The position numbers and the translations under genes are program-made. From Agelas oroides (lineage: Eukaryota; Porifera; Demospongiae; Agelasida; Agelasidae): a stretch of 64,000 bases of DNA. This document shows, one piece after another, positions 1-64,000 of the stretch. Each line of letters opens with the position of its first letter. The stretch's first letter is position 1. The notes below the pieces were generated by a model that was not told where the DNA came from, made no database searches, and worked only from the letters and a program-made list of their open reading frames with translations. The DNA lies in the NCBI GenBank assembly GCA_949130485.1, contig OX422192.1:9260008-9324007 (forward strand), read 5' to 3'.

Positions 1-79
1 TCAGCAGTGAATGTCACAGGTTTGCCTGGAATAGCATTCTTAAAATCTTGCGGATGAGTGATGATTTTTGGATGCTCAG
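1..79 (-). CDS. Ig-domain exon, cut by window edge
   Basis: This is the 5' part of an Ig-like exon that continues beyond the window. The acceptor AG lies just above it and the exon opens with the family signature Ala-Glu-(x)-Pro, then a His-Pro-Gln-Asp stretch and the GKPVTFTA B strand. It is nearly identical to the matching part of the exon at 147-470, so the two arose by recent local duplication. It probably belongs to a third copy of the Ig/DEATH gene lying to the left. Confidence 0.7.
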
Positions 80-146
80 CTACGCAGAAAGAAAATGTGG
101 GAGTGACACGCACTCTACCCGTAAGCATTAATTGTTGGATTCTTAC

Positions 147-470
147 CGAGACTAAGTTTAGCTGGTTTGGAAGCCTTTTTACCGGCACAGTTGCTGATGA
201 TACAGTGGTAGCTCCCTTCATTGGACTTCTGCACACAGGGAATGGTTACTGTGGGCCTGTCTGCTCCTGGAAAGCTTTCCAAATCACATCGCTGCCACTC
301 CCCTTGTTTAGATCCTTCTTCAGCTTCCACAGCTGGCTTCCACTCCCAATGATAGCTCAGAGGTTGTGTTCCAGTGGCTTCAGCAGTGAATGTCACAGGT
401 TTACCTGGAATAGCATTCTTAAAATCTTGCGGATGACTTCTGACTCTTGGAGTGATCATGGGTGGTCCAC
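147..470 (-). CDS. Ig-like domain exon (third copy of the Ig/DEATH family)
   Basis: One complete phase 1-1 exon of 108 codons encoding an Ig-like domain: [13 protein letters not shown] strand, a Trp-Glu-Trp-Lys C strand, and YHCIISNCAG at the F strand. The B-strand Cys is Ala, as in the other Ig exons of the window. The acceptor is CTCAG and the donor GTAAGAATCC. It lies downstream of an SH3 exon of copy 1, but the phases do not fit (SH3 ends in phase 2), so it most likely belongs to a separate tandem copy extending off the window. Confidence 0.75.
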
Positions 471-574
471 CTGAGAAAGGCAGTGGCACAGGTGCATGAT
501 GGAGACATAAAGTGAGGAAAGTTACAAAACATTAGAGCTTATCATGTTGCACATGAAAACTGTTGAATTCTTAC

Positions 575-697
575 CGACACTAAGTTCTGCTGGATTGGAA
601 GCCTGACTACCAGCACAGTTGCTGACAACACAGCGGTAGCTCCCTTCATAGGACTTCTGCACACTGGGGATGGTTAGTGTAGCACCATTACACCACT
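575..697 (-). pseudogene. Truncated Ig exon (3' half only)
   Basis: The 3' half of an Ig exon ([12 protein letters not shown]...[22 protein letters not shown]) with a normal GTAAG donor. The 5' half is missing and replaced by unrelated sequence, so there is no acceptor. It is a broken exon near the junction between copy 1 and the third copy. Confidence 0.65.
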
Positions 698-815
698 AAA
701 GTCTGCAGACTCCTCATAAAGAGCATCATTTGCAAAAAAAAAGTAGGCAGGGTTGCTCATGTTTGTCCCCATTATGAAACCCTGAATGCAAGGTGGCTAA
801 TTGGTAGCTATTTGG

Positions 816-948
816 TAGCCTCATTCCCAGGCCTCCCCCGTTTTTGTTCTTCTGTTCGGTTTGTGTCCCATATAATACAGAGAAGCGGAAGAGCTTCCGT
901 GTATTCAAACCAAAAAACAAAAATCAGGGAGACCTGGGAACAAGGCTA
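816..948. repeat. MITE, TAGCCTC family, with 9-bp target duplication
   Basis: A 133-bp element with imperfect terminal inverted repeats (TAGCCTCATTCCCAGG and its complement) flanked on both sides by GCTATTTGG, a perfect 9-bp duplication. It has no coding capacity. The 9-bp duplication is typical of Mutator-like transposons. The same termini recur many times in the window. Confidence 0.8.
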
Positions 949-1098
949 GCTATTTGGCTCACTCCCATTCACTTGAAAATCTGATGAAGTGGTGGATTCA
1001 CGTATTTTCACTCACCCCCAACTTTACTACTATGCTTCTTGATCTGAAACCCAAACCTTCGGTCCACTTTCAAAATCTCACATCTCGTCATAACTTAC

Positions 1099-1304
1099 TC
1101 CTCTTCTTCCAGACTCTTCCTCTCGGCAATATAGTTGCTGGGGATGTAGCCCTCCTTGCCTGTGTCCTTCAACTGAGCAAACCACCAGTCTTCATAATCA
1201 GTGCTGATGATGTACATGAGATCTCCCTTCTTGAAACCCAGATCATTGTCCACCCCGCTGTTGTAGTCGTACATGGCCACATACACGGGGTAGCTTGGCT
1301 CCAA
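1099..1304 (-). CDS. SH3 domain exon, Src type (copy 1)
   Basis: The exon encodes an Src-type SH3 domain: AMYDYNS (ALYDY motif), DLGFKKGD, the WWFA ligand-binding Trp pair and GYIPSNYI. SH3 domains bind proline-rich ligands. The exon begins at a TATAG acceptor in phase 0 and ends in phase 2 before GTAAGT, exactly like the copy 2 SH3 exon. In copy 2 the next exon is SH2-kinase; here no SH2-kinase follows before Ig exons begin, so the copy 1 gene is truncated or rearranged at its 3' end. Confidence 0.85.
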
Positions 1305-2207
1305 CTATACCAGCATATAACAGTTAGCTACATAAATTATGGCAGTTGTACATGGAACCATTCAACTAGCTAGAGATGCATAATGACCAACTTTGGAGTC
1401 AACACATTCTGCTACCAACTGTTTCAAGCTACACATGAACTGTTTAGAGCAATGAAACATTAATTATATATATACTGTAAAAACAAATTTGCTGTTTTAG
1501 CAAAATATTTGGTTACTATAGTAGACAGGATTTTGAGAAGGAGGGTTAATAGATGTCTGTTGTGCATGTATGTATAAGCATGCAACACTAGGGGGATCTG
1601 GGGGCATGCTCCCCCAGGAAATTTTTTCAAATTAGATTCTCTGAGATGGCTTCTGAGGTCATTTTGGGAGAGAAGCAGAACCGTGGTAGATACATGGCCC
1701 GCAGAGTATTTGATCCAGTTTTGGCTGTGTCTTATCCATGTATGGACATTTCCTAAACAAGCTGACATTGAATTTCCACAGGAGAAGCTATAGTTGGCAG
1801 ACTGCCAGACAGCAGGTGGGGTGACGGATGGTGAAACAGTATGCAGAATTCTGGAATTATATCACATGGAAGAGCATCAAGCTTATATATAACAGAAAGA
1901 TGACTAGCCTACCATAATTTAATGTAGGCTGGGAACGATGGGTGATGCCATCACAGATTCCACCACAGTTGCCATCTTGGATGATGTCATCACAAATTCC
2001 ATCACAGTTATGGATGGGATGACACTTCCTTCGTTCAAACCAGCATCAAGTATGATTTCATCATGGGGGGATTTATCAGATGAAGAGTTTATTAAAGCAA
2101 TATTGATGATGCCTATGCTCAAGTGGTACACTGGAGACCCAATCTATCTAAAGTCCCATCTGGAGCATGTGGCAAGCGATTTGTAACTGAACTTACCCGC
2201 CTTTGCT
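1305..2207. other. Intergenic or intronic stretch without recognised gene
   Basis: I see no supported gene here. The far right part (about 2050-2200) may be the degraded 5' part of the reverse-transcriptase element that follows. Confidence 0.4.
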
Positions 2208-3880
2208 GTGGAATCTGACCTGGAAACTATTGCACTGAAGGCTGCCATGACCATACCTCCGTTGATGCTCCAAAAACCACATGCTAAATCGAAAACACAC
2301 GACCACATCTCCTGTCTCCAGCGCAGATTGAGACTCTGGGAGAAGGGAGACATCATAAATCTTCTTAGAGAAAGAAGAGCCCTGCAGAAGTCACTCACTA
2401 ACACTCAACTACGAAAAGGTGCAGCAGATGATGCTGCAACAGCCTGCAGATTTTCGAAGTTGATGATGGAGGGAAGAGTGAGAGCAGCTTTGAAGCATTT
2501 TTCCAACAACTCACACACAGGTCTTCTAAGCCTTGATGAAATCATTGACAGCACATCGGGAAAGACAGTTAGAGATGTCCTTGAGGACAAACACCCAGAC
2601 CCACAGCCAGCACACCCAGAAGCACTCTTAAGAGATGCGAACAATGAGGATTTCCATCCAGCTATCTTTGAGAACATCACAGGTGAAGTGATTCGGGCTG
2701 CTGCTCTTCACACGCAGGGTGCTGCTGGACCCTCCGGACTCGATGCCCTTAGTTGGAGAAGATTATGTACTGCCTTTGGCCAAAAGTCGAATGATCTGTG
2801 TGCAGCCCTTGCGGCAGTCGCTCGAAGGATATCTACTACATACATTGATCCATCCGCTCTGCAGGCCTACACATCCTGTCATCTCATTCCTCTTGATAAG
2901 TGCCCTGGAGTTTGCCCTATAGGAATAGGAGAGGTTGTGTGAAGGATCATTGGAAAGGCAGTCATCAAAATTGCGAAGTATGATCTTCAAGAAGCAGTGG
3001 GGGCAACCCAGCTATGCGCTGGCCAAGAAGCTGGTTGCGAAGCAGCAGTCCATACCATGGAACGGATCTTTGCTGATGAAGATACAGAGGCAATTATCCT
3101 GGTAGATGCAACAAATGCATTGAACTGCCTGAACAGACAGGTGATGCTACTCAATTGTGAAACAGTCTGTCCTGCGCTGTCACACATTCTCATTAACACC
3201 TATCGCAACAACTCACAGCTATTCGTCGATAGTCAGTGTATACTTTCAAAGGAAGGTACTACACAGGGTGATCCACTAGCCATGGCAATGTACACCATTG
3301 GAACTCAGCCATTGATCCGCAGACTGGATGGTATTGCTAAGCAAGTATGGTATGCTGATGACTCTGCTGCTGGATCAAGCCTGGAGACTTAGGAGGTGGT
3401 GGGATCTGCATGCTGGTGAGGATTGGTCCACTCTATGGATATTTCCCAAATGGCTCCAAGACACATGTCCTAACAAAACCTCACCAGGTTGAAGCTGCAA
3501 AGGAGGTATTCAAAGATACTGCAATAGTTATCTCGACAGAGGGAAAGCGTTACCTTGGTGGAGCAGTTGGTACCTCCTCCTTTATACGTCAGTATGTTGA
3601 AAGGAATGTAGAGTGTTGGGTGAATGAAGTGGAAAAGCTCAGCAAGTTCGCCCAGACTCAACCACATGCAGCATATGCTGCCTTCACCCATGGGCTATCT
3701 TCAAAGTGGGAACTACGTAGCTCTTAAGGGTAACTGATTGGGAAAAGAACCAGCTTGACGGCATTCTGGAATCTTTAGAGAAAGCCATCCGATCACGGTT
3801 TATCACTGCACTCACAGGGCAACCTCCTCCAGGAGAACATACACGGGAGATGTTAGCACTACCATGCACTTGTCGACCGA
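2208..3880 (+). pseudogene. Degraded non-LTR-type reverse transcriptase
   Basis: Remnant of a retroelement polymerase. A GPSGLDA..W block is followed by RT motif A (ILVDATNA), motif B (EGTTQGDPLAMAMY) and motif C (WYADD), then a YGYFPN..KT segment and HAAYAAFTHGLSSKW. The frame is broken by a TGA at 2941 (a Gly-Glu-Val-Val stretch resumes at once with Arg-Ile-Ile-Gly-Lys), by a stop or shift near 3390, and again near 3720. The motif style is of the non-LTR kind, but I cannot assign a clade. It lies in the enlarged intron between the copy 1 micro-exon and SH3 exon. No endonuclease was seen. Confidence 0.75.
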
Positions 3881-4592
3881 ATCATCAATCAAGACCATCG
3901 GCTAGATGGCTGTCATGCAGTTCAGCAGAGCATCAAGATAAGAATAAACGCCAGAAGCAGAAGGAAGGTGCCAAAAACCTCCAACGCATTCTACCACCCA
4001 CTCTTCAATGCTCCATGGAACTCTCTATCAATTGTTTTCGATTCATGTACTTAAGAAATTTAGTTTCCTGTAACTAGGCCCGTATGAAGGCGGAAAAACA
4101 ATTGTATCTCGAGAACCACACTACGCATGAAGACGAGACTTGCACCGTTACGTTGGTAAGGACCTGTAGATTCCAATGATACCAGTATTATTGGCCTATT
4201 TCGTAGCTGGGAGTTTCCACGGCGAAAAAATACGTAAATCCACCGTCCGATCATTGATGGAGCAACCTACTCAATTTTCAGCAACTCCCCTCAGCGCCCA
4301 AGGCAGCTACGGTGACGAAGATCAGGCGTGCAGCAGCAGGGTCTTGCAGGTTTCCAACAGTGCAGAAATCTTGCCGAGATTTGCTTCAGGAAGGGAACAG
4401 GAAGCGGCATCCGAAAATACTTACCAAACGTTTCGGACTGTTACGCTAATCGCCCCTAGCGCGAGTGGGGATTGACGCTCGAGCTCCATTTTTCAGTCGT
4501 CGGATACGGTGGACTCCGCCTTCCTTTCCATGGCATAAACGAGTATCTGCGTGGCTTGGTCTCCGTGTACGAGCGTCCGATTAGCAAGTTGT

Positions 4593-5004
4593 AGTCCGGT
4601 TTCTGGTCAGGGTGATCCCCCAGTCAAGAGGCGGGCGGGCGGGTTACTTCATTAATGTCATTATGGCACTTAGTGACATTACCACAAGAATTCAGGTTGT
4701 AGGCACACGTGGTTAAGTACACATACACGTTCGGGGCCGTGCGTTCAGCTCTCCTTCCGTAGACTCGCGTACAACAGAACTTTGACCGAGACTGAAAGAG
4801 CCCAAAAATAAGTACATTAGCCTATGACAAATGAAAGTTTCACAATCGCTTGAGGGACAAAAGGAGCACTAGATACAACTCACCTGTAACAGTTTCGAAG
4901 GCACGACGTGATCTGTGCACACAACACTCTTCTGCGCATGCGCACTACCAATAATGGCCAAAATTAGCGAAATCTGATGCGGGCGGAGGACCAGAAACCG
5001 GACT
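4593..5004. repeat. Foldback MITE sharing TIR core with 5446-5817
   Basis: The ends are inverted (AGTCCGGTTTCTGGTC and its complement), with GC-rich GCGGGCGG runs just inside both. The interior is noncoding. A sister copy lies 0.4 kb to the right. I could not identify a clean target duplication for this copy. Confidence 0.6.
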
Positions 5005-5445
5005 GAGCAGCATAAGCGCGAAGTAGCATGAAATCAAACTTCCTGTAACCTTCTAGCTGTAGAGTATGTACTTTTTCCATTCTATTCTCTGTTCCAGCTG
5101 CTGCCACACCGCTCAACTGAGATAAAATGACACGGACATCCGTATACTTCTCCGTTTCATCCGTGGCAAGGAATGTTTCCGTAAAAGTATGCGGACGTGT
5201 TTCATATCCACCTACGGGTATTATAGTATACGAAATTAAAAGTAACGGTGATAAATTCTATCGCAGAAAATCCATGCGGGCGGCTGATGAAAAACTAATA
5301 ATCAACGAATTAGGGCCTAAGTTCGCGCGTTTCCAGTGCGAGCAACAAAAACCTTGGCGGTGGCCAGCGAACGAGACTATAGTAATTTTGTGTGCATGTG
5401 TTTACGAACACAATCGACGACGGAGCTAAACCAAAAGCCCACTAA

Positions 5446-5817
5446 GGCCCTTCCAACCGGTATTCCTGTTTCTGGTCCGGGGGTTTCCCTGGCATTGACG
5501 CGGGCGGGCGGGGACTTAGCAACCTAGAAACCAAGTACTTCGACATAAAACACTGCAATTCACTACGCCATACACAACAGCCAAGTGAGATAACTACAAA
5601 AAGAATGAATAAAACGTACTGAAGCCTACAAATATGACAGACACCTTTCCTATTTTGCTTAACTATTTTAGTTTGCTAGGCTGATGGCGATCGATTTACA
5701 ACTCACCGTGAATCCACCATACTGCGCATGCGCAGAAGTCGAGTTGCTGAAATTGTGTTAGGCGTAATTATTGATGCGGGCGGAGGACCAGAAACAGGAA
5801 TACAAGTTGGAAGGGCC
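5446..5817. repeat. Harbinger-like MITE with TAA target duplication
   Basis: A 372-bp noncoding element whose ends (GGCCCTTCCAAC...GTATTCCTGTTTCTGGTCC, in two parts) are mirrored at the right end. TAA flanks both sides, a 3-bp duplication typical of PIF/Harbinger elements. The interior includes an ACTGCGCATGCGCAG palindrome. Confidence 0.7.
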
Positions 5818-5964
5818 TAATAGCATGCCCAGAAGGCGCTCGATACGGGGCGTTTACACGCATGAGAAATACCTATGTAAGAACTTGAGGGTAAAAGAGG
5901 GGGGAGGGCGTTTGCTCGAAGGGGGCGTATTTTCGGGAACTTACGGTATATTAGTCAAAGTTGC

Positions 5965-6235
5965 TCAAACGCCTCTATGAACCATATCAGTCATTATCGA
6001 GTGCTTCCATGAGCAACAGGACCGTTAACTTTGCTGGAAAGCATCGCTAAAGTATCAGACTGGCAAGTCGCTAAACGGGCAAATCGTCTATCTTCTGACT
6101 TCGATTATAACATTATTCATAGCGGATACGCCCCCGGCCGGAAGCTCAACTCAGCACGTGTTTTGGTAGCTTACCGTACAGCAGCAGCTGACACAAAGCC
6201 AAGGTCAGGTGGTATAACGGAGCTTTAAAGACCAT
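5965..6235. repeat. Dispersed repeat, second copy at about 23430-23565
   Basis: The stretch around CAACAGGACCGTTAACTTTG and the following 100 bp are repeated at about 23430-23565 inside the large TIR element. Both copies lie upstream of the same foldback element (6318-6907 and 25090-25714), so the two pieces may be parts of one composite unit. No coding potential seen. Confidence 0.65.
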
Positions 6236-6317
6236 GGATCTTCCCCTCAGCCTCCCCCCCCACCTTTCTTCTCTCTTACTATTATTCCTAAAAAAAAACA
6301 AAAAAAAAAACAGGAAC

Positions 6318-6907
6318 AAGTCACAAAAAAGTTTTCTGAATGAAAACAAGCGCGTGTAGGGATGGAACCCTCAAAAACCATCCAAACAAGATGGGAACGA
6401 CACCACAACACTTTCACACCATCCCTACATCTTGTGGCATTTTGACAACTATGCACAAACTCTCAACATGCACATTAGCCCCAAATAAACAAACAATGCA
6501 CTCAGCACTGCTCGCTCCACATGCAGCCTTCCGCATACAAGATATCAGCCATGTTCAGCAGCAATAAAATTTCACAACATAACTGACACTCCAACAGCCC
6601 ATACAGACTCAGCACTGCTTGTGCACTCCACAGCTTCTGCATACAGGACAATGCTTAGTAGGAATTACGTTGCTGCCACCCACATGCAACACAACTCACT
6701 CTCCATGCATGTCAACATGCACTGCACACCCAACCCACTGCCTTCCGCAACCCTTCTATGCACACAACTAACACAGGGCTATTTGGCAAAATGGCACAAG
6801 ATGTAGAGATGGTGTGAAAGTGTTGTGGTGTCGTTCCCATCTTGTTTGGATGGTTTTTGAGCTACATGCGCTTAATTGTTTTCATTCAGAAAGCTTTTTT
6901 GTGACTT
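6318..6907. repeat. Foldback element, copy 1 (AAGTCACAAAAAAG ends)
   Basis: Long inverted repeats of about 120 bp, starting AAGTCACAAAAAAG and including CATCCAAACAAGATGGGAAC, enclose a 350-bp core. A second copy with the same ends and related core is at 25090-25714. No transposase is encoded. Confidence 0.7.
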
Positions 6908-7249
6908 TCAAGGTAGGGTCTTATCAACGCATTGCCTATGCAAATGTGGTGCTTGTAAATCATTTTGTGAAAGGTTTACTTAAGTATCAGCTCCCACTGC
7001 ATGAATCTTTTCCAGCACTGCATTCATAAAATTTGCATAGTAAGGATAGTCACGCAACTGTAGTAACCAAATACTTAGCTAAAATAACAACTTTGTGTTT
7101 GCAGTGAATCTAATTGCATTTTTTATATGTATAGTCAGACTTTGTGGAGCCAATGAAATTTTAGTGCATGGCTAATTAAATTCGAGAAATCTCCCTTTGC
7201 CTGCTTCCGGGCCTTTGTATTCTCCCAACACTACTAAAGGCCAGCTAAC

Positions 7250-7302
7250 CTCAGGTTCAGTTGGATTGGATGTCTGGCTACCAGTGACTGTGAGAGGCTC
7301 AG
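7250..7302 (-). CDS. Collapsed Ig micro-exon (phase 1-0)
   Basis: Only the first few and last few codons of an Ig exon remain (Ala-Glu-Pro at the start, a Ser-Gln-Thr-Ser-Asn-Pro stretch at the end). Acceptor and donor (GAG|GTTAGC) are kept and the exon keeps its 1-0 phase, matching the last Ig exon of copy 2, which also ends in phase 0 before SH3. Confidence 0.55.
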
Positions 7303-7912
7303 CTACACAAAAGACAAAAAATCATGACACGCATAGAAGGATATGGATTGGAAACACAATGATTTTCACATACTATCAGTATATATCCACATTGCACATG
7401 ACGTAACGACGTAACTTAGAATTGAGGTGACAAATTACTTTTACAAGCTGTTCTTCAACTTGGGCACAGTAAAAAACAGCACAGAAATGTTGTGACCAAA
7501 AGTATGCCGCTTGTGTTGAATGTTGGACACAAAGATGCTAAAGCTAGCGTAGTAACAATTTTTGACGGACATCAACAAAGTCTTTGCCTGTTATACCGTT
7601 TAAAGCAGCTTGTTGGCATTTGAAAGATACTACTGGAAGCCCACTTCCTACTTAGTTCCACTAATTGTTGCTAAATGCCATATTGCAGCACAGTAAGCCC
7701 AAATCTGACCTTTGACCTTCAATGACATGTATTCTTAGTGCATGGGCTATAAATATCGGGTTTGTTCACACTTCTTTACTTTTGCCCTGATGACAACTGA
7801 AGCATTCAGTCATAAAAGTTGGCAAAAGTTTTTTCTGATTTCCACTTGGTAACACACAATCTCCATTATGCAGAAGCCAACTGAAAAGTCACTGAAAATA
7901 ATGGATTCTTAC
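7303..7912. other. Intron sequence with dispersed-repeat fragment
   Basis: No gene seen. The part near 7785-7865 (GCATTCAGT..AAAGTTGGCAAAA) resembles 57090-57150, so a dispersed repeat lies here. Confidence 0.4.
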
Positions 7913-8215
7913 CAACACTAATTATAAGTTTGGCTGGATTGGAAGTCTGGCTACCAGCACAGTTGCTGACAACACAGCGGTAGCTCCCTTCATTGGATTT
8001 CTCCACACTGGGGATGGTTAGTGTGGAACTGTTTGCTCCTGGGAACCTCTCCACACCACATGACTGCCACTCACTGCCATAATCCATGGCTGGCTTCCAC
8101 TCCCACTGGTAGTTTAGCGGTTGTGCCCCAGTAGCTTCAGCAGTGAATGTCACAGGTTTGCCTGGAACAGCATCTGTCACCTCCTGAGGATGACTGGTGG
8201 TCATTGGAGGCTCGG
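7913..8215 (-). CDS. Ig-like exon (copy 1)
   Basis: A phase 1-1 exon of 101 codons. It opens with Ala-Glu-Pro-Pro, has the B strand [12 protein letters not shown], a WEWKPA C strand, a conserved extra Cys after the Trp-Gln-Ser, and [10 protein letters not shown] at the F strand. The canonical B-strand Cys is absent. No stop is seen. Confidence 0.75.
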
Positions 8216-8284
8216 CTACATGTAGAAATGAAGCAAAACATGTTTTTTTCCTTACATTAGGTATCAGTGTATGCAAATTCTTAC

Positions 8285-8578
8285 CAACACTAAGTTGAAT
8301 GGGTTTGGAAACCACTCTACCAGCACAGTTGCTGATGACACAGTGGTACCACCCTTCATTGGATTTCTGCACACTGGGGATAGTTAGTTTAGCACCATTG
8401 GACCAGCTTGTATTACATGGCTGCCACTCCTTACTCCCGCTTTTCTCCTCAGCTGGCTTCCACTGCCACTCATAGCTCAGTGGATTTGTTCCAGTGGCTT
8501 GGGTGGTGAATGAGGCAGCTGTTCCTTGGACAACTTTGCTCAGGCATTTGGGTTGGCTAGTGACCTTGGGTGGTTCAT
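8285..8578 (-). CDS. Ig-like exon (copy 1)
   Basis: A phase 1-1 exon of 98 codons directly after the coiled-coil exon. It opens Asp-Glu-Pro-Pro and has the F strand [10 protein letters not shown]; the B strand lacks Cys (Ala-Ser-Phe-Thr-Thr). It corresponds to the exon at 46073-46363 in copy 2. Confidence 0.75.
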
Positions 8579-8629
8579 CTAGACAAAACGAAATGGCACA
8601 TGTGGCTAATACATACTATTCAAACTTAC

Positions 8630-9002
8630 CAAAGTGTGCATGAAGCTTACCAAAGTGTGCATGAAGCTGTACTTTGAGGTTTTCCTTGGCCTTCATCTCT
8701 TGCACTGTGGCGTCCCTCTCCAACTCTGCTTGCTGCTTCTGTTCCTCAGCATACTGCAACCTCTGCTCTAGTTTAGTCATCTGAGTCGTCAGTTTGACTA
8801 GCTCCAACAGCTGTTCTGGAGTACCAGCAAATAGCTGCTGTTTCTGTAGTTTACTGTTAAGGTGTGCTGCTGTTGCTTCTTTCTCCAGCAGGAAACTCGA
8901 AAGAGTTTTAATCTCTTCACTGAGATGATTGATTTTAGCATCATAGGCTTCAATCTGCTTTGACTTGAGCTCTAACTGATCTTTCATACTGGTTAGTTGT
9001 TG
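8630..9002 (-). CDS. Coiled-coil exon with duplicated splice donor (copy 1)
   Basis: Heptad-rich, highly charged sequence (QLELKSKQIEAYDAKI..., EEQKQQAELERDATVQEMK) predicted to form a coiled coil, likely for self-association. A 21-bp tandem repeat at the 3' end gives two usable donors, at 8651 and 8630. Both leave the exon in phase 1, so products could differ by seven residues. Equivalent to 46431-46782 in copy 2, which has a single donor. Confidence 0.7.
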
Positions 9003-9139
9003 CTATGGAGAGGAACAAAGTGTCAATCACACATACAGCAGCTACTAGCCTTATGGTAGCATGTATAGAGTTATACACAAGGCAGCTATTGAAGGGTGTT
9101 ATTCACCAACAGCAATAGTAGTTTGTTTAGTAGAGGCAC

Positions 9140-9420
9140 TTGTCATATTATAATATATAATAATGTAATAGATAATGCATGGTAGCAATAACCAAGATTT
9201 ATAGTCAATAACCACCCAACTCTGAGGGTGGAGTCTGAGGACAAGGATGGTTATTGTAAACCATAAATCCCAGACTAACATGCATTATGCGTTATATTCT
9301 CCAACCTGATTAGTACTTGTAAACATACCAAGGTAGTTTACACTGTAAACAAAGTAGCTAATAGGAAACACCAACTTCCTGTGGTATAATTATGAAACAT
9401 AATCTACAACTTCTTGTCAG
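9140..9420. repeat. Dispersed repeat, related to 56790-56990 and 57180-57680
   Basis: Intronic sequence containing AATAGATAATGCATGGTA, an Ile-free AT-rich core and GTTTACACTGTAAAC. Similar blocks in the same order occur near 56790 and 57180. No coding potential. Element class unknown. Confidence 0.5.
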
Positions 9421-9562
9421 TAAATGGCAAATAATTATTACCTACCTGTTACTATAGAATTTTTATATTACCTCATTCTATTTTCATTTTATTCAACATT
9501 CATAGGAAATGATAGTGATGGAAATGCGCAAAGTTTTGCTCATTGCTGCACAGAAACATTAC

Positions 9563-10120
9563 CTGCATCTCTTTTTTATCTGACGTAAGAAGCTGCACAA
9601 TCTTGCTGACTTGTTTCTTTTCAAAGTCGTAAGAATAGGCAAGCTCTTCCTTCTCCTTCTGCAGCTGTATCACTTCATTGTGTTGCTTCTTCAGTTCCTT
9701 CCGAGCTTGTGATAACTTTTCTTGTCTGGCTTGGACTTTTCGCTAGGCAGATTGGAGTTCCCATTCCTTTCTTTGTAGCTCTTCTTTCAATTCTTTTATC
9801 TTTTTTCTTTTCCTGTCAATTTTCTTCTGTAGAACCTGGTTGAGAACCTCATCTTTTTCTTGCATTGCACACAACAGTTGGCACTCCCGTTCTTTGATTT
9901 TTAATTCCCTTTCAAGGCTGCTCTTTACATGGGAAATCTTCTCTACATCTTCCCGCAAGTCTTCAAGCCTAGTCATGCATGACTTTGTTTTCTCACCTCC
10001 TTTGGCTTTGGATTCCTGTAAGTGTCTTAAACGCTCCTCTGCATCTGCCAACTTTCTGCGGTCTTGTTTAAGATTACCTCTACGCTTCTGAATTTCTTGA
10101 TACAGCTTGGATGCAGTTGC
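9563..10120 (-). pseudogene. Long coiled-coil exon with premature stop (copy 1)
   Basis: A 186-codon phase 0-0 exon rich in Glu, Lys, Leu and Gln (e.g. DAEERLRHLQESKAKGGEK), strongly coiled-coil in character. An in-frame TAG at 9743-9745 stands where copy 2 (47552-46992) has CTG. Translation would stop after the DEATH domain and part of the coil, removing the Ig array and SH3. The rest of the exon is open. Confidence 0.75.
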
Positions 10121-10199
10121 CTATACAAGTATAATTATAAGGTAGGCCTTGTGAAGAGTGAAGAATCCTATTCTCTTAGATGCATTCTTGTCATCTTAC

Positions 10200-10273
10200 C
10201 TCCACTTCTTGTTGAGGAATGTTTTCCAGCTGATCCAAAGGGTCGTTATCTGGCAACTTGGGAGGAGGAGTTC
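10200..10273 (-). CDS. Short acidic linker exon (copy 1)
   Basis: A 74-nt exon (phase 1 to 0) encoding a Gly-Thr-Pro-Pro-Pro-Lys-Leu opening and an acidic end. It links the DEATH exon to the coiled coil; the copy 2 equivalent is 47627-47691. Confidence 0.6.
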
Positions 10274-10333
10274 CTGAGTTAAAGATATTAAATAAACACA
10301 ATTAATAATGGAATAAATCACTATTCAACCAAC

Positions 10334-10582
10334 CATGCTTTTGTGCTAGTTCAGAAGCAAGACATCTCATCCCCATCTCCACCAATGCCTGGACCACAGC
10401 AGACCATGTGGAAGTTGAATTTTTCTGCCACTCTTCAAGCATCTCAATACGACACCTCTGTAAAGTTGGGTAGTTTGCTTCGATGGTCTTCAATTTTGGT
10501 AGTTTAATTCCAAGGCAGAGGCCCAGCGGTATCCAATCAGTGACCTCATGCAGCTCACTTTCAAGGTCACGCACCTCAGGGA
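10334..10582 (-). CDS. DEATH domain exon (copy 1)
   Basis: A phase 1-1 exon encoding about 83 residues with DEATH-fold features: a [20 protein letters not shown] helix 1-2 region, [43 protein letters not shown]. The pattern Leu-x-x-Trp..Trp..Leu..AL...G...LA..L is that of death domains, which assemble signalling complexes by homotypic contact. It is flanked by an Ig exon upstream and an acidic linker downstream, as in copy 2. Assignment is by pattern only. Confidence 0.75.
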
Positions 10583-10676
10583 CTGAGCACAAAAAAGACA
10601 GTAATTTGTGAATGAGTGCTTAACAATGTGCTTAAAATTAAATTCTTTATGATAATTCCTGCTTGAATATCCTTAC

Positions 10677-10952
10677 CAACAGTGAGGCTGGCACACTGTG
10701 AAGTTTCACTCTCAGCACAGTTGGAGACCACACACCGATAGTAGCCTGCATTGCTCGCCTTGACACCCCTCACTTGAAATGTGCCACCTTCACCAGAGAG
10801 GTTCTGCCACCCATCCTTCTTCCCAAACTGTTTCCATTGCCACTGGTAGCTTAGAGGAAGTGTTCCAGTGGCTTGGACTGAGAATGCAACTGTCTTCCCT
10901 GGAATAGTGTCCTTCTGGCTTGTTGGCTGAGATGTAATCTTAGGAGGTTTGG
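10677..10952 (-). CDS. First Ig-like exon, before the DEATH domain (copy 1)
   Basis: A phase 1-1 exon of 92 codons: Ala-Lys-Pro-Pro start, GKTVAFSVQATG B strand without Cys, [18 protein letters not shown], and [12 protein letters not shown] at the F strand. It matches 48082-48366 in copy 2. Confidence 0.75.
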
Positions 10953-12629
10953 CTGCATGCAAGGATGAATGAAAATATTATGGTTAAGTACCACATATAA
11001 TGAGCATAACCACACCCCCAAGATGCTCATAAGAGGTTAGTGCTGCAGGTTTACATTGGCTTACCTTTGTTGAATGGCTCACTGCTTCACCCTTGAGGTT
11101 CAAGGGAAGAACCAGACATGAGTTGACCACATAACCTTTAGTACAGGCTTAAAAAAATAAAAGTACTGCCACGTACCTACTATTGTCTGCAAGGAAAGGG
11201 AGCCCATAAACTGTAATACAAGAAAAATAAAGTGCTGCCCAGTGTTGAGATCCGTTAGACCACCGCATATAGTAGCTTCATAGGCTTGAGCACTTTTATT
11301 GTTTACAAAGCACCTACTTCAGATCAGTTAGGTAGACATAACATTACTACTGCACAGCTGTATTAGTAAACGGAAAACGTGTGAGCAAACACGGAGACCG
11401 TTTGTATTTTTCTCATTTAGCACCACTGTCCCACACTTGTTGGTGAACCAAAGTTTCATTCCTAGGGTAGGTGCACCATGGCACTAACCAATATATGCAC
11501 TCAGATTTGAGATCCAATCCTTCCTCTGGCCTGTGTATTAACTTAATTTATTTATTTATATTAGTGGATCCTTTAATTCGCATCTCGGGATTTAATAAGT
11601 ACCACTTATAATTGAAACATAATAATTTGGCCTTAGCCTGATGCCCATTCCTTCAGAAAGGATGCCACCCTAATTTTATTAATGCTTTACTGTACTTTAT
11701 TAATGTAATAAAAACACATAAAACAACAGTGTGTCTTTTACAATAAAATTAATTTCTGCTTATCAACACACTCCACTGCTGAAGTATGAAGGGAATTCCG
11801 TGGGAGATCATTTACCACTCAAGGAAGTACAAACAAATTTTGTGGAGCGTATCTGGTTAGTCAATGGCTGCAAATATTTGTGGGGAAAATGTGTTCTTAC
11901 TACAAAGTTGATACAGTGGAACCCCACTTAACGGACACCACTCAGCAGCAGACACCCACAATATAACAGACAATTCCGAAAGTCCCGACTGTCCTTCCAT
12001 TCACTTCAATACTTAAGCACCCCCTGAATAGCGGACACCCCGCTACTCCGTATAACGGACAGTTTACGTGGTCCCAATTGTATGCAAACAATATTCAATG
12101 ACCCCAATTTAGTGGACACTCGTCAACCTCTTCAGCAAGATTGTCCACCATCACTGCTGGCCGGAGTTACAAACTTGACAATAGATTAGCGCTGTTGCTC
12201 GTAATACTAGCCTCTGCTTAGACTTCCCTGCCAGTGTACAGCAAAGGAAAGCTCTGAAAACATGGCCACGTTGTGCTCAACAGCCCAATTTATAATACGC
12301 CTACCGGAAAATATACCGGAAGCCCTGAGTTAGGGACACCTTGTATAAGGGACCAAATGTTGGTTCCCAATGGTGTCTGTTATAGAGGGGTTCCACTGTA
12401 TACTGTAGTTATCCTGTGAGCACAATGAAATTAAAGTTTGTTGCCATGCACAGAAAGTACAAATGAATGTTATAAACCACAACGTCATATAGTTAGCTAT
12501 CTAACAGGTTTATTATGTCAAATTCAGGGATGAGACTGCTTTGGGTAAAATAGTAAGGTGACGTTTCCAGACAGTGCAGTCTGACTCATGATGAACACTG
12601 TAACACTAACTACACTGGAAGGTACATAC
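10953..12629. other. Intron 1 of copy 1, noncoding apart from a MITE
   Basis: No gene seen. The stretch is AT-rich and holds the pogo-like MITE at 11914-12398. Intron 1 of copy 2 instead holds a minisatellite and a different MITE. Confidence 0.5.
11914..12398. repeat. pogo/Tigger-like MITE with TA target site
   Basis: About 485 bp with ends CAGTGGAACCCC and GGGGTTCCACTG flanked by TA on both sides. Subterminal blocks of the type TTAACGGACACC occur several times inside in both directions. Ends and TA target fit nonautonomous pogo/Tigger elements of the Tc1/mariner group. Confidence 0.8.
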
Positions 12630-13200
12630 CTCCCTCCTGATACAGAGGCCCAAAGTCAAACAGCCTGCTGTCCTTCCAGTGGGTCACAAAAGTAGAATAG
12701 TTTTCTGATGTCACAAGATGAAGTTCTGCTCCCTTCACTATTTTTCGACTAGGAGAAACAAGAAACAAGTCTAGGTGGACTTTGACAGTTAGTTTGTTGT
12801 TAGGCGATTCTGTCTTCAGATTACGTGAAAGCAAAGACTGCAGCTGTGGCTCCAGGACAGATGTCACCTCTTCAGTTGCAAGGACGAAGTTCTTCAAACA
12901 TGACCCAGAGGAAAAGACAACATGAAAGAGTGGGGACTGCTCAATATAGAACATCTCCACGTGGTAGACCCCATAATCAACCAAGATGGGAGCTATAGTC
13001 TTTGAAATCGACGAAAGCGTTGTACTGACGGGGGTACCAGAATGGCAGAAATTTAGGACCGGGCCTTCCTTAATGGATCCGATGTTCGTATTCTCTCCAT
13101 TCACCAGCACTCTTGTTCTCAGTAGAAACAAGTCATTATGGTAGCTGGTGTGGATGTTGAAGTTCGGATTGACGTCTATTTCGAAACGCTGCTTCGCCAT
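12630..13200 (-). CDS. N-terminal exon, unrecognised domain (copy 1)
   Basis: Starts with [10 protein letters not shown] and encodes 190 residues ending in phase 1. There is no signal peptide or membrane segment, so a cytosolic protein is likely. I do not recognise the fold. It mixes beta-like stretches ([31 protein letters not shown]) with Ser/Thr-rich parts and ends [11 protein letters not shown]. The paralogue at 50576-51143 is collinear, with clear conservation along its length, which supports real coding. The start is the first Met and lies about 0.1 kb from the ancestral divergent promoter. Confidence 0.75.
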
Positions 13201-13710
13201 TCGAGAAGAGACAAGCTGCTATGCTACTTCAAAACTTAACAGCCTCACCCTTCTTTACAACTTGCTAGCTCAGCAAATAAACATTATTCAGGCCCACCCA
13301 CACAGCCGCACAAACCAGTGCGCACAGACGGCGCTATTTAACATTCTGTGGCTCGAACATACCTCTCCTTATCATGACCAACCTCATGATGTCCCACCAA
13401 GGTTCATGGAGGATGAGTCGGGGACATGCAGGCACCCACTGCTCTGCACAGTGAACTGTTGGTCACCATGCGGGGGCCCACCTCTCTCTCCCTCCTTCAT
13501 GCGTATGCAATCATCCCATCAACCCCTTAAAGCACATAGCTATATCGTAATCCATGTGTTTGGGGGAGCAATGTTGGTGGAATACCCCCCAACATTGGCC
13601 CAGAGGACGCAGTCCCTCCTCCAAACACCCTACTTTATATAGAGTGACGACAAACCGCCCCACTAAGTAACTGATAAACTATCACAGCGTCACCGTTTAC
13701 AAATCACAAG

Positions 13711-14751
13711 TCAAGACACAGATAACAGTTTTGACAGAGCAGCCAGTCTTTCCCGTGGAATACGTAGGTATAACAAATAAGCGGAGCTCTCCCACCGACC
13801 AAGGGTTTTGATGATAGAATCCTCAACACCCGCCGCCGCAGCTGTGGTCGCTGCACCGATGCGAAAACTGTGGCCCGCATAGTGTGACGGGTTCTCAATA
13901 CCGGCTACCAGCAATGTATCCCTGACTTTTGTCACAAAGGATTCTCTGGTTAACGGGCTCCCGTTGCTAAATCGAAAAAATGGGCCTGGCCCACTACCTC
14001 TGGAAGCCAAATAAGCAGCTAAAGCTGCTACCGGACACAAGCCATTATTGGTCCGTCCAATATAAATGGAAACACCTTTTCGAAAAGGATCAGTCTTTGA
14101 AGCCTTGATGTTCACTTGTGCCACTGACGGACTCTCCCGACTATCCAACGTTACATCCCCATAACTGAGGTGGGCACCAGGATCATACTCCCCTGCTGAT
14201 GGGACTACAATCTCACCAGAACGAAGGAATCCGAAAAAACAAGTGCAACATGCCGCCCACAACATTATATGGTCGCTATTCCCAGGGTCCCTTTCCCACA
14301 CCAACCGCAGTCGCTGCAATATGGACGGAGTAATCGGAAGCCGAGTGCGAACAGTTGTTCCTCTTTTTGCTTGGTCACTTTTTATCCCTCTCAGGACATA
14401 TTCCAGCAGTGGCAACGACTGCTCAAATGGATCACCAAAACCTCCTATTATCTGCAGATGACGTACACCAGATAAGTAGCATTTGATTGTTTGGTGTTTT
14501 AAATTGCTGTTTGCCAGGCAAGCCACATACTGGCACAAGGTTGTCTCTGTTGCTGGGATAGGGACAATATTCAGACGCTGGCAAAATTGTACATACGGTT
14601 TTTTCGCTGCACCATATGAACGCAATGTGGATGGAGCCAATGAGTGCTTTAAATAGTACTGAACCAGCTGGTCCATTCTGGCGATGTCCACGCTTGTGGA
14701 TGGATTAAGCCCCATACCAGATCTTGAGGAACTGCATGTGGAATGTGGCAT
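13711..14751 (-). CDS. Tyrosine recombinase of DIRS-type element
   Basis: A 346-residue protein with the tyrosine-recombinase layout. An N-terminal SAM-like core-binding part (YLKHSLAPSTLRSYGAAKKPYVQFC) is followed by a catalytic domain with Arg in FGFLRSGE, Lys in KASKTDPF, His-x-x-Arg in GHSFRIGAAT, Trp in LGRWES and the nucleophile Tyr in SAYLLYLR. It would integrate circular cDNA without an integrase. The frame is open and all catalytic residues are present, so the gene may be intact. Its 5' end overlaps the RT frame by about 100 nt. Confidence 0.85.
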   Translation of the reverse strand: MPHSTCSSSRSGMGLNPSTSVDIARMDQLVQYYLKHSLAPSTLRSYGAAKKPYVQFCQRLNIVPIPATETTLCQYVACLANSNLKHQTIKCYLSGVRHLQIIGGFGDPFEQSLPLLEYVLRGIKSDQAKRGTTVRTRLPITPSILQRLRLVWERDPGNSDHIMLWAACCTCFFGFLRSGEIVVPSAGEYDPGAHLSYGDVTLDSRESPSVAQVNIKASKTDPFRKGVSIYIGRTNNGLCPVAALAAYLASRGSGPGPFFRFSNGSPLTRESFVTKVRDTLLVAGIENPSHYAGHSFRIGAATTAAAAGVEDSIIKTLGRWESSAYLLYLRIPRERLAALSKLLSVS

Positions 14752-16499
14752 GCCTGAGGAAAGGAGGCAAAAAAGACATCGATATGGTTGCGGGATAGAG
14801 CATCTGCCCTCACATTCATAACACCTGGAATATGAGCAGCTACCATGGTAAATTGGAACTTCGCCTCAAGAAAAAATAAACATCTCAGCATGTGAGCCAA
14901 CTTCTTATCTTTCGCTGATCCCGATCGCAATACTGCCACCACCGCCTCATTATCACTGTTGCATAGAACAGTGGAACCAACCCACTGACGGCCCCATACC
15001 GCTGCTGCCACCAAAATTGGAAGCATCTCCTTTGCTGCAATGGAGGCTTCAGAAAATTCTTCAAACTTCTGCCAGCCTACCTGAAACCACTGGTTCTCCC
15101 AAACTGCTGCACAACCCCACGAGCCTGATGCATCACTCCAAATGGTAACGTCTGGAGATTGCAAATGTTCCTGCCGCAATAACGAGGTGCCATTCCATGA
15201 ACCCAGGAAAATGTGCCACCACTCCAAATCTGCTCTGAACTCTGAGTTAAGCCGGATATGAAAATGACGCCTTTTTGCTCCTGCTAACCTCCCAATCAAG
15301 CCCCGCAAAAACCTCCTTCCTGGTTTGACCACCTTGCAAGCATGGCTCAAATGCCCGACTAAAGATTCCAATTCCTTTCTCAGGCAACTCTTACGATGGC
15401 GCCACTCAGCTACTAGCAACTTCAAACGCCGCAACTTGTCTAGAGGCAGCCGCAGTTCCATGGCCATTGTATCCACCTCAATTCCCAAAAATGTTAAACA
15501 TGTGGAAGGACCTTCGCACTTGTGACCAGCCACCGGAACACCCAACTCTTCACATGTCAACAATGCCACATGAAGATTGTGAGCACACTCGTCTGATTCC
15601 GGAGATCCCACTGTAATAAAGTCGTCTAAGTAGTGTGCTACATGCCGCAACCCCCTGCTCCGCATGATCCATTCCAGTGCATCTGCCAGTGCGTTGAACA
15701 ACTTTGGGGCTGATCGCAGACCAAAAGGCAAGGCTGTGTCAATGAACAACTTTCCTTTCCACTGCATGCCTAGAAACTGGCGATCTTCTGGATGTACTGG
15801 GACAATGCGATAAGCAGATTTTACGTCTAGTTTCGCCAGTAATGCCTTGTGGCCTACCCTCCGAATGATCTCTGCCAAATCATCCACAGACACGTATGAC
15901 AGTGAACACAATGATTTATCGATGCAATCATTCACACTCTCTCCTTCAGGTGAGGAGAGATCCACTATGAGCCGCCACTTATTAGGCTGATGACTTTTTG
16001 GAATCACACCAAATGGGCTAACTTGCACCTGAGGGTACTTCTGTAGATCCAACGGACCAACCACTCTCCCTGCTTCCAACTCCTCAGCCAAGTACTCTTC
16101 AACCACCTGAGGGTACTGCTTTGCCGACATCATGTTCTTGCGGCATGGTTTGCATCTTTGGGTGTGCCTATCCACTCCAATCCGAAAACCCCAGGTCATG
16201 CCCCTCAGCAAGTAAGAAACAAATGCACAATCTGGATGAGAAAGCAATGCTGCCTCCCACTTTTCACCTCTCAGAGGTGAGTTCACCATGGCTAGTGGGC
16301 TTGTAATCACCTCCGCTACCAACGGTACACATTGTTCCAGCTGAAGCAGGTCACTTGTGTATTCCTTACAAGCCTGATCTGACTGGCAAGGTATGGGCCC
16401 TCCCGTGTTCTCCCTCATGATCTCCGGCTCTAAATCATTCTTGTCCCATGACGTGAGTCCTATGGGAATAGTTACTATTCTGAAACTGATGGTTGCCAA
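14649..16499 (-). CDS. Reverse transcriptase-RNase H of DIRS-type element
   Basis: A 616-residue open frame. The RT part has KWRLIVDLSSPEG, LLAKLDVKSAYR (motif A), ALPFGLRSAPKLF (motif B) and YLDDFITVG (motif C). The RNase H part follows with TIWSDASGSWG, AKEMLPI, CNSDNEAVVAVL and VRADALSR. Order and motif style fit DIRS/Ngaro elements. The 3' end overlaps the recombinase frame, so translation of the second protein needs a shift or reinitiation. No break seen. Confidence 0.85.
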   Translation of the reverse strand: MATISFRIVTIPIGLTSWDKNDLEPEIMRENTGGPIPCQSDQACKEYTSDLLQLEQCVPLVAEVITSPLAMVNSPLRGEKWEAALLSHPDCAFVSYLLRGMTWGFRIGVDRHTQRCKPCRKNMMSAKQYPQVVEEYLAEELEAGRVVGPLDLQKYPQVQVSPFGVIPKSHQPNKWRLIVDLSSPEGESVNDCIDKSLCSLSYVSVDDLAEIIRRVGHKALLAKLDVKSAYRIVPVHPEDRQFLGMQWKGKLFIDTALPFGLRSAPKLFNALADALEWIMRSRGLRHVAHYLDDFITVGSPESDECAHNLHVALLTCEELGVPVAGHKCEGPSTCLTFLGIEVDTMAMELRLPLDKLRRLKLLVAEWRHRKSCLRKELESLVGHLSHACKVVKPGRRFLRGLIGRLAGAKRRHFHIRLNSEFRADLEWWHIFLGSWNGTSLLRQEHLQSPDVTIWSDASGSWGCAAVWENQWFQVGWQKFEEFSEASIAAKEMLPILVAAAVWGRQWVGSTVLCNSDNEAVVAVLRSGSAKDKKLAHMLRCLFFLEAKFQFTMVAAHIPGVMNVRADALSRNHIDVFFASFPQACHIPHAVPQDLVWGLIHPQAWTSPEWTSWFSTI

Positions 16500-16919
16500 T
16501 ATTAATAATACGATTGCTACAAGTTTAAAACTGGGGAGAGTAACAGTGCCATTCCCCCTCCACTACAGGTGACTACCTGCCGAAACAGCGAAGTTCACAC
16601 TCAGCCCTGCCGAGTGGAGAGCAGTCACCCCCAGCAGATGGTATTTGAACACTGTACTCTCCCCCTTATAGACTGTTAAAGGTAAAATATCCTTAATGCC
16701 CAGTCCACATTTTAAAATTTTATTTATTATTTTTGCTGTCATTTTATCACTTAGCTGGATGAAAACAGTATGAACATGGATATACAATGGCTGTTGCCAG
16801 AGCTAAACAGCTATCGATACATGATATTACTAATGAGACTCATAACACTGTCATATGCCAGTTTTCTGATAACCCTGCGATTGGGGCACCCTGGGTCATC
16901 CCGTGGTTGCTGGCCCCTG

Positions 16920-17854
16920 CTATCCCACCTGGGGCCTTTTCCCAGGCGTGCTTGCCAACCCAACTGCTGGGCCCTGCCCCTGCATAGCTGAGCAGTGGAC
17001 AGCCGGGTGACGGCCAGAGCAAATGGAACACATATGGCGAAACTTGCACACATCAAATGTGCATCTCCCTTTATTAAATTGCCAACACACTGTCGATTTC
17101 TCTGGCTTTGAAGGGCCTGCATACCCTGCTACTACTGCCGATCTCTTCCTGGGAGGTGGGACCAACTCCACCTCATCATCCTGTGATGCAATTTTCTTGA
17201 CAATGGCTCTTCTGGCTCTCCCTGTAAAGAGTTGATTGTATAAATGGGTGTCCAGCAAAGCCCATTTGCGATTCCCAGTTGAAGCAGCCTTGTCCCTGAA
17301 GGCTTCATCATACAATCTCCAAGCTGGCTCTTCATACTCTGCCTGTGCTCGCATGATGGCCAGCATATATGCGAGTAGATCCGGAACAGCATCTGGAAAC
17401 TCAGTGGCCAACACTGCCACATAAACAGCAAAGCACCGGATCCACTGCGTAATTGACTCAATTGGCTTTTTCCGTGGCCGGGCCACCTCCAATCCAGGCA
17501 TGATGATGAACTTTTGTGGCTCCAACTCAGGCTGTATTTTCTCCAGAGCACCAGGAGGAAGCAATTCTGACAGCTCAATGAACTCCCACTTTAAGATCCT
17601 TTCATGTAACTTCTTAGGAATTGGAGGCAGCCCATCACCCACCCAGACTTTTGGTTGCCTTGCCGTGTTTTCTACTTGTGGTAGAATTAGACTCATTATT
17701 GACCCTGATGCAGCTGATGATGCACTGCCCATTGCAGATGCCACACTGATGACCGCTGAAGTGGTAATCGGTGCCCCACTGGCACTACTTCCTGTGTTGA
17801 ATGCAGGGAGGATTGGCAGAGCCAATGATGGGGGTACTCTACCCAGGACTAAAC
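16920..17854 (-). CDS. Gag-like protein of DIRS-type element, exon 2
   Basis: About 310 residues. The N-terminal half is low-complexity and Ala/Ser-rich. The middle (EFIELSELLPPGALEKI, ITQWIRCFAVYVAVLATEFPD) resembles the capsid-like domain seen upstream of DIRS RTs. The C-terminal end has Cys/His clusters CWQFNKGRCTFDVCKFRH and CSICSGRHPAVHC, probable RNA-binding zinc motifs. An acceptor at 17854 joins in phase 1 to a small upstream exon at 18304-18499. Confidence 0.7.
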
Positions 17855-18303
17855 CTGTAATCAAAAGGAACCAAATAAAAGATGCAGCAGCAGCCCCAGC
17901 CAGCTCAGCCAGCTAGGCACTCTGTTTTATTCTATGACTGCTATTGACACCACAACAATGACAATATATGTTGCAGACCCTGCATGACTGCATGCATTGC
18001 CACCCAGCCCGTGCCTTAGCCCATGAAAATAAACCAAGTCAGGCAAGCTGTACTAATCCCTTGACTTGCCCTTTGCCAAGCGGGATATATGCAGCAACCA
18101 GTTATTTCTGACGTGCAAACGACCCCGTGTCAATTTGCATGTGCCGTTTCTTGCAAAACCAGAAAACATATATATAGTTTCTCTTCAATCAGTGAACTAC
18201 ATTAACGCCCTTCCTCGTACATTTGCCCCTTGCAAATGTACGTAGCCAATGCATAGCAGCCGTTTTCCTGGAACACAGTGCTCGAATATTGTACCAGTCA
18301 TAC

Positions 18304-18499
18304 CTTCTGAAGTTACTGGCGAGGCAGAGGAGATCGCTGGGTTTCTACTCGGCGGCGGCGCCAGCTGTTCCCGAACCCTCTCGACAACCCGTTCCACCAA
18401 CGTGTCTATCAGTGTGCTCGATATTGGCTGCTCAGCTCCTCTTTGGCTCCCGCTGCTCTCCTCACGCTCGTTGTGGTCCTGCCCATGGTGTTCCTCCAT
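18304..18499 (-). CDS. Probable Gag exon 1 of DIRS-type element
   Basis: Starts MEEHHGQDHNEREESSGSQ, continues with a helical stretch (LIDTLVERVVERVREQL) and ends in phase 1 at AAG|GTATGA. It fits the phase 1 acceptor at 17854. A longer start upstream is possible. Confidence 0.5.
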
Positions 18500-18811
18500 A
18501 CTCCCGTGAGAACTATCAAATTCGGGTTTTCGAAGTACCAGCAATTTTTTGTACGTTGAGTTCGAGCTCCGTTCAACGACTCCACTTGGAAATAACGTCA
18601 AAATACTTAACCAGCTTGATATCCTGCCCACAGCTGCTTGCTACTGCGAAAAACTGTTGCTACAACCGTGTTGCTACGCTCTTCTTAGGTGGAGCTGAAC
18701 TGCGCATGCGCATCTCGCTCGACCCCAGGCCGGCCCCGCTCATCCAGCCCCGGCTACCCCGCCCCATGTCTACGCCTTGAATGTTAACCTTGTTTAACTG
18801 AGTTAAACGTC

Positions 18812-18894
18812 ATTTTGACCTTTGAACTTGAACAGCTAGCTTGTGTGTGCAAATTATGTGGTGTGACCGTACTAGGTGTGTGCTACTCTCCCCT
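18812..18894 (+). promoter_or_regulatory. Half of the divergent promoter, copy 1
   Basis: The NDUFAF5-side half of the bidirectional promoter region, beginning TTTTGACCTTTGAACTTGAA and matching 51275-51337. The other half lies left of the DIRS-type element at about 13201-13339. The insertion now separates the two genes by more than 5 kb. Confidence 0.5.
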
Positions 18895-20600
18895 ATGCTC
18901 GCGTGCAGGTGCTGCAGGCGGTGGTACGCGGCTGGTCCGGGTGGGATGAACGTGTTCGACAGGCGAACCAAGCGACTGCAGAAGAACAGGGCAGCCATGG
19001 CACCAGACGCAGTCACGTACGATTACATCAGAGATGAGGTGTGTTGACTCGTTGCTCCCAGGTTCTTGTGGGAGGAGAGTATGTGAATGACGTAACAGGT
19101 TGAGTTATTCGTGGAGGGTTGAAAAGGGGAAGCTGTCCAGAGTACAAGTCGTAAAGGACCCAAAGTGCCAGCTCAGCATTGCTTATTGCGGCATTCTTCA
19201 AGCCTTCTTACCAGCCCCTCCCCCTTTCTGTACCAGGCCTTACTTTTGCAGCTAGTGCGTGGAACAGGGCTAGCAAGAGCATATGAATGTAGCCTCATAC
19301 CCAGGTTCCAAAGTAGCCTTGTCCCAGGTTCTAGTTAGTCTTGTTCCCAGACTATCACGGAAAAATAGTCAGGGTATGCGACTAAGGTTCTAGTAGAGCC
19401 TGAGAATGAGGCTAAGTGGTGTCCACATCAGAGAGGTTCCTGTAAGACATGCTTCCAATGATCAAAGAGTCCCCTCTCCCTCAGGTTGCCTGCAGCATCA
19501 TTGATCGTGTGTGTGACATATCTCGCCACTTTTCCCTCGCTCTGGATGTGGGGTGTGGGCGGGGCCACATTGCCAGACTCATGTCAGATGATCTGATCGG
19601 GTCGCTGTACCAACTTGACATGGCAGAGAGAGCAGTGGTGAGTCGACCATGAGAGGCTCAACTGTCATAAATCATTTCTTCAATTCTGTCAATGACGCTA
19701 CTGTACACTAAATTTACATGCATCCTGCATTTATTAGTGGGTGTGGCTTCAAGTGCCACACCCACTAAATGGTTTACTGCTGTCTACTGATGTTGCAGCT
19801 GACCAGCCACTCAGCTCCGGGAGTTCCCACGTACAAGGTGGTTGGAGACGAGGAGTCTCTCCCGTTCCCGAGTGACACCTTTGACCTAGCTGTCAGCAGC
19901 CTGAGGTACACCCACCTGGCAGCAGGATTTTGGTTTCATTTTTGCTATGCTCCAAATTGTCATGTGATAAAGTGTACTGCATGTGATAAATTTTATCAGG
20001 CCTTCGATGTTTCCCTTCTGGTGATCACACTTGTTATATCATGATGTAATGGCTGCAAGCAACAAAAGCTGGAATGAAGGTCTGGGGATGTGGTCAGGAC
20101 TCATGTACATGACAATACTCAGCATTGCTATGTACAAGCCTGGGAATGTGGCTGGGGTGGCGTATACCAAGTGCCTGGGGTTACAGTCACATGATCCTAT
20201 TTCTCCCTCCTGTCCCAGTTTACACTGGGTTAATGACCTGCCACAAGCTCTGAAGGAGGTGAGGGTTTGTGCGTGTTGGCTTGCTTGCATTTTGTCTCTC
20301 CCCCTCATACCTTCTGTCCCCTACCCCATCTCTTCCTCTCTCATCCCTCCTCTCCCTCTCAACCTTCTCTCCCACCCTCTCAATGCTTCCTCTCACTTTC
20401 CATCCTTCCCCCTCCTCTCCCCTCCCTCCCCTCCTCCTCTCCCTCCCTCCCCTCCTCTAGACTTCTCTCTCCCCTCTCCCCTCACGGATCCACAGAGTGC
20501 TAAAGCCTCATACCCCTTTGATTGGTGCATTGTTCGCTGGAGAAACACTGTTTGAGTTGAGATGTTCACTGCAACTGGCAGAACTGGAGAGAGAAGAGGT
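18895..20600 (+). pseudogene. NDUFAF5: NDUFAF5 5' half, truncated copy
   Basis: Exons 18895-19038, 19485-19637, 19799-19905, 20219-20258 and 20488-20598 match exons 1-5 of the complete gene at 51338. They encode the Arg-rich presequence, MNVFDRR, the SAM-binding motif DVGCGRGHIA and LHWVNDLPQAL. The copy is broken. The exon 5 acceptor reads CACGG instead of CACAG. Exons 6-10 are absent: after exon 5 the sequence runs through a CCT/CCCCT-rich tract into TFIIA sequence. A truncated product lacking the C-terminal third is the most that could be made. Confidence 0.85.
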
Positions 20601-20639
20601 GAAGAAGTTAGCCAGTTGCTCAAGTGCATGCAACCTATT

Positions 20640-20891
20640 ACCTCTCTTCCTCCTCCTCCTCATCCTCCTCCTCCTCCCCCTCCTCCTCCCTCTCCTCCTC
20701 CTCCCCTGCTCCCTCCTCCCCTCCTCCTCCCCCGCCCCCTCCTCCTCCTCCCCCTCCTCCTCCCCCTCCCCCTCCCCTCCCCTCCTCCTCCCCCTCCCCT
20801 CCCCTCCTCCTCCCCCTCCCCTCCCCCTCCCCTCCCCCTCCCCTCCCCCTCCTCCTCCCCCTCCCCTTCCCCTCCCCTCCCCCTCCCCCTA
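20640..20891 (+). repeat. Polypyrimidine (CCT/CCCCT) tract at duplication breakpoint
   Basis: About 250 bp of almost pure C and T on the plus strand. It lies where intron 5 of NDUFAF5 should continue, but after it the sequence is TFIIA, not NDUFAF5 exon 6. It also supplies the pyrimidine run before the acceptor at 20892. The long Ser, Pro and Leu frames through it are compositional artefacts. Confidence 0.85.
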
Positions 20892-20892
20892 G

Positions 20893-23571
20893 TATGCAGT
20901 TAGTTCCATTGCCAGCCTTTGTAGCAATGCAGCAAGCCCTCAAACAACAACCAACAACAACAGAGCAAGACCAGAGTGGTAAAGATTTAGACCAGACTGA
21001 CAGTCTCCCTCCATTGCCGAGTGCAAAGGTCAAAGGTCACAGGGGACAAGACTCTTGTGGTACTTCCATAGGATACAAAATGGTGGAAGTTTTGGAGAGC
21101 GAAGGAGAACAGGAGGAAAGAACAGAGGAAAACCTCAAAAATTGTTTGAGATGTAGTCACTTCAGCAGAGAACATAAAGATGGTCCTGATTTACCTATTT
21201 CTGAACATTCACGGTGCCGAAGTTCTTTGGAACCTTCAGAGAACGTTGAAAAGGTGACGAGACACAGAGGGGAGGAGTGTAGGCAGACGTGGAGAGGTGG
21301 GGGGATTGTACAGCTGGATGGTGTGACCGGTGGAGGAGGAAAGGGAGGAGCGTTTGGAGGGAGAGAGAGCAGCAGTTCAGAATCTGAAGGAGATGACAGC
21401 TCAGAGGCAAGTGGTGTACCACGCCAGCTGCATGGAAACTGTGTGTTACTCTGTTGGATTGATTCCAAAATGGAAACTGAACGAAAATCTTACCTGTGAA
21501 AGTTAACAGTTTCCATGAAGTTGTCGGGTCTTAGGCAAACTTTTTAGAAGATGGGATGGAAGGGGGAGGCCAAGAGGGGATCCCCCCTCACTCACTTTGT
21601 GCCACCATGTGGAGGTACAACTTGTTTCTTTCTGTTTCCAATGCTTTCCATGCTAGGATGGGGAAGGAGTAGCAGATGGTGGTGATGAGGTACGTTAAGT
21701 GTCAACTTCAGGTATGCATGAAACCTTGTCTTATGTGTAGAGCATGAGTTATTATCAGAGAGTCTGTAGACTCTCTATGTAGGGATGGCGCCGACGCGCA
21801 ATATATGCAATACTTAAGCAAAAGCCGTATAACTTCACCACAAACACGCTAAAAGCTTATTTAAGCGCCTAGGTTTCCTCTTTGAGTGCCTTTGTGATCA
21901 GCAAGACTCATATAAGTGGCAAAAAGCTACGCGGAAGACAGCTAAACGCAAAAGTGTGTGGTAGCGAAAGTGCCACTTTTCGTATTCTTCTTTCTTTCTT
22001 GTTAAGACCACTATGTTTAACAACGATATCTCGCAAAGGTTTGAGTACTCACTGTCATTTTAGCACGAAACTGATGCTTATCACAGCGCGGAGCTCTGCA
22101 ACCACTCAGCGTCTTCATAGCTTCAAATTCAGCCTGGTCAATAAAAGCCATTCACAACACTCTGTGGTTGCTGTCCGTTGCGAAGGACGCCATTTTCTAA
22201 TTTTGTACGCATGCGCACACGTAGTCTCGTTCCGAGGCCAAATACCACGATTGTTGGTCTGGGAACGAGACTAGTGCACAAGCAAAATCGCGAGTTGACC
22301 AACGCGCACGGCTGGCACAGTCTCTTCTCGTGGTAGTGGGCAGGGTTTATGAACACCACATAGGTAAGGCGCTGCATTCAGCTGCCAACTTATAGCTACC
22401 CAAAATAAAGTAGCTACTCACAGCTTTAGTAAACTGTGCTGCAGCTGGTCAGTCGTCATGTCATTGTGATCGAAATTCAGGAGATTGGTTTCAAAAAGTT
22501 TGGTACGGAGCTCTGGAGAGTGGTTGGCCTTCATCAGATTCTAGCTGGCAATGTTATTACATGCTTGGAACCACTGCTAAATTGTCAATGCCGTTTCAAG
22601 TTCTGCATGGTGTTGTGGTTACACTTGAAAGGAATATTCTAATGCACCATACAACTCACTCACGCTCGCCCCACAATGCACTGCACTCCCCTAGTTGTAT
22701 TTAGATTGAGTCTAATTTCCTGTTCTATTTTAAGTGACTTCCTCTGTATATAAACTCTGTGCATTGCAATAATAATCAGTCATAGACTCGATCCCTGCTA
22801 TTGCCACGCATGACATGGTGGCAGCGGTGCCGGTGCTGGAGAAATATGCAGCTACAACCGCCCGATCCCTTCAATTTCCGTAATCCGGATGAGTGGACAA
22901 AGTGGAAGAGACGGTACGAGCAGTTCTGCACTGCCTCCGAACTCAAGAACGCAGACGAAACTCGCCAGGTGTCCACACTGCTCTACTGCATGGGTGAGGA
23001 AGCAGAGGATGTCCTTACCTCAACAGGGATCTCCGACGACGAACGTAAATGGTACGATGCAGTCATGAGCAAGCTCAATGGATTTTTCAAGGTTCGGAAA
23101 AACCTGATTTTTGAAAGAGCAAGGTTCAACCAGAGGGGTTGGTATCAATGTACTTTATGTAGAAAAAGATCCCTATACTATAAGGGTCTTTCTTATGTAC
23201 TACTACTTATGGGTCTTTTTTATGTATGAAGTTCCCTATACTATATGGGTCTTTTTTATGTACCAAGCCTCCTATATATATGGGTCCATCTTATGTATTG
23301 CTCCACCCATTCTACATAAGATGGTCCCTATCATGGCGTACGGTGGTACGCCATATGTAGGGATGACCCCGAAAAAAAATGGCGGCCACATTAAAAGTGC
23401 ACATATGACACGCTCGAAATGTCTGCGTTAGATTAGTCAACGGCCTCCATGAGCCATATCAGGCATTATCGTGTGCTTCCATGGGCAACAGGACCGTTAA
23501 CTTTGCTGGAAAGCATCGCTAAAGTACCAGACCGGCAAGTTGCTAAAATGGGCAAATCGTCTATCTTCTGA

Positions 23572-23649
<78 letters not shown>

Positions 23650-26600
23650 CTCTTTCTTTCTTTCCTTCACCACGATAGCACGACAACGGCTGAAGCTATT
23701 ATAATGATTCAAACGCGAAAGAACTGCATAAATCACCGGGTATTGTATTCACCACTTATCGTTCTCAAAGAAAGAACTCAAACTAGTCGGTGATTCTCAG
23801 GTAATCCCACCTTTATGCTTGCTGCTATACGCCATTTTGTTAGATTAGGACACTATTCATAGCAGCTATGCCCCCCCCCCAGAAGCTCAACTGAGCATGT
23901 GTTTTGATAGCTTACCGTGATAAGCTGACACAGAGTATATAGCTACGTGAAGACTGAATGCAACAGCCAAGGTCAGGTGGCACAACACAAAACATAGAGA
24001 GGGGGTGTGTGCATACTTCCAGGAGAAGTATTGTAAGGTATGTATTGTTAGGGCTGCTGTAAATGAAAATGTATGTGAGGACTCCACACACTGAGCACGT
24101 GTAGTTAGCGAGGGCAGCAGTTTCTACTTCCGTTCAGACTATAGTTGAAAGTCATTCTGGAACCTGATTGGTCAATGGCTAGCCTCGTTCCCAGGCACGT
24201 GATAAGTGTTCCCAGGCCTTCCCCGTTTTTCGCGCTCTTCCGCCTCCGTGTATTATACTGAACGCAAACCGAAGAACAAAAAACGGGGTAGGCCTGGGAA
24301 CGAGGCTAGTCAATGGCTAAACCTGTAACTCACCTAGACACTAGGTACTTGATACTTGGAACACTAGCCACTTACATTCAATTTTTCATTTTCAAATTTC
24401 AAATTTGCTTGTTATGGTCATTTACAGCAAAAAGGTATATAGTACATCTTTACGAACAGTGTTTAGTTGACATTTTGGCTGGTGTCTTTTTAGTATATCC
24501 TCCTGTTGTGTTGTGCCTGAGTCTTCATATCCCTCCAATGCAAAGAGTAGCAGCCTATCGGTACCTTGGTCCTCGAACTGCTCTAGTGCAGCTAGTATAG
24601 CAGTGAGTTAACATTGGCTTCATTCAAAACTCCTGCGCTAGAGGAGGCAGCTGCTCCCAGTTCACATGGACTACTATTGGGTTCACCGAAAACTCTCTGT
24701 AGACTTCGTCCCCACAGAGGTCATGTAGTACTGAGCTGTAAGACACCATTGCAGTAACACTTTGGCGGTAAGTAGCTATGGTCTAAATTGGTTTGACACC
24801 GCAGTGTAGGGATCTACGGGGTTTATAAACCCTGCACAAAGCCTCATAAAACTGCACGCTTCACACTTGGGTTTTCTTTGGCTTCTAAATCCCATAGATT
24901 CCTACGCTTTGGTGAAAGAAGTTTGGTTCGGATGTACATTTCACTCGGAAGGGTTAGGATTTACAACAATTCTTTCGTGGTTCCTTGTGAATAACAAAGT
25001 TCTATACTTTACAGACCATGCATTTTCCCCTCAGCCTCCCCTCCCACCTCTCTTCTCTCTTACTATTCCTAAAAAAAAACAACAGGAACAAGTCACAAAA
25101 AAGTTTTCTGAATGAAAACAAGCGCATGTAGGGATGGAACCCTCAAAAACCAGCCAAACAAGATGGGAACGACACCACAACACTTTCACACCATCCCTAC
25201 ATCTTGTGCCATTTTGCCAAGTATTCACACCACAAAATATGTACATTAGCCTATTCCAACCCACTAAATATATGAACAAGACACTACTGCTCACTCACCA
25301 GCCTTCCTGCATACAAGATAATTATCTGCCACGTTCAGCAGCAATACAATTTGACGACATAACTTACACTATAACATGCCATACAGACTCAGCACTGCTT
25401 GTGCACTCCACAGCTTCTGCATACAAGACAGACCATATCTGCCATGCTCAGTAGCAACTGCGTTGTAGCAACCCACAACACAACTTACTGTCAATGCATG
25501 CACATCAACATGCACTGCACACCCAACAGTACCCAACCCACTGCCTTCCATCACCCTCCTATGCACTGAGTTGCCACTAACACAAGGCAAAATGGCGCAA
25601 GATGTAGGGATGGTGTGAAAGTGTTGTGGTGTCGTTCCCATCTTGTTTGGCTGGTTTTTGAGGGTTCCATCCCTACATGCGCTTGTTTTCATTAGGAAAA
25701 CTTTTTTGTGACTTGTATATAGAGTGTCATATGTACTATTATGGGTCCATCTTATGTACACCGATTATTGTGGGGTCTTACTCTTGTACATAAGATGGTC
25801 CCTATATATGTAGTGTCATATGTACTATTATGGGTCCATCTTATGTACACCGATTATTGTGGGGTCTTACTCTTGTACATAAGATGGTCCCTATATATGT
25901 AGTGTCATATGTACTATTATGGGTCCATCTTATGTACACCGATTATTGTGGGGTCTTACTCTTGTACATAAGATGGTCCCTATATATGTAGTGTCATATG
26001 TACTATTATGGGTCCATCTTATGTACACCGATTATTGTGGGGTCTTACTCTTGTACATAAGATGGTCCCTATATATGTAGTGTCATATGTACTATTATGG
26101 GTCCATCTTATGTACACCGATTATTGTGGGGTCTTACTCTTGTACATAAGATGGTCCCTATATAGAGTGTCATATGTACTATTATGGGTCCATCTTATGT
26201 ACACTGATGTTTGTGGGGTCTTACTCTTGTACATAAGATGGTCCCTATATATGTAGTGTCATATGTACTATTATGGGTCCATCTTATGTACACCGATTAT
26301 TGTGGGGTCTTGCTCTTGTACATAAGATGGTCCCTATATATATAGTGTCATACGTACTATTATGGGTCCATCTTATGTGCACCGATTATTGTGGGGTCTT
26401 GCTCTTGTACATAAGATGGTCCCTATATATATAGTGTCATACGTACTATTATGGGTCCATCTTATGTACACCGATTATTTTGGGGTCTTACCCTTGTACA
26501 TAATTGATGCAGAGGACAAATCTGTTGATCCTATTGAAGATGATGACTACACACTTATCAACTAGCTGCTAGTAGCTGCACTATCTGACTTTCTCCTACT

Positions 26601-29600
26601 TAACATGCATTGCATTTAATTAGGCTTTGTAGCTATGTCAGTGAACTTTGCTTCAAAATCCAGAGTCATTAGTTATCATCACAGCCAATGCTAACATCGT
26701 CATGGGGATGCGTTCCACATAATTGGAGAACAATCATCACCTATTACACCCCAAAACACAATATCTTATGGGCAAAACTACCAAAGTGCACGTGTATGCC
26801 CAATGCATTTTAGCCTTTCTCTCCCAGTCTGAGAAGATTTATTGTAACATGCAGTCAGAGGTACTAGGACAGCTTGAAGCAAAATGATTTGTCAATCTTA
26901 AGTCAAAAGTACTTGGTGGAACAGTTAGAGATGCAGAGCAGCTAAAGGAAAACTATCACAGTCACTTATTTTTTAAACATGGACTTGACTGTGTCAATTT
27001 TACTAGATGAAATGGGATTAGACAAAGTTGGATTAGGATTAGATAAAATGGGATGACACCCCCAAAGAAGTGGTAAGGCCAAACATTCACCACCATCAAA
27101 TGGGACCCATCACTTCATCCCAACTTGTAGCTCTGGAACCTTGTATAAAGGCTAAGGTATAGGTACACTAACTATTACCTACAAGTTTCTGGTAGCAGTT
27201 TACCAATCAAGCACAGCCATACTAATCATGAGCTACAAGTCACTTTCACGCTTCAGTGAAGTGCGTACTTAGCTACTGGCATGTTGCACTGCATCATATT
27301 CTGTGCATCCACAATGCTTTTGATGGAATGGCGCTTCTTTACAACACCGAGCGACATCTCTCAAAAGGATTTGCGTGGTCTTCTTAGTTTCTACGCAACT
27401 CAGAACGAGATACAGGGTTATTTGTAACACATTGGAGTGGCAAGAGAGTGAGACCCCACATTATTTGTTAACATTGTTTCTTCCTATATAGGGACCATCT
27501 TATGTACAGGAGTAAGACCCCCACAATAATTGGTGTACATAAGATGGACCCATAATAGTACGTATGACACTATATATATAGGGACCCTCTTATGTACAAG
27601 AGTAAGACCCCACAATAATCGGTGTACATGAGATGGACCCATAATAGTACGTATGACACTATATATATAGGGACCATCTTATGTACAAGAGCAAGACCCC
27701 ACAATAATCTAAGATGGACCCATAATAGTACATATGACACTCTATATATAGGGACCATCTTATGTACAAGAGTAAGACCCCACAATAATCGGTGTACATG
27801 AGATGGACCCATAATAGTACGTATGACACTATATATATAGGGACCATCTTATGTACAAGAGCAAGACCCCACAATAATCTAAGATGGACCCATAATAGTA
27901 CATATGACACTCTATATATAGGGACCATCTTATGTAGAATGGGTGGAGCAATACATAAGATGGACCCATATATATAGGAGGCTTGGTACATAAAAAAGAC
28001 CCATATAGTATGGGGAACTTCGTACATAAAAAAGACCCATAAGTAGTAGTACATAAGAAAGACCCATATAGTATAGGGATCAGTTTACATAAAAAAGACC
28101 CTTATAGTATATAGGGATCTTTTTCTACATAAAGTACATTGATACCAACCCCAACCAGAGGAACCAAAGTGAGGGCGAATCGATAGAACAGTATATCACG
28201 GCACTATACCACCTCATTGAAACTTGCGAGTACGGAGACTGGAGAGATGAGATGTTGCACGATAGGCTCGTCGTGGGCATACGTAACGCAGCGATGTCGC
28301 AGAAGCTGCAGATTGACCCCGGGCTGACTCTAGAGAAGGCCATGAAGACTGCCCAACAGAGCGCTGCAGTGAAAGAGCAGCAGGGCCAACTGAAGCAGCT
28401 GAAAGAGGGCAGCAAGGGAAACCCGATCGCAATCGAAGAGGTCAGGACTGGTCGACCTCCGACAGATAGAGGAGGAGCCTCTGGGGGCAGAGATAAGTCG
28501 TTCAGATACCGCAAGGGAGGAGCTAGGGGGACACAGCCCAGGATACAAGGTGGGGCTAAGTCAGGACAAAGGAAACCCCAATGTAAACGCTGTGGGAAAG
28601 ACCACTTACCTGCAGAAAGATGCCCAGCCAAAGCAGCTACTTGTTACAAATGTAACAGAAAGGGCCACTTCAGCTCTCAGTGTTTCTCCAAGACTGTTGC
28701 AGCCAGTGCAGAGGAGCTGAGCCTGGACACTGCATTCCTAGGAGTTCTGAACTCTGGAAAGATTTCTCCCTGGACTGTCACACTAAAACTGCAAGGTACG
28801 AACACCCACTTCAAGATGGATACAGGTGCTGAAGTTACAGCAATATCAGAGCGTACTTTCCATAGCCTCAAAGGAGTGACTCTCACGAAACCCACCAAAA
28901 TCCTGCACGGTCCTACAGGACAGCCAATGAAGGTCCTCGGGCAATTCACTGGAACTCTCTCAAGTAAGGACAAGCGAGTGTCCAAGCCTGTGTACGTTAT
29001 TCGAGGACTTCGGACCAACCTGCTGGGTCTTCCTGCGATAACAGCACTCGAACTTGTTTCAAGGATTAATGCCACGAGCAGTACAGAGGAACAAGACTGG
29101 CTGGCACAGTACCCATCCCTCTTCAAAGGTCTAGGGAACCTCGGAGACGAATACTCCATTAAGATGCGCGAGGGAGCCCAGCCACATGCTCTGTTCACCC
29201 CACGGAAAGTGCCCATACCGATGAGAGCAAAAGTCCGTGAAGAGCTGGATCGCATGGAGGGCAGGAGTTATCTCTAAAGTCACAGAGCCCACGCCGTGGT
29301 GCGCAGGAATGGTGGTGGTACCAAAGCAAGGTGAAGCAGTGAGAGTGTGTGTAGACCTCAAGGGACTCAATGAGAACGTGTTTGCGAGAAACTCACCCAA
29401 TCCCAGGAGTGGACGACACACTTGCTCAACTGTGTTGACGCCAATAGTGGATTTTGGCAAATCCTGTTGTCAGAGGACTCATTTTTACTCACGACTTTCA
29501 TCACTCCCTACGGGAGGTATTGCTTCAACAAGTTACCTTTTGGGATTTCAAGTGCCCCTGAACTGTTTCAGAGCCGGATGAACAGAATCCTAGAAGGACT

Positions 29601-32073
29601 GGAAGGGAACTTATGCCACATGGACGACATGTTGATTTACGGAGCTGACCAAGCAGAGCATGACTCTCGTTTGAAAGCAGTCCTGGAGAGACTCCAAACG
29701 GCAGGAGTCACACTGAATTCCCAGAAGTGTGTGTTCAGCAAGCGCAGAATCCGATTCTTAGGTCACATCACAGATGGGAATGGCATACACCCCGACCCTC
29801 AGAAAGTCTCAGCTGTCCTTCAAATGGAGAGACCCAGGAATGTCAGTGACCTGAGATGCTTTATGGGGATGGCTAATCGACTTGGAAAATTTCCCCCAAA
29901 TTTAGCTGAACTGAGTCAACCCCTTCGGGAACTGCTGAGCACGAAACGGGTTTGGAGTTGGGGCCCACCCCAAGAGAAATCTTTCACAGACCTCAAGCAG
30001 GAACTAACACGGCCTGCAGTGTTGCGTTTGTACAATCCAGAAGCTCCCACAAAAGTGTCCGCAGATGCTTCTTCTCACGGCCTTGGGGCTGTTCTTCTTC
30101 AACAGTCAGACTCAGCCTGGAGACCAGTGGCATATGCTTCTAAGGCTATGACGGAAACTGAGAAAAGATATGCCCAAATAGAAAAGGAGGCATTGGCAGA
30201 AACTTGGGCCTGTGAGCGGTTTTCCAACTATGTCCTGGGCCCGAACTTTCCTGATAGAATCTGACCACAAGCCCCTGATTCCGTTGCTCAACTCGAAACG
30301 TTTGGATGACCTGCCTCCCCGCATCCTTCGATTCAGGCTACGCCTGGCCAGATTTGATTACACAGTCCAACATGTTCCAGGGAAGCTATTATACACAGCA
30401 GACACGCTGTCTCGAGCTCCATTGGATACAGAGGACGAGGAGACCACCGAATTTCCAGCAGAGGTTGAAGCCTTTGTGGACAGTGTTATTCAGTCACTAC
30501 CTGCAACGTCATGGCAACTGGAAAATTATCGAAGAGCCTAAGTGGAGGACTCTATTTGTGTAAAAGTTATTGAATACTGTCGATCCAGTTGGCCTGAGAA
30601 ACGTACCTTAGACATCACCATCACTCCATACTGGAAGGTTCGAGGTTCCATCACAGTACAAGGTGGTTTACTCCTCTACAACCAACGCATTATCGTTCCC
30701 CGTTCCCTGCAGCGAGAAACGCTCCATCGAATTCATGAGGGCCACCAGGGGATCGAACGCTGCCGGATGCGTACTAAGACTTCAGTGTGGTGGCCAGGCA
30801 TCTTGAGCCAGATTACAACACTTGTTGAAAATTGTTCTACATGTGCAATGGAGAGCAAACACAGGAGAGAGCCATTGATGACAACCAAGCTCCTGGAGTA
30901 CCCTTGGCAAGTGTTAGGAACAGACTTGTTTGAGCTCAAGGGTAACCACTATTTGCTCGTTTCTGACTATTTCTCTCGATATTTGGAAGTTGTTAGATTG
31001 ACACCAACTACATCCTCTAGTGTCATAAGAGCACTGAAAATGATTTTCTCCCGATTTGGAATACCCGAAATACTACGTAGCGACAATGGCCCACAATATG
31101 CATCTAAGGGGTTTGAGGAGTTTGCAAAGTGCTATGGATTTAGACATGAGACCAGTAGTCCGCTCTACCCCCAGAGCAATGGACTGGCAGAGCGTATGGT
31201 GCAAACCGCTAAACGTCTACTGAGCAGATCAGACGACCCTCAACTTGCTCTCCTCACATACAGAGCAACACCGTTGCCCTGGTGTAACCTCTCTCCCGCT
31301 CAGCTGTTGATGGGAAGAAGTGTTCGAACCACTGTTCCCCAAGTCAGCACTCACCTGATCCCCAATTGGAGCTACCTTGAAGAATTCCGTGAGAAGGATG
31401 ACTTCTCTCCAGGACTTCAAGGAAAAGCAAAAGAGAGACTATGACCGTCACTACCGGACAAGTGAGATGCCCGATATTCCAGAGCACACAGCCGTATGGA
31501 TACGGTCAGGAAACAAGCCCCAGAAGGGAAGAGTTGTTGCTCATGCTAACAAACCCCGATCATACCTAGTGGAGACTTTGGCAGGGAGACTACGGAGGAA
31601 TTGGTCTCACCTCCAAGTGGTCCCAGATCCTGAGCCGGAAGAGACTGATGAACCTGAGATATCAGACCCTACGTCGATGCAGAATCGAATCGTAACTCGA
31701 TCTCAGACTGGAACCCTGGTCAGACCACCGGACAGGTTCTCTCCAGGAAGGGAGATGTAGCATGAGTTATTATTGTATTTAGATTGAGTCTAATTTCCTG
31801 TTCTATTTTAAGTGACTTCCTCTGTATATAAACTCTGTGCATTGCAATAATAATCAGTCATAGACTCGATCCCTGCTATTGCCATGCACGACAACACACA
31901 CACACACTACACACACACACAAACACACACACACACACCACACACACACAAACACACACACACAGGTATGTCGTGTCAAGAATCAGTGGAAGTTTCTCCT
32001 GAAGGACGGAGTGATGCACATTAATGGTCATGACTACATCTTCAACAAGTGCACAGGGGAGGCAGACTGGTAG
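20893..32073 (+). CDS. GTF2A1: TFIIA large subunit (alpha/beta), 3' part
   Basis: General transcription factor that stabilises TBP on promoters. Three exons join in phase 0: 20893-21406, 21657-21689 and 31966-32073. The last exon ends KNQWKFLLKDGV...HINGHDYIF...GEADW, the diagnostic C-terminal beta-barrel of the TFIIA large subunit. The first exon has a Gln-rich start, IVQLDG and an acidic Ser/Glu stretch (ESSSSESEGDDSSE), as in the spacer before that domain. The N-terminal four-helix-bundle part is not in the window, so the gene is cut at its 5' side by the duplication junction or its 5' exons lie elsewhere. The donor at 21406 fits the GC-type consensus (GAG|GCAAGT). The last intron holds a retrotransposon. 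Confidence 0.8.
21736..22815 (+). repeat. 5' LTR, interrupted by a 940-bp insertion
   Basis: The LTR sequence TGTAG..CATGAGTTATTA is separated from its continuation TTGTATTTAGATTGAG by 940 bp; removed, it is about 140 bp, matching the 138-bp 3' LTR. It has a TATATAAA box and ends GACA. A primer-binding-type TGGTGGCAGCGGTG starts directly after it. Confidence 0.75.
21755..22694. mobile_element. Helitron-like nonautonomous insertion
   Basis: It begins TCAGAGAGTC and ends CTAG, and is inserted between A and T of the LTR without any target duplication, the pattern of Helitrons (5' TC, 3' CTRR, host AT). The exact site is shown by the intact 3' LTR at 31772/31773. The 5' end has an 8-bp inverted repeat (AGAGAGTC TGTA GACTCTCT). 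I did not find a convincing GC-rich hairpin near the 3' end. No Rep/helicase is encoded. Confidence 0.6.
23572..23668. repeat. (TTTC)n microsatellite
   Basis: About 24 copies of TTTC, with few interruptions near the right end. The Lys/Glu/Arg-repeat frame on the minus strand is not a gene. Confidence 0.95.
24180..24308. repeat. TAGCCTC-family MITE with perfect 9-bp duplication
   Basis: A 129-bp element with ends TAGCCTCGTTCCCAGG and complement, flanked by GTCAATGGC on both sides. Its core closely resembles 816-948. Confidence 0.85.
25090..25714. repeat. Foldback element, copy 2 (AAGTCACAAAAAAG ends)
   Basis: Same inverted ends and core as 6318-6907. The right end abuts the first 89-bp array unit. 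Confidence 0.7.
25724..26505. repeat. 89-bp tandem array, left arm, hairpin units
   Basis: Nearly nine units of 89 bp starting GTGTCATATGTACTATTATG. Each unit holds its own inverted repeat: GGGTCCATCTTATGTAC and, 26 nt later, GTACATAAGATGGTCCC. Long frames through the array are periodic artefacts. Confidence 0.9.
27487..27935. repeat. 89-bp-type tandem array, right arm, inverted
   Basis: The same units in opposite orientation (ATAGGGACCATCTTATGTAC...), about five copies, some shortened by loss of the ACCGATT portion. Confidence 0.85.
30542..31444 (+). pseudogene. Gypsy integrase domain
   Basis: The zinc-binding HHCC part (HRIHEGHQGIERC, CSTCAME) precedes the DDE core: GTDLFE, RSDNGPQY and NGLAERMV. 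The segment itself is open for 300 codons and its continuation to 31760 is in another frame, so a frameshift lies near 31430. The C-terminal extension there ends just before the polypurine tract AGGAAGGGAGA and the 3' LTR. Confidence 0.8.
31756..31893 (+). repeat. 3' LTR (138 bp)
   Basis: Starts TGTAGCATGAG after a polypurine tract and ends GCACGACA. It has the same TATATAAACTCTG promoter core as the 5' LTR and lacks its insertion. Confidence 0.8.
31895..31965. repeat. CA-rich microsatellite before TFIIA last exon
   Basis: Impure (CA)n running straight into the CAG acceptor of the last TFIIA exon and abutting the 3' LTR. Confidence 0.9.
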
Positions 32074-33046
32074 ACCAGACCACCATAACTGAACATGGCT
32101 GCTCTGTGTATACAGCTGCCTGTTAGTGGCAAAATTTGCTTTATCATAACTTCATGATCTCTGTGTTCATCTGTTTAATAGAACCATGGCTAGTACGTTG
32201 CACTTTAAATCTGACTGTATATTGTGGTCTAATGGAACTCCACAATCATTGACTATTGGTTAAATTAGGTAACACCCTTCTGAGTAGGCAAATGAAATTA
32301 ACTTAACAATCCACAGGTGAGCAGGTCAAAAGGTTGCCTTGTTCCCAAGCCCCTCCCCCTCCCCCTCTGCAGCCTTTTGTGCATATGGTATTACGTTCCC
32401 AAGCTCCTCCTCATGCATACATTATTTGACAAAAGCCCTGGCAATGAGGCTATCAATGGTAAACTACATGCCAACTATAAACATGTATCCTACAGCCTAA
32501 CCTTAATTGTTCCCAGACCCCTGTCCAGCTTCTGTTGCTTGCAGTACATGCAATAGAAAGCTAGGTGGAGCCTGGGAACTTTACAATTTTTGAACCAGAT
32601 TCATATGGCTTTGCAGTTTCAGAAACAAGGGTTGGGCAGGAGATGGTTTGTGAAACATTTCCAAAAACAGTGCATGGGATGCTATTGTCCCAGATACACT
32701 ACATACCTCAAATTAGTTGCTAGAACAAGGTTACGCACAACCATAGCCTTGGATCATCCAAGTCAACTGCCCATCTCAATTCTGTTTTGTTCTAGCTAGG
32801 AAAGATTTGGCCACAACAAGAAAGGGGTCATGATTACTCACATATAGCCATGGAACAAACATGATATCGTACTACCAGTGTAACTAAATTAAAGTCATAT
32901 CATAGCAACCATCAGAAGTCCATAGCTAGCTATTATTAACTTATACAAATTTTGGATACACATAAAATAACTACATAAACAACACTGTCCTATAATATTC
33001 TCCAAACACCAAACAAATTGTACTGTTGCCCTTAGACGTTCCATGA
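32074..33046. other. Intergenic region between convergent genes
   Basis: 3' flanks of TFIIA (plus) and the kinase-containing gene (minus). It contains degraded TAGCCTC-type repeat pieces (about 32330-32580). No gene seen. Confidence 0.5.
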
Positions 33047-33100
33047 TCATGATGGCTCCTGATAGCCACCATTCTCAGTTATAAAGAACTCATCTATAAA
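33047..33100 (-). pseudogene. Src-type C-terminal tail, out of frame
   Basis: In a shifted frame directly after the kinase, the sequence encodes Phe-Ile-Asp-Glu-Phe-Phe then a tail ending GGYQEPS and TGA. This resembles the C-terminal tail of Src kinases with its regulatory Tyr. A one-base indel at about 33101 would explain the shift; assembly error is possible. Confidence 0.55.
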
Positions 33101-36100
33101 CCTGCCACTGAAGAGTCTCAAATGTTGGTCGGTTTGCCGGCTCCTCACGCCAGCAGTCCAGCATGATGTTGTAAAGCTTATCGGGACAGCCTATGGGACA
33201 GGGCATGCGGTAGCCTCGCTCAAGGGCCTCTAATACCTGTTTATTGGTCATGCCAGGGTAGGGAATTAAGCAACCGTAGGTGATGATCTCATAAAGCACA
33301 ACACCAAATGACCATACGTCTGATTTGATGGTAAATCTGTTGTACATGGCAGCTTCAGGGGCTGTCCACTTGATAGGGATCTGTTCCCCTACGTGGCCTT
33401 CATAAATGTCTTCATCAATCACACGAGCAAGACTAAAATTGGCTATCTTACAGACCCGGTGTTCTCCGACCAAGATGTTGATTGCTTTGAGGTTTCGATG
33501 GATGTAGTTTTGCTCCTCAAGGTAAGCCATTCCAGCTGCCACTTGTTCTGACATGTCAACCAGCTGTGGAAGCTTCAGCGACCGACCTTCCCCTCGAAGG
33601 TACTCCAAGAGACTACCATGCTTCATAAGCTCTGTCACAATGTAAATAGGTTCCTCGCGAGTGCAGAGAGCATAGAGTCGGATCAGCTTTGGGTGGCGAA
33701 GCCTCTTCATCAGTGCAGCTTCCTGCAGAAACTTGTACGGAGACATGGTTCCTGGTTTGAGTGTCATTACAGCTACAGGAATGGTGTTGTTCCACACTCC
33801 CTTCCAGGCATCTTTGAACTTCCCTCCCCCCAGCCTCAGAATAAAACTAATCTGCCGTCGGTCAATCTCCCATTCTTCACTTGCATACTGTTTAGATAGA
33901 CAAGCCGTCTGAGGCTTCTCAGAGAGTAAGCAAGGGTAGCAAAGTTTGACATGCAGCCCATCTGCCTGCTGCTGATAGTAAGCCACCAAGTCCTGTATTG
34001 TCTTAAATGCGACACGGCGGGTCACAGAATAAGTGTTATTTTCATGCCTTTGGATGCGGTAGTGCCGGATTCTCTCCTTGTCACGGATTGAGAGGGAAAA
34101 ATCCCCCGGTGCTGTTTCCCTTTCTCGCACAAGATAGGAGCCGCACTGATTGAATATCATCATAAGTAGTCTCTCAGCATGCACACGGTTAATTCCACCT
34201 AAGTACCATCTTTGTGTGTGGTGAAGTGGTGTATGCATGCATTTAGATCATGTCAACTTCAAATGAGGACGATAACATTAGCACCAAATGAAATCCAGGG
34301 GAGCAGCAGTAACTGCCTTTGTGTAGGTAATACCGTATAGAGCTAAATCATCCGTGGATCTTTAATTTCGCGATTCTCATGACTTTTCAACAGTTCTCAA
34401 CGAAAAGCTTTGTCACACCACATACAGTTTTCATGCTCTGCGCAGGGTGTGAAAACTCTATGTCGCGTGACACAACTTTTCGTTGATAGACAACATCCCG
34501 GGGCTATGCTGCCGAATCTGCAAGGGACATTATCCAATGATATACCTTCGAAGTAGGCGTTGCTTTGCTGACAGTGGCCAGCTCAAGCGGATGACAGTGT
34601 GACAGTGCTTACAAGCTAGCGTTAGATAAACCAGGCTTGTATGCCACGCATATTGCGTGTGCGGCATACGCGTGCAGCAAATTTGCAAAATTATTTCAAT
34701 CAAATCTACCCAAACAAGCACAATTTTCAGGGCCCTCTGCTACAATGAAAATTATGCACCACCCCCAAGGCTCCACCCACATACTAACCTCATCAATACA
34801 CTAGCCAGCCCAGTCTACCCTGCACTAAAACTGACCTGCAAAGTCAGAAAGCTCAACCTACTACAGGAATCTTTTACCCCATTTTTGGGGAATAAGTCAA
34901 CAAACCTGATCCCTATCACTGTCCCTAGACTGGAGCCACATTCATGATGGCAAGAAAAAGGGCCTATATGGCTGAAATCCTTTTCCAGGGAACTGTGCGA
35001 CTGTAATATCTTCCTGTGTTTCCAGCAGACTCACTAACATTCCAACTCACTCTAGCTAGCTTTTTACAAGTATATAGATCATTACACAGAATTAGCCAAT
35101 CAACATCCTACATTGCCGTTGACTGAGTATACCACAAGTTCAAAAAACTAAGGCTGAGAGCTAATCTATGGCAACTGAACAGGGCTAAGAAATTCTATGG
35201 CAGTCATGATTACACAGAAAATTTGCAGCTTCAATCACTCCCACTCTTGCTTCACTTTCAAACACAATACATCTCAGAACTCACTCCTCAGCATCCAGAC
35301 TCCTCCGCTTGGTAACATGGTTGCTTGGGATGTAGCCCTCCTTGCCTGTATCCAGTGACTGAGCAAACCACCACTCTCCTTCATCTGTACTTATGATGTA
35401 TAGGAGGTCTCCCTTCTTGAAACTCAGCTCGTCATCCATCCAACTGTCAAAGTCATAAATCCCCACAAACACGGGGTAGTTCAGCTCCAACTATACCAGA
35501 GATATTTATAACACTGAATTTGGCAGCTGTACATGTATCCATCTAACTACTAGGGATGCATACTGAACAAAGTTTGGAGTTTTTGTATAGCAACTAAGGC
35601 CTCAGGCAATCTCTTAAACTAACAACAAAGCCACATAAGTCTTAAGTGTTAGTCAGAGCTTTGAAGTACACTGAACAACAGCTGCACTTTGGAAAAATGC
35701 ATGTCCGCAGTCAGACACTGTGGCATGTTGCATGGGCAAATCAAAGTACTGATTTTTGTCACATTTGGTATACGCAATGGTATCTCTTAGAGAGGCATTG
35801 TATCTGATGTCTAGTGCAGACAATAAAGTTAAAATAGCCACAAATTTAGTCATTGTAATTACAACTATCTCAGAGACAGCCTGTAGCACTGAATCACTTG
35901 CAAGGGCTATATTATCTGAAGACATTGCCCCTGGTGGTCAATGCTCATACAGTATATTTTGTTCAATTTTTGATGTAAATCTATACATCATGATGCAACA
36001 CTAGTTTACTACATGTATCTACATGTATTTCTATTTTACCTAGCAATGATGCTTATTTCATGCTCATATGACTAACATAACCTTGTTTAGTTTAACTGGA

Positions 36101-39100
36101 TTAGAATTCTTGCTACCAGCACAGTTACTGACAACACAGCAATAGCTCCCTTCATTGGACTTCTGCATAGGGATGAGTATTGTAGCACCATCACACCACT
36201 CTGTATCACACAGTTGCCACTCCACGCTCCCACCCTCTTCCTCAGCTGGCTTCCACTCCCACTGGTAGTTCAGAGGTTCAGTTCCAGTGGCTTGGATGGT
36301 GAACTTTGCAGGTTTACCTCGAACAACATCCTTTAAGTCATGTGGATGTGTGGTGATTCTGGGAGGTTCAGCTACATGCAGAAACAAAGCATGGGATATG
36401 AGATAACACACACTTCATACTCTAAGACACAAATTATAGAATTAACTCTTACCAACACTAGGTTTAGCTGGAGTGGTAACTTTTGAAGGCTCAGCTACAC
36501 ATAGAGAAGTAACAAACACATTAAGTGGGTGTAATGTACACTTTGCATTCTGGCTTTAGACAATGCTTACCGACACTAAGATTTGCTGGATTGGAAGTCT
36601 GGCTACCAACATCATTGCTGATAACACAGCGGTAGCTCCCTGTATGGGAATTTTCCACCTCGGGGATGATTAGTGTAGCACCATCACACCACTCGGCATC
36701 ACATGACTGCCACTTCCCACTCCGACCCCACTTCTTTTTTGGCTTCCACTCCCACTGGTAGCTCAGAGATGTTCCAGTGGCTTCAGCAGTGAATGTCAGA
36801 GGTTTGCCTGGAACAACACCCTTCAAATCTTGAGGATGAGCAGTGACTCTGGGAGGATCAGCTACATATAGAAATTAAAAATGTGAGTGTGATGTCTCTT
36901 ACAAACCATTAAAATTGAATTCTTACCAACACTGAATTGCTCAGAAGTGATTCTGGGAGACTCAACTATGTGTACAAAAAAAAAACACATGCATAATAGC
37001 GTGCGAGTGACAAACATTTCATAGTTATTACTGTAGTCGTGGAGACATAAGTTGTGGATCCTTACCAACACTAAGTAATTCAGCTGATTTGGAAGTGTGG
37101 CTACCAGTAGAGTTGCTAATAACACAGCGATAGCTCCCTTCATTGGACTTTTGTGTACTTGGGATGGTTAATGTAGCACCATTAAACCATTTTGCATCAC
37201 ATGGCTGCCACTCTGGCCTCCACTGCCACTGATAGTTGAGGGGTTTTGTTCCAATAGCTTGGATGGTGAGCTTTACACATTTCCCTTGAGTAGTGTCTTT
37301 CAGTTGAGAAGTGATTCTGGGAGGCTTAGCTACATGTACAGAAGCAAAGAGTGATAAGCAATTCATACTAAATGTTGATCGGGATTCGTACCAACACTAA
37401 GTTTAGCTGGATTGGAGATCTGAAATACTTACCAACAACAATAAATGCTGGATTGGAAGCCTGGCTACCAGCACAGTTGCTGACAACACAGCAGTAGTGC
37501 CCTTCATTGGATTTCTGCACACTGGGGATGGTTAGTGTGGCACCATCACACCACTCTGCAGGACACGGCTGCCACTCTCCACTCCCAATCCCCTCAGCTG
37601 GCTTCCACTGCCATAAGTAGCTCAGTGGCTCTGCACCAGTGGCTTGGATCATGAACTTTGCAGATTTTCCTTGAACACCATCCTTTAGCTCTTGTGGATG
37701 AAAAGTGATTCTTGGAGGTTCAGCTACATATGTAGAAATAAAATCATTCTACCTCATTCTCAGGCTCCTCCCCAGCTTCTGTCTCATAATGTACATTATA
37801 TGTGTATACTATGCTACAATAGCTGGAGAGGAGCCTGCATGGAAACAAGGCTAATATTCACTATGTAATATTATCTTTCAGTAAAAGTACACTCACCAAC
37901 AGCAACTTCAGCTGGTTTGGAAGTTTGGGTACCAGCACAGTTGCTGACAACACAGCGGTAGCTCCCTTCGTTGGACTTCTGCAAACTGGGGATTGTTAGC
38001 ACGGAACTGTCCACTCCTGCAAATGTCTTCCCATCACACAGCTGCCACTCGTCATCATTAAAGGCTGACTTCCACTCCCAATGGTAGCTCAAAGGTTGTG
38101 TTCCACTGCCTTCAGCGGTGAACATCAGAGGGGGGCCTGGAACAGCATCCTTCAAATCGTGTGGATGACTGGTGATCCTCGGAGCCTCAGCTACATAGAA
38201 AGAAAATGTGGGAGTGACATAGCCTCGTTCCCAGATTTTATCTTGCCCGTGGAGAAAAATCGGGAGAAGGCCTGGTACCAATACTACGTCACGGACCGGA
38301 AATGGTGGACTCGGTTAGTATGTAATGTGTAGCCTCGTTCCCAGGCCTTCAATCACAGCTAACGCGGTGGAAGGCCTGGTAAAACTCCTACGTAGAATGA
38401 CGTCAGGTGGACGTAAGGGTGGACGTAGGACTTTTGGAGGCGTGGTACTTTCAGTCTAGGAACTACGCTAAAGCAGGCGCTATCGCGGACAGGCGTTCAA
38501 CAACGACAGAACAGTCTGGTGTTACTTCTAGGGTTCAGGATGCCGCCTGACAGATGCATAAAGGACGTCCGTGAAGCCAGGGAATAAATGTCCTTTTGTG
38601 TACATGTATTCCCTGGCTTCAGACGTCCTTTATGCATCTGTCAGGCACATGTACTGCTCTGTCGTTGTTGAACGCCTGTCCGCGATAGCGCCTGCTTTAG
38701 CGTAGTTCCTAGACTGAAAGTACCACGCCTCCAAAAGTCCTACGTCCACCCCTTACGTCCACCTGACGTCATTCTACGTAGGAGTTTACCAGGCCTTCCA
38801 CCGCGTTAGCTGTGATTGAAGGCCTGGGAACGAGGCTACGTAATGTGGACTCGGTTTCGTAATGCAACGTGTAGCCTCGTTCCCAGGCCCTGCGCATTCG
38901 TCGCTTGCAGTACGAAATGGCCGACTTGCATAATGACGTCACGTACGAGGGCCGGGGTAAAACTTCAGCAGCTGGCCATAGAGAATGTATGGGGAATTCC
39001 AAACGCGTGTTGAGAAGATCCATCAGTTTGCTTCGCGGAAAGAGCGATCGTCTCCATGCGCTAATATTTGCTACCCAAAGAGTTGGTGTATTCATAAGTG

Positions 39101-42100
39101 AGTCCAATGGCCGTATTGCGTGCAGTGCGCGGCGTTAATTGACTGGAAAGCTGCCGATGGTTCAGCTCATGATGTCTACCAATATGCTATTTCTGGAAAA
39201 CGGCTAAGACCTCTGTCTTGAAACTATTTGTAAGCCACCTTTTTATATATATTGTGTACAATATTTCTGTTTTGTGCAATGGGGAGGGTGGGAAGACATG
39301 AATAATCTGTATGATTTAATTAGTTGCAGCTGCTGGGATACTCTTGTACTTCATGTGGGTATGCAACTTTTTCTTGGACAGAGTAACCAGAAAGTAGACT
39401 GTGTAGCCTCTTTCTCAGGCCCCCACCTGGCTTTCTGTTGCTTGCTGTATGGTGGTAAGGGACAGAAAGCTGGGTGGGGCGTGCATGGGAATGAGGCTAC
39501 TGAGACTGTGTGTAGCTGAAGGTTTGCAGCAGGGTATCACATGTAGCATTGTTCCCAGACCTTCTCCAAGTCAACGTTCTGATTATTTGCAGCACGGAGA
39601 AGGCCTGGGAGATTTTCACATGATTGATATGACGGAGGCAAAAGGGTCAAGAGATGTCAAGGTCTTTTTGGTAGTTAGTGTCTGTTGTTGTTGTTGTTGT
39701 TGTTCAGGGCAAAAGAACGCATGCATGGGTAAAACACATCACTATGAGTGATGTTCAATTTACACATTCCCCTCCATACGCTTTCACAGGGCCTTAAATT
39801 GATGCTCTCCTTAGATGCCGATGAAGGCGACCATGAACTGTGCAGTGTGCAGACCCAAGAGACAATCCTCGAAGAGCTGCTTCTGTCCAAGAAGGAGCAC
39901 TGAACTTGCATGATCAGTGTTATACTGTTGTTCTGTACGTACTACCATTTTAGTCTTATTATATCTCCAAAATATGACATGGTACAATGTAGCTGAACCA
40001 TGGCTAAATCATGGAGGTGTGCATTATGTGGGCGGGGCAGCGGGTTCTGCGCCTTCTACACGATCTATTCAAGTGAAGTAAGTTATCTCTGACGCTGACT
40101 CTAACTTGAGGTAGCTGTGAGGGCAGTTGTAGCGATTGTAATTGAGACTCTTGAGCGTGTGCGTAGCTTTGCATGCTAGCCGAAACGTTGCGCAACGTCC
40201 GAAGCGCATAGGAACTATTCGGAGGATAGAACATTCTGCTGTGGTCAATGCATGCGAAAAGAGCGGCAACAGCTACTATTGATCACAAGTAGGTGGGATA
40301 CAAAATCCCCATACATTCTCTATGGCACGCCGTCGAAGTTTTACCCCAGCCCTCGTACGTGACGTCATTATGCAAGTCGGCCGGCCATTCGCGCAGCGCA
40401 GAGGGCCTGGGCGGGTTGGTGTAAAACCTGGACTCTGGACTGGACTATGGACTGGACTATGGACTGATTTTTGGACTGAGTTTTGGACTGAGACGCTTGA
40501 TATTACCTGATGTAAGTGGCTAAACTGTTGTTTAAAGGGCCCTGGGCATTGGCAAAGGCATCTTAGACCATGTGACATCATATGCATGCAGCAAGAGAGT
40601 GGCTGTGCATGTGGATTGATATCAGCATTGCAAGGTCCGAGACCCATGTTGGTACACCTACTGTAGCCAAGGCACATTTGACAATTAGTGTAGTCTATAT
40701 TCATGCAACAACAGTGTGGCTGTTGGTGTGGCTCAGGTTGCAAGATAATTGCTTAAAAGCATTGTAGGTTATGGTATGTGGCTGTAAACAGACAACAACC
40801 TTCTTATAGCATGGTATGATTGGTCCATGAGTGGTATAGTCACAGTTCAGCCTTTTGACCATCAGCCCATAGAAATCGACCCAGGTCCTCAGAGATCTTG
40901 ATAAACGCACTACCTCCGCTCTTGTGAAATACCAAGAGATACTCATGCATGTCTTAGTCTCGTGCCCAGACAACTTTTCGCCGAGCGGGAAAGTAGTCTG
41001 GTGAACTGCATATACCGTTTTGGTTCCAATATTTTGAAACTACCGTGACGTCACGTCAACTGGGTTGTAAATTCAAAGCGCTCTACTAGAGCGCTTTGAA
41101 TTTACACTCCTAGACAGCCTACTCGTGCTCCTTTCGATAGATACAATAGCCTAGTCTACTCACGGCAGCCAGGGTTGCCCGATCAATGTCCATTTCGCTA
41201 GTAGATCGTTGGCACGCAATGTGGAATCACGGGTGTTTCATTCGAGACATAGCGCGTAATTAGATAAACACGCAAACATTTCCGGTACACTACAAGTAGC
41301 CATGGCAGCCTTCGCGTCGTTCAGGCACCATGTTGCCAAGGCACCACTCTTGCAACCACGCATGGTATAGCAAATATCTACTTACCTAGATCTGATTCGT
41401 CCCATGCAAATCACCATGGACACATCCGCGCAGCAGCTGCTACGGGCTAAGTGAACTGCGCATGCTATAATTATCACCCTACGCAAACCGTCCACGCGAA
41501 GGAGCTGTATGGTTTCCTCCCCCACTAAAAGCTGAAAGTTTTTACAATTACAATTTATGCGCAAAAGTGTAGTAAGAAGGCGGTACTTCACTTCCCAATG
41601 TATTATAGTCAACTTATAATTTTTTGGGGGGAGTAGAGAAAGCATAAAATACCATCAAAATCAGTTAGCTTGCTGGGTGTGTGGAAAGGCACGGAAGGAG
41701 TATGCACAGTGTAAATAAAAAAGTACAGAAATTTGTTGTGGCAGACATTGGCACCAGCCAGAAGGCACACTCCAACACCTTCCAATTGGCACTGCAGCAG
41801 ATGTAGACTTGACTGCCAACATCCGAGAGACAGACGGCACTGTGTCTTTTTCAGGGGATCCCTCAGAGACAGACGGCACTGTGTCTTTTTCAGGGGATCC
41901 CTCTCCTGCACAATATGCAATTTTTTTTAGCATTATCTCTAAGAGGAGGGAGGCAATGACAGCACAAAAACCTTTTGGTAGGCCAAGAGAGAATGGAAAG
42001 CATGCAGCATACACTTACCATCAGTCCTGCCAGCTGCATGGCTAACTCTACGTCTCCAGATTTTCTCAGCCTGTGTCCAATTTCCCTCTCGGATCTGCAA

Positions 42101-45100
42101 TGCAAGCTGTGTCAGCACATTGTTGACCAACATTGCACCATCAACATCTCATGTGCCACCACTTGGAGAAGAAAATAGTTGGCATTCCAGTGCTGAGGGC
42201 TGCTCCAACTACAAAATCGAGAGGGACACTCAGACCATCATGTTGCATGTACCCGGTCCCCCATTCTACAGTAGTTAGAAACTGTCTCCAGTATTCAACT
42301 ACATAAGGTATAATTTTTTCCAGTCAAGGGGTGGTATTTAGGCCACTACCTGTTGAATATAAGTTTCTCATTCCCTGCACACAAGCTTTTTTGGGACCCG
42401 CTTCACCGGCCCATTATCGCCATAATTGTCAATCTCTTGCTCTGTATGCGTCAGTACTGTTGAGTTGCAGTCAGTTTGAGCATATTGCAAACCAGCTAAA
42501 AGATATCTCCTTCCTGAACACATCGGGAGTGCTCACCCCACAGATGCTATTATATTTCCTGATTATTTCATAGGAGGTGGGGTCTCTCAAGTCCAGGAGC
42601 CAAACTGTTTGCGGTCAACGAATGTTATAATGGTAATGGCCACCTGCTCACATGAACTTCAGCGAAAGTGCCTGATGATAAATTAATACTCAACAAAATA
42701 GTGTGTTTACAACTGGGCTTGGCAACACTGCTGAGTAAAGAGGTGTGGCTTATCATAGTGTTCCATACACCACTAAAAAGTAAAAAAAGCACAGCAAAAT
42801 TTTAGCCTAAGACATAATGTTACTAACTTCTGCCAAAGTCAGTCACAAGCAGCAGTGTGGTCATGGGGTCAAAGAAGATTTTAGTCAAAAATATTGACCC
42901 CAGGCAGAAAATAGTCTGGGCACGAGACTACCCAGGCGCAAACGTAAATCTGCGCCTATGGAAGTGACCACATCTTGCCTCATACCTTAGTATCATATTC
43001 TCATTACAATTTGTGCTTTCTTGTCTCTTTTAGCATATTAGATGCACAACTCAACTTCAGTATATCAAGTTAATAGCTACTGTAGTGAACTTACATTGAC
43101 TCACCAAGGTGCCAACTTGAACAGTGTGTATCCACCACCAAAAAATTCTAAGTAGCCCTACTTCACATGTGCCACCGAGTACAAGCCTAGAGCTTCACAA
43201 ACGACTGTTTTTCATCCTTCACAAAACTTCTTCTTCGTCCAGAGAGAGCCCAAAACACAACTTAAAACGCGTGCCACTCGCGGAGATGTACCTTGGCAAC
43301 TGAACCACCGATTTTCACCGGGTTTGCGCCATTCGCCACAACATGGACAACAGCTTCAGCTGCCTCTGTCCACCATGCGCTAGAAGTCACGCGCTTGGTG
43401 TGGGAGGAGTTTGTTTAAAAACCGGAAACATCGCGGAAGCGCGTTGCTATGCAGTTGCCATGCGGTACGAAAAAATTTCAATTACAACTTTTTGTCCATG
43501 CGGCCGTTGTAATGAAACACCCGTGGAATGCAATCTTCGATGACGTCAGCGTTAAATTAGAAAAGAACAATGCGCCAGCATTCCGGCGCACTTGAACGAA
43601 AACGGAATAGGCAGTTCACCAGACCCTTTTTTCCGGCGGGCGCGCGCGAAAAATGCGGTCTGGGAACGAGACTATGCATGTCTATGCTCACTCTGCCCTC
43701 TTGAACCGTTCTTGGGACAGAACCTAAGTCTCAGGTAACCTGTTGTCAATTACAAAGCACACAGAGAGCAACAGAACCTCTTCTATAGCTTAGATAACTG
43801 ATTCGGAGTGGGAAATAGTCGTTGTGGAGCTCCGCAAGGGTCCAAAACTCAGTCCAAAAATCAGTCCATAGTCCAGTCCATAGTCCAGTCCAGTCCAGAG
43901 TCCAGAGTCCAGGTTTTACACCAACCCGGCCTGGGTTCGTTCATCACGTGATGTGTGCCACAGCCGTAATTTTACGTCACACCAGATATGGCCGCGCTGT
44001 GTTGCAGCATGCATTGGTTGTAGAGATAACCACAAATGGAGTGGGAAGAACCTGAAACAGGTCACGCGCGTACGATAGACTACACTAGTAAACTCAAGCT
44101 GAAGAAGACGAGGAGTCGAAATCCAGGGTCGATCTAGTAACACGATGTGGCAAGGTATCTGAATATAGACGTCTACTAGCCAGCTAAACATGGCAGCTTG
44201 TGCTGTTTCGCTGCCGAGACGTTTAGCACTTCGGTAAGTTCGCACACGAACCATTACTGTGATCTCTGTGGGCCTCTTTCAACGCTAAACTGCTACAGCA
44301 ACAACAACAACAGCTACGAAGGATGTGTAGACGTAAGTGGAAGGCGTTATGCGTGTACGTCGACTGAGGAAAGCAGCAGGCTGAGGGCAAGCGCGTCGCT
44401 CCGTGTCAAAGTAAGTGTCTGCACTCGGCCCACTATCCTCAGGAGGCTCAGAGCCAGGGCTGAACGGCTTAGATAACTTGTACATACCTACAAGTAGTCT
44501 TGCCATCTGTTTCTCCCTCCTTGAGGATGGTGGCCCGAGTGCAGAGACTTGTTCTGACACGGAGTGACGCGCTTGCCCTCAGCCTGCTGCTTTCCTCAGT
44601 CGACGTACACGCATAACGCCTTCCACTTAAGTCTACATATCCTTCGTTAGCGACTTGGTACTTGCGAAGTCCGTGGCTGTTGGCAAAACGCCTAGGCAAG
44701 CTTTACTATTCGATCGCTTGCTGTATTGGCCGGGGTCTCATTACTTTCACGCCGTTTCATGTCCCCTGTCACATGACCCACCGAGGGGGTGGGGCCAGGG
44801 TCCCGCCGCATTACGTCGCACTTACACCACATTGCCACAAGTGGCAGCGCATAAGGTGTTCGTCACTTTTTAAAGCAGAAAAAAAGAAGGAAATAAAACC
44901 CATTTCCCGTCCCTACCCCTAACCTTAACCCTATAACCTGTACACTGAGCCCTAACCATTAGACCACAAGCAATTTCGAACGACCATGCACACTTTTCCG
45001 TCTAATATGTACAGCTCAACCGTACAAGTGCCATACTACACTATGCATGCGCAATACATGCTCCACCCACACATATCACGTGAGGGGGCATCAAACGACG

Positions 45101-48100
45101 TGTAAGTATTGAGAACCGTATTGGCCGCATATTGCGTGGGCACATTGCCATCATTACAAAACCGAGTCCACATTACGTACTAACCGAGTCCACCATTTCC
45201 GGTCCGTGACGTAGTATTGGTACCAGGCCTTCTCCCAATTTTTCTCCACGGCTGCGAGATAAAATCTGGGAGTGGCCTGCGAACGAGGCTAGGAGTGACA
45301 CACTTCACACTCTAGCCATTAACTGTTGGATTCTTACCAACACTAAGTTCAGCAAGTTTGGAAGTTTGGTTACCAGCACAATTGCTGATCACACAGCGAT
45401 ACCTCCCTTCATTGGACTTCTGCACACTAAGTACGGTTAGTGTGGAACTGTCTGCTCCTGGGAATCTCTCCGCATCGCATGGCTGCCACTCACTATCATC
45501 CATAGCTGGTTTCCACTCCCACTGGTAGTTCAGAGGTTCTGTTCCAGTGGCTTCAGTAGTGAACATCACGGGTTTGCCTGGAACAACATCCTTCAAATCT
45601 TGTGGATGACTGTTGATCCTTGGAGGCTCAGCTACACAGAAGCAAACAAAAAAGTGGGAATGACATGCACATACTTCACACAATTGTTGAATTCTTACCA
45701 ACACTAAGTTCAGCTGGATTGGAGGAGTCTTTGCCAGCACAGTTGCGGATGACACAGCGGAAGCTCCCTTCATTGGACTTCTGCACACTGAGTATGGTTA
45801 GTGTGGAACTGTCAGCAGCTGGAAGCCTCTCCACATCACACGGCTTCCACTCGCCATCATCAACAGCTTGCTTCCACTCCCATTGGTAGTTCAAAGGTTC
45901 TGTTCCAGTGGCTTCAGCAGTGAACATCACGGGTTTGCCTGGAACAACATCCTTCAACTCTTGTGGATGACTGGTGATCCTTGGAGGCTCGGCTACATGT
46001 AGAAATGTATGTGCAGGAAGCAAAACATGTTTTTGTTATCTTACACTAGGTATCAGTGTATGAAATTCTTACCAACACTAAGTTGAACGGGTTTGGAAAT
46101 CACAGTACCAGCACAGTTGCTGATGACACAGTGGTACCTCCCTTCATTGGATTTCTGCACACTAGGGATGGTTAGTGTAGCACCATCAGACCACTCTGCT
46201 GGACAGAACTGCCACTCCTCACTCCCACTCTCCTCAGCTGGCTTCCATTGCCAGTGGTAGTTCAGCGGGTCTGTTCCAGTGGCTTGGACAGTGAATGGGA
46301 CAGCTGTTCCTGGGACAACTTTGTTCAGGCTTTTGGGCTGGCTAGTTACCTTGGGTGGTTCAGCTAGACAAAACAATGTTGTTTGGTTGAAACATGAAGT
46401 AAAAAAAAACCCTTCTTATTCAAAGCTTACCAAGTTGCGCATGAATCTGTGCTTTGAGAGTCTCCCTCGTCTTCATCTCTTTCACTGTGGCCTCCTTCTC
46501 TAACTCTGCTTGCTGTTTCTCATGCTCAGCTTCCTGCAACCTGTGCTCTAGTTTAGCAATCTGAGGTGCCAGTATGAGTAAGTCTAACAGCTGTTCTGGA
46601 GTACTGGCGACTTGCTGGTGTTTCTGTAGTTCACTCTGAAGTCGAGCTGCTGTAGCTTCCTTCTCCTGGAGGGAACTCAACAAAGTTTCGATTTCTTCAT
46701 GGAGGCGAATGATATCTGTATTACAGGCTTCAATTTGTTGTGACTTCAGCTCTGATTCATTTATCATATCGGTTAGCTGTTGCTATGGAGAGAAATATTT
46801 ATCAAAAGTGTCAATCACACATACAACAGCTATATAGCTGTTTGGATAAGGGTTGCACAAATGAATGCCAAAAGTTTATTATCACAAGCAACAATATAAG
46901 TGCTGCATCTAGTTTGAATACATAAAACTAGTTTTGAAATCACTTCTTCTTCATGCAGTGTGGGATATAGTACACTACTCTATTATGTTACCTGCATCTC
47001 TTTTTGATCAGAAGTTAGAATCTGCACAAGCTTGCTGAGTTGTTCCTTTTCACTGTTGTAAGAACAGGCCAGTTCCTCCTTCTCCCTGTGCAACTGTAAC
47101 ACCTCCTTGTGTTTCTTCTTCAGCTCCTTTTGAGATCTTGACATTACTTCTTGCTGGGTTTGGACTTCTTGCAGGGCAGATTGAAGTTGGCATTCCTTCT
47201 TTTGTAGCTCCTCTTTCAATCTCTTTATCTTTATCTTCTTCTTTTCAATTTTCTCTTGAAGAAGCTGGTTATAGGTCTCATCTTTCCCCTGCATCTTAGA
47301 CAGCAGTTCACACTCTCGTTCTTTGAATTTCAATTTCATTTCAATACTGTTCTTGTCTTGAGCAATCTTTTGCATGTTTTCATGCAACTCCGTAAGCTTA
47401 GTCACAACTTCACTTTTTTTCTCATTTTCTCTGGCTTTGGACTCCTGTGACTGTCTTAAACGCTCCTCGGCATCCACCAATTTCCTGCGGTCTTGATTAA
47501 AACCACCTCTGTGCTCCTGAATTTCTTTATACAGTTTGGATGCAGTAGTCGCCTACAATTCAAGTAAGACCTTGTGAACCAACTTATAGTTTTTCATTAG
47601 TACATGCATTCTTTTCATGCACTTACCTCCTCTTCTTCTTGAGGAATATTTTCCAAAGGGTCAATATCCAGCAGCTTCGGAGGAGGAGTTCCTGAGTTGA
47701 AAGACAAAGCAAATGTATTAATACAATATTATTCATGGATGAATCACTATTCAACCAACCATGTTTTTGTGCTAGTTCAGAAGCCAGACGTCTCATGCCA
47801 ATTTCCACCAATGCCTGGACCACAGCAGACCATGTGGGAGTCACTTTCTTCTGCCACTCTTCAAACATCTCAAGACGACACATCTTGAGATCATTCGGAT
47901 AGTTCTTTTTAATAATCTTCAGCTCTGGTAGTTTAATCCCAAGGTAGAGGCCCAACGGTATCCAATCAGTGACCTCATGAAGCTTACTTTCAAGGTCACG
48001 TACCTCAGGGACTGGGCAGAGAGAAGGCAGTAATTTGTGAGTGCTTTGTGAGGTGCTTAATTAAAATAGGTACATGCTTACCAACAGTGAGGAGAGAACA

Positions 48101-51100
48101 CTGTGAAGTTTTGCTTCCAGCAGAGTTGGAGACCACACACTGATAGAAACCTGCATTACTCCCCTTTACCTCCACCACTTGAAGCGTTCCACTGTCACCA
48201 GATAGGTTCTGCCAGCCATCCTTCTCACCCTTCTTTCCAAATTCTTTCCATTGCCACTGGTAGCCCAGAGGCTGTGTACCAGTGGCTTGGACTGAGAATG
48301 TAACTGCCTTCCCTGGAACAATGTCCATCTGGCTTTTGGGCTGTGACGTAACTGTGGGAGGCTTGGCTGAAAGAAGTAGTGAAAGAATAAGGACGGACAA
48401 CCTCTAATTAAAATGTAATGCAACTGAAATGTCAAGTGCAATGATTCTTGGTCTACACAAAGCACACAAAGGGTTGGAAAGGTATGGTACTAGCCTCGTA
48501 CCCAGGATCTTGGTGGGCGGAACCAGCTATAGGTTGAAAATTTCTCACCATTAGGAAACCCTACACATTTTCCTGCAACCAAAATTTATACCACTAACAC
48601 TAACACCTAATAGACTCTCCCAGACTCTCATGTCCACAGCTTTCATCACTTGCAGAATGTGATGAAAGCTGGGGAGTGATGAAAGCTGGGGACATGAGAG
48701 TCTGGAATGAGGCGACCTAATGGGGTCGTTACTAAAACCTGGAACGAAACAGAAGGATGGCAGAACATTCCGTCCCGTTCCGCCTACTAAAAATACAGAA
48801 TCATCAGCTAATTCCGTCTTGTGCTTGGCAAAAATCTTCGCTGCCTTCTGCTATTTGTGAGCATGCAGCTTGGTAGGTAGTTTAGTGAAAGCCAAGGTAA
48901 GTAGCCATGCATGCTACCAAAAGTTTAGAAGCAGTGAATAAGTGTGATGCTGAACAGCTACTATCGGACCATACCCGGCGACTAAGCACTTACTTCGGCA
49001 TTCTCTACGCTGTCTGGAGAAAGGACGATGCATGAAAAGCCAAGCTACATGCTCACAGACAGCAGAGGCCCCTCGTATTTGTACGGATCGTGCTGGCTAT
49101 TTGGTTGAGTGAAATAATTTATGGCGAATGTAAGAAACCTACGAAAGCAGAGGCATAGATGGCAGAAGTAAGTCACCATGCATGCATGTTAAACACACAG
49201 CTGTTCAACTTGCACACTCAAAGCATAAAGCTAGCAGTAGAATCTTTTGTCATCACCATCTTCTTACTTTTACCACGCGCGATACAATCACCATCTTCTT
49301 ACTTTTACCACGCGCGATACAATCACCATCTTCTTACTTTTACCACGCGCGATACAATCACCATCTTCTTACTTTTACCACGCGCGATACAATCACCATC
49401 TTCTTACTTTTACCACGCGCGATACAATCACCATCTTCTTACTTTTACCACGCGCGATACAATCACCATCTTCTTACTTTTACCACGCGCGATACAATCA
49501 CCATCTTCTTACTTTTACCACGCGCGATACAATCACCATCTTCTTACTTTTACCACGCGCGATACAATCACCATCTTCTTACTTTTACCACGCGCGATAC
49601 AATCACCATCTTCTTACTTTTACCACGCGCGATACAATCACCATCTTCTTACTTTTACCACGCGCGATATAATCACCATCTTCTTACTTTTACCACGCGC
49701 GATATAATCACCATCTTCTTACTTTTACCACGCGCGATATAATCACCATCTTCTTACTTTTACCACGCGCGATATAATCACCATCTTCTTACTTTTACCA
49801 CGCGCGATATAATCACCATCTTCTTACTTTTACCACGCGCGATATAATCACCATCTTCTTACTTTTTCCGGGTTCTAGCATAGATATATCATCTTCACAT
49901 GGTAGACCCCATAATCAACCAAGGTAAGTGAAATAGTGTTGGAAATTGACGAAAGCATTGTGCTGATGGTGCTACCAGAGTGGCGGAATTCAGAACTGGA
50001 CCCTCGTATTTGCCTTCCTTGACGGACGTGATCTCCATATTCTCTCCACTATTTATGGTTTTATGCACCTATCAATGTTATGCCCCACCTCCCCCCACCA
50101 GAGGGGGGTGGGGATAAGGGTGGGGATTTGACCACTTTTCCATCTAATTCCCCACCCCTGGGGTTAAGCTCTTAGGTCAAATAGCCCCTGGTATGCCCTT
50201 TCCCTGACCAGGGGAGCACCACTGATTTCTTTTCTGCAGGTATGAAGAATGCTCAGAAAACCTATGTTCTCGAAGGACGTCCTTAAACAGAGCTCTCACA
50301 CATCCGCTGTTGAAATGTCACCTCCTGGTAGGTTCATAGGTCGGGTGTGCCCTAGTAGCGACACTAAAACACTCCTACCTACGCTGTCTCTTGTCGAACT
50401 ATACTTTCAGGCACATAAAGGAACACGAATATCGTGGAATATAGTATACAGAAAGATCAAATGCCCCATGGGTGGGGTCAGAGTTACCGGTCAAACCCCC
50501 GCCCTAATCCCCACCTCGCTCTGGTGGGGCATAACATTGATAGGTGCATTAGTAACGACCAAATATGGCACATACCTTCCTCCTGGTACAGAGGTCCAAA
50601 ATCAAACAGCTTGCTGTGCTTCCAGCGGGTTGCAGAGGTGGAGCAATTCTCCGCTGTCACAAGATGGACTTCTGCTCCCTTTGCCAGTTTTTGACTAGGC
50701 GAAACAAGAAACAAGTCAAGGTGGACTTTGACTGTTAGTTGCTGAGGCGATTCTGTCTTTAGATTACGTGAAAGCAAAGACTGCAGCTGTGGCTCTAGGG
50801 CAGATGTCACTTCTTCAATCGCAAGGATGAAGTTCTTCAAACATGACTCAGAGGAAAAGACGACATGAATGAGTGGGGACTGCTCGTAATAGAATGTATT
50901 CACATGGTAGACCCCATAATCAACCAAGGTAGATGAAATAGTGTTGGAAATCATCGAAAGTGTTGTACTGAAGATGGTACCAGAATGGCAGAAGTTCAGG
51001 ACCGGGCCTTCCTTGACGGACCTGATCTCCGTATTCTCTCCATTCACCAGCACTCTTGTTCTCAGCAGAAAGAAGTCGTTATGGTGGCTGGTGTGGATCT

Positions 51101-51143
51101 CAAAGTTCGGATCGACGTCTATTTCGAAACGCTGCTTCGCCAT
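33047..51143 (-). CDS. Ig-DEATH-coiled-coil-Ig array-SH3-SH2-pseudokinase gene (copy 2)
   Basis: Exons in coding order: 51143-50576, 48366-48082, 48011-47760, 47691-47627, 47552-46992, 46782-46431, 46363-46073, 45992-45699, 45631-45338, 38190-37897, 37723-37433, 37329-37066, 36965-36927, 36861-36571, 36494-36453, 36371-36082, 35490-35285, 34209-33090. Every junction is phase-compatible: Ig and DEATH exons are 1-1, coils 0-0 and 0-1, the last Ig 1-0, SH3 0-2, SH2-kinase starts with one nucleotide. Ig exons therefore shuffle freely while the ends are fixed. There is no signal peptide or membrane segment, so the product is probably a large intracellular scaffold combining death-fold, Ig and phosphotyrosine-reading modules. 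The single-gene model rests on phase and order; two adjacent genes remain possible. Confidence 0.65.
33090..34209 (-). CDS. SH2 plus Src-like tyrosine pseudokinase exon
   Basis: The exon opens WYLGGINR, the start of an SH2 domain, with the pTyr-binding Arg in SYLVRERE and the helix Arg in INRVHAER kept. The kinase domain follows (about residues 115-370 of the exon). It has the Src-like fold landmarks [19 protein letters not shown] and [13 protein letters not shown]. Catalytic residues are lost: the glycine loop reads GGGKFK, VAIK is VAVM, HRD is HRN and DFG is NFS. The C-helix Glu (FLQEAALM) is kept. It should bind phosphotyrosine but not transfer phosphate. The frame ends at TGA soon after FETLQWQ, short of the usual tail. 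Confidence 0.85.
34210..35284. other. Intron between SH3 and SH2-kinase exons
   Basis: No exon recognised. It is bounded by a GTGAGT donor and an AAAG acceptor. It contains scattered repeat-like sequence. Confidence 0.5.
35285..35490 (-). CDS. SH3 domain exon, Src type (copy 2)
   Basis: Encodes [15 protein letters not shown], the WWFA pair and GYIPSNH, an SH3 domain. The exon ends ...SLDAEE in phase 2 and joins WYLGG of the SH2 exon, reproducing the AEEWYFG junction of Src kinases. The acceptor is phase 0 and fits the last Ig exon (36371-36082), the only full-length Ig exon here with a phase 0 donor. Confidence 0.85.
36082..36371 (-). CDS. Last Ig exon before SH3 (phase 1-0)
   Basis: An Ig-like exon with Ala-Glu-Pro-Pro start, [10 protein letters not shown] strand without Cys, [11 protein letters not shown] and [10 protein letters not shown]. 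Its donor AAG|GTTATG is weak but gives phase 0, as needed to enter the SH3 exon. Confidence 0.75.
36453..36494 (-). CDS. Collapsed Ig micro-exon
   Basis: 42 nt: Ala-Glu-Pro-Ser-Lys-Val at one end and Pro-Ser-Val-Gly at the other, with normal acceptor and GTAAGAGTT donor in phase 1-1. The Ig core is gone. Confidence 0.55.
36571..36861 (-). CDS. Ig-like exon (copy 2)
   Basis: 97 codons, phase 1-1. [24 protein letters not shown] and [11 protein letters not shown]: the second F-strand-side Cys (SNC) is replaced by Asp here, unlike its neighbours. Confidence 0.75.
36927..36965 (-). CDS. Collapsed Ig micro-exon
   Basis: 39 nt, phase 1-1, encoding only the start (Val-Glu-Ser-Pro-Arg-Ile-Thr) and end (Ser-Val-Gly) of an Ig exon, with intact splice signals. 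Confidence 0.55.
37066..37329 (-). CDS. Ig-like exon (copy 2)
   Basis: 88 codons, phase 1-1, slightly short: Ala-Lys-Pro-Pro start, [19 protein letters not shown] and [11 protein letters not shown] (SNC replaced by SNS). Confidence 0.75.
37433..37723 (-). CDS. Ig-like exon (copy 2)
   Basis: 97 codons, phase 1-1, with [16 protein letters not shown] and [11 protein letters not shown]. Just downstream (37387-37415) lies a second, stray Ig 3' end with its own GTACGAATC donor-like site, a trace of another exon. Confidence 0.75.
37897..38190 (-). CDS. Ig-like exon (copy 2)
   Basis: 98 codons, phase 1-1: Ala-Glu-Ala-Pro start, [40 protein letters not shown]. It is separated from the next upstream Ig exon by 7 kb of transposons. 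Confidence 0.75.
38331..38838. repeat. Long near-perfect foldback, TAGCCTC family
   Basis: A 508-bp element that is almost one hairpin: two arms of about 230 bp are near-perfect complements around a short centre. Ends are TAGCCTCGTTCCCAGGCC and complement. Flanks TGTAATGTG and CGTAATGTG are an 8/9 target duplication. Confidence 0.85.
38872..40425. repeat. TIR element with gene-like interior
   Basis: Inverted arms at 38872-39003 and 40293-40420 share CGACTTGCATAATGACGTCA and CCATAGAGAATGTATGGGG. The interior differs from nearby repeats and includes a short exon-like stretch at 39790-39903. The right arm has lost the outer TAGCCTC end. A small TAGCCTC-type repeat lies inside at 39404-39499. 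Confidence 0.55.
39404..39499. repeat. Small TAGCCTC-type MITE
   Basis: Ends TAGCCTCTTTCTCAGG and GGAATGAGGCTA. AGACTGTG occurs next to both ends, offset by 3 bp on the right. Confidence 0.5.
40955..43674. mobile_element. 2.7-kb TIR element, TAGTCTCGT ends, 9-bp duplication
   Basis: Ends TAGTCTCGTGCCCAGAC and TAGTCTCGTTCCCAGAC (inverted) continue as related arms of about 100 bp sharing TCTGGTGAACTGC. TGCATGTCT flanks both sides exactly. The interior is noncoding, with a directly repeated block at 41826-41902 and an internal end-like GTCTGGGCACGAGACTA at 42914-42930. No transposase found. Confidence 0.75.
43845..43920. repeat. GTCCA-rich simple repeat, inverted partner at 40428-40492
   Basis: Runs of AGTCCAGTCCATAGTCC. 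The complement (GGACTGGACTATGGACT) is at 40428-40492, so the two bracket the 2.7-kb element. Confidence 0.7.
44315..44652. repeat. Foldback repeat
   Basis: Inverted arms of roughly 120 bp (ACGTCGACTGAGGAAAGCAG and complement) around a 100-bp spacer. No coding role supported. Confidence 0.6.
45338..45631 (-). CDS. Ig-like exon (copy 2)
   Basis: 98 codons, phase 1-1, [29 protein letters not shown] and [11 protein letters not shown]. Nearly repeats the next exon upstream. Confidence 0.75.
45699..45992 (-). CDS. Ig-like exon (copy 2)
   Basis: 98 codons, phase 1-1, with [29 protein letters not shown] and [11 protein letters not shown]. Close duplicate of the exon at 45338-45631. Confidence 0.75.
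46073..46363 (-). CDS. First Ig exon of the C-terminal array (copy 2)
   Basis: 97 codons, phase 1-1, following the coiled-coil exon: Ala-Glu-Pro-Pro-Lys-Val-Thr start, [35 protein letters not shown]. Orthologous in position to 8285-8578. Confidence 0.75.
46431..46782 (-). CDS. Coiled-coil exon 2 (copy 2)
   Basis: 117 codons (phase 0 to 1) of heptad-rich sequence ([40 protein letters not shown]). Coiled-coil by composition and periodicity. Confidence 0.7.
46992..47552 (-). CDS. Long coiled-coil exon 1 (copy 2)
   Basis: 187 codons, phase 0-0, open throughout, unlike the copy 1 equivalent. Extended coiled coil ([40 protein letters not shown]). Likely drives dimerisation next to the DEATH domain. 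Confidence 0.75.
47627..47691 (-). CDS. Acidic linker exon (copy 2)
   Basis: 65 nt, phase 1 to 0: [18 protein letters not shown] followed by acidic residues. The phase change here separates the 1-1 exon set from the coiled-coil set. Confidence 0.65.
47760..48011 (-). CDS. DEATH domain exon (copy 2)
   Basis: 84 codons, phase 1-1: [69 protein letters not shown]. Six-helix death-fold pattern with the buried Trp residues and the C-terminal LA..L..KH. Expected to bind another death-fold protein. Confidence 0.78.
48082..48366 (-). CDS. First Ig exon, before DEATH (copy 2)
   Basis: 95 codons, phase 1-1: [29 protein letters not shown] and [11 protein letters not shown]. An Ig next to a death domain in a cytosolic protein recalls MALT1, but no paracaspase is present. 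Confidence 0.75.
48617..48706. repeat. Small foldback in intron 1
   Basis: CCAGACTCTCATGTCC and its complement bracket repeated GATGAAAGCTGGGGA blocks. Confidence 0.55.
49253..49868. repeat. 35-bp minisatellite
   Basis: About 17.5 copies of a 35-bp unit (TCACCATCTTCTTACTTTTA then CCACGCGCGATACAA). The last six or so units carry GATATAA instead of GATACAA. It lies in intron 1 of copy 2. Long frames through it are artefacts of the period. Confidence 0.95.
49893..50047 (-). pseudogene. Duplicated fragment of N-terminal exon
   Basis: The stretch from CACATGGTAGACCCCATAATC to TTCTCTCC repeats the middle of exon 51143-50576 with many changes. It has no start or splice context and is a relic of local duplication. 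Confidence 0.65.
50064..50548. repeat. Harbinger-like MITE with TTA duplication
   Basis: 485 bp with inverted ends of about 70 bp (TGCACCTATCAATGTTATGC and complement), flanked by TTA on both sides. GGTGGGG-rich arms. Noncoding. Confidence 0.75.
50576..51143 (-). CDS. N-terminal exon, unrecognised domain (copy 2)
   Basis: 189 codons from [20 protein letters not shown] to YQEEG, ending in phase 1 at GTATGT. Collinear with 12630-13200. No signal peptide or transmembrane segment. Fold not recognised. The start Met is supported by the paralogue and by the short distance to the divergent NDUFAF5 start. Confidence 0.8.
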
Positions 51144-51337
51144 TCGAGAAGAGACAAGCTGCTATACAACAGCGTAACAGCCCCACCCTTCTTCGCAACT
51201 TGCTAGCTCAGCAAGTAAACAAACATTTGCTCAGCCCCACCCACACAGCCGCACAGATCATTGCGCATAGACGGCGCTATTTTGACCTTTGAACTTGAAC
51301 AGCTAGCTTGTGAATTATTGCCTTGTGTACTAGAACA
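51144..51337. promoter_or_regulatory. Bidirectional promoter region
   Basis: Fewer than 200 bp separate the start codons of two divergent genes. The region has CCCCACCC boxes, TTTGCTCAG and TTGACCTTTGAACTT but no clear TATA box. In copy 1 the same region is conserved but split by a retrotransposon. Confidence 0.55.
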
Positions 51338-56617
<5,280 letters not shown>

Positions 56618-56789
56618 CTCTCTTACAAACCCACAAGGTCCTAGCTAGTACATACCATTTTCATCATACATTCAGTAGCTTGCTCTTATCATTCACTGAC
56701 ACACAGTATTTGCTATTTCAGTGACTTCTGTTGGTAACAGCGAACCTGCTTTCTATTATCTATGGCATATAACATACTGTGTTTATGTA

Positions 56790-57680
56790 ATAGATAATGC
56801 ATGCATGGTAACCAGGGATTATGGTTGGTAACCATAGTAACCAGGGGTCAATAACCTCTGACGGACGACTGTAACCATAAACCGTCGCTACGTACCATGC
56901 ATTGTGTGTTATGACCTCCAACCTGATTGGTACTTAGTTTTTATTGATCTTAGTTTACACTGTAAACAAGGTGGTTTATAGGAAACCTCATTTACAACTG
57001 CTTGCGGCCTATGAACCAGAACATGATGTCACCAAACCTTTGCAGACATTTTGACTGAAAGCTTCACTGAATACTTGTGTGATGATGACTGATGCATTCA
57101 GTTGAAAGGTTGGCAAAAACTTATTTTCTGATTCAAATTGGTAACAGAGAACTCTCTCTCAATTGATCATAACGTACTGCATACATGTTTGTATAATGCA
57201 TTGGTAGCCTGGGATTTATGGTCAATCTGAATCACCTGACTCTGGGTGTGGAGCCCACGAGGACAAGGTTGATTATTATAAACGAGCGCATAAGAACAGG
57301 CGGCTATAGTAAGAGCATGTAACTCTGCAAAACTTGAAACCGGTCGGAATTTACCACCAGTACTAAAAATAGTTACACGTACTGGGCATGCTTCATAGAC
57401 ATAAGCCATTGTTGCTAAGCACGTGACCGGGTGTTCTATTTTTAGTATGCTTCAATAATTTTGACATGACTTCTATTGGAGTTACACACTCTTACTCAAG
57501 CCGCCCGTTCTTATGCGCTCTTGTTATAAACTATACTCCTGTATGTAGTTACCATGCATAATCTCCTCTCGGCTCTTGTTTGTTGTTAGTATACGCATAA
57601 GGTAGTTTACACTGTCAACTGTCAGTAGTTCATAGAAACATCTTTTCAACTTACTGTGGTGTATGAAACGGATCATACAA
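56790..57680. repeat. Dispersed repeat copies related to 9140-9420
   Basis: Two blocks (56790-56990 and about 57180-57680) share TAATGCATGGTA, a GTCAATAACC-like core and GTTTACACTGT with intron sequence at 9140-9420. The second block is interrupted by the MITE below. No gene seen from 56618 to 58830. Confidence 0.5.
57283..57524. repeat. hAT-like MITE
   Basis: Inverted ends GAGCGCATAAGAACAGGCGG and complement, continuing to GAGTTACA. TTATAAAC lies next to both ends (with three extra bases on the right), compatible with an 8-bp hAT-type duplication. Confidence 0.55.
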
Positions 57681-57933
57681 CTTCCTGTCAGTATATGAAA
57701 AATCACACTCACCTGTTGCCATAGAAACAAGGGTAGAGTGGGTTGAAAGTATCTCTCCATACAAATAGCAGGGTTAACTTAGGACAAACGTGAAGCGGCA
57801 TTACATAGTAAGGCACGCCCCATACACCCCAGTTATGGATATACTAAAGAGCTTAACTCCCTGTTAGATGAGATTACTATATTATCTTTGCAAGATTTTC
57901 TATAACAACCAAAACAGTTTTATGGACATGCCG

Positions 57934-57996
57934 GTCACCCCAGCGCAACTGATGAGGGCTGGTATTGGCCGAAACACATCCTGTGCAGTGGGTGAC
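57934..57996 (+). ncRNA. Hammerhead-ribozyme-like core
   Basis: CTGATGAG, a small hairpin (GGCT..GGCC), GAAAC and a CACA/TGTG stem occur in the order of a hammerhead core, enclosed by complementary GTCACCC and GGGTGAC. The base expected to be U before the cleavage site is C and the pairing next to the core is poor, so it may be a decayed copy from a retroelement or a chance match. Confidence 0.3.
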
Positions 57997-58475
57997 TTTG
58001 TGTAACATCTATTCGTTGATTGTTCATGTGAGCTTTTATAAAAAAATAATAAACCAAAGATCAAGAGCAGTCAGGTCTTGTCTGCTCGCTAACTGCCAGT
58101 TGTGTACCGTCTTTTGAACCAGACAATAACTTGTAGTTAGCCGGTGGGTGCTCTTTCAACCCACCAGCAGTGGAATTACAACACGCCAGTAACTGTATAC
58201 ATGTATGTACATGACTGTAGTAGTGGTCTTTTAACCTTGTTGCATGTGGGGGTGGTGAACAATGGATGGTTATTACACTAAATTCTCTCTATAATTAACA
58301 AAACAACTGATCAATTGCGCCGGTGGTATATGATTGATGGTAATTAGATTTTTTTTGAGTAGTTACCAAACGAATTACAGGTTATTAATCTGAAATGCGA
58401 GCTAGCCATAACTGGCCAGGAATGGGTGTGTATCAGATGGCAGATATTTAGGGGTACATCGATGCTAGAGTGTTT

Positions 58476-58501
58476 GGGGGGGGGGGGGGGGGGGGGGGGG
58501 G
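58476..58501 (+). repeat. 26-bp poly-G run
   Basis: Uninterrupted G homopolymer, able to form G-quadruplex and prone to length error in assembly. Confidence 0.95.
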
Positions 58502-58834
58502 TCACTCCCCCAACTAGATTAAACCCGGTGTGGGCTCGGTGAACTACTGAACTGTGACAGATTTTGACCTATGACCTATCAGGAAATGAAGGCTGTTGCT
58601 TCCTGCGTGCTTCTCATTGGTGGATGTCTCTGATGTGGCAGTACACTGTGATGATGTTTGTAATAGCAGCTGATTGTGCGAAGCATGCAGCATTGTCTTA
58701 CAGTACACAAAAACAGTAGTTTGTCTTAGATGCAGTGATCGTACGTATAAAACAGAAAGTTGATTGTCTGTAGCTAGCTAATGCAGTCGTGGTCACAGTG
58801 CTAGTCAGCTCTCCAATAATACAGTTGCCTCCGT

Positions 58835-58888
58835 GCATGAACGCAGCTCCACTAGCTCTCTCACAGAGGATAAGAAAACAATTTGAGG
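58835..58888 (+). CDS. Possible 5' coding exon
   Basis: An ATG opens MNAAPLALSQRIRKQFE, followed by a consensus GAG|GTGAGC donor. TATAAA lies about 90 bp upstream. It does not join in frame with the GPCR gene, and no downstream partner was found. Weak. Confidence 0.25.
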
Positions 58889-59118
58889 TGAGCTTGCAAA
58901 ATGTGTAGCATGTCTTTCAAGTGCTGTTGATATGCCTAGCATGCCTCTTCTTGAGAGTCATGAAACCGCACGCGTGCCAAACGTGCAATTTCGGCGGCTC
59001 GATATTAAAGCTTGTGCGGTCTTCGTCGGCCGACTGCGCATGCCCTTCGTTCGTCTCTCCGTCAGTTGTTGACGTATTGTGCAGTACCTGGTGACGACAG
59101 TTGAGCTTAGCGCTTCAC

Positions 59119-59132
59119 CTATATATAACCAA
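59119..59132 (+). promoter_or_regulatory. TATA-like box, possible GPCR promoter
   Basis: CCTATATATAACC in a moderately GC-rich context, 0.9 kb upstream of the receptor start. A TTACAG acceptor lies at about 60005-60010, suggesting a 5' UTR intron. Unproven. Confidence 0.3.
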
Positions 59133-60027
59133 CTGCATTCATTGGTTGGACAGGACGGTTAGCCTAGGAACACTCGTCACACTTGAGGAAAGTATATTTT
59201 AGCGAGAGACGCGTTCTGGAGCCGTCTGAAGTTGTTTGTTTGTGCACAAATAGCATGTTAGCTTCGTTCCACTCAGCTTTCCATCGAGGCTAGCTTTACG
59301 AAGACGTCCGCGGGCTTGTCATGATCAAAGAGGGGGTGAACGTATTTTCGACGCCACTAAGAAATATTTTACGTGTGCGCATGCAACGACCCTGAATGGA
59401 ACTTTGAACTTTGAACTGCCTCTCTCTAGTAGTCATGCACCTGCTTACAGTGGCGTAGTCAAGGGTGGGCCAATCCGCGCAATCAGTCACAGTATTGCAC
59501 GACTTATGTGCATGCAACATGCCAATGGAAGTCAGGAGAATAGTGTTCCCCTGTCGAAAGTTTTGTAGTTTTGATTCTTATAAGCTTTCACGCAAAGCCC
59601 TCTTCCACACCACACTAACGCCCCACTTAAAATTTGCATGGCGTATGCTGGTTCCTGCAATTTTAAAATGCATGTGCAACATGTAGTGAAGTGTTTGATT
59701 TAATACTATAGTCTACACACAAGGCACGCATAGCTGCCTATATCACTGCGTGCCATGAGTCCATGAAGAAAATATTGCAAGTGCGTTTCTTGTTTCCATG
59801 CATTTCCATTTCCATTTCCAATTTCCGTTTCCAGTTTCCATTTCATTTCCTTTTTCTGCTTATGCCCACCAAAATATGGTTGAAGTAACCTTTTTACAGT
59901 GATATAAGAGAGTTCCACTTCTTGAACCTCATGTCACAATTTGAAAGACCAAAGGTTACAGTTCTGGCTATGCTTGTGTATCATTCACATCATGTTTCAT
60001 CTATCTTACAGCCACCAGTGATCAAGT

Positions 60028-62610
60028 ATGAAGCTTGGATTACAACTTGCAGCTGTTGTTGTTCTACTAAGGGCAGTCACTGTTGCTATGGCAGGAAAAA
60101 GCATCCTCTACTTTGTATCGTTTCTCCCATACTCGGATCCACGCCCTACATTCCAGTCAACATGGGAAGATGCTGAAGAAATCGTCCCTTCTGGATACTT
60201 GGCATTGGAACAGATTAACAACCGCACTGACATCTTAAATGATTACACAATTGAATTGATAGAAAGTGACGGAGGCTGCAACATAGCAACCAGGACAGTT
60301 GTTAGCATTGCTAAGTCTGGTATTCTTCACAGTTCAAAGCCTATAGTTGGCATAGTTGGACCGTCATGCACGGACTCGGCCAAAAATGTTGGTTCTTTGA
60401 CAAGCCGAGATGAAGTCGCTCTCATTAGTATTCATTATGGTACCTTACCACAGCTAGGAGATCGGACCGAGTATCCTTATGCGTTTGGTTTATTAGGATC
60501 ACATGGTATCTATGCTGGAGGGGTTTTTGAACTTGTGCGAAATAGGAAGTGGAAAAAAGTAGTTATTCTTTATTCTGATGGAGATTTGGAGCTTCGTGAG
60601 GTATTTCGCAGCACAGTGAAACAAATTAATGAACTGGCAGACTATGAAATTGTTTTTTCTTCTGCCGTTTCACAGACGTATCTCCCTCTAAGAGAAATCC
60701 AGGACGCATATGCCCCAGTTATTATAGTCTTTGCTCCAGCTGACATAACCAATATGCTCCTGTGCATGGCATACAATGAAGGAGTTGTGTATCCAACCTA
60801 CCAGTGGGTGTTCATAGACCGAGTCATTGTAGACTTTGATGACACTGAATTCTTTTACAACAGCAAGTATTACAACTGTAGCAAATCACAAGTAAGTGAG
60901 TCAGGTAATGCTAGTGTCAGCTTCCTCTTTGCTCTTGAAACCTCAAAAGATGCAGACGCTACTGTATCCAGAGTGTCATACAACGATTACAACCGTAGTT
61001 ACACGGAGAAGGCAAAAGAACAAAACGCTGTTCCAACTGTCTGGGCAAGTCCATATTATGATAGTGTGTGGGCGTTAGCTCTTGCTTTAAATGCATCTCT
61101 TGAGGATTTGCAGATGATGAACTTCAACCTTACCAAATATGGAAGTGGTAACCCAAATGTAACAAAAATAATAGCACAACATATGTATGAGCTGGACTTT
61201 GAGGGTATATCAGGGAGAATCAACTTTGACAGGGAGACTGGGTTTAGCAATCGGACATTACTTGTGACTCAATTTATTGATGGAGATACAAAACAGGCTG
61301 GTTTTTATGATTCAGGAAACTTTGTGATTTATTCAAACTCCCAAGACTTTGTCAGCGGTGAGTTCGAGATACGGTATGACAACGTGGCAGTACCTGTCAG
61401 CATAGCATTCCTTATCATCACCATATTTACTCTACCTCCGACAATTATAGCGCAGATCGTGAATGTAATTAAGTCAGATTACAAAACCATCAAAGCATCA
61501 AGCCCCAGGATCAATCATCTCGCATTTGTGGGGTACTATTTGGTGGTGTTCACTCTTGTTCTGCACACGACAACAGCCACATTCATGTTGAGGGATTCTG
61601 TCCAAAGTACACTTTGTAACATGGTGCCTTGGTCTCTGAGTATTGGCCTCTCCTTGGTATTGGGTACACTGTGCCTTAAAACATGGAGAATATATCACAT
61701 CTTTTTTGTCGCAAAGAACACCAAAAAAGGACCATTCATTCATAAAGACTGTTTTCTGATTCTCGTTATTCTCCTACAATTACCAGTGGATATCCTCGTC
61801 TGCACGCTGTGGTCCACAATCGACCCCTTTACTGTAGAAGAACCCCCACCATTGTTTACAAGTGAAGATGACATCCCAGTCATCATCAAAAGGAAAGTCT
61901 GTCGTTCACAACTTATATACCTCTGGATTGGGGTGCTCACTGGACACAAGGCTCTGATATTGCTGTTAGCGCTCTCATTTGCAATTCTTGCTCGTAAAGT
62001 GCACTGGAAAGGTTTTGAAACCAAGAACGTGGCAATCCTTGTTTACCTGCTTAGTATTGTCTGTGGGTTGGGTATCTCGCTCTACTTTACAACGTACATC
62101 CTTCGGTTGAATGTTAATATATCCTTTTCCCTTCTCTGTGGTGTACTAGATTCGCTACTCTACCTCTGTTTATTCCTCCTTTTCTTGACACCGCTGTATC
62201 CTTTGATGAAGGAGAGGTATAAGATGTGCCATGGTGTAAAGTCAAAAGTCCAAAACTACACTTCAACAGACATTCGAAAATACACTCCAAGGGATATTTG
62301 TAAATATACTTCAACACATACTCAAACACAGTACACCTCAACAACACAGTACCCCTCAACAACACAGTACGCCTCAGCAACACAGTACCCCTCAACAACA
62401 CAGTACGCCTCAGCAACACAATACCCCTCAACAACACAGTACGCCTCAGCAACACAGTACGCCTCAGCAACACAGTACGCCTCAGCAACACAGTACGCCT
62501 CAGCAACACAGTACGCCTCAGCAACACAGTACGCCTCAGCAACACAGTACCCCTCAACAACACAGTACCCCTCAACAAAGATTCTAATATACAAATCAAC
62601 TCCAGTTTGA
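60028..62610 (+). CDS. Class C GPCR, GABA-B receptor-like
   Basis: 860 residues in one exon. A signal peptide (about 1-22) leads into a periplasmic-binding-like ligand domain (about 23-445: [28 protein letters not shown]). There is no Cys-rich domain, as in GABA-B receptors. Seven transmembrane segments follow (about 452-735). GABA-B-type landmarks are STLCNMVPW before TM3, LCLKTWRIY after it, and IDPF after TM4; the second extracellular-loop Cys (KRKVCRSQ) pairs with the TM3 Cys. The cytoplasmic tail ends in [12 protein letters not shown] repeats and has no obvious coiled coil. The ligand cannot be told from sequence. Sponges have many such receptors. Confidence 0.88.
62328..62578 (+). repeat. 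18-bp coding minisatellite in receptor tail
   Basis: About 14 copies of an 18-bp unit (ACACAGTACGCCTCAGCA and variants) encoding six residues each, in frame. Two main variants, TQYASA and TQYPST, form separate runs. Confidence 0.9.
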
Positions 62611-62794
62611 GACACAGTCATATATTTTCATTTTCATCTCATTCATTTCAGTTGCGAATTTGCATTGCTATATCTTATGTATCACCATTCACTGCAAGAA
62701 ATTTTGGACTAAATATTTTGGTATTCAAGTGACTGGTGCATGTGTGACATGCATGGACAGATAATTTGGATCCATAAAGAACAGAAAATGCATA

Positions 62795-63838
62795 GCACTT
62801 GTCATCCAAGCCTGCCATTCACTCACTCATCAATATCATGCAAGCATATGTGTATAGCCAGTCAAGAATGCATTATGGCACTCTTCTTGTCATCCAAGCC
62901 TGCCATTCACTCACTCATCAATATCATGCAAATGTATGTGTATAGCCAATCAAGAATGCATTATGGCACTCTTCTTGTCATCCAAGCCTGCCAATCACTC
63001 ACTCATCAATATCATGCAAGCATATGTGTATAGCCAGTCAAGAATGCATTATGGCACTCTTCTTGTCATCCAAGCCTGCCATTCACTCACTCATCAATAT
63101 ATCATGCAAATGTATGTGTATAGCCAGTCAAGAATGCATTATGGCACTCTTCTTGTCATCCAAGCCTGCCATTCACTCACTCATCAATATCATGCAAGCA
63201 TATGTGTATAGCCAGTCAAGAATGCATTATGGCACTCTTCTTGTCATCCAAGCCTGCCATTCACTCACTCATCAATATCATGCAAACATGTGTATAGCCA
63301 ATCAAGAATGCATTATGGCACTCTTCTTGTCATCCAAGCCTGCCATTCACTCACTCATCAATATCATGCAAGCATATGTGTATAGCCAGTCAAGAATGCA
63401 TTATGGCACTCTTCTTGTCATCCAAGCCTGCCATTCACCCACTCATCAATATCATGCAAGCATATGTGTATAGCCAGTCAAGAATGCATTATGGCACTCT
63501 TCTTGTCATCCAAGCCTGCCATTCACTCACTCATCAATATCATGCAAACATGTGTATAGCCAATCAAGAATGCATTATGGCACTCTTCTTGTCATCCAAG
63601 CCTGCCATTCACTCACTCATCAATATCATGCAAGCATATGTGTATATAGCCAGTCAAGAATGCATTATGGCACTCTTCTTGTCATCCAAGCCTGCCATTC
63701 ACTCACTCATCAATATCATGCAAGCATATGTGTATAGCCAATCAAGAATGCATTATGGCACTCTTCTTGTCATCCAAGCCTGCCAATCACTCACTCATCA
63801 ATATCATGCAAGCATATGTGTATAGCCAGTCAAGAATG
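62795..63838. repeat. 88-bp satellite array
   Basis: About 12 units of 88 bp (e.g. GTATAGCCAGTCAAGAATGC ... CATTCACTCACTCATCAATA). Variants alternate AGCCAGTC/AGCCAATC and GCAAGCATATG/GCAAATGTATG. The frames it opens shift with each unit and are not genes. Confidence 0.95.
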
Positions 63839-64000
63839 CAAAGATTAACTAACCTTTATTTGAAATGCCACACTACTTGCTCGTGGCACAGATGAGGCAT
63901 GCAAGAAAGGTGGTTGGAATAGTAATTGCTGTAATACGATGACTGCATGAAGTAATAAATTTCAAGGCTGTAGTTTTGGGATTCTTTATTAGCATGCATG
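63839..64000. other. Unique flank after satellite
   Basis: No gene seen; one AATAAA lies near 63954. Confidence 0.4.

Follow-up and report, generated by a model that had tools for sequence, protein, structure and literature searches.

A predicted sponge fusion gene joining a death-domain adaptor front to a Src-derived pseudokinase end

The MALT1 paracaspase combines DEATH and Ig domains in a cytosolic scaffold. In Amphimedon, 357 TRADD-N proteins have been described (Kaur et al. 2021, PMC8195603), and the available part of that paper reports that Death-like domains occur there with TRADD-N and that the ends vary, SH3-LRR, SH2 and S/T/Y kinase being listed among them; beta-propellers are named among the ends of TRADD-N proteins and are proposed as recognition parts. 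The usual SH3-SH2-kinase architectures are covered in the accessible part of a further paper (PMC8662651), and in excerpts of a third (PMC6208332), genes that contain DEATH, Ig and Kelch domains are listed with those that change in two sponges following microbial signals. A sequence-only reading of the DNA studied here proposed one gene joining DEATH, Ig, coiled-coil, SH3, SH2 and pseudokinase domains, and held that no described protein was known to have this order. Our searches of the open-access literature indeed found no description of the order, but Amphimedon Death/TRADD-N proteins with SH3, SH2 and kinase ends have been described (PMC8195603, in the part available). Thus, the fusion appears to be an exchange of tails within a kind of family that is already known.

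The window, meaning the whole stretch of DNA analysed (64,000 nucleotides, C10:9260008-9324007), was studied alongside searches of the genome (259 Mb, 141 contigs). All 18 exons of the proposed minus-strand unit were found, from 51143 to 33090. Their 17 junctions are all phase-compatible, and together they give a 1932-residue frame with a single terminal stop (hyphens in motifs mark splice sites):

50576..51143, minus strand: exon 1, domain A, 189 aa, start ATG at 51143
48082..48366, minus strand: exon 2, Ig domain (IgN), phase 1-1, Pfam
47760..48011, minus strand: exon 3, DEATH domain, phase 1-1, Pfam and profile comparison
47627..47691, minus strand: exon 4, linker, phase 1-0
46992..47552, minus strand: exon 5, coiled coil 1 (CC1), phase 0-0, heptad periodicity
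46431..46782, minus strand: exon 6, coiled coil 2 (CC2), phase 0-1, heptad periodicity
46363-46073, minus strand: exon 7, Ig1, phase 1-1, Pfam
45992-45699, minus strand: exon 8, Ig2, phase 1-1
45631-45338, minus strand: exon 9, Ig3, phase 1-1, Pfam
38191..45337: 7.1-kb intron with inverted repeats, Ig3 to Ig4
38190-37897, minus strand: exon 10, Ig4, phase 1-1
37723-37433, minus strand: exon 11, Ig5, phase 1-1
37329-37066, minus strand: exon 12, Ig6, phase 1-1
36965-36927, minus strand: exon 13, mini-exon (shrunken Ig, 13 residues), phase 1-1
36861-36571, minus strand: exon 14, Ig7, phase 1-1
36494-36453, minus strand: exon 15, mini-exon (shrunken Ig, 14 residues), phase 1-1
36082..36371, minus strand: exon 16, last Ig (Ig8), phase 1-0, donor AAG-GTTATG (GAG-GTTAG in most family members)
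35491..36081, minus strand: intron Ig8-SH3, 591 bases
35285..35490, minus strand: exon 17, SH3, phase 0-2, acceptor TATAG-TTGGAGC, Pfam
33090..34209, minus strand: exon 18, SH2 and Src-type pseudokinase, ends at stop codon, Pfam

The two junctions that the sequence-only reading named are exact: 36082/35490 is phase 0, and 35285/34209 is phase 2 and yields AEE-WYLGG. The mini-exons (these two, 7302-7250 in the second copy described below, and one on C22 near 212500) each combine the opening and closing pieces of an Ig exon, in phase and with plausible splice sites. Intron 1 holds an array of ~35-base units and an adjoining broken partial duplicate of exon 1 (49252-49866, 49884-50062). Elsewhere in the window, frames at 29374-31760 (plus strand) and about 3900-2000 (minus strand) resemble retrotransposon polymerase/integrase and reverse transcriptase, and those at 52219-54222 (plus strand) an NDUFAF5-type methyltransferase.

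Pfam, run on nine exon frames, recovered Ig, Death, SH3, SH2 and tyrosine-kinase domains, and a further scan recognised Ig1 and Ig3. The Death match, a domain that TRADD and TRADD-N proteins also have, scores 24.1 bits against a cut-off of 22.6. A profile of nine family copies compared with solved death domains matched THOC1 best (E 1.3e-4), followed by TNFRSF25 (0.013), PIDD (0.04) and FADD (0.24). The coiled-coil call rests on heptad periodicity. No stretch of 19 residues in the protein exceeds 1.48 in Kyte-Doolittle hydropathy, and the B-strand cysteine is absent, by eye, from all nine Ig domains; both features are consistent with the intracellular scaffold that had been suggested.

Exon 1 had no Pfam match. 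Pfam TRADD_N (PF09034) matched none of 53 members and nothing across the genome, the control likewise matching nowhere, and domain A may be TRADD-N-like, by fold only. Its Ser89, preceded by Gln, is at least 90% conserved and lies between strands 78-86 and 89-96, which allows comparison, by position only, with the TRADD-N uS motif in the beta2-beta3 turn. A profile search of proteins with domain A gave 406 matches; the 120 listed are exon-sized and nearly all from ENA contigs, and one protein among them is 98% identical with an identical intron start. Domain A exons at 88-98% are present in other assemblies.

Across the genome, domain A matches at 59 places, some of which are fragments of a single copy, and 35 were taken as strong copies (E 4.4e-55 or better). 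Kelch was counted as downstream when it shared the strand of the copy, lay no more than 25 kb away and came ahead of the next copy; the pairing used 67 of 134 Kelch matches, those omitted lying far from the 35 copies by eye. On this count, 25 strong copies have Kelch downstream, 2 have Src exons and 8 have neither. Two of these eight were read, and both look incomplete: the C12 copy is fragmentary, and the C20 copy has the second exon only, followed by other frames. The fetched members share the exon order A, Ig, DEATH, coiled coil, Ig, one of them with four Ig exons ahead of DEATH. In all seven members read to their end, the last Ig exon is followed by a single-exon Kelch frame (one matching only 245 of 298 positions), and the three frames given to Pfam were confirmed. 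The window gene has this family's arrangement from domain A to the Ig array with shared phases (phases checked in copy 2). No match to a C-terminal Kelch exon was found in the window or in the 20 kb to its left; this result and the Kelch count of the family both argue for module replacement. The fusion gene is thus probably a member of a lineage-expanded death-domain adaptor family whose Kelch end was swapped for a Src SH3-SH2-kinase end. That the Src exons are instead an alternative end beside a more distant Kelch exon is highly improbable; the frequency of Kelch tails would favor it, and the negative Kelch search speaks against it.

All nine gene ends compared have a phase-0 donor after the last Ig exon ((G/A)AG-GTTAG in seven, GAG-GTAAG in one and AAG-GTTATG in the window gene), and all six Kelch acceptors examined are phase 0. 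The SH3 exon has no ATG and no N-terminal MG.. SH4 part, and an in-frame stop lies directly upstream. Bases 391-422 and 451-563 of the Ig8-SH3 intron match the family intron after the last Ig exon at 76-94%, in six of eight family stretches (two blocks in five, one in the sixth), and the match stops 28 bases short of SH3. The C4 and C22 stretches showed no match to this intron, a reversed-sequence control gave 0 matches, and on C17 neither the surroundings of the SH3 exon nor the sequence ahead of it matched family introns. The intron match, together with an SH3 exon that lacks its own start, places the Src segment in an old family intron.

A rival reading divides the locus into two genes: an Ig/DEATH gene that would stop once the last Ig exon is complete, and a Src-like gene whose start would lie at the SH3 exon or ahead of it. 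Read-through past the last Ig exon reaches a stop within 5 codons in six of the nine ends and after 12 codons in the other three (in the window gene it would add VMLVI), and one Src gene on C17 possesses its own start and SH4. However, the startless SH3 exon with its upstream stop, the family intron between last Ig and SH3, and a donor retained where Kelch follows make two genes unlikely. No AATAAA or ATTAAA lies within 600 bases of the exon end, which carries little weight, as eight of nine ends have neither. Comparison with the family thus lends support to the single gene of the sequence-only reading, which would be spliced across this junction.

The tail is a Src-type SH3-SH2-kinase module by Pfam. 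In the window kinase, M, N and N stand in place of the catalytic Lys, the HRD Asp and the DFG Asp (VAVM, HRN, NFS), in line with the predicted pseudokinase. The change of DFG to NFS is common to both fused copies and therefore probably arose before their split; the changes of Lys to Met and of HRD to HRN are confined to the window copy. The FLVR arginine of SH2 and much of the SH3 sequence are kept. The window copy's C-tail is frameshifted after LQWQ; copy 2, C17a and C17b keep the tail tyrosine region in frame. Contig C17 carries Src genes with intact catalytic residues and SH3 and SH2-kinase exons split as in the fusion; in one of these genes a single exon encodes SH4 together with SH3 (MGNHCPVC...) and the following exon SH2-kinase. 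The window kinase shares 83% identity with C17:7507236 and 68% with the copy 2 kinase, and in a five-tail tree the two fused sequences are set apart from three C17 sequences with a split support of 97.

Other Src-like sequences lie in the same genome. The Src SH2-kinase exon at C17:7508339-7507236 has no SH3 match before the next Src gene, whose SH3 it may share by alternative splicing. Src-like SH2-kinase pieces also occur among family genes at C10:8.70-8.79 Mb (C10:8701043-8709863, 8749166-8750751 and 8785741-8787327). These were not counted as further fusions: the two that come after family genes have a Kelch exon ahead of them, and some are broken. They have their own losses (HRN, NFR, DFM, VAVN), are nearer the Src type at C17:2.63 Mb by eye, and have no SH3 match nearby.

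The second Src-tailed copy, copy 2, lies 38 kb away in the same window and has the same exons:

7250..13200, minus strand: copy 2 front part
13200-12630, minus strand: domain A
10952-10677, minus strand: IgN
10582-10334, minus strand: DEATH
10273-10200, minus strand: linker
10120-9563, minus strand: CC1, one in-frame stop
9002-8651, minus strand: CC2
8578-8285 and 8215-7913, minus strand: two Ig exons
7302-7250, minus strand: shrunken Ig exon, phase-0 donor
1099..1304, minus strand: extra SH3 exon
C10:9257534-9254758, left of the window: final Ig, SH3 and SH2-kinase exons

Eight upstream junctions of copy 2 are identical in phase to those of the window gene. Its last-Ig donor (AAG-GTTAGT) and SH3 acceptor are phase 0, the acceptor being of the kind seen in the window gene, and its SH3 donor, read by hand, is phase 2. 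Because the same exons and phases recur, the 18-exon arrangement is more than chance. Within copy 2 (window 1-1304, C10:9257245-9261311), one SH3 lies in the middle of the Ig array and a second before SH2-kinase, which suggests that part of the gene was duplicated internally. The retrotransposon-type frames at about 3900-2000 (minus strand) also lie inside this copy.

Selection was tested on five tails and on four front halves (six exons, CC1 and most Ig exons left out). The front half has w of 0.50 on the window branch (<1, p 0.0012) and 0.55 in copy 2 (p 0.0015). For the tail, w is 0.142 in the background, 0.163 on the shared stem and 0.403 in copy 2 (<1, p 6e-6). The window tail has w of 0.575, which differs from the background (p 4e-7) without falling clearly under 1 (p 0.058 for the tail, 0.54 for SH2 alone and 0.12 for the kinase alone), so decay of this tail is possible. 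Among all GT sites, the fusion donor GTTATG ranks at the 69th percentile, against the 97th to 98th for the family form, on a matrix of 17 sites that is biased because most are Ig phase-1 donors. The weak donor, the frameshifted C-tail and the relaxed tail count against full function of the window copy. They favor, along with the three lost catalytic residues, a reading in which the origin is the same and the window copy is decaying, its main product being an Ig/DEATH protein with the short VMLVI end, or nothing functional. Against decay stand the frame that stays open over 1932 residues, the constrained front half, and the retained FLVR arginine and SH3 sequence. We regard decay as possible but less likely than not; it shares its origin with the explanation we prefer, and the odds of the two overlap.

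We consider it likely, judging from the sequence comparisons, that this is one gene made by C-terminal module replacement and that its product works as a cytosolic scaffold. The recipient would have been a family member built as A, Ig, DEATH, coiled coil, Ig array and Kelch. Src SH3 and SH2-kinase exons, without the SH4/unique membrane anchor, would have been copied into the intron between last Ig and Kelch, and the pre-existing phase-0 donor would then have spliced to a new acceptor just 5' of SH3. In the protein, domain A and DEATH may seed a death-fold signalling complex or recruit one, and the coiled coil would multimerise it; the Ig array would provide spacing or recognition. The enzymatically dead Src end could read proline-rich (SH3) and phosphotyrosine (SH2) ligands where its sisters use Kelch, and the scaffold may have an immune role. 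The in-frame stop in copy 2 CC1, the C4 and C22 stretches lacking the intron match and a TRADD-N likeness by fold only count against this explanation, as do the weak donor, frameshifted C-tail and relaxed tail of the window copy and the chance that its last Ig exon is read on to a stop.

Plant NLRs carry integrated decoy domains. By analogy, the dead Src module might be an integrated sensor or bait, the recognition end having been swapped from Kelch to Src; we think this improbable. If it were true, tampering with Src-type proteins, or phosphotyrosine signalling through them, would feed straight into death-complex assembly. The module swap can be seen with donor-gene relatives, recipient family, receiving intron and sister genes in one genome. 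This is a comparatively well-supported candidate fusion gene. It suggests how, in an adaptor family, a phosphotyrosine reader can take the place of a propeller while the splice phases stay as they were; it also suggests that the Src part turned pseudokinase within the fused line. If the gene is expressed, death-fold assembly would be tied to tyrosine signalling in an early-branching animal.

A full-length protein search returned no protein with Ig, Death and kinase together among the domains given for the best 120 of 194 matches, and a front-half search none among those given for 48 matches. Top matches in both were kinases or Ig proteins, the full-length list being headed by unnamed long kinase proteins (P0001-P0008, P0010, P0011), a number of which carry SH2 or SH3. 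Within the reach of these searches and of the open-access papers, the architecture appears to be new and its kind known in outline. The gene resembles the Amphimedon Death/TRADD-N proteins, as the available part of their description presents them, in its Death-like domain, putative TRADD-N (here by fold), lineage expansion and variable C-terminus. It differs in that Death comes before TRADD-N there and A before Ig and DEATH here, in having no Pfam TRADD_N match, and in an Ig array and full Src module order that this part of the source does not describe. With MALT1 it shares DEATH with Ig domains, but the domain order is different, and Pfam matched no caspase-like domain in the frames scanned (all but Ig2, Ig4-Ig7, the linker and the mini-exons). 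Like the Src-family kinases (the C17 genes; human SRC), it has the SH3, SH2, kinase order and the intron between SH3 and SH2; unlike them, it has no SH4/myristoylation part, has lost three catalytic residues, has a truncated C-tail and carries an Ig/DEATH front. With its Kelch-ended sister genes it has in common domain A, Ig, DEATH, the coiled coil and the Ig array, as well as the intron and its phase-0 donor, and it differs from them in bearing SH3-SH2-pseudokinase in place of the Kelch propeller.
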